From: Rugalucina vietnamica
Taxonomy: Eukaryota; Mollusca; Bivalvia; Lucinida; Lucinidae
Direction of reading: 5' to 3'
Assembly: GCA_964017185.1 (NCBI GenBank)
Contig: OZ024869.1
Span: 4,672,501-4,736,500, forward strand
DNA: 64,000 nucleotides
A program made the translations under genes and the position numbers. Below, one piece after another: positions 1-64,000 of this stretch (position 1 is the first letter of the stretch; each line of letters opens with the position of its first letter). The notes under the pieces were generated by a model. The model worked only from the letters and a program-made list of their open reading frames with translations. It ran no database searches and was not told the DNA's origin.

Positions 1-140
1 ATATCATTCATTTTATATATCTGTATATTCATTCAGTTGTTATATTTGGGTTAACATTTTCCCAATTATTTATTTGATGGCAACCTTTTGGGAAATAGCT
101 GCACCGTCGATTTTGCACAACATTCTTTTATATACTATAT

Positions 141-1285
141 GACTTAAGTTTAGCAATTTTTTCATCCATCATTATTTTCAAAATCAAATGTTTGAAAACT
201 TTACATACGCTTTTAATATGTCAAGTGATGCTCAAATTCATGTTTCGAGACCAGTTTGTGTGCTTTTCTCACGCCCACGAGTTGCAACGTTACGTTTAAA
301 AAATCATGCAAATCACGTGCCCAGCATTCCACGTGCATCACATGTTATCAATTTTTGCCTTGTTTGATTGGTAAAAGTGTCATTACGAATAAACCGGAGT
401 GACATGTGAAAAATTCCGTGAGGGGACGCCGTCATGGCATGACGTTAAACCAGCGTAGCACGAAGATCAATATGCTCAGTGCAGACATGAAGAAAAAGGC
501 AGACATTTGCAATTTCTAAGCTTGCTAGAGTACGATACAGTCTCCTAGAACCATATTCTATCAGCTGATAACAATAAAAACTGGCATTATGACGCCAGAC
601 AACGTAAGGCTATTATGATATAGGGCAATGCCAATTTGACGTCATAGTGGCACAATCGATTTTTAGGCAACCTACGAATATCAGGTTTGATAATTTACGG
701 CATGGAAAGATGGATTTGTATCGGAAGAACTGACAGGAAACAGCCTGCGTGGTGCGAACACCGTGAATATCGCGTTACGTTTTTGGTCCTGTAAACGTTA
801 AACGTAAATGTGCAAGACTTTACAAAACCTGATAGGCATACTAAGCGAAGGTTTTCTCGTAAAAGTGAAATCGCACGTCATTTCATCAATTAAACACATA
901 TGGGTTCACCTCGGGAGAAAGATCAGGGAACAAAATGACGTCAGTTACGTCATACACCGGGAGCGCTGCCTGGTACCATAATGGAACCAAATCTCTACGA
1001 TCATGGTACTGTACTCTTTTTGAGCACAAGAAGATGTTAAATGACTGTTTTTGGAATAAAATATTAACTTTTCATATGCCGAGAAACAATGTGAATTTTG
1101 AGGGGACACCCTTGTAAACTTTGACGTAGCGTAATTGCGTCGAGAAAAGATGGCTTTCCGGCGAAAAATGGAAATTGTGGTTCCTTAAGGATTAAATATT
1201 GATAGGTTAAAGAGTTTAGTTCAGTTCATCTTTATATCAATTTGCAATTTCGAAATCAAATAGAAATTGCTAAACTTAAGTCTTA
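141..1285. mobile_element. Possible 1.1-kb element with 19-bp inverted ends
   Basis: GACTTAAGTTTAGCAATTT at 141 and AAATTGCTAAACTTAAGTC ending near 1282 are inverse copies. The interior is non-coding, with several cAMP-response-like TGACGTCA words. A direct repeat TATATATCTGTATATTCAT lies at 14 and about 1289. No clear target duplication; flank 1-140 shows nothing else. Confidence 0.4.
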
Positions 1286-1389
1286 TATTATATATCTGTA
1301 TATTCATATTTTATATCACGATCAAAGATATATTTATTCAAGTAATCATAATTGAGCAGCGCCTTTGTTTTCGCTACATAGACTAATCT

Positions 1390-2597
1390 TTAATTGAGCC
1401 GCCGCATGGGAAAACCACCAATCTGCATATGTGAAAACAAAGACGCAGATCAGCTTCGCAGTAACCGCGAAGCTGATCAGCGCCATTGTTTTCGCTACAC
1501 GGATAGTATACGAGGTCTGTCCCGGAAAATCATAAAGATGTCTGATATTTCGTGAACGGTTCGTTGAAAATTATAGATATGTTCATGCTTTTAAACTACA
1601 TTTGTACTGAGCAATCTGTGAAAATATTAGTTCAATCACTTACAAATTGCAAAAGTTATGGAGATTTATATGATGGTGTATCGGCGTTTACGGAGCATGT
1701 TGAAAATCATTTTGCTACATTTTTGTGGAGGGGTGGTTAAATGTTTTGTGTGCAGTCTCTTTATTAGAGCCGTAATGGTTGTCATCTAAGCATTGATTAA
1801 GTCTTCTTAGTTAAAATTATAGTCAATAATTTGAGTTATAAATGATAAGTAGAAAAATAGCATGATCAGTTTAATTTTATATGAGGGAACACTAATTTTA
1901 TTTTAGACTGAAATGAAACAAAAAGAACAAGAAACATGCAATTAGAATATTTAAAGAAAATATGTATACAGAATAGAAGGTTGATTTTATAAATAAATTT
2001 TGTTAAATATACTTAACTGGAAAGAAAAGCTTGGGGAAAGTCTAATTTTGCGCCGCCAAACTTACATTACGTCACTATTTTCCAATAAAATAATTGCAGT
2101 AGGTTTAAGAAAATTTCTATAAAATAAACACTGATGGTGGAAATTATTTCAAACTTTCAAAAACTTATCTTACATAATTATTCGTGCAACTGATATTTAG
2201 AATTGTGTAATATCACCTTAACTCGCAATTACAGGAACTGTTGAATTTGATCTTGATGAATTTCAAAACAGTGTTTTTGACGTGCGCCGTAGACACCTAC
2301 CCCTCTTGGAATAAATGCATATAAATCTGTTGTGTAAGGGGTGAATTCATCCATATTTGTACGAAATGTTTGTTAGATGTATGCAAACAGATCATATAAA
2401 TTTTCATGAAATTCTGCAGACACATTACTGTTTAATCACAAATGTCTACGTATTTCTGGGACAGACCCCGTACTTTCTCTTCTTTTTAAATCCAAAATTG
2501 CAAGCTTCCAGCCTGCTTCTGTGACTGTACAGCCTGATTTGTGTCGGACCTGTTCGGAAATCACATTGTTGGTTTTCCCACGAGGTGGTTCAAATGA
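1390..2597 (+). mobile_element. Hairpin MITE (family 1) interrupted by a mariner-like element
   Basis: Left part GCCGCATGGGAAAACCA with the inner palindrome CAGATCAGCTTCGCAGT, and right part GGTTTGTGT-like sequence ending GTTGGTTTTCCCACGAGG. The two halves are separated by the TA-flanked element at 1511-2470. Other copies: 2834, 4575, 13473, 17695, 27010, 28951, 34598. Confidence 0.65.
1511..2470. mobile_element. Non-autonomous mariner-like element (960 bp)
   Basis: Ends CGAGGTCTGTCCCGGAAA and TTTCTGGGACAGACCCCG are imperfect inverse copies, directly flanked by TA (1509-1510, 2471-2472), the Tc1/mariner target duplication. No transposase is visible; short frames inside are unconvincing. Confidence 0.75.
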
Positions 2598-2833
2598 CTA
2601 TAATTATCACCTCTGGTCGTTCCATTTTTTTTTTTTTTTAATTCAGTTCAGACAAGCACTGCCCTCCTATCAACTCTTGCTGGAAGATGTCACATGGAGT
2701 CGGGTTACATTGAGGTTAAAGGCCCCAGTAGCCAGACCAGGGCACCCAACTGTACTACAGCGTTTGTTGAAAGACAAGACCTATTCCTACCCACTCTAAG
2801 CGTGGGTGAAATTCTGCAGGTCAGTTAACTTAT

Positions 2834-3038
2834 ATGAACCGCATCATGGCATCATGAGAACAATGTGGTTTCTGAACAGATCCGACACAAACCAAGCTGT
2901 ACAAGCACAGGGGATGGCTAGAGTCTTGAATTTTAGATTTAGAAAGTAGAGGAATTGTACTATTCATCACTGCAAAGCTGATCTGCGCCTTGTTTTCGCA
3001 AATGCAAAATGTTGGTTTTCTCATGATGTAGCTCAATT
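2834..3038 (-). mobile_element. Hairpin MITE family 1, minus copy
   Basis: Reverse of the consensus, with TTTGTGTCGGA, TAGAGGAATTGTACTAT and GGTTTTCTCATGATG blocks. It lacks half of the inner palindrome. Confidence 0.6.
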
Positions 3039-3119
3039 ATTATATACTGAGCCCCGCCCATTGGGACCTAAAGAAATAAATGGGCTTCCTGTGCCTCCAG
3101 ACACAGCTTATACACTATT

Positions 3120-3345
3120 GACTGACCATCTGAGCATCTGAGCCTGCCCAGGAAAAGTGACCAGTTCAAGTCAACCCAGCCATAAATATGGGCCTTAATG
3201 GTTTACTTGGGTGGTTATATTTGAATCCTTTTTGGATGTCATAGCATCCTAATTTTGGGTAAATGTCATATTAAATGGAGGCAACGTTCCGACATGACCA
3301 TAGCTGTTGACTGGGACGCTAAGCATGCCCAAACATAAAGCCATG
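3120..3345. repeat. SINE-like repeat with CATGACCATAGCTGTTGACT core
   Basis: Contains GGTTATATTTGAATCC and CGACATGACCATAGCTG followed by GGGACGCTAAGC. The same core occurs at 10900-11065, 23705-23745 and 56310-56390. The core plus GGGACGTTAAAC recalls the conserved domain of mollusc SINEs; this identification is from memory. Confidence 0.45.
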
Positions 3346-4369
3346 TTGAGCCAAGGGAAATAAGTGCGAAATTTCCGTAAAATAAGCCGATTCATTGATG
3401 CAGTTATTTCCCTGTAGGCCACTGACAAAGTATCGATATAATTGTCTTTAGCAGACAGATTTACCTGTGCAGTTCATCGGACACCTGGCGCGAAGGAATC
3501 CGATTATACCTGTAGTGATAATACCTGTTGAAGTAGATCCCTATTTGCATTGCTCCTGACGCGTGTCTTATTCACAGTTTGTATAGGAAGGAGACAAAAA
3601 TTAATAGTTTGTAAATTTATTTTGTAAAGACTTTCATAACATATATAATATGTCCGCTTTATAGCGATTTACGAAAAGAATTAATACCTAAATATTATAC
3701 CCGATCACCTAGTATGTTTAAATTAATCCAACTCCTGAATTGTACTAGCATAGAAAAATTAAAAAAATTAGCAAATTTTATAACAAAAGCAACTGAAATG
3801 AGAAAATTAAATATTGTTGTAGAAGTTACCTAGATTTACCTGCATTATCACTAAACATTACATTTTTGATGTTTTAGTGATGTAATAAGAAAGATTTACT
3901 GTAGCTATAGCCGAAATTACATTTCACTCTCAATTCTAATTCAATTTATTCTATCTTTTGTACTTGTATATATGTTTGCCATATTTCATGTTTACCATTT
4001 ATTGTATTGATTGTATGACGATGTGCTGTATTATGCATAAGTCAATAAATATATGTATGTTAATGTTATAATATCACGTTGTACATTCCAACATCAAATG
4101 TATAATTCGAATTGTAGTTTGGTAAATGACTTCAACAAATTAAATTATTAAACGCTCACAGACAATAAAATACCAATAATAAACAGAAGAGTAAAATGAT
4201 GTAAAAACATATTAATATAAATTTGTTATATACAATAAGACTGAGAAAAAAAATTAAAAAGCTTGACTGAATTAATTTCTAGTTCATTATATTTTTTCAT
4301 TGGCGGGTTCTCATTCGAATTCGATTCGAGGCTTTTTGATTGCATTACGTCGAGAATACCTTGATTCTA
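3345..4369. other. AT-rich intronic or intergenic DNA, nothing recognised
   Basis: No conserved coding, tandem repeat or paired ends seen on either strand. A LINE-like tail word (AAGTCAATAAATATATG) occurs near 4040, without a body. Confidence 0.4.
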
Positions 4370-5295
4370 ATTTCCAGTAGTTTTCATTGTGGCTTCTTTT
4401 TTGGCTTCTGTCAGAACTTCCATTCGTTTACGCGTTTTAAGTTCATCAACCGTTTGGCCATGTTTATTGCTTTTGCGCTTTTGATTAACCATTTTGACAA
4501 CATTCATTTTTCTACGCCTTGACCACTGAAATTGAGCAGTCCCGTATCTATTTACAAAGCTGGGCACATGATATGAGCCAGTGCATGAGAAAAAACAATC
4601 TCCATATGCGAAAACAAAGGCGCAGATCAGTTTCGCAGTAACTGCTAAGCTAATCAGTGCCTTTGTATTCGCTACATGGATAGTAAAATTCCTCTACTTT
4701 CTAAATCCAAAAGTTCCATCCTCTAGCCATCTTCTGTGCATGTGCAGCCTGGTTTGTGTCAGACTTGGTCGGAACCCCAAATTGTTAGTTTTCTCACGCA
4801 CAGGCTCATATAGGAGACAATGCATGTACGGCGTTACGCGCGAGGATCCAAAGCGACCTTTCTTTTCTAAACCAAGGAATGTTTCTAACCATTTTCTAAT
4901 GCGCTCAAACAATGTTTCCATTTGGACTTGAATATTATTTTGCGTCAAGAAATTGTGTATGTCGGCTATTTCTCGCCACAAGAATACTTTCATCGTCATG
5001 AATGTCATTGTTAATAATGAAAAGTAATTTATCTGACAAGGACTTTGCTAACTTCATGTAGTCACAAACTGTTAAAGACGTCACTTGAGGATTACCGGAT
5101 TTGTGTGACTCTCCACACATTAAATTTCACACCTAAGTCATTTATTGCCTGCACTAATCTGTCTGCCTGATCAGATTTCTGACTTGACACTTCTGCCTTT
5201 TTGTCAAGTTGCCTGCAGTTATCAAGCGGGTTGGACATCAAAATGTCACAAATTCGCAAAAACAAATGCAGTTCATCTGGAACAACCTTAATGGC
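4370..5295 (-). pseudogene. Relic of an uncharacterised invertebrate protein family (VTPYMH / FSGQGxEK motifs)
   Basis: Minus-strand segments read VVPDELHLFLRICDILM, then CDYMKLAKSLSDKLLF, then IRKWLETFLGL and VTPYMHCL. After a MITE (4575-4811) come FSGQGVEK and VKMVNQKRKSNKHGQT with DELKTRKRMEVL. This order (DLHLFLR.., ..W...F......VTPYMH.., FSGQG.EK.ND) recurs in a large uncharacterised family in cnidarian and mollusc genomes that I recall but cannot name. Several frame changes show the copy is dead. It may derive from a DNA transposon; that is inference. Confidence 0.5.
4575..4811 (+). mobile_element. Hairpin MITE family 1, complete copy
   Basis: It runs from GAGCCAGTGCATGAGAAA to GTTTTCTCACGCACAGGCTC, imperfect inverted ends, with the GCAGATCAGTTTCGCAGT inner palindrome. 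ATAT flanks both ends. It splits the uncharacterised-family relic at 4370-5295. Confidence 0.75.
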
Positions 5296-5434
5296 AGTTT
5301 GTTTTTACACCCATATTGTTTTGCATTTCAAGTTTTCTGCTGTTCTGTTCATTGTGTCAGATTCATAATACTTCATGTCTTTTGAAAAATATATGTGTGA
5401 TTGTTTTTATCATCCACACACCAGGGGCAAGCAG

Positions 5435-5540
5435 GTTCAGGAAGTTGTCAGTGACAGCCGATGGAATAAGTGACGCTTGTTCCCAAGTCGACTGTTGGCG
5501 ATGGTAGCCTTGCCATTTGACAAGAAGATAAAAAACAACT
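5435..5540 (-). pseudogene. Chromodomain-like fragment
   Basis: The minus strand reads VFYLLVKWQGYHRQQSTW then EQASLIPSAVTDNFL, the YLVKW.GY.....TWE core of a chromodomain. Chromodomains occur in host chromatin proteins and at the end of integrases of some Ty3/Gypsy-like retroelements. Nothing else of either type is adjacent, so the parent is unknown and the piece is treated as a fossil. Confidence 0.4.
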
Positions 5541-6060
5541 ACATGTACATGAGCCATAGCACGACAAAAACAATTAAGATATAACATGTTTGTAAAGCGA
5601 AGACTAAGACCAACATGCATATCTATAGAGTGCAAGTTTGCAAGTTACTTTTATAAACTCGCATTTTTTATTCCCCGAATGAAGTGAGAATACGCGCCCA
5701 TGCTGCGCCAAATGAACCTATTGTGATGCGGTTTGACAACTAGCGGGTATCTTGTCAAAACAGTGTCCTGTGTGGAAGATTGTGCATCTATTCGCAGGTG
5801 TTAAAAGGTTGTTACCTGTAATAAAATTTTGATGGCTAGCGCGTGCCTTATAGCCCAAGGTAAACAACAACACGATCGTGTTTTCTTAGCAAACAATTAG
5901 TGCAATGGTGGAGTAAATGGTTTACGTTTCCTCTTCTAAATTGCAATTACAAGTACATTAGAGATTGAAGACAGACAACGATTCATTTTAACAATTGTCA
6001 GAAAGATAGCTTTATGTTCAAGCAAATGCCTAATGTCATTTGGTACCGGCTATCACTCAT

Positions 6061-6104
<44 letters not shown>

Positions 6105-6548
6105 AAAGAAAAAAAGAAAGAAAGAATAATGCGGTTTATATAGCGGCTCAAGTAAATTCTGCTCCTGTCAGATATGGGGTAATTTGGGTGAATATGGACC
6201 ACTTATATTTTATATTGTTATTGAAAAAAAGAAGATATTTTTGAATATTTTTGCTCAAAGCATTGTTTTCTTGAAAGAGAGAAAACATACTACGTTTTTG
6301 TTCCTGCTCTAGTTTAAACAATTTACACAATAAATAGCATCGCTCATTTATTTATTGTACATTTTGATAATTGTCAGAAAGATAGTTTTATGTCTAAGCA
6401 AATGCCTAATGTCATTTAGTACCGGCTACCACACATGAGAAAGAAAGACGGATCAATTTGGCATATAAAATTTATGTACTGAATTCCAGTAACATGATTA
6501 TTATTAAAATGAAAGTATAAGATAAAACAACTTACGCTATCTGACTGT
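5541..6548. repeat. AAAG microsatellite within a direct repeat pair
   Basis: AAAG repeats lie at 6059-6125. A 75-bp phrase (GTCAGAAAGATAG..TTATGT..AAGCAAATGCCTAATGTC) occurs at about 5996 and 6373 in direct orientation. Otherwise no gene is seen in this stretch. Confidence 0.6.
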
Positions 6549-6780
6549 TTCCGCCGAGGCGGTTCTAACGTGAATCTTGGATTAATATTTTTCGAATCCA
6601 CAATGTTTCAGCAAAAATATAAAAAATATGGATTTTTTCTGACAAATTTTCCATTATTTTTTTCAGCTTAAAAAATCTCTGTACATTGCATGGGCAAGTT
6701 TTCGTAATGTGATTGTAATTTATTTGCTGAAAGAAGCCATGGTTAGTTAGCACACAAACCTTGGCCATATATGTTTTGCA
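6548..6780. mobile_element. Hairpin MITE family 2, partial copy
   Basis: GCCGAGGCGGTTCTAACGTG followed by TTGCATGGGCAAGTTTTCG identifies one half of the family whose full copies are at 7797 and 21242. Confidence 0.5.
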
Positions 6781-7796
6781 AACATCTTAAGTAGAAAGTG
6801 TCACTGTGAAACTGTGAAGACGTTAATCAAAGAAACTGACCGAAAATTGTTTTTCGCAACAAATTTCACATCTGTCTTGGTTGAAGTAATTTTCAAATTA
6901 AATGGGTGGAAAATTAATTTTCAAAAGATGTTTGCACTTGCATTTACATACCGAACTATTTGATTTCAATGTGACCTTTAAATGATTGCACATGATCTTA
7001 AGCTCTTATAACTAAATAGCTTGCACGTGGAAACACACACAAAAAAAAATAAATAAACAAATAGATTAAACAAATAAAATAAATTGTGGAAATATAACAA
7101 AATAGTAATAATATCGCCCAAAATTTAAGATTATTGCTTTTTTGTTCATTCGTCCTAATTTCATTACTGTATCAAATAGCGCGTATATTGCCTGGAGCCA
7201 CTGTCACGATAGCTCAGTCAAGGAAACGGACTTAGAAAAATTTGAAATTTATTCAGGCTTCTGAATGCTCAAAACCGATTTTCGGGATTATCAGGAACTA
7301 AAACGGACAAAGATACTCTTACAAATTATATATCAGCTTAAAGTCTAGAAGACAAAGAATAAGATGATAACAGGAAAAATAATCGCATTTGAAAAGAAAA
7401 TAAAGTTTGACCCATGTAAAATGCGAACATTAGTATATTTGACACAGAACCAGTATCAAATAGATATGACGCACACCAGTCACATTTCTGAGCCCCAGTT
7501 ACCACGAAGATGACAAAATAATTTAATAAAATTGATATCATTTTGAAGGTAATAAAATTTTCTTTCAAACGGTAACAGGAAAAAATATGACATTTGCAAA
7601 GAAAAGGTATTTAATAGAGTTTTTGCTTAATGTCCCTATTGTTCCCATGTAAAAAATTGGACAGGTAAACTAGTTCACACCTTTTACGGAAACAGGTAAA
7701 TCTTCGGCAATTTCCGGCGCTATGATGTTTATGTTTGGGCATGGCATCAACAAGTTTTAGTGTGGATACGCGGCTGCTTGCCTCAGGGTACAAACT
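6781..7796. other. AT-rich stretch, nothing recognised
   Basis: No gene, paired ends or tandem repeat visible apart from A-rich microsatellite-like DNA at 7040-7080. Confidence 0.4.
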
Positions 7797-8294
7797 CATC
7801 AGGATAACATATGATAACTCCCCTCTAACACCACTTTACTATAGCAAAACTGGGGGTTACATGGGTATACATTTTTTCTTATTTTTGTTCCAAAACATAT
7901 ATTGTGGGTAGTTGTTAGAACCGCCTCGGCAAGGCGGCTCTAACGTGTACCCACGATCTATATGTTTTGAGCAAAAATAGAAAATTTTTTTTAACTATTT
8001 TCTTTTCTCAAGGTAGCATGTGCATGTCTTTACGAAAACTTGCCCATGCAATATACAGAGATTTCTAAAGTTGTCAAAAATGAAAAATTTCAGTAGAAAA
8101 ATTCTGATATTTTTCTTATTTATGTTCAGAACATAGATTGTGGGTACACGTTAGAACCGCCTCGGCGAGTACCCACAATCTATGTTTTAGAGCAAAAATA
8201 AGAAAAATAGGCCAACCCCTGCAAACCCCAGTTTTGCTATATAAAAGTGGGGTATGAGGGGGTATACATTATACGGACATGTTTTCCTGATGTT
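7797..8294. mobile_element. Hairpin MITE family 2 (about 500 bp)
   Basis: It starts CATCAGGATAACATATG and ends CATGTTTTCCTGATG. The inside carries AGCAAAACTGGGG, a GAACCGCCTCGGC hairpin and TGTACCCAC..TCTATG in both orientations. Copies also at 16745, 17342, 21242, 29300, 33480 and 34355. Confidence 0.65.
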
Positions 8295-8801
8295 TTCGTA
8301 GTTGTTTCTGGACTAAATTCTGAAATGAGTAGCAACCCGAAAGAATTATATTCAGACATTTTTAACAGATCTATGTCTTTTCGACAGACTAAAATTTGAA
8401 CTTCAACAAAGTTAACAATAATAAATCTGCCAAGTGAGGTGAAGAGACAATAAAACAATCATATTATTTAAATGGCCACTTTCACTTTCTGCTATACTCA
8501 TAAAACGATCCGAAGACGTCTGTAGCTTATTTAAGTTACAGCAAAGGGGCCTTAATCAAACTTTTATTCATGTCAATAAAAATAGACATAACATTTATAA
8601 AGCAATTGTATTGTGACGATTCTATATATTGAGAGTTCGAGGTGTATCATGCAAGTCTATTTACAAATTTCGCACATTTCGTTGATTGTCAAGACGCGCC
8701 TATCATGTGTGCATTTGGAGGCAAATTGAAAATGGGTAGGCCACAAGAATTAATAGCTACCAGATACTTAAAACTTTTTTGTACATTAACTTGTTTTACA
8801 G
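8295..8801. other. Intron DNA before ABCG exon A, nothing recognised
   Basis: No repeat ends or coding similarity seen. The last 20 bases form the acceptor of exon A. Confidence 0.4.
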
Positions 8802-8907
8802 TATGCAGCTGACTTACGACTTGGGCCTGGTGTATCCAAAAAGAAGAGGAGGTCAGTTGTGAAGGATGTTTTACACCTAGTTGGTCTGCATGATGTTCGG
8901 CACATAC
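8802..8907 (+). CDS. ABCG exon A: NBD segment before the signature motif
   Basis: The exon follows acceptor ttgttttacag and ends at donor gtaggt. It reads YAADLRLGPGVSKKKRR then VVKDVLHLVGLHDVRH, the classic ABCG block (FAA.LRLP....KE..V..VL..LGL..V..T). It starts in phase 0 and leaves one base. It is the most upstream exon I can find: nothing coding for Walker A is visible in 1-8801, so the upstream intron exceeds 8.8 kb. Confidence 0.85.
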
Positions 8908-11295
8908 GTAGGTAGCCCGGTTCTTACAACACTGTTAACCCCACAAGGGGTACTCCTATATTGGTGCAGTATAGGTACTTGCCGCGCTAAAGCCCTCCCC
9001 CTCCTCCCTTTTTCGTTCGTTCCAGACGACCAATCATTTTCGAAACAAAATGTTTTAGCTTAGAAGGCCCTTTTTATACAGAAAGTCGCTCATGTCCCTT
9101 CCCAACTTGAACACCAGAACGCTCCAAATTTTTCAGTTCTAAAAGCACCCCTTTTTCACTTCAGTCCGCGCTGAAAGCCCCCTTAGTTTTACACACACAC
9201 CGCGGCACATACATATCAGTTATATATGGGAGTAACCCATCACAGAGACTACTGCTGTTCCTTTGTTTATATGATATGTAATAAAATATAGAAACGCATT
9301 TATTTTATTTTATTTTATTTTTTAATTCAGTTTTACGTCCCTTTCAAGAGACGGGCCAATCAGTAGGTGGGGCGAAAACGGGAGAACCTCGAGAAAAACC
9401 ACCTGGCACACCCGCAAGCAGAACTTGGCTTGTCTCACATGTGGCCAGAGCGGGGCTCGAACCCACACCAGACACAGCGGTGAGATGATCGAGTGATTAA
9501 GAAACAGCGCTCTTAACCGCTCGGCCACGGGGGCCGCCGAAACGCATTTATAAATGAACTTTGGGGTACTGGGGTATTGGGCTACCGTGCTGTTCTCAAA
9601 GAACGACCTATATAATGTATATGTATATTAACATTAACGCTCTTGCATCTGGGACCATGGTAGGCTTTTAGTGTACATATATGTTTTACAGTTATCAGTT
9701 TTACGTATTTCAGAGGTCCTGGGCCCAGAATTACAATCATTCCTTAAGTTAAGGCCTCCTTAGCGGTTTAAGTTAAGTTTATACCTTAGCTAGGATTTTC
9801 CTTAAAGAGTGCATTTGTAATACACTTTTTGATCGTCCTTTAGTAAGGTGTAGTTTCCGTAAAAACTTACGGGACCGTTGCGGGAATAGTCGAAAACCTA
9901 ACCGGAGCAACCCGGAAATTTATAAATTTTATATCGCTTAATCGGCATGAGACACAATTACAATATTTTGATTATGAACATTGGTTTATTGTCCAACCCA
10001 CGTTAGACTCTGTGGTGCAGTGGTTAACACGCCCGCCTGCCAATTTCCACCCTGAAACTTGGGTTCGGAGTTCGATACCCACTGGTTTCATTTTTTTTCT
10101 TGTCATTTCTTTTTTTGTATTTTTGTTACTTTATTATCTTTTTACATTCTTTATCTTTTGTTTAACTTTTGTTTTCTTCTTTAAAATTTAGTAATAGTAA
10201 TTTTTCGAGCCGTACTTATGTCCTGCAGTGAAAATTCATCATTGCCACATGCATTCATATACACACATCCAAGAAGCTCATAGACTTATTTCGAAGACAG
10301 ACGCGGTGACGGGAATAATTCCAAAGAAACATGATTTTATCATAATAGTAGGGTCTACATAATGACGACTGCAAATACAATATTAAGGTTAGGTCCTTTG
10401 GGAAGCAGTGAAAACATTTGAACGGAGTAGTATGGTCTTTATTGTGCTATTTCGGATAATGAACCCTCGTCAGTGACGATTTATAAGCCAAAAACGAAAG
10501 CCAGACAAGGCTATAAAATTCGATATGTGCGATATTTTTTCTGTCTTTCTATTTTTCTTTCCTTCCTTTAAATATCTCCCAACCATCACTCACGTGTGAA
10601 TGCAGACAGGTTGGTGCAAAAAAGCTAGAAAATGTATTTTCTCAGATTTTTATTTTGCAACGGTGATTTTCAGAACGAACGCCCGGGGAGCGCGATTGCG
10701 TTGATTGCTGTACTTTGTGGCGAGAGGCTATATATTAAGAACCATTTCCCGCCATTTTGGTTTCTCAATCGGACATATTCATTACGGGACCCCGCCCATT
10801 TTGGCCGTGAGAAATAGATGAGCGGCTCGTACCTCCAGGTAAAGCTTATAGCTGACTAACTGACCTCCCGATGACTTGTTAATTGCTGAGTAGGTCTGTG
10901 CCTCTCCAGAAAACCATTCACACATGTAAAGCTTTAGTTGTTTGTTTGGGTGGTTTAATATAGTTTAAAGCACATCTCGCCTGACATGACATCCAAATGT
11001 CAGTGGGTAGAAATTCCATAAAACGGTAGCAACGTACCGACATTACCATATCCGTTGAGTGGGACGTAAAGTTATATATCAAATAATCAAACAAACGACA
11101 ATTACTCAACACATTACCGGTAAAGTTCCATGAAAGCATTGCTAATATCCCGACATGACTCAAAATTGTTGAATGAGTGGTCAAGTCGCATCGTACATGT
11201 ACCACAGGAGTCTTGATTCTTCGAGCTGTTTCGTTTAAAGATAAAGTGAAAAAGACTCTCACTCTTGTATGCGCAGACACAATCGTCTTCATTCA

Positions 11296-11339
<44 letters not shown>

Positions 11340-14300
11340 GGCGAAAAATGTGATATAATATGTTACGTTGCGTTGCTATGCTATTCTGCATAAACATATT
11401 ATAAAAAAAAAACTCCGTTTATGATGCTTGAACTGACCAATGTTTTGTCTAGCCTAAGTAAAATCTTAAGTTAAGGTAGCTATCGAGTAACCTTAAATAT
11501 TTAAGTATTTCCTTAAGTTAAGGTCTACCTTAAAGTAAGAAAATCGATTGTAATACACTTTTGTCGATTTTAAGGAAAATCTTAAGTTAAGTTCGACCTT
11601 AAGAGTTAAGGAAGCATTGTAATTCTGGGCCCTGGTTGCCAAGGCGAAATATCAGAAACTGCTGAGTATTGCATGTGCGTTGGTTCAAGATGAGATAGGA
11701 GTCTTGATTTTAGACGTAAGTACACGGGGTTGTGTTTCTTTGTATGTACTCTGAGGTTAGGCCGCAAAATATGTGTAGTAAAAATAGAAGGACCTAGATC
11801 TGATACTAATAATATATAGAATCCCATCCCAGACAGCGGCGGGCAAGAAATGACAATAAATGAAGACACCACATACCTTTTGACAGCAGATATGAAGAGC
11901 AAAATTACTAACTCTTTCCCATCAAGGTAGCCATACGAATAGCGTTGACCAAAACAAAACAATAATGCAAGTACAGTAGATAGGCATGTAGCTAAATATG
12001 TAACAGATGGAATAAAAACTGGTCTGAATCTTCGACTGTGTCAGTCACTCCTTTTTATATACTCAGAGGAAAAGGTTTAGTCAGTAACTTTGACAAGCCC
12101 TACAACTATTTCATACTAATGCTTGCCTTATCTGGCCCTCTTTGTTAATCATGCAGAGGCTAATATTACCAATTTCGATAAGAAACTCCATCAGTTCACT
12201 GTTGCATATTTCTTGACACAGTTATTTGCCTTTTTTGTGTATGTACCCTGGCAAAACCACGTGATTTTAAGAGTTTCTTGGAAATGTTAGGTTTTATTCA
12301 CAGATCTATTACTGGGAAATTTAATCCCAATACATCAATGTGTTTGAAGTTAAAAAGATTCGAAAACTCCCAATGGGATTTTCACTGACTAAACTTTTGC
12401 CTATGAGCATATTTATACCAAAAGGCACCGGGTGGTTGTCTTGACTGTAATCCTAGGCGCCCACAATCTCTATGAGTCATTTGTGTCTCTCTTATATTGA
12501 TAATCTGTATAGATAGCTATTGTCATTTGGGCTGTTCATGCTCTATGAAATATAACTGAAAGTATGGTAGACTTTCTTGGGTTTTGATGTTTCGTATATT
12601 TCCGTAATATATTCCCGCTATATAGTTATGAAATATTAAACGCGGAATAAACCTAATTTGCATATTATTTTCTTATTTAATTGTAAAGGGGAACAACTTT
12701 CTGGATGCAGTTTATTCCGTGACTCTCCGTAACGAGCATCAACGCCTTGGCTTAGAAAGTCTGCCCTAAAAAGTATATTCTGCTTGCAATATTTGACATA
12801 TTTAGTGTTTTTAACTTATTACCCATCACTGACGTGAACATTGATTAGGACCCGACAGCCGGACTTTCTCTCTCCGACGCACTCGACGTAATATCGACGT
12901 TATCAGAGGTTTCGAAATCTCGACGACTAGCAGTGGTGCTGTCAAGTTCATACCCAAATAGTTCATGGCTGACCTTGTGTCAGAAAGTGATGTTTGTATC
13001 GCATGATCAGGTGAGTGTTTTGCATTTTGCTAAGCGTGCTAGTATTTGAAATCTCAGTTAGATTCTATATTCTTGGATCATGTTTTGGGTGAAATTTTTA
13101 ACACTGATCAATGAAACTTTTCGAGAAACTTGCTGTATAGGGTATGTCTTGGCTTGGCTACCCAAAGAATATGAGCGCCGAGTGTGTTGTCCATGAATTT
13201 TAATCTGGTGAAGTCTGACTTTTAAGATATAAAAAGTATGTCTCCACCACCAATCAAACAATCGAAGTTCCATGTTTCATTTTGTTCTTATTTCATGTGT
13301 AAATGAGTGCATTTGTTATTATGTTTCATCATACTTACTACCTTTCTGTCAATTCCAGATTTTGTATCATGGAAGACTTGATTCACTGACAGAATTTCTG
13401 CTCAAAGTTGGTTCCCCTTGCCCACCATTTCTAAGCCCATCTGACTACCTGAGTAGGTATCCCACAACATAAATAAGCCGCAGCATGGGAAAACCAACAA
13501 TCTGTGAAGCTGATCAGCGCCTTTATTTTCGCTACACGGATATAGAGGATATTTACTTTTTTGAGGTGAATACCAAATATATTTCATCGAGTGAGTTGAA
13601 AACATCAAAATTTTCACGAGTGCGTAGCACGAGTGAAAATTTAGATGTTTTAAAGTCACGAGATGAAATATATTTGGTATTTACCGATAAAAAGTAAATT
13701 TTCTTTTTATTTTATACAATATACGGGCATTTTCCTATTCACAAAGCAGGCGGTGAAAATGCAAAAACCAAACATTTTTGAAAACACAAAATAATTTTGG
13801 TACCACATTGTTCCTAACGTTCTAACTAAGAAAATGAATACCCACACTTTATGTTTTCGTTCGTAAATAACGGAGTTAGGCATTTGAATTTCTGAAGTGA
13901 GGCACATTTAATGACGTCAAGTGAATGGAAACGTCAGAAGTAATCCAAACTCTAGAGTGAAAATATCGGCTGATATCAATCACTAGTGAAAATATCAATA
14001 TCAATTCTGCAGTGAAAATATCACTTTTATCCATTTTTGATATACATTAATTTCACTGCTAAGTATAAAATAAAGTACAATTCCTCTACCTTCTAAATTC
14101 AAAATTTCCCGCCTCTAACCATCTTCTGTGCCCGTACAGCCCGCTTTGTGTCGAACCTGATCAGAACCCAAATTGTTGGTTTTCTCACGCGCAGGCTCAA
14201 ATAGTACTGTTGCATATCCATCAACGACATGTATATTATACATGTAGTAACTAATGTTCACCAGTTAAGGGCTTTATAAATTAGATTAGATCAAACTTAT

Positions 14301-17300
14301 ATTATTTAATGCATATACACGGGGGTGATTCAAATGATGCTACCTGTGCTGTCGTCCGAGACATTTTGTATACCATTACATGCACAGTAGTATCATGACT
14401 CGGACGACAGCAAAATCACTAGTAACGTACATGTACGTATTTACAGCCGTCGACCATATACGCGGGGGACAGCAGGGTTTTGCATGTAATGGTATATAAA
14501 CGACTGAGACGACAACAGATGTAGCATCATTTGAATCACCCGCGTGATCTAATAAATAAGCATCTAACTGGTAGTGAATGAGAATAAAAGAATCTATGAT
14601 GGGGTTGAGGCCGAGACAAGGAAATCTCAGACAAGTTTTCAGATTATTCAAATCTCATCCGAGGCTCTGCCTCCTTGGATTTCCTTGTTAAGGCTTCAAC
14701 ACCATCATTGATTATTTTTCTCACCCACCTTTTAAAACATTTTGACTCTGAATAGGCTTCAAGTTCTGTTAAGGCAGCCATTTTGTTTGGACATAAAACA
14801 ATATGCAAATTAGCCAGTGAAACAAATAAAAATAATGTATTTGCACTCACCTTACAAAAATATTAAATCATTTTGTTTTATTCACAAAATTCCCGGCAAA
14901 ATTATTATTTTTTTTTTTTATGAGAGCAGCAGACTACAATTACTCTTGATATCTTGAAGTTCCTGAAATTAACACCTGCTAGGCTATTTTTGTCTTTGAC
15001 AGTTGACACCTAGCTCATCACTTCCTTATATGGAAGTAAGCATGAGGTATACATTTCTATTAGCTAAATACAGAAATGATTGACATTTTGAGACAGCTAA
15101 AATCGTACCAGTACTGGGAATATAAGAATCTTATACACGGGGGTGATTCAATTGATACCACCTGTGCTGTCGTCCGAGACGTTACTGCATATATTGCTGT
15201 CCTCCGAGTATTCCGGTTTCCGTCCGAGTACTACGGCTGTCGTTACCATTAGTGCCCCTGTTTCAGTGTCCACAGGGCCAAAATTTCGTCGCTATTCAGC
15301 ACAATTATCACGGAAAATTGTCAAGAAGGTATGTATCGTTATTTCCAACGTGTTTCCAACTTTCTTAACATATAGATAATCACAAGAACTTATTTTGAGT
15401 ACAAAACATTGTTTTGTCGCGTGTTTTTCTTACTTTCAACATATGCAAACCTTCCTCATCACGCAGTCCAATCAATAACTGAGCGACGGAACGGAGGGGT
15501 TGATTTAAAGCGTACTTCCGGATAGGTGGGATGAACAAATTGTGTAAACAAACCATGGATAAATGAATCTGCCAGGTTAGATCATTGTTACTCATTTCTC
15601 TGTACATTGTTGTTGTATATGTGTATGCGCAGTATAAAGTATATCACATAAGCTTTGAACTGACATGAAAATGACCTTGCAACAGTTTGTAGAAACAGCG
15701 TGATAGATGCGCCAAAATTTCAATCAAAGCTTTGTGCCTTACCTGTTCTGTCATGCGATATCATGAAATGACAAGTTTCGAGCAATTCCATCTAACCTGT
15801 ACAAATTTTGATGATGTCTGACCTTCACAGTAGCCGAATAATGATCTATACTATCTTAAATTAAGATGGGATGCCACATGGCTGATTTTTTCAGGTATAC
15901 GTAGTTTCTTCGTAGGTGGCTTATGTAATAGGTACCTTTCTTCCGGAGGGGATGGATATTGAAATCTTCAGTGAAGCTGTATAAAGCATACAAAATACGT
16001 TTAACGTTCGTGCTATTGTAATGCACAATGTCTTTACGAGGGTTACATACGTTGCTGACTAAAATGAAATCAGCTGACCGAAATAGAAAGTCCGCGACAA
16101 AATTCGCAAAACAGTCGCGAGAAATTCGCATGCCAGTGAGATAATAGCTTAAGGCCCCTACCTCAATGGGATGCGACAACTGGAGACTAGTTCGCGAATA
16201 CTTCACGACTATTTTGCGACAAAGATTAACGATACAAACACAGCTTTTACGTTGCATTCTCATTGAATGAACATTGATGCGACAATTCGCGAATTTCGGT
16301 CTAATTTTGAAAATATACCTTGCGACTGTCGCGCGACTGTCGCACGACAGTTGCTTGACATTCGGGAGAGTGCCACACGACTTTCCCGCGAATGTAGCTT
16401 ATTTTCATTTTCATTCGTACGACAATCGCGCGACAGTCTTGCGAAATATTTTTGACGAAAACATTGCATAAAATTTTTAAACCTGTTTTAAAACTTCGCG
16501 CCCAGTTCGCGACACATGAAAATGTTCAAGATACTTGTGCAACATTCGCACGAATGTCGTGCGAAAGTCCGCGACAAAATTGACAAACATTCGCGAAAAT
16601 TTCGCATGCCAGTGAGATTCTAGCTTAATTGAATTTTTATTTCATTTTGTCGATTTCACCTACAGTCAGTGTATACTTCATGGCCAATGACGAAAATATA
16701 AGGCATTTTTTAACGATTTATGGTTATAACTTCAAGCGCCTGTGCGAAAGCTTGCCCATGCAATACACAGACATTTTTGACATGTAAAAATTCATAATTT
16801 CACCAGGAAAAATTGATATTTTTAATATTTTTCCTAAAAACATAGATCGTCGCTGAGGCTGTTCTAACGAGTACCGCAATCTATGTTTTGGACCAAACAT
16901 TAGCAAAATAGGTATAGCCCTGCATACCCCATTTTTGCTATATACAAGTGGGAAACAATGTGTTATTCATTTGACAGACATGTTTTCCTGATCAATTATG
17001 TATTTTTATGGCATTAGTATAAAAACACACATTGCTGAACTCAAAACAGACTATGACAAAATACACATTTACCTATATTTGCAATAATTTGTTCCGCACT
17101 AGTCATTTGTATCTACCAGGGAAAACGAAGCCTTCGTGTCAGGATTTAACTTCCGATGGGCTGTGGGCTTACTTTAGTGCACGCACATGCAAATACCAAG
17201 GCCTCTCTCGAATATATTTTTTGCCATAAGAACAACTCTATTGTCTGAACGTTTTGCTCAATGACAGAAATCTTCATGTACATCTTTTAAAGTGATTGAC

Positions 17301-20300
17301 GTAAATTGTCACGTGATCGATCTCATAGCAACAGTCAAGCCATCAGGAAAACATGTCTATGAATTGTATACCCCCTTGAACCCCAAATATATATAGTAAA
17401 ATTGGGGACTACAGGGGTTTACCTATTATTCTTATATTTGATCTAAAACATAGATTGTTAGTACTCGTAAATTGGGAGTTACAGGGTTATGCCTATTTTT
17501 CTTATATTTGATCCAAAACATACATTCTGGGTACTCGATAGAACCGCCTCGGCGAGTCGGTTGTAACGTGTACCGACAATCAATGTTTTAGCAATTATAT
17601 GTTATAAATATTTTTTTTCGACGGAGTTTTTTCTTCAATTTTTACACCTGAAAAAAATCTCTGTATATTGCATGGGCAAGTTTTGGTAATGATATGCTCT
17701 GAGCCTTTGCATGTGAAAACCAACAATTTTGTTTCCGATCAGGTCCGATAAAAACCGACCTTTACAGTCACACAATCAGTCTAGAGGTTTAAATGTATAT
17801 CGGATTTAACAAGATTGTAGATTTGCCCATTATTGTTGATTTGCCCCCCCCCCCCCCCGGCCAAAAATAATATAATAAAATTTAATTAAACGAAGATGAC
17901 ACATTTCTGAAATATGACAAATTGCTACCAGATCTTCTCATTCATTATTTACCGGTGCTGTTTCGTAATTACCCGAACCTCACACGGAAGTGGAACGAGA
18001 TACCGAAGCGGAGCGGAGTGAAATTTACTTTCCTGATCTACTCACATGTCTGTGAAATTTGCGGCTCAAATGATTTTATCAGGACCTTTGTTGTTAAATG
18101 ATAATCCCTAGTTAGTGTTTATGCGTTTCACATTGAATTTAACATGCATCTGGGGGAGTGGGGGCCTTATATTTAGAGCTCAGGAGTCAAGATCGAGAAA
18201 TAATGGGTTCGTTACTTACCTTCGCCGTGCTGTACCCATACACAAGACACTTTAATCTCCTCCATGGAACTGCGTCGCATCAAGGAATCAGTGGTTTCGT
18301 CCCGACATGACTGAAAAACCTGTTGACTTGGACGAAAACCCATAGCCAAATCAAAATAACTCATGAAACAAGAATGCCCCTCCGTAAAAGTATACGTATA
18401 TTCAACCCCTCCATCTTAGGAGACGACGTAATTGATTTATATCAACATATTTTCAAAAGTGTGGGGCTTTAAACAAAAATATTAATTTAGCGTACACAAT
18501 AATACGTAGTCTTAATAGCCATAACCTCTTCACAGGTGATTGCAAAATACCGAGAAAAAATCTGGCCAAAATAAGGACGTAGTCTGATTTCAACCCCACA
18601 ATCTTCACGGGCTGATTTATACTGGCGCATATTTGCGTGCTGCACGAGTCATGACTGCGACATAATTTTTATACTAGAACGTGCAGTGTGATATAACCGT
18701 TTGTATGCGCTATATCGTTTGGATAAAAAATAGCAGAGAATGGGTTTTTAAACGACATTTTTGTCGTAAAAATGCCAGTACCGTCTCAAAAATGGTCGTA
18801 TTCTTTTCCCACCCGCTCATTATCGAACTATAGATTGGACTGCGTGCTCATAAGCGAAAGTAGCTGGACTATTTCGTTTTCCATTTAGCCTTTGAAAACT
18901 ATAATCATTTCCCCAACCCGTTGCATCCTTCAAATTTTATTTGCCGTTTTTAAAAAGCGTGACACGGCTGTCGTTGACTCCTGATACGGCTAGCGGTTGT
19001 TTATTGATCAGTACGATACGGCTGTCGATAGTATTTTGAGATAGCATATTGCCCATTGAAATCAAATAGTTTCTGAATAGTTTTCATTTGCAACTGATAA
19101 AAGGACTGTATAGACTGTCTATTCTCTTGCTTCAAACCAAGCAACTTTACATATAAACACCACACACGCAAGAAAACTGTATCATTTATTAAATTCGAAG
19201 TTTCACCATTTATTAAGCGTGGTAGGACAGCTTTCAGTGACACCCGTGTTCATTACTTGCTCCCATCTGCAGTGGCTCCTCACAGCCCCTCTGAAACTAG
19301 TGCCTCAGATGACGACTCGACATCGGTTAAAGCGCTATCGTCCCCAAAAATGTCAAAATTAAAATTTATGTGTCTACTGAACTGTCGTATCAGCTTGAAT
19401 GACACATGCAGTATTTTACAGCTATAACTACGAGTATGTTAAATAGCACGTGCTACTACCGATTAAACAGGCGGTCCCTACTTTATATGTAAAGCATGTG
19501 CTACTACCGATTAAACAGGCTGTCCCTACTTTATATGTAAAGTTGCTTAAAACGACCACAAGAGAAAGGAAATTTATGTCTAATTCACTCTGTTCAAACG
19601 ACATAAATTATATATAGCTCGAATTTGACCTCAGGTGCGTCAAAAGATCGACGAGTCTACTTAGTAGCACGTGGAAAGATATTCAGACTGTAACAGTACA
19701 AATACTTACTGTGAGGGCAACTGGAGTGTAACAGAAAACTTGCGCTCATTTCCACGGCTATCCCCCGCCCGCCCCGGGGATGGGGGACGGGCGTGGTTAC
19801 AAATGACTAGTGCATTACACAAAGGATCAATCAGTCACTTTCGCCACAGTTTGTCTTCTTTTGTGACGCTCATCAAAGTTTAAGTTATATACACTACACT
19901 TTCTTATTTAGATAATGCATGCGAAAATGATTGAGAAAGTAAGGCAATCGGTCACTACATATATACGACGTTCAATATTCATAACTTGGTTTGATCAGGG
20001 CGGCGGTGTGCCATGTAAATATCTAACCGTTCGTGTAGATACAACCCACTGGTTTATCGTTAGAATTATGAACAGAGTGAAGCAGATGTTGTTTCATTAA
20101 TATTTCTGAAATCTAGGAGGCCTTAAACTTAGTTTTACCCGTATATTTGGATCTACCACCTGTTCTAAATTGTCGACATCCGTAACGAGTTTAACCGACA
20201 GCCGTATCACACATATTTACAACTGATCGACAGCAGTAACACCAAAAGTTAAACGCCCCTTCAAAACCTTTCTGCTTTGGATTTTTTTAAAACTGTAAAA

Positions 20301-22870
20301 GGTTTTATCTTTGCAGTTATGTTTTCCACGTTGTTCAATAAATGGTCAGAAATGAGAGATACTGATTTTTACAGTATTTGCATATTATGTGATTTTTGCT
20401 ATTTTACGACTAAACACATGTTTGTATGAAAACTAGCGACCCAAAAGCCCGTACAAACATATTGCACGATAGACAAATATCTAACAACACATTCTAGCAG
20501 AAAAATATAAATAATACCTTCAGATTCGATTGGATCCACTTTTACGTGTGTACTGGTTGTGTAACGACAGCCGTAGTACTCGGACGGAAACCGGAATACT
20601 CGGACGACAGCAATATATGCAGTAACGTCTCGGACGACAGCACAGGTGGTATCAATTGAATCACCCCCGTGTTATATGGGGTTCTGTTCTAGATGGAAGT
20701 TTCCAACCCAAGGGATGACCGTGCTGAGCGGAACCGAGGCTCTGCCGAGGTTCCGCTCAGCACGGTCATCCCGAGGGTTGGAAACTTCCATCTAGAACAG
20801 AACACCATATTAGATTCTTTTTCTTGCACAACAACCACCAAAATCTGGTTTATTTCAAGGTTTTGCGTATTTTTTAGCCTGGGTGAGAACACCTGGGTGA
20901 GATGCAATTTTATCACCCAGGCAAAAAGTGTGGCAATTTCTGTCTGGTGTGCAAGAAAGAAATATCTCTGACAGGCACACAAATGGATATGCTTGTCTGG
21001 TGGGTGAGAATTGATTAGGATACTACATGAGTGGCAATCAATGCTGGTTTTCTTGATGGGGACGATAAAGATATTTGAGATGTTTGCCATTCCTTTTTAT
21101 CAGTGGAGGTTACCGCGAAGAGAGGCCTTAAAGACCAAGACCTGCAGACTAGAATGGCACAGCTAACAAAGACACCCTGGTATGTGATTCAGAAGGCGAT
21201 AACATTCAAACAGAATCGCTGTTTGAAGCACTGTAGTAGCTACTCATCAGGAAAACATGTCTGTGAAATGCTTAACCCCTTAAACCCCCACTTTTATATA
21301 GCAAAACTGGGGTATGCAGGGGTATGTCTATTTTTCTTATTTTTGCTACAAAACATAGATTGTGGGTACTCGTTAGAACCGCCTCGCTGAGACGGTTCTA
21401 ACGTGTACCCACAATCTATGTTTTGAGCAAAATTAAGAAAAGTATCAAACATTTTCTTCTAAAAAGTTTTAATTTTTACGACATAAAATCTTTGTATATT
21501 GCATGGGCAAGTTTTCGTAATGTGCATTTTTCAACACGACTGATGCAGCTTGGTCCAGAATAAAGATGATGGATATTAATTAAAATTTATAATCGTGAAT
21601 TTATAGATATGAATGTCCTGCAAAACAAAAATAAAAAGGTAATTGCATTTTATAATCAAAGTGTGGAGATTGTTAATTGTTCTTGTGCTAGTTTAAGTAT
21701 TTTTAAATCATAAGTATAAAAACTACTGCAATTGACGCGCTTTGATATCAGACGAAGACGGAATCAAAGACTCTAGCTACAGTCGTTGACATCCTTTTTT
21801 GTACCCCTTGTGCAGGTCAAGTGCACAATTCTTTTTATTATATTATCTATGTAACGAACATCATGTGTAAATCATGTGACTGTTTATATATTTCCAGGGA
21901 AGAAACTGGCTCAGTGTGGGTAAAAAACAACAGCAAAGATGTACAGAGAATAGAAGTTGGAAATGTAGAAACTGTAATTCAAAATGGCAGACAGAAAGGT
22001 GGGAATGCATACTATTTTCATATGTAAAATAAAATAAGGATATTCAAATGAGTATCACTCGATCTTATTTGGGTTAAATTATAAAGCTCGTTGTTGAAAT
22101 GTGAAAAAAGCTTGTTGTTGAATTTTGAAAAAAAAAAAAGAAAAAAAGATAAATCTAAAATGGTAAGTCCAATTTCAACCTTGAGTCTGTTCGATTCCAG
22201 TGTTTTTCGATGACGAATGGAGTACTGATTTGGTTGAGTCCACTGTCATTATTAGGGGCATCAGGAGTGATTTTGAATTTTTATTCTATTTTTTCGATGA
22301 AATTCCTCTAAGCAAACAGAATGCGGTGTCTGTGGTTATACTGTTTGCCTATGTCCCATAAAAAAGGACGCCAAAAGAATTTACTTAATTGAAATTTCTG
22401 AAGTTGTTATTCAACACAGTGTACCATTCTCGACAAGCCTATGACTCAATTCCCTCATATCTTTTAACGGGACTGGGTTCAATTCTCGGCTACGTGTTCT
22501 TTCCATTCGCTGTAGAGTCTGAATCTTTCATCGTATGTTCTGTGTACATGTAGGCTATGCCATGTCCCAACAGAAACGTCCTCATTTTTAAATTTGGTAA
22601 GTTTGTCAGAATTTTGTGCTATGTACTGGACCAGGTCCCGAGATAAAACATATTCCCATCCTGCGGCATACGAGACATAGTGGTCACATATGTATTCCTT
22701 AGGCTCGATCCATTTTCAAATTTCAAACAATAGTTTAAACATATTTTATTGTCATCTCAAAGACAAAGGGGTTGGGCTCCAAGTTCTGACAACATTAGTT
22801 ACAGCCCGCCCCCTACAAATTAAATATACAATGACATTGACAATTTGACTAATTTCAAATAATGAATAAT

Positions 22871-22920
<50 letters not shown>

Positions 22921-25900
22921 GAGAGAGAGAGACAGAAAATACAAAATATAAGGTAAATCCCTGTACGCCCCCTATATAGTGGGTTTTTATGGGGGTATAT
23001 ATTGCATGAATATGTTATGATGTGTTTTTTTTTTTTCATTTTAAACAGTCGACTCAATAATCGCTGTTGAAGCAGAGACCCTTCTTGGGCACCAGTCACA
23101 CAACCCAACCAAGACAGCACCATCCCTGTGGTATCAGACATGCATACTCACCCAGAGAAATTTTCATAACGCACGCCGACGGATTTTATTCCCGGTCAGG
23201 TAAAATATGGAAGTTTTCTTTTTCAATCCCCCTTGGCCGAGCGGTTGAGAGCGCTGTTTCTTAATCACTCGATCATCTCACCGCTGTGTCTGGTGTGGGT
23301 TCGAGCCCCGCACTGGCCATATGTGAGCCAAGCCAAGTTCTGCTTGCGGGTGTGCCAGGTGGTTTTTCTCAGGGTTCTCCCGTTTTCGTTCCACCTACCG
23401 ATTGGCCCGTTTCATATGAGCCGAAATAATCTTGAAAGGGACGTAAAACTGAATAAAAATCTTTGTTTATTATTGTTGTTTAATACATGTAGCATGTATA
23501 GTAGACGCACGTCTTCAGCAAGAAGATACCAAATGCTAAGTTTACCACGTGAGATCAACCGGCAAGATCTAAATGAAACGGAGAGTTTGTCCGGACATAA
23601 TTGGGAAGCCTCCGTGGTGCAGTGGTTATGTCACTCGCCTTGTTAACCAGGGGTCGCAGGTTCTCCAGTCCGTCAGATGGAACTTTAAACAGAGGTCCCG
23701 TCTCCATATGACCTTAGCTGTTGGTGGGACGTTAAACCAAATCAACCAACCAACCGACATAATTGTTGACTGGGACTTCAAACCTCAATACAAACAAACA
23801 AAATGTATTTACTATATATACTAGAGGACTTTGAAAACGCCTCTCTATTAAGTATATACAAGTGCTTTATTATTCGATAAGTGACCATTTCACTTATTCG
23901 ACTCCGTATCGCATGTATCGCACAGCTCGCGCAGTTTATTGTTGTAAGCACTCAGATCGACCGTTTCTCTGGTGAGCAGGCCTGCAACAATAACACGACG
24001 GTCATCAGCCGATAAAGCATTCAAAAGTGACTCATATTTTTCAGTGAACGTTTCAAGATCGGTACCATTGTCAGCATCATTACCACCTACTAACAGAATA
24101 ATTGTTTTGCAGTTTTCTAGGTTGAACTCAGAAAGCTTTATTTTGATAGTGTCAATAGAAACTCGTTAAATTGCCAGCGTCGCCATGATCTCGAAATTTC
24201 TAAAATTGAAACATTGTGGACTGAAGTCAAAATCACAAACTCCAAACCATTTTTGATTTGTACTTTATACCGTCCACCAACTGCAGGGTGGATAGACTTG
24301 CTAGAAAATGAACTGTCAGTAGCACAAACAACTGGTCTGGGGATGATAATTATGGGTGATGTAAATTATTGATTTCCAGGCTTGCTCAAATAATAAGTGG
24401 CTGAACTTGGTGCAGCTTTTTGATCTAACCCAGTTGGTCACTAATCCGACACGCATAACTCAATCTTCGTCCACACTTATTGACCATGTTTATACGTCGA
24501 ATCCTGAAAGTATCTCTGAATGTTTCCACATGCGACATATTTTCGAATACCTAAGATTACAGCTAATGAAGTAAGTGAGTTCATAAAAGGCCTGAATTCA
24601 GCTAAAGCTACCGGTCTCGATGGTATTGGGCCAAGAATTTTACAACTTGCGAACACTGTTCTGTCTCCATCAATAGCAGCCATGATCAATAAAAGTAATG
24701 AGACAGCCAAAACGAGCAGCTCGTATTATCCTGAAAGCTGACTTTGACACTCCATTGTTAGAGATGTTTAATGAATTAGGGTGGACAACAATCACGACCC
24801 GTCACAACTACAGTAAAGCAGTTTTTACTTACAGGGCCCTAAATAATCTGACACCGGAATATATTTCAAACTTGTTGAAGCCTGTGTCTGAAACCCACTC
24901 TCGAAATTTGCGGTCAGCGACAAACGGCTCCTTGGCAGTGCCTAGATCTAAGACTTCCCTCTTTGGTAGATCATTTTCTGCAACTGCACTGAACTGCACC
25001 AAGACTATGGAATTCAATGCCAAAGGAAATCACTAATGCATCATCTCTAAGTAATTTCAAACAATTGGCAAAAACATATTTTAAAGACTAATGAGCATGA
25101 AAAGAAAGATCTTGTGAATTGAATAAACGGGTCGATTAAAGTGATAAATCTGCAATGTATCCACTCCGTGCATTTTTGGGCCCCCATCTGTTCCTGGCAT
25201 TCCTTGTTGAGTTCTGGGAAAGATGGGAGGTGGTTCGTGGAGCAGCTTAACGTGAATCTCCGGTTCCAGTTCCGCGGTGAGCTAGCTCTCGAGATAGCTC
25301 GCGGGTTCGTTCCTTTGGTCCTTCAATGTATGGAGTGTATGCTTTGCAATACAGCAATGCAATTTTAAAATTTATTTGCTGACATTAGCAATTCTTAGAA
25401 CCTTTTATCAACAGAATTTTGATTTCTAATGCGATTTTATCTGATTTCATGATTTAATGGAAATTTTATATAGATCTAATGTTATAATCTCAAAAATGTG
25501 AACGATCTGAGTATTATTTTTAGACATTTTATACGCTCTAAATTTTTTAACAATTTTGCTGGTCAGGTTTTGTATCTTAGACTGTTTAATAACTATAAAA
25601 TACATTTTATTGCTCTATATGCATGTAATATATTATGTATTTTAGTTCATATGTGTATATATGTATATATGTTTTAAGGAGGGCCGCGAGGTAGAATGGC
25701 TAATGTAGCTAAGAGCGTTACCCTCATAAAATATTGTATAAATAAAATAAATAAATAAATAAAATAAATATACATCGGTTATAATTTTGCTTAAAAACTG
25801 GTTAAAATTAATCTGAAGTATAAAATACACATAATAGTGTGCTAAGAGCGTTACCCTCATAAAATATTGTATAAATAAAATAAATAAATAAATAAAATAA

Positions 25901-28900
25901 ATATACATCGGTTATAATTTTGCTTAAAAACTGGTTAAAATTAATCTGAAGTATAAAATACACATAATAGTGTGTGACATGATAAACAATATTTATTCAT
26001 AAAAAATGTTTGCTAAAATGTTTGCTAATAGTCTACTGTTTTCTTGATACGTAACGTCTTTGTTGTTTTGCCAAAGAAAACCTTAGGACGGTTACAAAAA
26101 AGGCTCTTCGTGAAAACAAATCATCTCTAATGACAGCGTACAACCTTAAGCACAAGAAAAAGCAAAATAAAAATGTAGACTCGTTCATTGCCGTTTAAGG
26201 AGCTGGCATTTTTCGTTGACGTCAAGCGTAAATTGATCAAAACATAAAAATACACATACAGCGCAAAATTTATGGTAATTTTTACACACGTCCGTGCCTA
26301 TCTAATATGTTTGAAAACTTTTGAATTTGTTTCATTTTACACGCAAAAATTAATGTTTTCTTCATAAACGTTAAAGTGACGTAATTACCACAATTTTAAT
26401 GCAATTGAAAGACAACTAACAGCATTTGCTTGGCTTGTGGTGTTTCTTTCCAGAAATCATGTTGGACCTGATGAATATTTTTCGTCCTCATAGTTTGTTT
26501 TTGTTGAATTTTTGGTAACGATTGAAATCATACTGTATGACGTAAATCACTGACGTTGACGTTTCGGTCAATGAATGAAAATTAAGCAAACTGGTTGTAT
26601 TTTTCTGTTCAAAATTATTTTTGTCGAAATACATGTATGTATTTTTTAAGAAATGATCATCATTGCGGACAATTTATAGTAAGGCGTTTTCAAAGTCCTT
26701 TAGTATAATATAAATCACTACTCATTCAAATATTTAGTATACTGTATATGTAAGTTCATAAAGTATAGATTAAAACCAAATGAAAGTTATATTCTCAAAG
26801 ACGGAATTTATTGTAAATTAAAGCCATTTGGTTGCCACCTCTCTATCATGTCTATGCAACTGCATGTTCACTATTCCCGGATGATTTTACTTTGTCTGTT
26901 ACAGTGTTATTCAGAATCTGTATATTTTGGTGTTGTGTGTCTTGGTCTGGTGGCGCCCCGAAAGATCTGAACAGTCAGTTACTGATAGAATGGGACTGGT
27001 AAGGGTAAACTGAATTCCGCCTTGAGAAAACAGGTTTTCTGGGGTTTCAACCAGGTCCGACACGAACCCGACTGTAAGTTTCAGGAAAAGCCTAGAAGCT
27101 TGAACGACGGTGCATTTTTCTGTGTAGAAAAAAAAAACAAAAAAAAAACAAAAAAAAAAACAGAGGCGTCTTTTTTCGAATAGGCAAAAAGCCGGTTATC
27201 TCATGTTGCAGCTCATTTGCACCATGTCCGGCGGTTATAAAGCTTTTTTCATGATCAACTCAGCTGAGCATGAAAATTGAACTGTTCATGACGAAATACC
27301 CCAAATAATTTGAATCTGTCATTTAGTAACTTTTCGACTGTGTCCATCGTTAAAAAGCGTACTTTTTTCAATATTAGAGAAACACGGCGTTGTTAAACTT
27401 GGCCAAGAATACAAGACGTATCCGATTTTATACATTATGGTCAACACGTTCCTACAGTGTACACCTGATTAACCCAGTGTCCTCCACACGTCTGACCTGT
27501 GTCTCCACTACATGCATAATGACATTCTGACATATCTACCATGCCATACTGGTAGTAGTTGACATTAGCAGGACCACAGAAACACTGATAGCCTGCTTGT
27601 ACAGCGGCATACCCATACCCTATCCCGACACAGTACTGTATACATTTTCCTGGAGTCATTGCTGACTCTGGACCCGAAATTGGGAAAGCCCTCACGCTAT
27701 TGTCTTGGTAGCAGCCTACTAGATGATCGTCCGAGCTTGCACATCCGAGAGGTTGTTCCCATTCTCCGTTAGCCTGACATGTCATAACGCTAGATCCACA
27801 CACGTAACCGTTGGGACAATACACACTGACGGTACCACCGACGTCGGTTGACGTTGGGGTCCCGAGTGTGTAACCCGCAAAAGATGGTTCACCGCAACCC
27901 GGAATAATCTTCACAACCACGACGAATTCATCACCGCTATTTGCCAAAACGCACCCCATTAGCGGCCCACTGCCCCCTCCAACGCCGTAGTATTTGCATA
28001 CTCTGCTCACACTATTGATGGTGATGATATAACAGCTGTCCGACTCTTTACATTGTACCACACAATGAATATTACTTCGTGAGTTTGTATCTGTCCATAA
28101 CAGAGAATCTTGCGGGCATGACCCCCGCTGCTTCTCGAACATTTCGTGTGTAATTTGTCCGCGCGAAATTCCAAGGAGAACCAGGCCTACCACTGTCATA
28201 ATGCATGTTCGTTTAATTTTATTTTTGAGCATTTCAGACATACCATGTCCTACATACAACTGAACCACTTTCTTGAACTGCATTGAATCAATGTCAGAAA
28301 TGAAGTGTCCTTGTATACTAAGAATGAATGAATCAAACGCGTGAAAGGACAATTAAAACTAATTTAAACTGATTTTAACTTTTATTTGCAATGTATTTGT
28401 TTTCCAAAAGATACAAGGTCAAAAGAATTGATCTTGATGAAAGGAACCCAACTTGTACTAATTGTTTTCTGTTTCAAAGTCAGATATATAGAATAAAGCA
28501 GCACTTATTGTCTATTATATTCCCGGAAATGCGTCACGGAGGCAATATGACAGTGTGAATGCGATGTCCGGTTCCATTTAGATGTCCATGATTTTAATCG
28601 ATTAAAATTTTACCTATCACAAGGAAAAAATTGCGCCCTATTTACCAGACTTTAAAAATATATAAGAAAGAATATATATATAACAATGACGACGAATTAT
28701 CTCATTTGAATTAGCTTCTATACCTGTATGAAAAACTAGCAATGGTCATAAATGGACAAGGGTCTTGTTGCAACATCACTGCTAATGCATATATGGACAC
28801 AATCATAAGCAGAAACATGTCCTCAATGTTAAAAATGATACAATTACATGTATGTTAAAAACGTTAGATTTCCGAATGTGGCAAAAGCTTACTACAATTA

Positions 28901-29909
28901 ATCATTTACCAGAACACTTGCACAAATAACCTTTAAGGCAAGGAATATGTGATCCGCGACGCGAGAAACCCGATCTTCGGGGTTTCCGACCAGGTCCGAC
29001 ACAAAACGACCTGTGCAGTCTCAGAAAAAGGCTAGAAGCTTGAAATTTCTGATTTAGAAAAGTAGAGGAATTGTACTATCCATGTACGCTGATCAGCTTC
29101 GCAGTTACTGCAGTTACTGTGAAGCTGATCTGTGCCTTTGTTTTCGCATAGGCAAAAATCCGGTTTTCTCACGATGCGGTTCGTGTAATAAATTAACTGT
29201 TTGTGTTTTAGTTCTTTTTTACGACAGTCCAGTGGGCATTCTTTTCTCTACTAGATGCCATATTAACATGTAAGTATCTTTTCTGTGTTATATTTTGCAT
29301 TACGAAAACATACCCATTCAATCTATAGAGATTTGTTTAAGCTGTAAATATTGAATGCAACGTTCAGGAAAAGGCGCACAATCAGAAAAAGATTCCCACT
29401 CCAAAAACCGAGGTGGGAAAAAACTAAAATAACAATCACGTACTTATACCATGAAAACATATCAGAAGCCGAATGAGCAGCTATTTTCCCAATAGGTAGC
29501 CACTCAATTACCTAAACTTAACTAAAAATATGAAAACATACATAAGGCACCAACAGCACAAAAATATTAAACAACAAGACATAAAACAAAAATTTCATTG
29601 GAAAAAAATGATATTTTTGCTTCAAACGTTGATTGTGATGTGGTTCTAACGAGTACAAAATAAGAAAAATATGTGCCCCTGTACATCCCAGTTTTACTAT
29701 GTAGGATTCAAGGGGTATACTTTACATCGTCATGCTATCCTGGTAGAAATATGTGGCCAATTTATTACTTTTTTCGACTTCTAACATTTAGATATTTAGA
29801 ATTCTATATTAGACTAATGATAAGATAGGATAAGTAGATATGATATTTCATTTGAATACGGGCAAGATTCAACAAGAAAACGAGCTTTTGACCGTCGATC
29901 GATCGACTC

Positions 29910-29955
<46 letters not shown>

Positions 29956-32900
29956 AGAGGATACTATAACAAAATAAAGCTCTATATAACTTACATTTTC
30001 ATTTCTTTCAGTCCCAAAAGAATTAAAAGTATACAATCAGGAAAGAAGATGCAATTTGTACCATGTATCAGCTCTGTGTATTAGCAAGTCTATCAGCGAA
30101 CTGCCTTTGTCCCTCGTACAACCGTTTGTTTATATGAGTGTGATTTACTGGGTGGCTAATCTTAGTAGTGTACATGCGTATCTCTGGTCACTTCTGGTAC
30201 TAACCTTTGACGTCTATGCAGCCCAGGTAGGTTTGCTATGTTTTTCAAGGAAGATCCTGAACACAAAGAAGTTTCTGAGAGAAAAGGCAAAAGATAAATA
30301 TCAGGACATACTAGTTTCATATAGGTGTTTTTCTTTTGCTCCGGAGTTAGTAGGTTATTCGGCGCCCAGGGATCTCCATCGTCGGGCAGCTTACTCAATC
30401 TGTGAGTCCTGGGTTTTTATTCATCAGGATGTTTATCTTGATTTATATGTTTGTTCTTGATGATTCATTGACTAGTTAGAGATTCACCACGAGGACCGAA
30501 GAACTAACTAAATGTTATGAACCACTGCAGAAGCTGAGGGTGAGGTTAGGCGCCTGTAAAACCGGTTTAAGCCCGCCAGTAACTTTGTGTTACTGATCGT
30601 TCAAAGGCGATACTTCTGTGGTGGTTCTTTTTGTTTTATGTCTTGGTGTTTATAACTGTTTTGTGCTTGTGTGTTTTCATAGTTTTAGTTAAGGTAACTG
30701 AGTGGCTACCTATTGGGAAAATAGCTGCTCATTCGGCTTACGATATGTTTCATGGTATAAGTACCTGATTGTTAGTTTGGTTTTTTTTCCACCTCGGTTT
30801 TTGGAGTGGGAATCTTTTTCTGATTGCGCCTTTTCCTGATCTTTGCCTACTTATACCTTTTCATATGAAATGATCACGAGTGTAATATTTTCTTTATCAC
30901 ATGACCTTTAAAATAAGTAAGTAGGTAAGTAAATTCTTTATTTTACGAGGGTGGCCCATTTGGTTATATCCAATCTTCCATGGGGCCCTCAAATACATAT
31001 AAATCAACAACAACATTAACATATTATGTACATATTATGTATTATAAGAATTTATTGCCTTTAAATTGGACATAAATTTACTGAAACACATTATCTTCAA
31101 GGACGTCTTCATGCCGTTACGAATTCCTTCAAACATTAAATTTATTATATGCTAAGTCATAAAAATAGAAATCTATTCAACAAATTTGAAAATATGCAAT
31201 AAAAAGAATAGTAATCATCGAATGAAACATGACGTAATCTGAAAACGTCGTATAAGTTTCGAGAATATCTTAGATATGCAGTCTATTGAGCAACTTGAAA
31301 CATACACCTGTTTAGTTCAATGAAAATGTGTTTAATATTATAACGACTAAAGGTTTCAGAGGGAGTAAAAAGAACATTTTCGCCGCCGTGTGTTCTTTTG
31401 AATAGTTAAAATTATGAGCCAGTCAATGATATCATGTCAGGTGGCGCAGGTGATGGTAAAACTAGTGTACGTTTAAATACGTAATTTGAAAGGGAGAATT
31501 ATAACATATTTATATCATATACATATGCTGTAATTGTCAATATATGTTATTTAGACAGTCTAGAATCATTTTATTATTAGTTTAATTGTTTCCTTCTAGA
31601 GTATTGGATTGTTTGTTGGTGTTGCGCTGAATCCTCCCTGGACGATTAGTGTTGTGTCGTTAGGGCTGTTATCTATGATGCTATGGGGTACACTAACTTT
31701 GTATTTGTATTGATAATTGTTGTTTAAAAATATTAGAATATATAGAGGATATTCAAGTTTTTGGAGTGAATATGAGTTTTATTTCATTGAGTGAAGTGAA
31801 AATTTTTTATATTTCATGAGTGCCGAAGGCACGAATGAAATATATAATTCACTGAAATAAAAGTCATATTCACGACAAAAACTTGAATTTTCTTTTTATT
31901 ATATTGCATGTAGTCATTGTAACGTTGCGCGCTAAAGCATATGACGTCAAAATCTTAAATGACGTCATTACGTCACGTCATTACGTCGCTATTGTGTGTG
32001 AACGTTCATTGCGTCAACAATAGCATAGATTATAAAATTTAGTTATGTACAGTGAGGACGCAGCCAGCGTGCAAGCGGTAATTGTATTTTATTTTGAAAC
32101 CTTACTCGACGCAAAATAATCCGAAACAAAATGGAGACCACTTTTTGGTCGAAATTTCGATCAAAATGACACGCTTATTGCTGTGCTTAAAACAATAGCG
32201 GCTATACGGTACAGCTAGATCCGCCTTGTCCAGGATTTCATGTTACCGTGTAACACTGAGACGCCACATGACAAACTTTTTTCAACGAAAACGACACAAA
32301 ACAATATTGCCTGTCACAGCTTTCCCCTGAATTTCCCATTTCACAGGGTGCCATTTATTTTAGAACAAAAAATTGTTCACACTCGGATCTTGTATTTGAC
32401 CGTACGTAAGTCATCAAGATAGATTTGACCGTGTTGAGGCTAATTCTGTGTATTGGAGAAAATCGTTTTACGTCACACCACATGTGTAAAGTCGGCGGTC
32501 GTTTTTGAAGTATTTCTGTGGTGTAAACAGTCACATCATGACACGTTCTTCTCTGTAAATCAAAATGTGTGATACTTTAAATGTTGTCAACTTTCTCCAT
32601 TTTGTGGAAAGGATTTAATTAATCAGTTTGGTGAAATTTCATCATGTAATTCTGGATTTACCAAACCATCATTCCATGGACATGAGGATGGGTGGGGGAA
32701 GGTCATGTAATACTCTGAATACTGCTACCTTCCTGAGATAATGTATGGGGTGTACACCTGGCAGATTAGACATGTGAGACTCTAGCACTGCTCGTAAGTA
32801 CCCACAAATATGTTTATAACAACATAGCTCTATCCACAATCGTGACAATGGTCTCTAAAAGATCTTTGCGGAAACCTAAGTGCACCAGTCATTTGTAACC

Positions 32901-33320
32901 ACTTCTCCCTCCCCCCCCACCTACGGGGAAGGGTAGGGGAAAGCTGGGCCAAAGTGCAGGGCAGTTACTTTTCGAGTGTCCCCGCAGTGTAGGGGAAATG
33001 ACGGGGTTGACAATAGGATCCTAACCCCAGGGAGATTTTGTACTGCAAAGGGCAGGGCAGAGAGCAAAGTTTTGACCTCATTGTTTGCCCCCTTGGGGTT
33101 GGGCTTATAGCAGGGCACTGAAAGCTTATCATAATCCCCGCCCTTCACCGTAGGTGGCGGAGCAGTGGCTACAAATGTCTTGTGCATAAATTGGTGTGAA
33201 CAGGTGAACCACCATGAACCACGGCAGAAATGAGAAATTAATAAATCTGGTCTAAGCTTCTCTGTACATTTTAAGGCGGCTTCTGTTGTGGTTCTAGTTC
33301 TATGTTTTTGTTGTCTTTGC

Positions 33321-33361
<41 letters not shown>

Positions 33362-36300
33362 GTTGTTGTTTTATGGCTTTTTTAACATATTAACAAGTGT
33401 GTATTAACCATTATCAGTCTATTCTACATGTGGGTATGCAGTGTTAGTATGTTAGTACTCTGCTGTTACATTAGAAAACATGCCCTTGTAACATACATTT
33501 TCTTATGTTGTTAAGATTGAAATTTTCACCTGTAAATTTTTAATATTTGTCTTATTTTTGCTCAAAACAGAGATTGTGGGTGCACAAAGAACCACCACGG
33601 CGAGGCGGTTCTAACGAGTACCCACAATGGAGCTTTGCTTTGGAGCAAAAATAAGAAAAATACTAGATATACCCCACCAAAGTTTTATTACCGTATATAA
33701 AAGTGGGGTTTGAAGGGATATACTTTACACAGACATGTTATCCTGATGTCAATGCCGATTTATATAAAAAATTTACTTCTGGAAACAGGAAATATTAGAG
33801 AATTTTGGGGAACATCAATTTTCCCTGTCTCTTTGGACAGTATTTGTGGGGTCAATGTCTTCCAACAGGGTTCAAACAAACAGTTTTTGTGGGCTAGGGA
33901 AAAATATATGCGTTACCATACGCACCAGTCATTTGTATCCCCAGCCCCTATGTGACCGGGGATAGGGGCACAGCGGGCTTATGTGCCGGGTAATAACCTC
34001 CGATGAGTGTCGAATATATGACAGGATACAGTCACATTTAATTCAAATGAACTAGTAGTTGTATCTTTCGTATTTTACTACTTTTCTAGTCTGGCTTTTA
34101 TGCCCTGCTTTTTCCTGGCACCATAGTGACTGTGGATACAAATGGCTGGTGAATTACTACATACCATGCAACTTTATTAAACATGATTTCAATTATCTTT
34201 CAGAGGTCTGAGACATGCAAGGAATGTGATGTGATCCCTTGACATGGTCAACAACATGATGTGAATACCCAGGAAAATTCTGCACTGCGAAATAAACAAT
34301 AGAAACAACTGTTAAAGTAGAGAAAAAGGCTAACATGGCCTTGGAATTTATACCACACGTTTATATATATAGTAAAACTGGAGTGTGCATGGGTGTACCT
34401 ATTTAAGCTATTTTTCTTATTTTTGATCCAAAGGTTTTTGTCTATGGGTACTTGTTAGACCCACCTCACCAAGACCATTCTAACATGTAGTACCCACAAT
34501 ATACATGTAGGTTACAGCAAAAACAACCGGCTTCTTTCAATTAAAATCTTCATGGGTGTGTTTTCGTATTGTATCATGGTTTAATTTAGACTTGAAGTTT
34601 TGGATTTTGGAAGAAGAGGAATTGTACTATCCCTGTAGTGGAAACAAAGCCACTGATCACTGCACAGCTGATCTGCGCCTTTGTTTTCACCTAGGCTAAA
34701 ATGGAATCTCTCATGACGCAGCTCATATATGAACTCAAGATAAACAAGGCCTGTAAAAAAGTGGTTTTGTTTGTTTGGGGTAACATCTTGGAAAACTCAA
34801 GGTAGGGTTACTATAAAGGTGCATATTTATTTATTAATTTTATTTTATTCTCTTATTATTTTTTCTGTTGAAAGTCATTAATTTACCATAAATACTGTTG
34901 TTTTCTTCAATTTCTTAGAAATATTGAGATAAAAAAATTAGGATTCACCAAAAAATCTAGATTTAGGGTCAGGTTACCCTAAACACTCCCTTTTTTAGCT
35001 CACCTGAGCCGAAGGCTCACAGGTGAGCTTAAAGTATACCCATGCTCTGGCGTCCGTCTGTCGTCTGTCCGTCCGTCCGTCAGTTGTCCGTCGTTCACAA
35101 TTTCAAAGATCTTCTCCTCTGAAACCGCTTGGCCAATCAAAGCCAAACTTCATATGGAGCATCCTTAGGAAGGGGGAACGAAAGTTTATATAAATGGTCC
35201 AGGTCACATGACCAAGATGGCCGCCATGGCTATAAATAGCAAAAACCTTTAAAAATCTTCTCCAGAACCAGTGGGCCGATTTCCACGAAACTTGGTATGT
35301 AGCATCGGGGACGCGGGCCCATCATAGTTTATATAAATCATGACCCTAGGATGACCTTGACCTATTTTATGGCAAGGTCAACTTGGGTCTCCAATGCATT
35401 TAAATGGGAAAAAATGGTAAAATACTATTTAATGGGTAAAACTTACTGGAAATAGGCAAATGGACAAAAGATTAATGTTAATGGAAAATTTTAGCCCCTG
35501 CGGGGTTGTCTGCCCCTGCCCCGGGGCTATATACATGCATATTTTCATAATAATGAAACATCTTCTCCCCTGAAACCACTTGGCCAATCAAAGCCAAACT
35601 TCATATGGAGCATCCTTGGGAAGGGGGAAAGAAAGTTTATATAAATAGTCAAGGTCACATGACCAAGATGGCCACCATGGCTATAAATAGAAAAAAAAAA
35701 CCTTTAAAAATCTTCTTCTCCAGAACCAGAAGGCCAATGATTTTGAAACTTGGTGTGAAGCATCAGTGACTGGAGCTCTACAAAGTTTATATAAATCATG
35801 ACCCTGGGATGACCTTGACCTATTTTACGGCAAGGTCAACATAGGTCGCTCATGCATTTGAATGGGGAAAAGTGTTAAAATGTCATTTGTAGGGAAAAAC
35901 TTGCAGGAAATGGGCAAATGGACTTAAGATTGATGATTCTGAAAAAATTTGGACCCCAGGGGTCTGTCTGCCCCCACCCTGTGGCAATATACATGTATAT
36001 TACAGTGATACTCAAAGAGCTTCTTCTCTGACACTGCTTGGCCAATCAAAGCCAAACTTTATGAGGAGCATTGTTAGGAAGTGGGATTGAAAGTATATAT
36101 AAATGGTCAAGGTCACATGACCAAGATGGCTGCCATGGCTATAAATAGCAAAAATCTTTTTCTCCAGAACCAGAAGGCCTATGATTTTGAAACTTGGCAT
36201 GAAGCATCAGGCAAAGGGACATGTACAAAGTCTATATAAATCGTGACCCTTGGATGACCTTGACCTACTTTACGGCAAGGTCAACTTAGGTCGCCCATGC

Positions 36301-39300
36301 ATTTGAATAGGGAAAATTGTTAAAATGTCATTTGAAGGGCAAAACTTGCAGTAAATTGGCAAATGGACTGCAGTTTTATGTTTTCAAAAAGAAATTGACT
36401 CCAGGGGTTGCTCTGACCCGGCCCTGGGGTTATATATATGTATAGTACCATTCTAGTCAAACAAGTTTATTGGTATATATCTCGGGTTTCAGGTGAGCGT
36501 TTACAGGACCATTGGTCCTCTGGTTATTTTAGGCCTAAAGTATACATGCTCACAGCTGACTTGAGAAATAAAAGAAAATGTGTTTTTATTATAACAATGG
36601 CCAACTCAGAAATCCAGAAGTCATTTCTTATGAACCAGTTTAAGTATGGAAATCTGAGCTTCGTTGTTGTAGAAATTGACCGATATTTAACATGGGCGTA
36701 ATATTCAGAGGGGGGACAGGGGGTCCGGACGGCCCCTAGAATTGCCAGATTATTAGTTTTGCCATGTTGAAATTTTCCGTCAGACCCCTTCTGGGAATTT
36801 TGAATATAATGCTTTGTTTGTCTTGTTATATGTTGTATGTACAGAATTAAAAGTTTAAACCATAGAAGTTTCATGCATATATTAATTCATCAAAGCCACA
36901 ACCAAGCCAGATTCACACAACACCTTATAGCCTGGTTTTACAAACAGAGAAGGTTTCTACATACATGAAGTTGAAGAATACGAGGAAATGTTCTGTAAAT
37001 TTTTGAACCCAGTACTCATTACAGTTCGATCAGTAGTGTGTACGTCTGAATTAATCTTGAAGCTGTAAAATCGCAAATGAAATACTTAATACATGTGATA
37101 GTCTTCCAATGATTTTCTTAAATCTACATTCTATATACGTTTTTCAAATGCCTCCATCAAATGAAAGAAAAAAATCTCTGATGCATCTTAAACTCATCAC
37201 ATGTATGACTGGTGGCCCCAGGTTATAATACTTCTTTCATGCTCAACTCAGCTGAGACTATTTATCCTGCTCATAAATGTTAAAATGCCAACAATTGTTG
37301 GCATTTTAATATTTATTAGCAGAATAAGTTACTAGTTTTTGAGTTTTGAACCTGAATTTTCCCATTTTTTTACCATTTCAACATTTATAAGCAGTTGAAA
37401 TTTTATGCTCACCTACGCTGAGCTTGAAAAACGTTTTGTAGCCTCAGGGCCTGGACTGATCATTTGAGATTCTTGACACAGCCTCATATGTTTACTACCA
37501 GACTGAAAACAACAAATCAAACTACATGTATTAGAAATGACACAAGCTTGATTTCTAGAAACACTGGACAATATCAGTCATAATAGTGTGGCAATTACTA
37601 AACATATTTACCTTATCTGAGCCTTCAGGCTTACTAGGTGAGCATTCAGCATAACTTTGCTCTGGTGTCCCTCAACCATTTCCAAAAATGATAAGTACAT
37701 AGAGAATCGCAGAGAAGGGGGCATAATCGAGGTCATTGACAACAGACAGTGCCATAAAAGTTGTGGCATTGAGCAACTCACAAGCCATTACACAGTTCCT
37801 GAGCCTGAGCATGGAGGTTAAATCAAAACCTCCATGGCCTGAGGCTTGGATTTATACGTTTGCCTAAGGTAATAGTCAGATATATTTATCAACTCAGTAC
37901 AAAATAAAAAGAAAATGATGATAAATGTGTCAGTCTAACATATTGTCCCCTATATAGGATCTACCGACAATCTCAAGCAGCTTTGCTACCTTTTTCAACA
38001 TTGATATTTTCCTCAAAGCTTTTACTTGTGTTCTAAAAATAGTATCAAACTACGACAATTTCCAATTTGGCTTTACTTTTCTCAAATATTTCTCGATAAA
38101 ATTGAAATCTGAATGAAAGTGACAATGTTTTATACAGCATCGGTTGAAATGAACCGTATTTGACGGATTAATAGCGATTATGCTGACATTTTTTCATAAA
38201 AGTTCAACCATTTTGGGCCTAATTTTGGGGCATAAACGCCATTGTTGTTGTTGTTGTTGTATCGTAGAGCTCCCCCGCTTGTTTCTTCGAGGCACAAGTC
38301 TATTGACTTTACAGTTAGGGGCTAGGTGTTCAATTTTACGTTCAAAGCTGGTGAATGTTTATATTTACATGTGCTCTTTAACTTATTTACACTAGCTGTT
38401 ATTGTAAACCAACTTTATGAGATCCTCTTCAGTGCTACTATGCGTCTCACATGAATTTTATGAATATACTCCCTAGTGCACAGTTCGAGCGACCCCAACC
38501 CTTCCGAATCACATTCCTTTAAGCCTGGTATCACTGTCGCATCTAGTGTTAGCTGTGTGAGAAATTCTGGGTTACGTAGACTCTGGATATACTGATCCGA
38601 AAGAATCGGGCTCGTCTTCAGTTTCTCTATGTAGAGCTTCCTCTCTTCTTTAAAGAAAGCACACTCCCCCACAAAATGCTGTCTCGTCTCTGGAGCTGTA
38701 TTACACAGTTTACAGGTTGGATTTACAGCGTATTGGTTGAAGGCTGCCCTATTTGCTTGAAGTATATATGTGCCCGTCAACAATTTACATTTAATTTGTG
38801 CTCTTCTACTGTCATGAATATTATTCCTTACAGTTGACCATATATGGTGGCTGCTGCCCACACACAATACATTTGGATTTAAGTATTTTGTGGAAGACTT
38901 GCTTTCAATATCAGACCTCCAGAACTTTTGTACCATATCATTTATTTTGTGGTTAAGTGTACATTTCCAGGCCTCCTTGGTTGGTGGGCAATTTAAAAGG
39001 TCAAAAACTGAAGGCAAATCATACCTATCTAAAATGCATTGAATATGAGTGAAAATACTCTCTCGGGGCGTATCTTTCATTACCAGTTGCCTCTTGGCTA
39101 TTTCATATTCTACTGAGTTTTCATTTCTAATCATGTTTACAAACATGTTTAGCAGATTCTTGTGTAACAATGCCTCAATAGGCAAAACGCCAAGGAGAGC
39201 TAAACAAGCTGTATTTGAGGTATTGTCGGGTAAACCTTGTATTTGTTTGAGACATTTTCTTTGAAATTTTTCCAAACTTTCTATGTCTGAACTTTTTAAG

Positions 39301-42300
39301 ATTTGGACTTCAAGGCCATAGAGAAAACGTGGAATGACAAAGGTAGACCAGATGTGCCCATTCAGGGTGGCCTTTAACCCGCTACCCCCATGGAGCCCCG
39401 CGCCCATTAAGGAATAAGCAGTCTTTCGCCCTAAACTTATTTTCCCTTCAACATCTACTTGTCCAGAAGTATTTCTAACAATACCAAGGTGTACAGTTGA
39501 ACTAGGGGTATCTACCTTCTCTCCTGCCATAACTATTCCGAGTTCGGTGTCATTCTTTTTCCGTTTAGTATACCACAAGATGTGACTCTTGGTTGGGTGG
39601 ATGCAGTATCTCTCTCTGCCTGCACTGTTGTCTGCGTCCCAAATCATCACTTGAGCATCAGACTTGCTTTCAGAAATCAATGCCAAATCGTCTGCTACCG
39701 TCACATGAGGAATACTAATGGATCCAATTCTTGTTCCAGAGTATCTGTCTTCCAGCTGTAGTAGTAAAGGGTTGTTATAGCGCTTATAGTGGCTTGTTGA
39801 TAAAACTCCACCCTGCCTCACTCCTTGCATGATGTTGATAGGGTGCGATAGTTCACCTGCCCATTTAATTCTGGAGGAGCAGTCAGAGTAGAGGTCCCTC
39901 AGCAATAACCAGTCGTCTCCATGGATACCATCTAAATACAGCTTTCTGAGGAGGGAGTTTTGGTCGACAACGTCGAAAGCCTTCTGTGTATCTAACGTTG
40001 TAACAAAAAGGTCTCGCTTGTTGTTTCCCGCCTCCAGTATGCACTCAGAAAGTATCAGGGCAGCGTTGAGTGATGAGCAACCAGCTGTAAAACCCTTTTG
40101 CAATCTTGACTGTGATTCATGGAATATTAGGTTATGGCGGGTGTTGATGATGTGTTCTAAGATCTTGAGGTATACGGGTGTCACTGTAATGCCTCTGTAG
40201 TTACTTGGGTTACTAGGATCACCTTTCTTGAAGATGGGAGTCAGGATACCCTCCTTCAACACAACAGAGATGGATTTCGTCATAATAATGTAGTTCAAAA
40301 GCGAAGTGAGGAACTCCAGTATTTCTCGTCCGGCTAGCTTGAAGTGTTCACTGGTTAGACCCATAATGTCCACAGCCTTGTTGTTATTTAGTCGTTTCAG
40401 GGCCCTTGACACCTCTTCCTCCGATACGGGTTCCATCCGAGAGGATTCTTCTTTACATAGAATTTCAATTGCTTCTACATCAGCGTCCACCATCTGTTTG
40501 TATTCTTGGTCGAACTTGGGGTTTTCCATGGGTGTAGCAAGGTGTTGAAAATGGGTAGCCCAACCCTCTCTGATGTGATCCTGTGTTTCACATTCTCTAC
40601 CATCCACCACCAGAGAGTGAAGCTGAGAGTTAGAGGACTTGCGTTGGTTTCCTATAAGCTTGTAGAAAGTCTTTGGTTCATTCCGTGATCTCATTATCTC
40701 TTCTATCTTGTCTTTTCTTCTCTTTGCAGCTTCCTGGCGTTGCTCTTTCCTAACCAGTTTCCTTGCTATCTTCTTGCGTTGAACTGTAGCATGGGTAGGA
40801 TCAGATGGGGATCCTGACTTCTTCCAGTCCCACCAGGCAAGGCGGCTTTCTTTAATCGCATCATGGATACTTTCTGACCACGGTCTGGATTGTAGTTGTC
40901 GTACTGTGACTTCTGACTTATGTTTCGGAATACTGCAAGTAGTAGCTCGCTTCAGGACAGCATTTAGATGGCTAAGTGGTTGTAGAATTAGTCGAGGGTA
41001 GAAAAGTATCAAAAGGCAACAGGTTTTCCCTCACCATCTTCCTGTAGGCAGACTTGTCGCATCTATCCCATTTCGGTTTGCATACAACTTTCGTTTTCTG
41101 GTTCGTTGTCTTCCTATTCTGGATAAAAAGGGTTCCATCTACAGGGATATGATCAGAAGTATTCGAGGAAAGCCTGTTATCCACTGTTACATTTCCCAGG
41201 TATTGTTTACACTTGTCATTGAATAGTATATAGTCAATTTCAGCTTTATCCGACTTGTTGGGATGGAAAAAAGTCTCTGATCCGTTCTGTTCACAGAAGA
41301 GATTATTTGATTTGACAAAATTCTCCAGCAATACATCCTGGTTATTCCCTTGTCTCTTACACAATGAGGCATTCATGTCGCCGAGTATCAGCATAGCATG
41401 GGTACCGCCGAACGTGTCCATAATTTCCTCCAACTGGTCAAGGCACTGCTGGTAATTTTCCTTGTCTGAATAGTTGGTCTTGGAGTTTCTGGAGGGCATG
41501 TACACGCTGCATATGCATAAGGGCGGGGTTGTTAGCACCTCGACTGCAACAATTCTGCTACATCCAGTTGTTAACTTCTTCACTGTATAGTTTAAGTCCT
41601 TGCTGTAGAATAGTGCCACTCCACCATATCCCCTAGGTTTCTGTGTTGGGGGGAGGGGGTTGTCATCATCAACTGCCTTACTATGTACAAAATGTGAACA
41701 AAATGTCTTTTCTAGGTCTTGGAGTTGGAAATTAAAAAGCCAATGTTCTTGGATAGCGAGGATGTCATGTTTTTTCAGCATTTCAGAGATGTAAACTGTA
41801 TTGCTCTCTACACTCTTGACGTTTAGAGTCGCGACCTTTAAAAACTCTGACTTTTCCAAGTTGTTTCCGAGGCTCGGCCTGACCCTAAAAAAGGTACCTT
41901 ATTCTGTGTAGAGTCTGGATCTGTGTAACTGTTTGTATTTTGAACACGAGTCCCCAAATTATGTATCTGTAACGGATCTTCATTTTGGTTCGTCACAGGC
42001 TGTAACAATGTAGAGCTGCGAGACTGATCAGCATTATCCTTCTCTGCTGGCAGTGATAAATTCGCTGAGGGTAGGCGAGCAGGTCTTTCAGGTAGTCTGT
42101 TTGACGCTAGGTCAGTCTTGTTACATGAGATCCTTTCTATATCAGGATTTGGCTGCATCTGTTGGTTCAATGATACCAGTTTTGACATTTTCGGAGGAGT
42201 AGGGCTGTCGATGTCTATGTAGTCAATGTTTTTCTCCTTCATTTTATCCGTTTGAGGTGAGGAATGAACTCGCTGCTGATTTGTCGAAACATTTGGATAT

Positions 42301-45300
42301 TTCTTGGAAGATGTTCTGTCTGTGGTCTGGGATATGCCTTGCTGCAGATGTGTAATTTGTTCAGATAATACTTGCATTCCATAAGGCTGAGACTGCCCAA
42401 TATTAGGTTGCGAAAACATTGCATGGCCCCCAGGACTGCCCATTCTATACCCTGTATGTTGTTGTGGTTGCAGGTAGGGACCCTGGGTATTTTGGGGTAT
42501 ATTTGTTTGATATCTGAGCGATCCGGATCCCCATAAATGACTGGGTATCGGAGCAGGTGGAGGTTGTGAGAATATATGTGGTACCCTAGACCTGTCCCAG
42601 CGCATATTCCCTCCCATCACTTGGGTTCCCTGTGGGTTGTACATGGGATTAAGAGAGTAGTTTACTCGTGGATGGTACAAATGACTCGGGTTTAGTGTGC
42701 CATTTATAGCATACTGTGTGGGATATATGTACTGGGGGAGGAGTGGGGAAGGATGGGTCTGAATAAAATTTGGAGGATGAGGTGAAGCAAAGTTACCCAG
42801 AAGGCCACCCTGAATGGGTACAGAAGTTGCCTGTCTCTGATTTAACATGTGTAACTCTATATTCTGTACTCTGGATTTCAGCTGTTCCAGTTCAACATTT
42901 CGTATGCTCTCCTTGAGGTTATGTAGTTCCTGCTCTATACCAGGCCGCGAGATGTGCTGCGAAGAGAGTGGGTCAGATCTACTTTGCAGGTCTCCCTCTT
43001 GCAAATGGTTTGAGGCTATAGGCCCATTTCCTACCCCACCCATATCTAAAGAACTCGAAAGAACCTCCCTTCGAAGGATTTTATTAGAATTTTCAAGTTC
43101 AATAATTTTCCTTTCTAGATTGCCTATGAGAGATCTAGCTAATTTGAGCTGTTCTTCTTGCTCACAATCCTTCAGCTTTTGTTTCTCACCCTTTTTTGAC
43201 TGCCTGTTCGACCTTAACCCATTTCTCTTCGCACCATCCTCCGCAGGCTGAGAAACAGCCGGATCCATCGAGGTGGGTAGGTTCGAACCCCGCCCCCTGT
43301 CCTGCTCTGTTACCTGGTTTTCAGAATTGGATTTGGAATTTTGATCAGGCTGAACAACATTTGGGGGCTCATCGGTGCCTCCATAGGTAGTTTTCCTTTT
43401 GAATGAATGTCTAGAGGAAGGTGATTGTCCGTTGCTCAGATTGCTTAGGGGAATATGGGGTGGTTTTGATTTCTGGTTGCCAGGGGGGCTAGGGTTTGCA
43501 TCCTGTCTCCCCGCGCCAGAAATTCTTCCAGGTGTGGCGATTTGCTTTGGGCATGTTATATCAACAGCTGAGTCGCTTGAGTCTACAACTGCTTGTTTTA
43601 AGTAAGTTTGGTCGGGCTGAACAGTGTCAGCAAGTACCTTAGGAACGGTATTATGTGTAATATCTGTGGGGGGGGGGTCATTTTCTTGAATATTCCTTTC
43701 ATTTGCAAGCTGTGAAAGGTCATCAAAGTCGAGACATTGCATGTTTTGTGTACATGATAGACAATAATAAGGGTCTTCTGAGCAATCGAACCTACCAACA
43801 TCCTCAGCATTAAGCGCCTCACAGTCAAAATGAAACCAGTTTTCACAACCATCGCAATAAATGCCGCTTACATCGACCAGGATCTGACAGTTGGGACAGG
43901 GAGAGGGGTCTCCACCACACTCACTCGAGACATCTTGCTCACTTGAGTGTGCCGATGCCTTGTTACTTCCTAGAACACGAGATGGCTTGGAGTGTACAAT
44001 GGGAAGATTACTTGTGTTGTTTGAATGCTTTGATTTGGTCTTTGAATTGTTAGATATCAAGGATTTTAAACCCTCTGAAATAGTAACAAAGAATTCATTG
44101 TCAAGCTTATTGACATCTTCACTGGACAGGATTAGGTCAGCAATTTTGGTATGTTCTACATTAAAAGTGAAAGCCTCCCCCCCATTGACCATCATCTTTG
44201 ACTTTGTATGATAAAGATTAATAGAGTACTTCAATTTGGCACTATGAGTCTGTAAAACTCTGAGTTGAGACTCAACAATAGCTCCTGACTTGTCTGAGCA
44301 GTCTTTGAATTGGATAGTTAAACCACTATCCGGTGCATTCTGAAGTGATTCAAAATGTTCAACTAAAGCTGAGCGGTATAGCTCGTACATAGCTGCTGAA
44401 AACTCAAAAACATAGTTTCCACCTTTAAATATAGACTTTACTTTGAACTCTGTATTGCATGCACTCAATTTCTTTTTCCAAGCCTTACCCCAGTTCAAGG
44501 AATACCCTCTCTGATGTGTACCAGGAGAGTTTGATTTGGCCACACTTTCTGAAATACTATTTGGGTTATATAGGGCAGTTGCCCCATTTGACACATTTGG
44601 GATTCTAGTCGGGCTTTTTGTGTTTTCAGTCCCATCGACACTACTAGAATGGATATTATATGACACATTTGGGATTCTAGTTGGGCTTTTTGTATTTTCA
44701 GTCCCATCGACACTACCAGGATAAATACTATTCGACACATTTGGGATTCTAGATGGGCTTTTTGTATTTTCAGTCCCAGTGACACTGCCCAGAAGTATAC
44801 ATCGGTTTTCTGAGTTATTTTGAGAAACACCAGAATTTATTGGATTGTCAATACCAGCAAGCCTCTGAAGATTTCTTGCACTTCTCCTTGTGACTACTTG
44901 AGTATTATGCAGGGTCATGACTGAGGTAGGGAGATATGTTGTTTCCACACAGAGTAAGCCGTACTTATGATTACACCAAGAAATGGCGGCAACCAGGGTT
45001 GCCAAGCAGAGCAACAAAGGCGTCAGACAGTTGAGATGCATGAGTTTAACTTGCCAAGGAACAAAACTCATAAAAACGACTTAAAATTCCAGTGGAAATC
45101 ATCTTGGATAGCCAGAGGACTTAAAATTCTTAAAAATTAAGAGTTTCCTTTTAAAATATTTATCAGATGAAGTGGAATATATATATGTGTGATGATAATG
45201 GCTATTTAAAATATAATTAAAACCGGGCACTTAAAAATAATGCAGTTAAAATTCAGCCTAAATTAAACATTCAGTCTAGGGCTGCCAAATTCACACAAAG

Positions 45301-47217
45301 AATTCAGTCTCTTTTTGTGGTGCACAGATTGTCTATCAGTCTAGCTTTCTAAAAGGTTGTCACTTTACTCTAGCAGGCTTTACTTGAGAATTTACTGTTT
45401 ACAGTACTGTAATGTTGGGGTCGCTTATAAGCACAAGTCAATTTTTGTTCAAATTCAGCAAAATGTCGTTTCAATGTTATTTTTGAGATTTAGCTAGTAA
45501 TTCTTAGGACATATAGGGAGTTTCAAAGTATTTCAATATAGACAGGACAACACAAACTTGGCTGGAAACTTTCACAAAACCACAAAATTCAAAATGGCGG
45601 TCCTCTGTTCTGGGTGACGCGGATGACGCAATTTCTTATTTCTTCTCTTAGAGCACACAAACAGCTTAAAATTCTTGTTCCTTCACCACAAACTCAAATA
45701 TATACACTTTGCACAATAGTCTCTATCACCAGCAGTTAATAAAACACCAATATTAAAACTTAAAAATTGCAAATTGTGCCAGCTAATCTAAAAAACGTCT
45801 TCCCTCCACCAGTGCCCGGATGCATTTTTTTCTCATCGTCAGTACCAATTTTCTTTTTTAGAACAAAAATTTGTTCACACCGATCATATCGTGATTCATA
45901 CATCAATATTCTCACAAAAGATTGAATTTTCAGAAAATATGGGTCTCGACACGGGAGAAAATCAAATACTCGTTAAATAAACGATTTTTAAAAACACGAC
46001 TGACATTTTTGACAGTTGACTCGCGAAGGAAAATCCCCTGAATCAATGCGCCGACAAACTGTCATGACAACGAAGCAACTTCATAGGGCGGATATAGCAT
46101 TGCTTAAAAAGGGCTGCGTGTTTGATGAAAATCAGTTTCGTCTTTGGTACACACGAATGGAATTATTTAAGGCACTGTCTCTCGGTTCAAAGTGCATGGC
46201 TTAATTTTCGAACGTTTTTGGTTGCTACGATTTTGATTATATCACTGCGCCTTGGCTACGCATCCCGACTGGTATAAATTAGAAATAAAACGGTGGAATC
46301 GTAATTTGCGTATTCCCAAATCTTATATTTTCACATGTGAAAATATAACTTTTTTTATATTTGCACATGTGAAAATATAACTTTTTCAAATATTGGTTAT
46401 ATTTAATACATATTTCTCTATATTTCATCACTTGTCATATAATAAAAGTATTGATTATGACACTGCTACAATAGTCTAAATGAATGCAATTATAACTTGG
46501 ACTTTGGCATGATTATTTTTAATTATTTAATGCATGTTCGCGCTTTATTCCTGAGTGTTTGCATTAATATCACTAAATATGACTGGTAACACTCGTTTTT
46601 TTCTTTGTTTCAGGAGGGGCATTTAATAAGCTACCTTCATTTCTAAGCTGGGGGCCATATGCGTCTTTCTTTACATATGGACTAAGGGCGTTTGTGACTC
46701 TTGAGTTTAAAGGCGGGTCACCCATTAAGTGAGTAATTCAAGTGTCAACGAAAAATGTTTGTTATTTCAACACAAACTGTATTAAAATGCATGGCATTGC
46801 GCATATGTTTTTATAAAATATTAGGATAAATGTAAGTATTTTTGTACATCATTTCAAAAGAACCAACTACTCAAATTCAAGTTTTGTACGAGTTCGTTAC
46901 TTTAAAACTTAAATAAATTGAGATAAAATGATCACGTAAAAACATATAACTTGTGTGGACCAGAGTATTGATATTAAACTATTTTCCTACTGAATGCATA
47001 ATTCTTTTGTTACAGGTGTGCAAACGCTAGTATGGTCCCGATCTGCAATACAGAGGATCCCTTGACTAACATAACTGTGACATATTTCCCTTCGGATTTA
47101 ATTCTTCAAGCTCAGGGGCTCGTGTGGCCCTTTTGGTATTATATATTAGTCCTCGGGGCAGTTATTGTTGTTTTTCGATCGCTATGGTACTTCATACTAC
47201 GTATGAAATGCCAGTAG
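8802..47217 (+). CDS. ABCG-family half transporter (ABCG5/8-like), 3' thirteen exons, interrupted by a transposon
   Basis: Thirteen exons (8802-8907, 9714-9721 plus 11635-11715, 12849-13010, 13359-13452, 21104-21179, 21898-21998, 23049-23199, 26905-26998, 29212-29269, 30012-30226, 31600-31687, 46614-46728, 47016-47217) sum to 1551 nt, exactly 517 codons including the stop, and every splice phase agrees. The order matches an ABCG half transporter: end of the ATP-binding domain, linker, then six membrane segments with a Cys-containing, N-glycosylation-rich last loop. Such proteins sit in membranes, work as dimers and export lipids or sterols. The linker VEVTAKRG..KDQDLQTR resembles the VDLT..D.RS.EQE block of ABCG5 and ABCG8. 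Walker A and the start codon lie upstream of the window. Two oddities: the ATPase motifs are degenerate, and a 1.9-kb transposon splits the second exon. Family assignment is firm; subgroup and functionality are inference. Confidence 0.85.
9303..9538 (-). mobile_element. tRNA-derived SINE (Ser/Leu-like head), full length
   Basis: On the minus strand: head GGCCGAGCGGTTAAGAGC (A box), GGTTCGAGCCCCG (B box), a conserved body with CCCACCTACTGATTGGCC, then AAAGGGACGTAAAACTG and a TAAAA tail. It is flanked by GAAACGCATTTA at 9291-9302 and 9539-9550, a clear 12-bp target duplication. Related copies at 23228, 55552 and 56113. Confidence 0.9.
9714..11715 (+). CDS. ABCG exon B (signature/Walker B), split by a 1.9-kb transposon
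   Basis: Acceptor tacgtatttcag precedes 9714, and donor gtaagt follows 11715. The exon's first 8 bases (9714-9721) and last 81 bases (11635-11715) are separated by an inverted-repeat transposon. Together they are 89 nt, exactly what the flanking phases need (1 before, 0 after). The right part reads VAKAKYQKLLSIACAL then VQDEIGVLILD. It aligns with SGGERKRLSIA.AL..P.VL.LDE but lacks the SGG core. An in-frame TAA at 11620-11622 inside the transposon, with no AG between it and the exon remainder, argues against the insert being spliced out to leave this frame. Confidence 0.75.
9722..11631. mobile_element. 1.9-kb terminal-inverted-repeat transposon inserted in an ABCG coding exon
   Basis: Left end GGCCCAGAATTACAAT and right end ATTGTAATTCTGGGCC are inverted copies. 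They are flanked by CTG at 9719-9721 and 11632-11634; a CCTGG reading is also possible because the junction is palindromic. Subterminal DNA on both sides is rich in CTTAAG/TTAAGG repeats. A CWG target duplication fits the PIF/Harbinger superfamily, but no transposase is visible, so it is non-autonomous. It carries a tRNA-like segment (10008-10100), an older SINE-like repeat (10790-11070) and an A tract (11298-11338). Confidence 0.7.
10008..10100 (+). repeat. tRNA-like SINE head
   Basis: GTGGTGCAGTGGTTAACACG resembles an A box and GAGTTCGATACCC a B box. No convincing cloverleaf, so a SINE remnant rather than a working tRNA. It lies inside the transposon that splits ABCG exon B. Confidence 0.5.
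11716..12848. mobile_element. Intron between ABCG exons B and C with a possible MITE at 12050-12422
   Basis: TACTCAGAGGAAAAGGTTTA..GTCAGT near 12060 and CACTGACTAAACTTTTGCC near 12390 are imperfect inverted copies, suggesting a 370-bp MITE. Nothing else is recognised in the intron. Confidence 0.4.
12849..13010 (+). CDS. ABCG exon C: post-Walker B, D-loop and H-loop region
   Basis: This is 54 codons, phase 0 on both sides, between acceptor gattag and donor gtgagt. It starts DPTAGLSLSDALDVISTL, the counterpart of DEPT(S/T)GLDS..A..V...L. The H-loop segment reads VVLSSSYPNSS where the family has I.LHQPRS, so the switch histidine is replaced by tyrosine. With exon B the Walker B end becomes LILDDP, so the catalytic glutamate is aspartate. 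Open and well spliced, which argues against long-standing decay. Confidence 0.85.
13359..13452 (+). CDS. ABCG exon D: end of the nucleotide-binding domain
   Basis: Acceptor gtcaattccag, donor gtaggt, phase 0 in and 1 out. It reads ILYHGRLDSLTEFLLKVG then SPCPPFLSPSDYL, matching the ABCG block (..Y.G......YF...G.PCP....PADF). The leftover A joins TG of the next exon to give Met. Confidence 0.85.
13473..14203 (+). mobile_element. Hairpin MITE family 1, split by a palindromic MITE
   Basis: Left half GCCGCAGCATGGGAAAAC to CGCTACACGGATA (13473-13538); right half GTACAATTCCTCTACC to TTTTCTCACGCGCAGGCTC (14076-14200). Uninterrupted copies read CACGGATAGTA..AATTCCTC here, so 13539-14075 is an insertion. 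Confidence 0.65.
13539..14075. mobile_element. Palindromic MITE (GAGGATATT family)
   Basis: The first 160 bp form a hairpin around CACGAGTGCGTAGCACGAGTG, with TGAATACCAAATATATTTC and its inverse on either side. A second copy of this type lies at 31744-31905 with different sequence but the same GAGGATATT start and TTTTCTTTTTATT end. The rest is non-coding. Confidence 0.55.
14318..14546. mobile_element. 229-bp MITE sharing ends with the 5.5-kb element
   Basis: It starts CACGGGGGTGATTCAAAT and ends in the inverse ATTTGAATCACCCGCGTG. Subterminal TGTCGTCCGAGAC and CTCGGACGACAG blocks match those of the element at 15136-20671, so it is probably a deletion derivative moved by the same transposase. 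Flanks ATATA and ATCTA are only roughly alike. Confidence 0.7.
14640..15130. other. Intron DNA with one short unidentified frame
   Basis: The minus strand at 14641-14781 reads MAALTELEAYSESKCFKR then WVRKIINDGVEALTRKSK, which looks protein-like but matches nothing I know. It may be a piece of a transposon protein. No other feature. Confidence 0.25.
15246..16079. other. Interior of the 5.5-kb element, nothing recognised
   Basis: Short frames exist on both strands but none carries a recognised motif. Confidence 0.35.
16080..16640. repeat. CpG-rich block of TCGCG/GCGAC motifs
   Basis: A 560-bp tract packed with GCGACAATCGCG-like words. The phrase TTCGCATGCCAGTGAGAT..TAGCTTA appears at both ends (about 16125 and 16600) in direct orientation. 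The base composition is unlike its AT-rich surroundings. It is probably one repeat element with self-similar arms, nested in the 5.5-kb element. Confidence 0.5.
16745..16995. mobile_element. Hairpin MITE family 2, half copy
   Basis: GCTTGCCCATGCAATACAC through GCTATATACAAGTGGG to GACATGTTTTCCTGATC. Confidence 0.55.
17342..17695. mobile_element. Hairpin MITE family 2 with internal duplication
   Basis: CCATCAGGAAAACATGTC at the left; the block TTATATTTGATC.AAAACAT occurs twice (near 17430 and 17495); then the GAACCGCCTCGGCGAG hairpin and GCATGGGCAAGTTTTGG. Confidence 0.6.
18220..18343 (-). other. Possible first exon of a gene inside the 5.5-kb element
   Basis: The minus strand reads from an ATG at 18341-18343: MGFRPSQQVFQSCRDETT then DSLMRRSSMEEIKVSCVW. 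It ends at a perfect donor GAAG|GTAAGT at 18219. The protein is not recognised, and following exons were not found. It could be the start of a decayed element-encoded protein, or chance. Confidence 0.25.
19097..19431 (+). other. Open frame of about 110 codons inside the 5.5-kb element
   Basis: A frame without an early ATG reads KDCIDCLFSCFKPSN, VSPFIKRGRTAFSDTRVH and SPSETSASDDDSTSVKAL before a stop. The Ser/Asp-rich end looks protein-like, but nothing is recognised. It could be a remnant exon of an element protein; an alternative is chance openness. Confidence 0.2.
20674..20810. repeat. 137-bp near-perfect palindrome
   Basis: Arms ATATGGGGTTCTGTTC..CAGCACGG-type sequence fold back with a loop near the centre (CTCTG). 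The left arm overlaps the TTATA duplication of the 5.5-kb element, so that element lies exactly at the base of this hairpin. Likely a fold-back MITE. Confidence 0.7.
20811..21103. other. Intron DNA before ABCG exon E
   Basis: Contains an imperfect inverted GCCTGGGTGA..TCACCCAGGC pair near 20877-20935. No coding recognised. Confidence 0.35.
21104..21179 (+). CDS. ABCG exon E: linker start
   Basis: Acceptor tttttatcag, donor gtatgt, phase 1 in and 2 out. It reads VEVTAKRGLKDQDLQTRMAQ, like the VDLTS.D.RS.EQEL.TR linker of ABCG5 and ABCG8. The intron before it is 7.65 kb and contains the 5.5-kb inverted-repeat element at 15136-20671. Confidence 0.8.
21242..21525. mobile_element. Hairpin MITE family 2, clean copy
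   Basis: CATCAGGAAAACATGTCTG, AGCAAAACTGGGGTATG, then a long hairpin: TGTGGGTACTCGTTAGAACC, inverse GGTTCTAACGTGTACCC. It ends GCATGGGCAAGTTTTCG. It lies in the intron just after exon E. Confidence 0.7.
21898..21998 (+). CDS. ABCG exon F: cytosolic linker
   Basis: Acceptor tatatatttccag, donor gtggga (a weaker donor), phase 2 in and 1 out. It reads EETGSVWVKNNSKDVQR then IEVGNVETVIQNGRQK. Low conservation is expected for this linker; the call rests on phase and position. Confidence 0.7.
22000..22410. other. Intron DNA, nothing recognised
   Basis: A-rich tracts near 22128-22150 only. Confidence 0.35.
22411..22715 (-). pseudogene. Beta-1,3-galactosyltransferase-6-like 3' fragment, decayed
   Basis: The minus strand from 22715 reads KWIEPKEYICDHYVSYAA then GWEYVLSRDLVQYIAQNS and FKNEDVSVGTWHSLHVHR. 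This is the glycosyltransferase family 31 C-terminal block (C..Y..Y..G.GYVLS.DLV.YI....L.....EDVS.G.W). A different frame over 22411-22500 gives LKDMRELSHRLVENGTLC, like the tail of B3GALT6, so there is one frameshift near 22500. A stop lies just before the first Lys, and no upstream catalytic part is seen. B3GALT6 enzymes act in the Golgi on the proteoglycan linker. This is a truncated dead copy within the intron between ABCG exons F and G. Confidence 0.7.
22873..22936. repeat. GA microsatellite
   Basis: About 30 GA units with CAGA interruptions, 110 bp before ABCG exon G. Confidence 0.95.
23049..23199 (+). CDS. ABCG exon G: linker and pre-TM1 elbow helix
   Basis: Acceptor is a long T tract then ttaaacag; donor gtaaaa; phase 1 in and 2 out. 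After a polar stretch it reads SLWYQTCILTQRNFHNARRR, the amphipathic connecting helix before the first membrane segment (W.Q...L..R.......R). The start ATG of no other gene is implied. Confidence 0.8.
23228..23456 (+). mobile_element. tRNA-derived SINE, plus copy
   Basis: A box TGGCCGAGCGGTTGAGA near 23234, B box GGTTCGAGCCCC near 23298, the conserved CCACCTACCGATTGGCCC body and a GAATAAAAA tail. It starts about 30 bp after ABCG exon G's donor. Confidence 0.85.
23605..23760 (+). mobile_element. Second SINE type, GGTGGGACGTTAAACC core
   Basis: CCGTGGTGCAGTGGTTATG as A box, a weak B box, then TATGACCTTAGCTGTTGG and GGTGGGACGTTAAACC with a CAAC-rich tail. The core resembles the conserved central domain of mollusc SINEs (Nin-DC type, from memory). 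Confidence 0.6.
23887..24158 (-). pseudogene. SGNH/GDSL-hydrolase-like fragment (LINE ORF1-type)
   Basis: The minus strand reads STIKIKLSEFNLENCKTI, ILLVGGNDADNGTDLETF, then VIVAGLLTRETVDLSAYN and LRELCDTC. The GGND and IVAGLL blocks are conserved parts of SGNH hydrolases. Such domains occur in ORF1 of some CR1/L2-type LINEs. The N-terminal GDSL block is absent. It is orientated head-to-head with the LINE relic that follows. Confidence 0.55.
24160..25110 (+). pseudogene. Decayed LINE with internal deletion (endonuclease, RT start, C-terminus)
   Basis: The plus strand reads IETLWTEVKITNSKPFLI, CTLYRPPTA and IIMGDVNY (endonuclease), then TLIDHVYTSNP. EVSEFIKGLNSAKATGLDG (RT start) follows, then directly PKRAARIILKADFDTPLL and SRNLRSATNGSLAVPRSK (conserved tail of jockey/CR1-like ORF2). 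The catalytic RT core is missing between about 24690 and 24705. At least one stop and a frame change are present. A non-autonomous or dead copy. Confidence 0.7.
25141..25700 (+). repeat. Probable LINE 3' region
   Basis: A moderately GC-rich tract after the LINE relic (to about 25340) followed by AT-rich sequence. No gene recognised. A GGCCGCGAGGTAGAATGG motif at 25680 begins the duplicated segment that follows. Confidence 0.3.
25708..25973. repeat. 133-bp tandem duplication
   Basis: GCTAAGAGCGTTACCCTC starts copies at 25708 and 25841. Each includes an AAATAAAT microsatellite and continues ACATCGGTTATAATTTTG. The copies look identical by eye, so the duplication is recent. Confidence 0.85.
26905..26998 (+). 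CDS. ABCG exon H: first membrane segment
   Basis: Acceptor tttgtctgttacag, donor gtaagg, phase 2 in and 0 out. It reads SVIQNLYILVLCVLVWW then RPERSEQSVTDRMGL. This is TM1 followed by the short loop with the family's DR.G.LFF junction. Confidence 0.85.
27010..27225 (-). mobile_element. Hairpin MITE family 1, minus copy with A-rich insertion
   Basis: AGGTCCGACACGAACCCGAC, then an A-rich run (27127-27162) and GGTTATCTCATGTTGCAGC. It starts 12 bp after ABCG exon H's donor. Confidence 0.55.
27441..28232 (-). CDS. Secreted PAN-like / sushi / WSC domain protein, intronless, nested in an ABCG intron
   Basis: An uninterrupted 263-residue reading frame antisense to the transporter, between its exons H and I. 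I start it at the Met at 28230-28232 because it gives a good signal peptide: MLKNKIKRT, a hydrophobic core ending VVGLVLLGI, then SRG. In-frame Met codons at 28239-28241 and 28281-28283 are alternatives. Numbering from 28232, residues about 38-108 form a Cys-rich PAN/apple-like region, 113-164 a sushi (CCP) repeat (C..PS..G....G......C..GY......C...G.W), and 171-258 a WSC domain (VGCYQD...AFP..., CFCG, C...C.GD..Q.CGG). WSC domains are thought to bind carbohydrate. Likely an extracellular lectin-like protein; ligand unknown. TATACAA at 28311-28317 could serve as a TATA box. Confidence 0.75.
   Translation of the reverse strand: MLKNKIKRTCIMTVVGLVLLGISRGQITHEMFEKQRGSCPQDSLLWTDTNSRSNIHCVVQCKESDSCYIITINSVSRVCKYYGVGGGSGPLMGCVLANSGDEFVVVVKIIPGCGEPSFAGYTLGTPTSTDVGGTVSVYCPNGYVCGSSVMTCQANGEWEQPLGCASSDDHLVGCYQDNSVRAFPISGPESAMTPGKCIQYCVGIGYGYAAVQAGYQCFCGPANVNYYQYGMVDMSECHYACSGDTGQTCGGHWVNQVYTVGTC
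28311..28317 (-). promoter_or_regulatory. Possible TATA box for the nested WSC gene
   Basis: TATACAA on the minus strand, about 70-80 bp upstream of the chosen ATG. A start site near 28285 would leave a short 5' leader. Position is plausible; the motif alone is weak. Confidence 0.3.
28360..28950. other. Intron DNA upstream of the nested WSC gene
   Basis: The region that would hold the nested gene's promoter. No further exon is recognised on the minus strand. Confidence 0.35.
28951..29190 (-). mobile_element. Hairpin MITE family 1 abutting ABCG exon I
   Basis: AGGTCCGACACAAAACGACC, AGTAGAGGAATTGTACTAT, GCTGATCAGCTTCGCAGTT and GGTTTTCTCACGATGCGG. Its end is 22 bp from the exon. Confidence 0.65.
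29212..29269 (+). CDS. ABCG exon I: second membrane segment (58 nt microexon)
   Basis: Acceptor tttgtgttttag, donor gtaagt, phase 0 in and 1 out. It reads FFFTTVQWAFFSLLDAILT, TM2. It starts 22 bp downstream of a MITE copy, which lies next to its polypyrimidine tract. Confidence 0.8.
29300..29740. mobile_element. Hairpin MITE family 2, interrupted by a repeat of the Penelope-associated type
   Basis: Outer parts show the family-2 words. The insert at about 29367-29610 is the inverse of 30580-30860 (GAGCAGCTATTTTCCCAATA). Confidence 0.5.
29912..29955. repeat. GATA microsatellite
   Basis: Eleven GATA units, 56 bp before ABCG exon J. Confidence 0.95.
30012..30226 (+). CDS. ABCG exon J: intracellular loop, TM3 and start of TM4
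   Basis: Acceptor catttctttcag, donor gtaggt. The first two bases complete a Phe codon, giving FPKELKVYNQERRCNLYH, the family's FP.E..V...E...G.Y block. SELPLSLVQPFVYMSVIYWV follows (helix after the conserved ELP), then a short loop and the next helix ending in AQ. This exon is the clearest family match in the window. Confidence 0.9.
30560..30860 (+). repeat. Penelope-associated repeat, copy 1
   Basis: CCCGCCAGTAACTTTGTGTT, TATTGGGAAAATAGCTGC and CACCTCGGTTTTTGGAGTGG. The same order at 49143-49450 directly follows a Penelope-like RT fragment. Partial copies at 29367 (inverse), 51660 and 55790. Confidence 0.6.
30861..31599. other. Intron DNA between ABCG exons J and K
   Basis: A LINE or SINE tail-like segment near 30915-31000 (TTATTTTACGAGGGTGGCCC). 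Otherwise nothing recognised. Confidence 0.35.
31600..31687 (+). CDS. ABCG exon K: TM4 end and TM5
   Basis: Acceptor gtttccttctag, donor gtacac, phase 0 in and 1 out. It reads SIGLFVGVALNPPWTISV then VSLGLLSMMLWG. It continues directly from the AQ of the previous exon as AQSIGL, a strong family signature. The intron after it is 14.9 kb and contains the LINE. Confidence 0.85.
31744..31905. mobile_element. Palindromic MITE (GAGGATATT family), second copy
   Basis: GAGGATATTCAAGTTTTTG and its inverse CAAAAACTTGAATTTTC surround a centre GAGTGCCGAAGGCACG. It may continue to about 32500, where ACGTCA-rich DNA follows. Confidence 0.6.
31906..32878. other. Intron DNA rich in TGACGTCA/TTACGTCA words
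   Basis: Several CRE-like words at 31940-32010. The stretch GAACAAAAAATTGTTCAC near 32360 recurs near 45858 beyond the LINE. No gene recognised. Confidence 0.35.
32879..33189. mobile_element. MITE with CACCAGTCATTTGTAACC ends
   Basis: Left CACCAGTCATTTGTAACCAC and right GTGGCTACAAATGTCTTGTG are imperfect inverted repeats. The centre is GC-rich, with repeated GGGGAA and GGGCAGGG words. No coding. Confidence 0.55.
33327..33361. repeat. GT microsatellite
   Basis: About 17 GT units followed by TTG repeats. Confidence 0.95.
33480..33750. mobile_element. Hairpin MITE family 2
   Basis: GAGATTGTGGGTGCAC, a CCACGGCGAGGCGG hairpin, TACCCACAATGGAG and GACATGTTATCCTGATG. Confidence 0.6.
33922..34151. 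mobile_element. MITE with CACCAGTCATTTGTATCC ends
   Basis: CACCAGTCATTTGTATCC at the left and GGATACAAATGGCTGGTG at the right. Same family as 32879-33189, 730 bp away. No coding content. Confidence 0.6.
34355..34575. mobile_element. Hairpin MITE family 2, degraded
   Basis: ATATATATAGTAAAACTGG, CTTGTTAGACCCACCTC and TACCCACAATATACATG. Confidence 0.5.
34598..34735 (-). mobile_element. Hairpin MITE family 1, partial
   Basis: AAGAGGAATTGTACTATCCC, AGCTGATCTGCGCCTTTG and CTCTCATGACGCAGCTC. Confidence 0.55.
34995..36540 (+). repeat. Tandem array element, three units of about 450-470 bp
   Basis: It begins TTTAGCTCACCTGAGCCG and ends GGACCATTGGTCCTCTGG. Units start near 35118, 35562 and 36030 with GCTTGGCCAATCAAAGCC. 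Each carries GTCACATGACCAAGATGGC and GATGACCTTGACCTA with GGCAAGGTCAAC. The same family in reverse fills 61095-64000. Confidence 0.85.
36705..36805. repeat. Short repeat shared with 60160-60290
   Basis: GGGGGTCCGGACGGCCCC and GTCAGACCCCTTCTGGGAAT occur in both places. Non-coding. Confidence 0.6.
37258..37332. repeat. Palindrome with a 30-bp perfect core
   Basis: AATGCCAACAATTGTTGGCAT core, extended by imperfect pairing of TATCCTGCTCATAAATG with TATTTATTAGCAGAATA. Confidence 0.8.
37333..38241. other. Intron DNA, nothing recognised
   Basis: No coding or repeat ends seen until the LINE tail. Confidence 0.35.
38415..41012 (-). CDS. LINE ORF2, reverse transcriptase part
   Basis: The frame has 865 codons. 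The RT domain lies at about 200-480: ILTPIFKKGDPSNPSNYRGI, then LDTQKAFDVVD (first catalytic Asp near 341), QGVRQGGVLS near 396, and VADDLAL (catalytic Asp pair at 441-442). A C-terminal CCHC knuckle, CKLCN..ETRQHFVGEC, lies at about 767-784. It lacks its own upstream endonuclease because of the frameshift near 41000 but is otherwise open, so the element is young or recently active. Confidence 0.85.
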   Translation of the reverse strand: MILFYPRLILQPLSHLNAVLKRATTCSIPKHKSEVTVRQLQSRPWSESIHDAIKESRLAWWDWKKSGSPSDPTHATVQRKKIARKLVRKEQRQEAAKRRKDKIEEIMRSRNEPKTFYKLIGNQRKSSNSQLHSLVVDGRECETQDHIREGWATHFQHLATPMENPKFDQEYKQMVDADVEAIEILCKEESSRMEPVSEEEVSRALKRLNNNKAVDIMGLTSEHFKLAGREILEFLTSLLNYIIMTKSISVVLKEGILTPIFKKGDPSNPSNYRGITVTPVYLKILEHIINTRHNLIFHESQSRLQKGFTAGCSSLNAALILSECILEAGNNKRDLFVTTLDTQKAFDVVDQNSLLRKLYLDGIHGDDWLLLRDLYSDCSSRIKWAGELSHPINIMQGVRQGGVLSTSHYKRYNNPLLLQLEDRYSGTRIGSISIPHVTVADDLALISESKSDAQVMIWDADNSAGRERYCIHPTKSHILWYTKRKKNDTELGIVMAGEKVDTPSSTVHLGIVRNTSGQVDVEGKISLGRKTAYSLMGAGLHGGSGLKATLNGHIWSTFVIPRFLYGLEVQILKSSDIESLEKFQRKCLKQIQGLPDNTSNTACLALLGVLPIEALLHKNLLNMFVNMIRNENSVEYEIAKRQLVMKDTPRESIFTHIQCILDRYDLPSVFDLLNCPPTKEAWKCTLNHKINDMVQKFWRSDIESKSSTKYLNPNVLCVGSSHHIWSTVRNNIHDSRRAQIKCKLLTGTYILQANRAAFNQYAVNPTCKLCNTAPETRQHFVGECAFFKEERKLYIEKLKTSPILSDQYIQSLRNPEFLTQLTLDATVIPGLKECDSEGLGSLELCTREYIHKIHVRRIVALKRIS
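40972..41859 (-). CDS. LINE ORF2, endonuclease part
   Basis: This is 295 codons of exonuclease-endonuclease-phosphatase fold. Motifs visible: VATLNVKS near residue 9, IQEHWLF near 36 (catalytic Glu), RGYGGVALFY, ILGDMNASL (Asp/Asn pair) and SDHIPVDG (Asp/His). These nick target DNA for target-primed reverse transcription. The frame ends by running into a stop shortly after its C-terminal linker, where the reverse-transcriptase frame takes over with a 41-bp overlap. A single frameshift therefore separates the two halves of ORF2. Confidence 0.85.
   Translation of the reverse strand: MEKSEFLKVATLNVKSVESNTVYISEMLKKHDILAIQEHWLFNFQLQDLEKTFCSHFVHSKAVDDDNPLPPTQKPRGYGGVALFYSKDLNYTVKKLTTGCSRIVAVEVLTTPPLCICSVYMPSRNSKTNYSDKENYQQCLDQLEEIMDTFGGTHAMLILGDMNASLCKRQGNNQDVLLENFVKSNNLFCEQNGSETFFHPNKSDKAEIDYILFNDKCKQYLGNVTVDNRLSSNTSDHIPVDGTLFIQNRKTTNQKTKVVCKPKWDRCDKSAYRKMVRENLLPFDTFLPSTNSTTT
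41838..45071 (-). CDS. LINE ORF1 protein with PHD finger and coiled coil
   Basis: The frame has 1077 codons. The true start may be the Met at residue 52 (MTLHNTQVVTRRSARNL), since the first 50 residues look like chance read-through. Residues about 95-162 hold three copies of a roughly 25-residue repeat containing DGTENTKSP.RIPNVS. A PHD finger lies at about 391-440: CPNC, then YCDGCENWFHFDC, then CLSC, giving the C4HC3 pattern. A long polar middle is followed by a coiled coil (ARSLIGNLERKIIELENS) and a Pro/Gln-rich tail. PHD-bearing ORF1 proteins are known in CR1-like LINEs and bind nucleic acid or chromatin. Its last 22 bases overlap the endonuclease frame. Confidence 0.8.
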   Translation of the reverse strand: MSFVPWQVKLMHLNCLTPLLLCLATLVAAISWCNHKYGLLCVETTYLPTSVMTLHNTQVVTRRSARNLQRLAGIDNPINSGVSQNNSENRCILLGSVTGTENTKSPSRIPNVSNSIYPGSVDGTENTKSPTRIPNVSYNIHSSSVDGTENTKSPTRIPNVSNGATALYNPNSISESVAKSNSPGTHQRGYSLNWGKAWKKKLSACNTEFKVKSIFKGGNYVFEFSAAMYELYRSALVEHFESLQNAPDSGLTIQFKDCSDKSGAIVESQLRVLQTHSAKLKYSINLYHTKSKMMVNGGEAFTFNVEHTKIADLILSSEDVNKLDNEFFVTISEGLKSLISNNSKTKSKHSNNTSNLPIVHSKPSRVLGSNKASAHSSEQDVSSECGGDPSPCPNCQILVDVSGIYCDGCENWFHFDCEALNAEDVGRFDCSEDPYYCLSCTQNMQCLDFDDLSQLANERNIQENDPPPTDITHNTVPKVLADTVQPDQTYLKQAVVDSSDSAVDITCPKQIATPGRISGAGRQDANPSPPGNQKSKPPHIPLSNLSNGQSPSSRHSFKRKTTYGGTDEPPNVVQPDQNSKSNSENQVTEQDRGRGSNLPTSMDPAVSQPAEDGAKRNGLRSNRQSKKGEKQKLKDCEQEEQLKLARSLIGNLERKIIELENSNKILRREVLSSSLDMGGVGNGPIASNHLQEGDLQSRSDPLSSQHISRPGIEQELHNLKESIRNVELEQLKSRVQNIELHMLNQRQATSVPIQGGLLGNFASPHPPNFIQTHPSPLLPQYIYPTQYAINGTLNPSHLYHPRVNYSLNPMYNPQGTQVMGGNMRWDRSRVPHIFSQPPPAPIPSHLWGSGSLRYQTNIPQNTQGPYLQPQQHTGYRMGSPGGHAMFSQPNIGQSQPYGMQVLSEQITHLQQGISQTTDRTSSKKYPNVSTNQQRVHSSPQTDKMKEKNIDYIDIDSPTPPKMSKLVSLNQQMQPNPDIERISCNKTDLASNRLPERPARLPSANLSLPAEKDNADQSRSSTLLQPVTNQNEDPLQIHNLGTRVQNTNSYTDPDSTQNKVPFLGSGRASETTWKSQSF
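45811..46613. repeat. Intron DNA before ABCG exon L with a tandem palindrome
   Basis: TTTTCACATGTGAAAATATA occurs twice at about 46327-46382, each a palindrome around CACATGTG. Otherwise non-coding. Confidence 0.5.
46614..46728 (+). CDS. ABCG exon L: extracellular re-entrant region
   Basis: Acceptor ttctttgtttcag, donor gtgagt, phase 1 in and 2 out. It reads GAFNKLPSFLSWGPYASFF then TYGLRAFVTLEFKGG. The family motif is G.......P....W..Y.S...YG..A....EF.G. It is the re-entrant helix region before the large external loop. Confidence 0.9.
47016..47217 (+). CDS. ABCG terminal exon M: external loop, TM6 and stop
   Basis: Acceptor ttcttttgttacag. It reads CANASMVPICNTEDPLTNIT, with two cysteines and two N-glycosylation sequons (NAS, NIT), then the last helix WPFWYYILVLGAVIVVF and the tail FILRMKCQ before TAG at 47215-47217. 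No AATAAA lies between the stop and the palindrome at 47384; the first is at 47446-47451, inside the palindrome's left arm. Confidence 0.9.
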
Positions 47218-47383
47218 ACAAGAATGTTTTCACATCTTTCGAAGCCATGAACGAAACTGTGATCAAGAAAAGGTGGACAAAGGTATTCGTCAATTTTTAA
47301 AACTCCAGACTTTATCGTATTTTCATGTTTACAAGAAAAACTATCAGGCCAACATATTCTTATGATTTTGGTGTCATTTAAGT

Positions 47384-48304
47384 AATGAATTTCATTTTTC
47401 TGGTGTTCATGGAGCTATGAACCGCAGTGGGTCGCGTGCAAAGTGAATAAACCCCGAAGGGGTTCATGTAAGCTTTGCTAGCGACCTACTGCGGTTCATA
47501 GCTCCATGAACAACAGAAAAATTAAACTCATTGCTTATATTTACATTCATTTCTCTCTATCGCTTGTTGAAAAATCACCAAGGCGGTCACATTTACCAGC
47601 AAACAGAGAATCTACACACAGTGTGTGTTCAAACAGCGGAACGGCGTCGACGTTTACGACGTCCAATCAGATTGGCGAGATTCATTCTTTTTGACGTCAA
47701 GTTTGGATTACGTCACGTCGCGTGACACAATGTTGTTCATGGAAGTATGAACACAGATGAACATCTAATGGTTCATCTAAGGACGTTTTAGAAAAATGTA
47801 AATATAAAACGTCCTTAGATGAACCATGAGATGTTCATCTGTGTTCATACTTCCATGAACAACATTGTGTCACGCGATAAAATATTTACATTTTTCTAAA
47901 ACGTCCTTAGATGAACCATTAGATGTTCATCTGTGTTCATACTTCCATGAACAACATTGTGTCACGCGACGTGACGTAATCCAAACTTGACGTCAAAAAA
48001 CATGAATCTCGCCAATCTGATTGGACCTTGTAAACGTCGACGCCGTTCCGCTGTTTGAACACACACTGTGTGTAGATTCTCTGTTTGCTGGTAAAAGTGA
48101 CCGCCTTGGTGATTTTTCAACAAGCGATAGAGAGAAATGAATGTAAATATAAGCAATGAGTTTAATTTTTCTGTTGTTCATGGAGCTATGAACCGCAGTG
48201 GGTCGCTAGCAAAGCTTACATGAACCCCTTCGGGGTTCATTCACTTTGCACGCGACCCTCTGCGGTTCATAGCTCCATGAACACCAGAAAAAATGAAATT
48301 CATT
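47384..48304. repeat. 921-bp near-perfect palindrome with 420-bp arms
   Basis: Ends are AATGAATTTCATTTTT and its inverse. Arms run about 47384-47805 and 47883-48304, with only a few differences by eye. The 77-bp loop is itself another copy of part of the arm (ATGAACCAT..TCACGCGA). Inside each arm are smaller palindromes (AACCCCGAAGGGGTT, TTCATGGAGCTATGAA). It begins 167 bp after the ABCG stop codon; the first AATAAA downstream of the gene (47446-47451) lies in the left arm. Confidence 0.9.
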
Positions 48305-48401
48305 TCTCAAGTGAAATGAATAAAGCAATAAATAATGTATTCTAGTGAAGTTTAGACATGCATTTATCATATACAACAATTTATAACTTTAGTAAATTTT
48401 G

Positions 48402-48444
<43 letters not shown>

Positions 48445-48929
48445 ATCACTTCCCCATTGAAGTCATACGTGCCATTACCCCCTCCTCCTCCCCCCCCACC
48501 CCCCCCCCCCAAAAAAAAAAAAAAAAAAAAAAAAACGTGTGTGCCTTGTTTATTGCTTTATATACTTAGCTTTCAATTACTTTATGCAAACGGGATCGTC
48601 TCAGAAGATACCCAGACACTTTTTTACTGATAAGTTTTTTTCTCCAAATAAAGAAATGTCATGATTATTGGTTTTGTTTCATCGTTGTTTTGTTATTTAA
48701 ACCCCTGTTCATTACAATAATATGTTTTTAAAACTTTTTTTTTAAAAAATCCAGCCTGGAATTTTAGAACTATCATGATTTAAAATTGTCTGACTTTATT
48801 TAGTTTCCTGCTTGAAAATGGTTTAAAACATGATGCTATTTATTTGTTTCTTTGGCGTTTGTTTTTATGTTTTTATCCCGGTTCATAAGAATATTTTAAT
48901 AATTTACTTTATTTATTCGTTCGTATTCC
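48305..48929. repeat. Poly-A and C/A tracts, otherwise blank
   Basis: A tract at 48401-48443 and a C-then-A tract at 48489-48535. Such pairs may be assembly-prone. Confidence 0.6.
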
Positions 48930-49131
48930 CGGTTTCCCAAGTTATACAGACAAATTGTTGGAATTCCGATGGGTACAAATTGCGCACCTCTCATAGCTGA
49001 TTTATTTTTATACTGCTACGAAAGAGATTTCATGGATTCTCTTAACCATGATAATCAAGCTGATGTTATCGAGGCTTTTAGTTCCACTTCTAGGTACCTC
49101 GATGACCTTTTGAATATTGACAACACATATA
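48930..49131 (+). pseudogene. Penelope-like reverse transcriptase fragment
   Basis: The plus strand reads KLYRQIVGIPMGTNCAPL, then IADLFLYCYERDF and TSRYLDDLLNIDN. GIPMGTNCAPL.ADLFL and Y.DD are the RT core of Penelope-like elements. No GIY-YIG endonuclease is seen. It is fused at 49143 to a repeat also found at 30560. Confidence 0.7.
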
Positions 49132-49142
49132 AAATCGATTTA

Positions 49143-49450
49143 ACCCCGCCAGTAACTTTGTGTTACTGATCGTTCCAAGTCGATACTTCTGTGGTGGTTC
49201 TTTTTGTTTTATGTCTTGGTGTTTAAAATATTTTTGTGCTGTTGGCGCCTTATGTATGTTTTCATATTTTTAGTTAAGTTAAGGTAACTGAGTGGCCACC
49301 TATTGGGAAAATAGCTGCTCATTCGGCTTACGAAATGTTTTCATGGTATAAGTACCTAATTGTTAGTTTGTTTTTTTCCCACCTCGGTTTTTGGAGTGGG
49401 AATCTTTTTCTGATTGCGCCTTTTCCTGATCTTTGCCTACTTGTACCTTT
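49143..49450 (+). repeat. Penelope-associated repeat, copy 2
   Basis: Same order of blocks as 30560-30860, directly after the RT fragment, suggesting that both belong to one element family. Confidence 0.6.
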
Positions 49451-49592
49451 TTCTTTGGATGTTGAGAGGTCTTTGGCTTAGACCGTCGTAATTTAGATAA
49501 AATTCACCAAATTCCAGAAACAAAACAACAAATAAACTGAACTTCTGATTGAAAAAAAAAATCAAAGAGTGTAGTCAGAAAGTAGGAGATCG

Positions 49593-49598
<6 letters not shown>

Positions 49599-49650
<52 letters not shown>

Positions 49651-49671
49651 CAAAAATTTACCAAACGTGCC

Positions 49672-49705
<34 letters not shown>
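49599..49705. repeat. Duplicated poly-T tracts
   Basis: Two T runs, each followed by CAAAAATTTACCAAACGTGCC, a tandem duplication. Confidence 0.9.
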
Positions 49706-49858
49706 CAAAAATTTACCAAACGTGCCAGGCAGATGACAACGGCATCACAATTGCTGATAAGCATATTGCTGGTAACATAATTTGTATGTGATGTTTGAAT
49801 GGCTCATAAAAGAATATTTCTAGAAGAACCAGTATTTTTAGGTAAAATTGCCAATATA

Positions 49859-50879
49859 CGTGGGGTTATCAAAAATTACGTGGACTTTTCCCATAACTTG
49901 ACAACGGTTCAGGCAAACGTATTCAATTTTCAGCTGACGATAAACTTGCTTAAATCCACTAGATTCTGAAAGTTTGGTTGATCTAAAGTGTTTTATTAGC
50001 GGTTGGTGATTGTTTTACTTACCCCACCCTCCCCATCACGGAGCACGTCAGAAATGACGTTAAGCTTGGCACTGCAGTATCGCATTTCTTTTGCGTTTTC
50101 TTCAAAACGATTTTGCAGATCACAGCCAAACGTGCCATATGTCTTAAAGAATCCATAACAAAACAATTTATGCTTGCTCAAGAATTACGGTGGACCAGTT
50201 TTGCACCTACGTTGTTTTGCTTAGGCATACATGTTTGCTTTTTCGGAATTTTAAGCGATGTCTGAATTTTATGCAACACAGATCAACCGGCAATATTGTA
50301 CAATTCCCATTTGAAACAAATCCTAATTTCTTATTTGCCGGTAAAACACCAAGATCCTTTGATAAAGCATTACAAATGAAACATTGCCTGCACGTTTGAA
50401 CAAATAGGACCCAAATAAATATCAAAAATTCATATCCGTCATTTAAAATGTTCTAACATCTAAATCATAATGTTAAAAGTCAGCATCAATGTGCCCAGTC
50501 CAAATTTATTCTCAAATCAAGGCAATACATTAATAATTTTATACAGATTGGTAATTTAAACTATGCTCCAATAGTGGACAAATTTTTTAACATACTTTGA
50601 GCAGTAAAAATGTTAAAATCAGTAGCCCTAAAAAGCGCATTTTGTGGTTCAAAATCAGTATTTTTGCGTCGACGTTACTGACGGTATCGGTGTGCTCCAT
50701 GATGGCCAAAGTGGGTGTTTTCATTTCACAATAATTTTGTAATGGATGGAGGGATTGTGATGAAACTTTGCACACTGCTGCATATTATATGGGGCCATGT
50801 GAATTGAAAGTTTGAGTGGAGTAGAGTCACATAATCATAAGTTATAAGAAAAGACCACGTAATTTTTGATAATCCCTTG
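49859..50879. mobile_element. TA-flanked mariner-like element (1.0 kb)
   Basis: Ends CGTGGGGTTATCAAAAATTA and TAATTTTTGATAATCCCTTG are imperfect inverse copies with TA on both sides (49857-49858, 50880-50881). No transposase motif. Confidence 0.7.
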
Positions 50880-50881
50880 TA

Positions 50882-51334
50882 CTTTTTATATACAGGTAAA
50901 AAACACACAAATATTAGATTTTGACAATTGGTAGACCCTTAATTAGAGAATACCTCCATCAGAAAAGGCCGAAAAAGAAGTTGCTGGTATGACACGTAGT
51001 CCGGGGACTTGAAAATGTTATAAGAGGGAAAGCCTCACATTTCCAAGTTGGAATGCACACTACATACAACCTGTTATATCTACACCTAGTATTCTCAAGC
51101 AAACGTTATGGTTTACTCAAGGAAATGTTGAAATACCGTTTCTCTCGTATTTCTGGTTAAGATTATTTGTGGAATCTCACTATTATCGCCATTCTAATAC
51201 TCGTGCATTTTTCACAATTTACTGTATTAGAAGACATAATAAAGGAAAAGAAGACGTAGACTCGGACGCTCTAAGTAGAGTCTCTGTAATTTTCTTTCAT
51301 TTACGTTTTATGATAGTATACAGGCAATATTTCC

Positions 51335-51381
<47 letters not shown>

Positions 51382-52241
51382 AACCCTAAGTCGTGAATCA
51401 AAGCCCGAAATGCAATATCAAAAAAGTGTTGTTATGGTTTTCCACTGGTTATTTATAGCTAGTGTTATTGATTCTCCCAGCTCAGATATTGTTTCTTACG
51501 GTTGTTGTCATAGTTTCCCCCTGTTGATGTGTTGATGTAAAAGGATCACGTTTATTTTGTTGAGCGACTATGAATACATATAAAGAGTGTATGGGTTTGT
51601 GATAGAAATGGACAACTGGACAACTATGATAACATTGTAAATGTAATGTGTCGTGCAAAAGAGGTTTCCTGCTGTGGTTCTATTTGTTTTGGAGTCGACG
51701 TTTTGTGCTGTTTGAGCCTTATAACTGTACGTTTTCATATTTTAGTTGCGTTCGATTAATTGAGTGGCCGTTTTCTGAGAAATAGCTACTCACTCGGCTA
51801 ACGATATGTTTTCTTGGTTGCACGATGTGGCGCATAAAAAGAGCAAGAAAATAATGTTCTTCGTGCAATTGCTTTTGATAAAACAAAATGTGCATTTTAT
51901 TTTACACAGTAAAAAAGTTATTATCTCCTTCTATGGGATTCGAAACAGGGACCCCCACCGGTATAATCTTGAATGTAAAGAACGCAAAAACAAATTTCAT
52001 TTTGTTCTGAAAAACGTTTTTCAAAGGATCTAACAATTATTTTTATTTCCTTTATGCTAAGCGGGTTTTCGCCGTGGAAGACAACTGCACGGTGGAATGT
52101 GTTTTCAAAGGTTGTATACTGTTCTTTGATAGAAGTAGCAGAAAAACATGTATCTGAAAACAGTAGGTTCCATTTAGAATTTATTATTTACACAGTTAAA
52201 CATTTAAAGGGAATTAAAACGCTCTACGATGAGGCATAGTA
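50882..52241. other. Repeat-poor stretch with a poly-A tract and a Gypsy-like trace
   Basis: A tract at 51337-51379. A fossil Ty3/Gypsy-like RNase H trace lies at about 51200-51290. A short frame at 52054-52239 is unrecognised. A partial Penelope-associated repeat lies at 51660-51830. Confidence 0.4.
51200..51290 (+). pseudogene. Possible Ty3/Gypsy-like pol trace (fossil)
   Basis: A short stretch resembles the DALSR-type end of the Ty3/Gypsy RNase H region. No LTRs or other parts were seen; it is a broken remnant of uncertain age. Confidence 0.3.
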
Positions 52242-52243
52242 TA

Positions 52244-53706
52244 CAGGTGCGTTCAGTTATTAATATACCCCTGCGATATTCAGAAATAAATTGACAACTC
52301 TTCTTGATTTTGAACAATCATTGGCAAGAAATGGACAACTGGAGGAATTTGATTATATATTTTGTTAAGTACGAGTGTAAGTATTTACTGTGTATATAAA
52401 ACTTCAAGATCTTGTGATGTTTTATGCCTAACTTGATTACATGATATATGGAACCACATCTTTAACAAAAAAATCGCGGATTTTCGAGTTTCACAGATTC
52501 CACAAGGAACCACGGTTAATGGTTTGTGATTCTGTTTATAAATGAAAGAATAACCATTTTCGTACAAGGGCTGAAAATTTGGTGTCTTTATGAGCACTTG
52601 TTACAAAGTTACATCCTGAATTTCAATCGATCGATGTGCATTTAAGAGTTTCATGGTAAAGCGGTTATTGCAATACAAAACTAAGCATATTATTTTTATT
52701 TTGCAAGAAAAGTTCCACCAGGACAGCTATAAGAAGAATGATTCCTTGTGGGTTCCTTCATGAGGTAAGCATGTCTTAAAGCACTGTGGAGTGACCCCTT
52801 GCTTTGTATTCTGCCAAAACGGGGGTTGGCATTTCATCCTACAGTTTTATGATTTGTTTCTCCGCACAGAATACCATAGTGGGTTAAATTTATTGTTAAG
52901 TAATGACTCACATCTCCTCTTCATGATATTCAAAACCTCTTCTATAGGGTTTAACATGCCAATAAAGGATGCGAAAAGAATTAGTATATATGCAAGGCCC
53001 GATGCAAGGCAATATTCTTTGTAAATAAAAATTAGTTCTAAAACCGCAAAACACATTTTTGATATTAGAGGAACGTCTGTTTTTGAGTGTCTTAGTCCCT
53101 ATACAAGAGGTTTGCAATGTCTTTTAGATGAGCTGTGAGCTGTGTGTAATAGCCTAACATTGAAAAGCTTCTCTGTGACGATTCACCAATGTAATTAGAC
53201 TGTGGCAAGAAAACAAAATTTAATCATGATACCGTGTGATGAAACTCCAACCCACATTTTGGCAGGATATAAAGCCAGAGGTGACTCCAAGGTGCTTTAT
53301 GAGATGCTGACCTCAAGAGGGAACCCACTAGCAAGTTTTTTCCGTACAGCCTTCCTTGTGGAATGTTAGTTTTCTTGCAAAATAACACTGACATGCTTAA
53401 TTTCATAATGTAACAACCGCTTTACCATGAAATTTCAAAATGCACATTGAATGAAAATTAGGATGTAAGTTTGTAAAAAGTGCTCATAAAGACACCAATT
53501 TTCAACCTTAGTACAAAAATGGTTATTTTTTCATCAATATCTATATACAAAGTAAAAGTTTACACTTACACTTAACAAAATATATATATATATAAAAAAA
53601 TCCTCCAATTGTCCATTTCTAGCCAGTGATGATTGCTCAAAAACAAGAAAAGTTGTTAATTTATTTCTAAATATCGAAGGGGTATATTAATAACTGAACG
53701 CACCTG
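52244..53706. mobile_element. Long-inverted-repeat element with TA duplication (1.46 kb)
   Basis: Ends CAGGTGCGTTCAGTTATTAA and its inverse, flanked by TA (52242-52243, 53707-53708). The arms stay recognisably inverse for about 500 bp each (TCATGGTAAAGCGGTTATTG versus its inverse near 53415). Tc1/mariner type, non-autonomous. Confidence 0.8.
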
Positions 53707-53708
53707 TA

Positions 53709-54552
53709 TATACATTTTGCACCATGTATGTATCGATGCTTCATACTTACATCGTATTGTTCATTTAGACGTGGACACAAATCTATTAAAATGCTATATT
53801 CTTGCCTATTTGCAAGAGATCAAATAATTGCCATGGTTTGGCGATTCTAAGATTCTCTTGTCAATAGTTAAAGAAGACCCTTATTTGGCATTTTGTTTTC
53901 ACTACCAGTGAATTAAGTAGCTGGGTTTTAGGATATTTTTGCTCTTAATGATGTATAGTATATTTTGTAAGTATATTGCAACATGTAACTTGGGTGTTTG
54001 TATGTTTATTGATTATGTTGACTCTAAATATTTATCAACAGTGCCTCACTATGACTTGCAAATCAGTACTTCAGGACCACAATGGAAATAGAAAGATCAC
54101 TCTTTCTTTTTTTGTGTGTCATCCTTGGTGGTGATTGACAAGCCATAAAACTTTGCAATGGGTATTTGATTATTTTATGCACCAATGTGTGAAGATAACA
54201 TTTTATTACATTGTTCTGTTTTATATTGTATATGTATGCTTTGCTAATCTGTGGAACCGAAATAAATCAATCAATCAAAAGCTATATATACTTTCTTAAA
54301 AATGAATGAAAATTCTTTTTTCAACGGCATTTTAAAATTCTTGCAAGAAACTGGTCGGCATTTATTCTCACCCCAATTGTTTCGTAATGTAAAAAGATAT
54401 CAATATCAACCGTAGGAAACCTTATCATTTTTATTTTTTACCCGAAGAAAGCCATAACTTATCAGGGAAATACCATAACACCTACTTTGGAAAACTATAA
54501 CATGAAAACTGGAAAAGAACCTTTTTAAGAACAATCAAAGCCTTGAATTGGG
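53709..54552. repeat. Probable LINE 3' tail at 53990-54285
   Basis: CTGTGGAACCGAAATAAATC followed by AATC repeats is typical of CR1/L2-like 3' ends. No coding body. The rest is blank. Confidence 0.45.
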
Positions 54553-54779
54553 TACAGTAAATTATCCAGTTCCGGGTCACTTTTTTTTCGAAGTGGTTTC
54601 CAGATAATTGCTCACAGCAAACTAGGTTTCGACCTTACCATTAGAAAGAATAATCCTTCTTCTAAATAATGAACTTCAATCTGATTAATTGTGAATATTC
54701 TGTGGGCCACACGATGGCTTTGAAGCAGACCACCAGTTTATCCAGTTCCGAATCATTTATCCAGTTCCGAATCACTTGC

Positions 54780-55330
54780 GATAATTTTTAAACAAGACAC
54801 TCTCTGGTGCTATTGCGTTATGATTTTGAGTTGTAGCTTTATTACTTCTTTATAAAACAAGACTTACACACAGTTTACTATTTCAGATAGAAAAAGTGTC
54901 CAAAAAACTGTGTATATGTATACGACGTATAACTTACGTTCTGGATATTGGCGTCAATCGAAAACAAATACATGTTCTAAGTCGATAATGGCGTAACTGG
55001 TTCCAGAGTTTTGCAGTTAAGTGCTGGTTATCATGGGGTGTGCATTGGTTATTTTCATTTTTGTTTGTTTGTTGGTTTGTTTGTATGTTTTGTTGTTGAT
55101 GTTTTATGAGTTTAACTTTCACCTGTTTGATTAACATTGAATTTCAAACACAGCTTTAATGTTGCACAAACAGAGATATCTAACAGGAGTATGTCAACTA
55201 GACTAGAAATCCAGACAGCATGTTTTGTTCGCGATGCAGAGCGACTGCACAAAGAATCACCTGCGTAAGGAAACGACCATTTGATTTTTATTATTGGGGA
55301 GGCGGGGGGGGGGGGTGTAAGATTTTTAAA

Positions 55331-55366
<36 letters not shown>

Positions 55367-55550
55367 ATCCAATTTTGGCCGAAAAACATATCTAGGACAG
55401 AGTAAATTCTATTTTACTATGTATTGTAATATATACCAATAAACAAACAGGACCGCGTCGTGAGAGAAAAATAATATCCAGGCCCGGAAACATCTTCTAG
55501 CCGCCCCCACCCCCCACTCTTAAATTTCATTCATTTATTTATCTGTCTAT
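54780..55550. repeat. Interior with G and A tracts, otherwise blank
   Basis: G tract at 55305-55315 and A tract at 55331-55364. No gene. Confidence 0.45.
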
Positions 55551-55551
55551 T

Positions 55552-55780
55552 TTGGGTCAGTTTACGTCACTTTTAAGATCATTTAGCTCATATGAGATGA
55601 GCCAGTCAGTTGGTGTGGTGAAAACGGGCGAACGAGAAAAAAAAGGAGAAAAAAACCTGGCATATCTTCAAGCAGAACTTGTCTCACATGAGCCCACAAC
55701 AAACACAGCGGTGAGACGATCGAATGAAACGCGTTAATGAAATCAGCTCTTCACCACTCGGCAACGGGGTGGGGGTTTGG
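55552..55780 (-). mobile_element. tRNA-derived SINE, diverged minus copy
   Basis: Body GATGAGCCAGTCAGTTGGTG, GCAGAACTTGTCTCACATG and head-like CACCACTCGGCAACGGGG. More diverged than the copy at 9303. Confidence 0.65.
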
Positions 55781-55893
55781 CATTCATTTATTTAGTTAAG
55801 TTTTGGTAACTGAATAGCCACTTTTTGGGAAACAGCTACTCACTAGACTACTATGTCAAAAGAAGAAATCAAAATAATAGATAGAACAATTTT

Positions 55894-55895
<2 letters not shown>

Positions 55896-55969
<74 letters not shown>

Positions 55970-55970
55970 T
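55896..55970. repeat. GA microsatellite
   Basis: About 37 AG units. Confidence 0.95.
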
Positions 55971-56040
55971 GTTGCTAGATTCCTTATATGAGGACCAAAA
56001 AGCATAACTCGGCGCTCAACGTGAGGATCGAACCCAGTGT

Positions 56041-56390
56041 CTGTCCTTCTTGGCTTTGTTGTGTGGTTATATTTGAAGCACGTTTAGTTTAGGATGTCAG
56101 GGCGTCCTAACTTGGGCCCCCCTTTTTGATTCAGTTTAACGTCCCTTTCATGATTATTTCAGCTCATATGAGACGCGCCAATCAGTAGGTGGGACGAAAA
56201 CTGGAGAACCCCGAGAAAAACAAAACCACCTGACACGCTCGCAAGCAGAACTTGGTTTGTCTCACATGGCCAGAGCGGGGTTCGAACCCACACTAGACAC
56301 AGCGGTGAGAACTTTGGGCACAAGTCCCATAAAATGGGGGCAAAGTCCTGACATGACCATAGCTGTGGACTAGAACGTTAAGCATCAATT
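56041..56390. repeat. SINE-like repeat split by a truncated SINE
   Basis: GGTTATATTTGAAGCACG..GGGCGTCCTAACTTGGGC at the left and ACATGACCATAGCTGTGGAC at the right match the repeat at 3120. In between (about 56113-56308, minus) is a 5'-truncated tRNA-type SINE. AACTTGGGC and AACTTTGGGC flank it. Confidence 0.6.
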
Positions 56391-56448
56391 CAAACAAACT
56401 GCATTGCAAATGAAAGACTGTGGTATTGTGGCGACAAGCACGCACGCA

Positions 56449-56479
56449 CACACGCACACACACACACACACACACACAA
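56449..56479. repeat. CA microsatellite
   Basis: CA/CG units within the pogo-like element. Confidence 0.9.
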
Positions 56480-56900
56480 ATAAAATACTTACTGAGATTT
56501 AAACACTCCCTTCTCGGTTCCTTTGGGTTTAGCGCTAAGACGTGTACTGCGATATTAATAGATTTACGAGTACATGTACTATGTCGACACAATTAATTTT
56601 TACTGACCCGTATCGGGTCGGGGTAAATACCACTAAGAACTACTAAGAACTACTAAGAAGCACTAAGAACTACTAAGAAGCACTAAGAACCACAAAGAAG
56701 CACTAAGAACAACGAAGAAGCACTTAGATCATTTAAGGAGCCCTAAGAAATACACAGAAGCCCCAAGGACTATGAAGAAACACTAAAATGTTGTTATGAA
56801 TTCATTTTAAATGTTTTATGTCATTTTTATTCAGGAGTAAATGTTGCAACAAACAGACTCCCCGGGGCTTTGCTTGGGACCCGACGATGGCACAGTTATA

Positions 56901-56902
<2 letters not shown>

Positions 56903-56931
<29 letters not shown>
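56903..56931. repeat. ATT microsatellite
   Basis: About nine ATT units. Confidence 0.9.
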
Positions 56932-57711
56932 TCTTTTGTTCAACGTTTTTTTTTTCTCCTGCTTCTGCTTTGTACAGTGTAGGGCTAGTTACAGCGTTAT
57001 ACACCGGGGAGAGAGAGCGGCGTTGTCTAGTAACACCGTGTGAGCGCGTCCTTGAAGCTCTCCACTGTCTCAGAATGAACCACCTTTGTTTCCAAGTGGT
57101 TCCATTCAACAATTGTTTTCACAAAGAATGACTGTCTTAACTGCTCAGTATTTCTTTTTTTTTATTATTTCTTTTTGTTTTTGTTATATACATGTACATT
57201 CATTTTGGTCATTTTCGAGATAATGCTAAATGCACATCTGCCGCTTCGATGATCGCCAACAAAACTGATGGTTGCTAAACACATGAATATGCTTTCTACA
57301 ACTTAAGAATGACAGGTATGACAGGGAAAATATAGTTGAACCACGTCATGCGAAACCCAACAATTGGCATATGCGAGACGCAGCCTGATGACGAGCTGCA
57401 CAGTCACTGCGACAATCTGACAAGCAGGCAAGGCCGTGCTAGTAGCTACTGTTTCATTGGGGTTCTTGTTTTTGTTAAACTGACACGCGTTTTCTGTATG
57501 TACATGCATTCTTATTCAAAAAGTGATTGGTTCAGTCATATCTCGTATTTTATTATCATGACACTCGAGATAATTATCATGATGCTCTAAGTGGATGTCC
57601 CGCTGGTTTGTTAAGTACGGCCATAAATATTTTAATCAGTATATCTGTTTCAAAATGTTATTGTATATCCAATAAAATTCCGTATCATCTTTCTATCCCT
57701 TTTACCGGAGT

Positions 57712-58740
57712 TTATTGTCCCCCGCCTTTTCGAAGAAAAGCGGAGGGACATGGTTTTTGGCTTTCCGTCATTCCGTCCGTCCTTCCGTCCCCCTATAGGA
57801 GTATGTACCTTGTGTAAGCAACTTCTCCTACAGTTTTATTCCGATTCTTTTGAAACTTTACAGATGTCTTGAACATGCTTTGAAGATGTGCATGTGATTT
57901 GGATATAATCCTCTGGTTAATTTTTGACACTTTTTCCGCAGTATGAACTTATTCATTTTTTCTGACATTTTGACAATAAAAGTGTATGGACAGTGGGTAC
58001 CTTGTGCAAGCAACTCCTCCTACAGTTATATTCAGATTCTTTTGAAACTTTACAGATGTATTGACCATGCTTTGAAAATATGCATGTGATTTGGATATAA
58101 TCCTCAGGTTAATTTTTGACACTTTTTTTTCGCAATTTGAACTTAGTCATTTTTCTCTGACATTTTGACAATGAAAGTGAATGGACAGTGGGTACCTTGT
58201 GTAAGCAACTCCTCCTACAGCTATTAGTCTATATATTCAGATTCTTTTGAAACTTTACAGATGTCTTGACCATGCTTTGAAAATATGCATGTGATTTGGA
58301 TATAATCCTCAGATTAATTTTTAATACTTTTTTCGCAATTTATTCTGACATGTTGACAATGAAAGTGAATGGACAGTGGGTACCTTGTGCAAGCAACTCT
58401 TCCTACAGTTATATTCAGATTCTTTGGATACTTTACAGATGTCTTGATCATGCTTTGAAGATGTGCATGTGATTTGGATATAATCCTCAGATTAATTTTT
58501 GACACTTTTTTCGCAATTTGAACTTACTCATTTTTTCAACATTTACACAATGAAAGTGAATGGATAGTGGGTACCTTGTGCAAGCAACCCCTCCTACAGT
58601 TATATTCCGGTTCTTTTGAAACTTTACAGATGTCTTGACTATACTTTAAAGATATACATGTGGTTTGGATATAATCCTCACTTTAATTTTCACCACTTTT
58701 TCAGGCATTTACACTAAGAAAGTGCATGTAGTTTGGATAT
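57712..58740 (+). repeat. Tandem array, five units of about 190 bp
   Basis: GGTACCTTGTG.AAGCAACT starts units near 57805, 57998, 58194, 58380 and 58571. Each contains CTTTTGAAACTTTACAGATG and GATTTGGATATAATCCTC. The first is preceded by CCCCGCCTTTTCGAAGAAAA, a hairpin seen at the head of mollusc repeats of this type. Confidence 0.85.
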
Positions 58741-59555
58741 ATATTATTCTAAGATTATATTTGTGTAACTAAACTATCAAGGCGTGGGACATAAATTCTC
58801 TGAATTTGCTTGTTTATTTGATAATCATTTGAACACTAACAGATTATTACATGTAGTCATATTCTCGTCAATCTTGGTTTATGGGAAAAAGTGACAAGTA
58901 ACAAAGACATTGTTCACGCTTAAAAGTGTATATGTTTACTAAGAGAATAAAATCTTCGCCTCGTTATAATTGCCGAAATTAATCAACTTTTTTTTAATGA
59001 AATAATAATAATAATACTAAAATACCCATATGATATAATAGTTTTGAAGTCCCACCAATGACTACGTGTATATGCAATCGGGATTTCGAATACGTAATTT
59101 GCAAAACACATACAACATGTATCACATCAGTATACGGGTACATTATAATAAGTAAACAATAACTCACCGGTTAACAGCGCTGTATCATTCGAAATGACGC
59201 AAAAACCAATGTGTCTTTTTATGCTAAACCGTTCTTAGTATATTGGGACCGGTATATTCTAGAATTGGCACATGTCAGGCAGTGCGTGTCAATAAAAATG
59301 GTTCAAGAATTGTTTTAATGGTACTATTTCTCTGCACGTCTGCATGCATAATTCGCATTGCAGCACGATATACCACATGACTAACTTTATTGGTTTGACT
59401 TTTTCTCAAGATAAGAAAACATATCTGACAGCTAGAAATTGAAACAGAAATGATCAGAAATAGTCTCTCATTGTCGATTTTTTTAAATTTTCCGATACAA
59501 ATAGCAAATACTTTTGTTTTCTTATCCTCCTGGTATCCGTCGTTTGTGTTTTAAT
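58741..59555. other. Interior of the 3.0-kb element, nothing recognised
   Basis: AT-rich; no coding or repeats seen. Confidence 0.4.
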
Positions 59556-60159
59556 AGTTGTTTGATGTTCTTAGTGCTTCTTAGTGCTTCTTTGTGGTTC
59601 TTAGTGCTTCTTAGTAGTTCTTAGTGCTTCTTAGTAGTTCTTAGTAGTTCTTAGCGGTATTTACCATGACCGCCCGAAACTAGCTAAATTGGTAGATAAA
59701 ATTAACAAGCTCCTACGCAACAGAAAAACAATAAATGAAGTTCAGTTTTCCTGGTGTGTTATAATTAATGTTGGAACGCATGTTGGAACCAATAGTGTAA
59801 AAAAATAATGTTCAAGGTTCATGCATTTTGCGGAAACCTGCACCTTGCGGATAATTACACAAGTGCAATATACATTCTAATTCGACAGGTCATCTTGAAG
59901 AACAGATTTATTTTAGCATGCAGATAAGTTTTCAAAATCTGACTTCGTGCAGAGGAAGAGAAAAAGATAGACTTCATGACCAAACAAAATGTTTGTTTTT
60001 TAATTGAACAGCTGCTGTGTAGTTCGTGACGATACGACCACTTGATTCGGAACTGGATAAGATTCGAAACCGGATAAATTACTGTAGTTTATGTTACTTG
60101 GACGTATTTATAAATACGTAGAACTTAGGATTGTGCCGAACTTGGGAGTGCTCCATGGG

Positions 60160-60310
60160 CGGTTACAGAGGGGAGGGGGGGGGGCAGGGGGTCCGGACCC
60201 CCCCCCCCCCCCCGGAATTGCCAGATTATTAATTTTTGCCATGTTGAAATTTTCCGTCAGACCCCTTCTGGGAATTTGGACCCCCCCCCCCGGGAAAATT
60301 TTCTGGATCC
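60160..60310. repeat. GGGGTCCGGACCCC hairpin repeat
   Basis: G tract, GGGGGTCCGGACCCCC palindrome, C tract, then the block shared with 36705-36805 and another C tract. Confidence 0.7.
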
Positions 60311-60529
60311 GCGCATGTGCTCGCTTGCAAGAGTCTGCAAAGGTGTTTCCCCATATAAAGTAAATTTTCATCTGACCTTAGTGTGCTGCACTGCATGACA
60401 CAAACATTGTTACCACACGTTATTTTCCAAAATAAAAGAAAAAATGAAGACTAATTTACCCGATTTTCCATTTACTTGGCAGTCCAAATCCAAAAAAGTG
60501 GCTTAGTTTTGGTTTTGTTGGCATTTTTG

Positions 60530-61050
60530 AGTACATTATTCTACCTATGCTCATAATATTCCTTGGCATGTGCCCAAACTCGTACGGGTGGATGCCAAGT
60601 CTGTAAATGACCCTGGGCCACAGAACAAGGTCAAAGGTCAAACGAGTGCAAAATAGCAAAAATCTGTAAAAATGAAAATAAACATTATTGTTTTGTAAAA
60701 TAATGGACTGATTATAGATAACTTGTACTCATGTTATTCCTTGACATGTGTCCAAAGACATAGAGGTGGATTCCAAGACTGCAAATGCTCCTGGGTGACA
60801 GAATTAGGTCAAAAGTCAAATCAGTGCAAAATAACAAACGCCCGTTACAATAATCAAGTATTTCTTAAATCAAACATGAACTGACTAAAGACAGCATGTG
60901 CTTATTTTTTTCATTGACAAGTGTTTAAACTCATACGGGTATATTCCTAGTCTGTAACTGCCTCTGGGTAACATAATTAGGTCAAATGTCATAAGAGTGC
61001 AAAAATATCAAAACCTGTTATGACAACTAATAGTCTTCTAGCTATCCATA
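60530..61050. repeat. Three 180-bp tandem units, each with a DR1-like site
   Basis: Units begin near 60550, 60729 and 60910. AGGTCAAAGGTCA at 60628-60640 is a perfect DR1 nuclear-receptor site. The matching positions at 60806-60818 and 60979-60991 differ by one or two bases. Confidence 0.75.
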
Positions 61051-61094
61051 CCCCATCCTCAGGGGGAATTTTCTACATTATGATTTTCTAAAAG

Positions 61095-64000
61095 TACATT
61101 TAACCAGAGGACCATTGGTCCTGAGAACGCTCACCTGAAGCCTGATCTTGGAGTATTAAGTCATAATGAAATGACCTTGACCTTGAATACTCACACACCT
61201 TTATTGACTTCATAAGTTGTCTGCATCTGCAAAGTTTCAGGTCTCAGGCTGCAATAGTTTCCAAACCCAGTGATTTCTGAGAAAACCATAATTTTAATTT
61301 TGATATTTAAATGACCTTGGGCCAAGGTCAAGACATGACCTTGGCCTTAAATAATTACTTGCCTTCATTGACTCCATAAGTTGTCTGCATCTAGCAACTT
61401 TCAGGTCTCAGGCTGCAATAGTTTGTTTTCGCCTTTTCCCATGTGAAAGCCTATGTTTCCAAAATTGACCTTGCTATAAAATAGGTCAAGGTCATCATAG
61501 GGTCATCATCAACAAACTATGATGGGCTGGAGTCCCAAATGCTACATACCAAGTTTCATGAAAATCGGCCTGCCGGTTCTGGAGAAGAAGATTTTTGAAA
61601 GGTTTTTACCATATATGGGTGTGGCAGCCATCTTGGTCATGTGACCTGGATTTCGCGATCAAACTTTCGTCTCCCCTACCCATGGATGCTCCACATAAAA
61701 TTTCACTTTGATTTGCCAAGCAGTTTCAGAGAAGATCTTTGAAAAGTGTGTATGGACAACAGACTGGCCAAGGTCAAGAGATGACCTTGACCTATATTAA
61801 TCACATACCTTCATCTACTCCATTAGTTGTTTGCATCTACCACTTTTCAGGCCTCAGGCTGCAATAGTTTACAAAAAATCCATAGTTTTCACTTCTTCCT
61901 ATGTAAAAGCCTATGTTTCCAAATTTGACCTTGCCGTAAAATAGGTCAAGGTCATCCAAGGGTCATCATTTTATCAAACTATGATGGGCTGAGGTCCCCG
62001 ATGCTACATACAAGTTTCGTGGAAATCGGCCCACCGGTTCTGGAGAAGAAGATTTTTGAGTGGTTTTAACCATATATGGGCGTGGCGGCCATCTTGGTCA
62101 TGTGACCTGGATTTCGCGATCAAACTTTCGTCTCCCCTACCCATGGATGCTCCACATAAAATTTCACTTTGATTGGCCGCGCAGTTTCAGAGAAGATCTT
62201 TGAAAACTGTGTATGGACAACAGACTGGCCAAGATCAAGAGATGACCTTGACTTATATTAATCAAATACCTTCATCTACTCCATTAGTTGTTTGCATCTA
62301 CCACTTTTCAGGCCTCAGGCTGCAATAGTTTTCAAAAAATCCATAGTTTTCACTTTTTCCTATGTAAAAGCCTATGTTTCCAAATTTGACCTTGCCGTAA
62401 AATAGGTCAAGGTCATCCAAGGGTCATCATTTTATCAAACTATGATGGGCTGAGGTCCTCAATGCTACATACCAAGTTTCGTGGAAATCGGCCAGCCAGT
62501 TCTGGAGAAGAAGATTTTTGAGTGTTTTTTACCATATATGGGCGTGGCGGCCATCTTGGTCATGTGACCTGGATTTCGCGATCAAACTTTCGTCTCCCCT
62601 ACCCATGGATGCTCCACATAAAATTTCACTTTGATTGGTTGCGCAGTTTCAGAGAAGAAGATCTTTGAAAAGAGTGTATGGACAACAGACTGGCCAAGGT
62701 CAAGAGATGACCTTGACCTATATTAATCACATACCTTCATCTACTCCATTAGTTGTTTGCATCTACCACTTTTCAGGCCTAAGGCTGCAACAGATTTAAA
62801 AAAATTCCATAGTTTTCACTTTTTCCTATGTAAAAGCCTATGTTTCCAAATTTGACCTTGCCGTAAAATAGGCCAAGGTCATCCAAGGGTCATCATTTTA
62901 TCAAACTATGATGGGCTGAGGTCCTTGATGCTACATACCAAGTTTCGTGAAAATCGGCCCACCGGTTCTGGAGAAGAAGATTTTTGAGTGGTTTTTACCA
63001 TATATGGGCGTGGCGGCCAGCTTGGTCATGTGACCTGGATTTCGGGATCAAACTTTCGTCTCCCCTACCCATGGATGCTCCACATAAAATTTCACTTTGA
63101 TTGGTCGCGCAGTTTCAGAGAAGAAGATCTTTGAAAAGTGTGTATGGACAACAGACTGGCCAAGGTCAAGAGATGACCTTGACCTATATTAATCACATAC
63201 CTTCATCTACTTCATTAGTTGTTTGCATCTACCACTTTTCAGGCCTCAGGCTGCAATAGTTTTCAAAAATCCATAGTTTTCACTTTTTCCCATGTAAAAG
63301 CCTATGTTTCCAAATTTGACCTTGCCGTAAAATAGGTCAAGGTCATCCAAGGGTCATCATTTTATCAAACTATGATGGGCTGAAGTCCCCGATAATACAT
63401 GCCAAGTTTCGTGGAAATCGGCCCACCGGTTCTGGAGAAGAAGATTTTTGAGTGGTTTTTACCATATATGGGCGTGGCGGCCAGCTTGGTCATGTGACCT
63501 GGATTTCGGGATCAAACTTTCGTCTCCCCTACCCATGGATGCTCCACATAAAATTTCACTTTGATTGGTCGCGCAGTTTCAGAGAAGAAGATCTTTGAAA
63601 AGTGTGTATGGACAACAGACTGGCCAAGGTCAAGAGATGACCTTGACCTATATTAATCACATACCTTCATCTACTTCATTAGTTGTTTGCATCTACCACT
63701 TTTCAGGCCTCAGGCTGCAATAGTTTTCAAAAATCCATAGTTTTCACTTTTTCCCATGTAAAAGCCTATGTTTCCAAATTTGACCTTGCCGTAAAATAGG
63801 TCAAGGTCATCCAAGGGTCATCATTTTATCAAACTATGATGGGCTGAAGTCCCCGATAATACATGCCAAGTTTCGTGGAAATCGACCCACCGGTTCTGGA
63901 GAAGAAGATTTTTGAAGGGTTTTTACCATATATGGGCGTGGCGGCCATCTTGGTCATGTGACCTGGATTTCGCGATCAAACTTGAAATGCCACTACCCAA
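61095..64000 (-). repeat. Tandem array of 464-bp units, running off the window
   Basis: Unit starts ATGACCTTGACCTATATT at 61781, 62242, 62707, 63173 and 63637 (spacings 461, 465, 466, 464). Two diverged units precede, and the head AGAGGACCATTGGTCCTG is at 61102. The last two units are nearly identical. Same family, inverted, as 34995-36540. Confidence 0.9.

What the first reader, a model, noticed from the sequence alone, without database searches (positions are those of the whole stretch)
9714..11715. Transposon inserted inside a coding exon of the transporter, at the ABC signature
Removing the 1.9-kb element and one CTG copy leaves an 89-nt exon whose phase and sequence fit both neighbours exactly. 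All other exons are open with good splice sites. This suggests a recent or polymorphic knock-out of an ABCG gene, or a transposon tolerated in some unseen way.
Basis: partly seen in the sequence, partly recalled or inferred. Interest (0 to 1): 0.75.

Follow-up and report, generated by a model that had tools for sequence, protein, structure and literature searches.

The report
Transposon splits an unusual mollusc gene
A jumping DNA element has landed inside a coding segment of an ABCG-type membrane transporter gene in what looks like a mollusc, and probably damages that copy; the gene belongs to a mollusc family whose ATP-driven engine had already lost key parts.

Summary
Confirmed: 9714-9721 plus 11635-11715 form one 89-nt exon split by a 1,910-bp inverted-repeat element (9722-11631) flanked by a CTG duplication. 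With the element and one CTG left out, phase fits both neighbours, and the 29 codons align with relatives from clams, mussels, scallops, oysters and abalones (one extra residue here). No transposase was found in it. Duplication and repeat ends fit the CWG-type NuwaI group of the PIF/Harbinger (PHIS) superfamily.

Correction: the insertion sits where the ABC signature should be, but the gene has none. Of 15 family members found, 0 have LSGG[E/Q]; 6 of 6 outgroup proteins do. Between family clades the membrane domain is much better conserved than the nucleotide-binding domain, the reverse of normal ABCG proteins. This copy also lacks the Walker A lysine.

Eleven other exons are open and about as conserved as in relatives, so the insertion is most likely recent or polymorphic, giving a truncated or null allele. 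In-frame escapes exist on paper: the native exon-3 donor to a cryptic acceptor at 11690, or skipping exons 3+4. N-terminal and linker exons were not found. No empty site, haplotype or RNA could be examined: the genome search did not complete 12 times.

The parts
9714..9721 (+). exon 4, 5' piece (AGGTCCTG), includes left CTG target-site copy 9719-9721
   Evidence: acceptor tttcag|AG; phase fits exon 3
9722..11631 (+). 1,910-bp inverted-repeat DNA element, no transposase found; CWG-type (NuwaI-like) PIF/Harbinger relative, probably non-autonomous
   Evidence: TIR + CTG duplication; longest stop-to-stop ORF inside it 124 aa; 10 of its ORFs gave no Pfam match above cut-off; group features from PMC4482050 section 7
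9722..9747 (+). left terminal inverted repeat
   Evidence: 25/27 identical to the right arm
11606..11631 (-). right terminal inverted repeat
10754..11069 (+). internal copy of a repeat also present at 3009-3322 (part also at 56315-56399)
   Evidence: local alignment
11632..11634 (+). right CTG target-site copy
11635..11715 (+). exon 4, 3' piece (VAKAKYQKLLSIACALVQDEIGVLILD)
   Evidence: donor GAC|gtaagt; aligned to 15 family members; best of 2,847 window ORFs for the exon-4 profile, E 0.022
2647..2819 (+). exon 2 (this report's numbering; start may be 2652): end of Walker A region, GK[S/T] replaced by TST
   Evidence: tblastn with P0001-P0004 and P0006
8802..8907 (+). exon 3, 106 nt, ends in phase 1
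   Evidence: only from the alignment of the joined peptide and splice signals; no tblastn hit of its own and not among the top 4 for its own profile
12849..13010 (+). exon 5, 162 nt, DDPTAGLS... (Walker B acidic pair, D-loop, H-loop position)
13359..13456 (+). exon 6, end of nucleotide-binding domain
   Evidence: tblastn with P0006; top of 2,847 ORFs for its profile, E 0.0029
23069..23199 (+). exon 8 (5' border not fixed), start of membrane domain
   Evidence: tblastn
26905..26998 (+). exon 9
   Evidence: tblastn, acceptor
29212..29269 (+). exon 10
   Evidence: tblastn
30012..30226 (+). exon 11, Pfam ABC2_membrane 1.7e-11
31600..31687 (+). exon 12
   Evidence: tblastn
46614..46728 (+). exon 13
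   Evidence: tblastn
47016..47217 (+). exon 14 with stop codon TAG
   Evidence: tblastn, sequence, acceptor

Best explanation
A PIF/Harbinger-superfamily DNA element of the CWG-target (NuwaI-like) kind, probably non-autonomous, inserted by cut-and-paste into a CTG inside exon 4 of a molluscan ABCG-type half-transporter gene and duplicated the CTG (shown by anatomy; superfamily inferred from duplication and repeat ends). Reading into it meets a stop after 13 element codons, and no in-frame, stop-free acceptor lies in the element itself, so this copy most likely makes a truncated or null product (inferred). The rest of the located gene is open and about as conserved as its relatives, so the insertion is recent on the scale of mollusc divergence and may segregate with an intact allele (inferred). 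The host gene belongs to a molluscan family in which the ABC signature and the H-loop histidine are absent and the nucleotide-binding domain has evolved fast while the membrane domain is tightly conserved (shown on the members found). It therefore probably works either with a catalytically competent ABCG partner or without classical ATP hydrolysis (inferred).
For: Element anatomy; no comparable inverted repeat in 300 of 300 shuffles. CWG duplication and GGG start match NuwaI (PMC4482050 section 7). Exon reconstruction: phase, and alignment to relatives with one extra residue; mussel model P0004 has extra residues exactly at the exon 3/4 border and scallop model P0013 resumes exactly at exon 4, which supports that border. 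Readthrough QVLGPELQSFLKLRPP*. Gene integrity; per-exon identity 0.71-1.06 of the between-clade mean, 11 of 15 members used. Signature absent in 15 of 15 family members, present in 6 of 6 outgroup proteins. Conservation: window vs Ruditapes NBD 0.33, TMD 0.64; urchin vs spider 0.51 and 0.37. Fold of relative P0003 is ABCG.
Against: No empty site, second haplotype or RNA seen: the own-genome search did not complete 12 times. Cryptic acceptors inside exon 4 could rescue the frame: 11690 and 11714 pair with the native exon-3 donor and score -1.7 and -1.6, above the real exon-5 acceptor at -3.9. The element contains a diverged repeat copy; if that nested after this insertion, the insertion is older than I claim. 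Linker and N-terminal exons were not found, so other lesions cannot be excluded. Exon 3 is not recognised by its own profile. Exons 4 and 5 have the lowest ratios (0.77, 0.71), though Ruditapes is about as low there.
Confidence: 0.7

Rival explanations
1. The insertion is fixed but tolerated by splicing: the native exon-3 donor (8907) joins a cryptic acceptor at 11690, removing the element and 63 nt (21 codons) of exon 4 in frame; or exons 3 and 4 (106+89 = 195 nt) are skipped together; the protein loses part of an already degenerate nucleotide-binding domain and keeps the membrane domain.
For: 8907-11690 gives ...HDVRHI-H-EIGVLILDDPTAG in frame without stop; 11699, 11702 and 11714 also pair with 8907. 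11690 and 11714 score -1.7 and -1.6 on a crude matrix, above the real exon-5 acceptor at -3.9. Exon 2 joined to exon 5 is open. Relatives' gene models also lack NBD exons: P0013 the exon 2+3 region, P0004 and P0016 exon 5. The NBD is weakly constrained between clades.
Against: No RNA seen. All 8 in-frame, stop-free acceptors listed score below every real acceptor of the gene that was scored except the exon-5 one. Skipping exon 4 alone breaks the frame. Exon 3 is not more diverged than its neighbours (ratio 0.95), as it might be if long skipped. Relatives' models may be annotation errors.
Confidence: 0.2
2. The locus is an old pseudogene; the transposon is one of several lesions.
For: Walker A lysine lost here though kept in 12 of 12 relatives with the region; N-terminal and linker exons not found; long window branch in the NBD (1.32).
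Against: No stop or frameshift in 11 other exons; membrane exons 0.83-1.06 as conserved as between other clades; Ruditapes has an equally long NBD branch (1.29) with an annotated gene model.
Confidence: 0.07
3. Assembly artefact: a transposon copy from elsewhere was joined into this exon.
For: Bivalve genomes can be highly heterozygous and partly hemizygous (PMC7653742, passages seen), which makes assembly hard.
Against: A precise 3-bp duplication and perfect terminal repeats at both ends are what transposition leaves, not misjoining.
Confidence: 0.03

Closest known systems
NuwaI group of the PHIS (PIF/Harbinger-ISL2EU-Spy) DNA transposon superfamily
   Same: CWG target duplication, terminal repeats usually starting GGG, repeat length within 12-61 bp, recorded in animals including one mollusc (PMC4482050 section 7)
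   Different: no transposase or Myb/SANT match found; 1.9 kb against ~4.5 kb for autonomous candidates; contains another repeat
ABCG5/ABCG8 heterodimer (sterol transporter)
   Same: best PDB sequence match of the NBD is ABCG8 (E 9.2e-19); ABCG5 has a degenerate signature and ABCG8 a degenerate Walker A (PMC7756502 passages)
   Different: here the signature segment is shortened and unrecognisable, the H-loop motif is lost, and between clades the membrane domain is more conserved than the NBD
Canonical ABCG half-transporters of sea urchin, spider, shark and plant (P0006, P0017-P0021)
   Same: same domain order and family (for P0006, P0017, P0018; for all six)
   Different: all six keep LSGGE or ISGGE

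Membership tests
NuwaI (CWG-type PHIS) transposon | 3-bp CWG target-site duplication | tested here: met
   CTG at 9719-9721 and 11632-11634
NuwaI (CWG-type PHIS) transposon | terminal inverted repeats 12-61 bp, usually starting GGG | tested here: met
   GG(G)CCCAGAATTACAAT 16-17 bp perfect, 25/27 overall; whether the first G belongs to the repeat or the duplication is ambiguous
NuwaI (CWG-type PHIS) transposon | DDE transposase and Myb/SANT ORFs (autonomous copies) | tested here: not met
   longest ORF inside the element 124 aa; 10 of its ORFs against Pfam: 9 no match, 1 match below cut-off to an unrelated family; so at most a non-autonomous relative
NuwaI (CWG-type PHIS) transposon | other genomic copies with empty sites | not tested
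   own-genome search unanswered 12 times; no other copy of the ends in the window
ABCG half-transporter | NBD before membrane domain, ABC_tran and ABC2_membrane | tested here: met
   Pfam PF00005 5.1e-6 and PF01061 1.7e-11; PDB ABCG matches; fold of relative P0003
Catalytic ABC transporter | LSGGQ/E signature | tested here: not met
   VLVAKAKYQKL in its place; 0 of 15 relatives have it
Catalytic ABC transporter | Walker A GxxGxGK[ST] | tested here: not met
   exon 2 reads TSTALLS; the codon at the lysine position ends in C, so a junction there cannot encode Lys (sequence); 12 of 12 relatives with the region keep it
Catalytic ABC transporter | H-loop histidine | tested here: not met
   SSSYPNS in the window; absent from 13 of 13 relatives whose models include exon 5

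The most novel reading that the evidence does not exclude
A mollusc-wide family of ABCG proteins whose ATP-binding half has lost its catalytic motifs works through its conserved membrane half, as the inert partner of an active ABCG or as an ATP-independent lipid or sterol channel or sensor. NBD exons are being eroded by point change, exon loss and, here, transposon insertion, with the gene still producing a membrane-domain protein.
Probability: 0.3. Interest if true: 0.65.

Novelty: new member of a known kind. Interest (0 to 1): 0.42.

Why it matters
A transposon breaking an exon is an ordinary event. The host gene is the better story: an ABCG family without a signature motif and with reversed domain conservation would let one ask directly whether an ABC membrane domain can be kept by selection after its ATPase has decayed. 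The insertion gives a natural disrupted allele to look for in populations.

Tried and rejected
Rejected: (1) the element as a tidy spliced intron. No in-frame, stop-free acceptor lies in the element; the 8 listed all lie inside the exon. At first I overlooked that four of these pair with the native exon-3 donor; found on re-check, and for that reason I lowered the main confidence from 0.75 to 0.70 and raised the tolerance rival from 0.15 to 0.20. (2) A tRNA or Rfam RNA inside the element: ARAGORN found none in the window; the best sub-threshold Rfam match in 9700-11660 was SNORA22 at 26.2 bits against a gathering score of 80. A- and B-box-like words near 10005-10090 are my own recall, not a call. 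(3) ORFs near 19635 and at 20253-20426 as linker or membrane exons: the second had no Pfam match, neither was matched by the relatives, and the linker profile found nothing (best E 1.1). (4) Other copies of the element's ends in the window: none. (5) Literature on a molluscan signature-less ABCG family: searches showed none among the rows listed (2 to 10 each, titles and abstract starts); only open-licence PMC papers are held. Species not identified: the tree puts the window beside venerid clams or abalones with weak support (75/60).
Full report
What is there. Exon 4 (my numbering) of an ABCG-like gene on the + strand is interrupted by a 1,910-bp element. The left piece is 9714-9721 (AGGTCCTG after tttcag), the element 9722-11631, the second CTG 11632-11634, and the right piece 11635-11715, ending at GAC|gtaagt. 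The terminal repeats are 16 bp perfect (17 counting the shared G/C) and 25/27 overall. Perfect inverted repeats of 16 bp or more, over 200 bp apart and not low-complexity, appear in 0 of 300 dinucleotide shuffles of the 3.1-kb region.

Is the exon real? Exon 3 (8802-8907, 106 nt) ends in phase 1; the rebuilt exon 4 supplies 2 + 87 nt; exon 5 (12849-13010) starts in phase 0. The peptide VLVAKAKYQKLLSIACALVQDEIGVLILD aligns with VQVVTTAVKKKLSIACEMLIDPKVIVID of Mytilus edulis and the others with one extra residue before the Walker B strand. The exon 3/4 border shows in two relatives' gene models: P0004 carries extra residues exactly there, and P0013 resumes there. As an independent control I built profiles of single exons from the relatives and searched 2,847 six-frame ORFs of the window: the right-hand piece of exon 4 came first (E 0.022; next 0.19), exon 6 came first (E 0.0029), but exon 3 was not among the top 4, so exon 3 rests on the joined alignment and its splice signals.

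The gene. A PDB sequence search puts the joined NBD nearest ABCG8 (E 9.2e-19; 50 sequences at E 0.001 or better). Pfam finds ABC_tran (5.1e-6) and, in exon 11, ABC2_membrane (1.7e-11). Protein searches found 6 relatives at E 0.001, 17 at 1e-30 with an alignment and 19 at 1e-60 with an abalone query; in each only about 8,000 candidates sharing most words were scored. The family as found has 15 members: Ruditapes, two Mytilus, Argopecten, Pecten, Ylistrum, Mizuhopecten, Saccostrea, Ostrea, two Crassostrea, two Haliotis, Mercenaria and P0002, whose source is unnamed; an oyster fragment, P0022, is not counted. Local tblastn with P0001-P0006 located exons 2, 5, 6 and 8-14, up to the stop at 47217, but not exons 3 and 4 by themselves. 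Eleven exons besides exon 4 are open with GT-AG borders in compatible phases where both borders are fixed; three donors (8907, 13456, 31687) and the exon-5 acceptor score poorly on a crude matrix. The ~111-residue linker and the N-terminal exon(s) were not found; the latter may lie before the window.

The signature was already lost. A motif scan finds an LSGG[E/Q]-type signature in 0 of 15 family members and 6 of 6 outgroup proteins (sea urchin, two spiders, shark, two rubber-tree proteins). The segment is both replaced and shortened. The H-loop motif is missing from 13 of 13 members whose models include exon 5; the one regex hit, in P0015, is at its N-terminus. Walker A is intact in 12 of 12 members with the region, while the window reads TST where they read GK[S/T]. 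The acidic pair after Walker B is DE in 8 members, DD in 5 and missing in 2 models; the window has DD.

Reversed constraint. Window against Ruditapes: NBD 68/203, membrane domain 180/280. Mytilus edulis against C. gigas: 0.48 and 0.71. Urchin against the spider Argiope: 0.51 and 0.37. Full-length members of different clades mostly give NBD/TMD identity ratios of 0.40-0.70. Results that do not show it: close pairs are near 1 (oysters 0.86-0.90, two abalones 0.98, two Mytilus 1.01), and family against outgroup is about 0.7-1.2. A review states that ABCG NBDs are normally more conserved than membrane domains (PMC7756502, passages seen). On one topology the window's terminal branch is 0.44 for the membrane domain and 1.32 for the NBD; Ruditapes 0.27 and 1.29; the abalones (ratios 0.77, 1.31) and Ylistrum (0.96) do not show the excess. 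A model of Mytilus P0003 still has a confident NBD (most blocks pLDDT 85-94), and its best structural matches are ABCG25, ABCG1, ABCG16 and ABCG2. In that relative the domain is kept as a fold; the window's own protein was not modelled.

Age of the insertion. For each of 12 exons I compared the window's mean identity to six family clades (11 of 15 members) with the clades' own between-clade identity: ratios run from 0.71 (exon 5) and 0.77 (exon 4) to 1.06 (exon 12). Ruditapes is about as low on exons 4 and 5. There is no sign of long decay, so the insertion looks recent. Against this, the element contains a copy of a repeat found at 3009-3322; if that copy nested after insertion, the insertion is older. 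Other genomic copies would decide, but the own-genome search did not complete.

Consequence. Reading into the element gives QVLGPELQSFLKLRPP*. Skipping exon 4 alone breaks the frame. Two kinds of escape keep it: the native exon-3 donor to a cryptic acceptor in the right-hand piece (11690 removes 63 nt of exon 4, 11714 removes 87; crude scores -1.7 and -1.6 against -3.9 for the real exon-5 acceptor), or skipping exons 3 and 4 together, 195 nt. A 9715-11644 splice would lose only 15 nt but needs a 2-nt exon and a donor scoring -5.0. I judge a truncated or null allele most likely and splicing tolerance possible.

What the element is. A study of the PHIS superfamily defines NuwaI by CWG duplications, with repeats of 12-61 bp usually starting GGG, in animals including one mollusc (PMC4482050; passages, and section 7). 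This element fits; its longest ORF is 124 aa, and 10 of its ORFs gave no Pfam match above cut-off. It is best filed as a probable non-autonomous relative; without a transposase or other copies that stays provisional. In the Mediterranean mussel 25% of genes show presence-absence variation, often in hemizygous regions (PMC7653742, passages), which makes a segregating disrupted allele plausible if this is a bivalve.

Verdict. The unexpected part is the host: a molluscan ABCG family without a signature motif and with reversed domain conservation, for which seven literature searches showed no description among the rows listed.

Noticed in passing
P0004, P0016, P0019 (relatives), exon-5 equivalent: Gene models from a mussel, a clam and a shark isoform all lack the same in-frame exon of about 54 codons (D-loop/H-loop), which hints at alternative splicing or a shared annotation problem.
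   Followed up: partly
61320-63983: 464-bp tandem satellite, 5.8 copies, 94% alike.
   Followed up: no
25708-25974: Two 100% identical 133-bp tandem copies inside an intron of the gene, so a very young duplication.
   Followed up: no
9320-9533: Another repeat, 87% like 23228-23459 on the other strand, lies about 180 nt before the split exon.
   Followed up: no
24121-25033: Reverse-transcriptase-like ORF fragments of a LINE-type element inside an intron (identity is my reading, not a search).
   Followed up: no
35103-36369 and 57805-58701: Further tandem arrays of 458-bp (2.8 copies) and 191-bp (4.7 copies) units.
   Followed up: no
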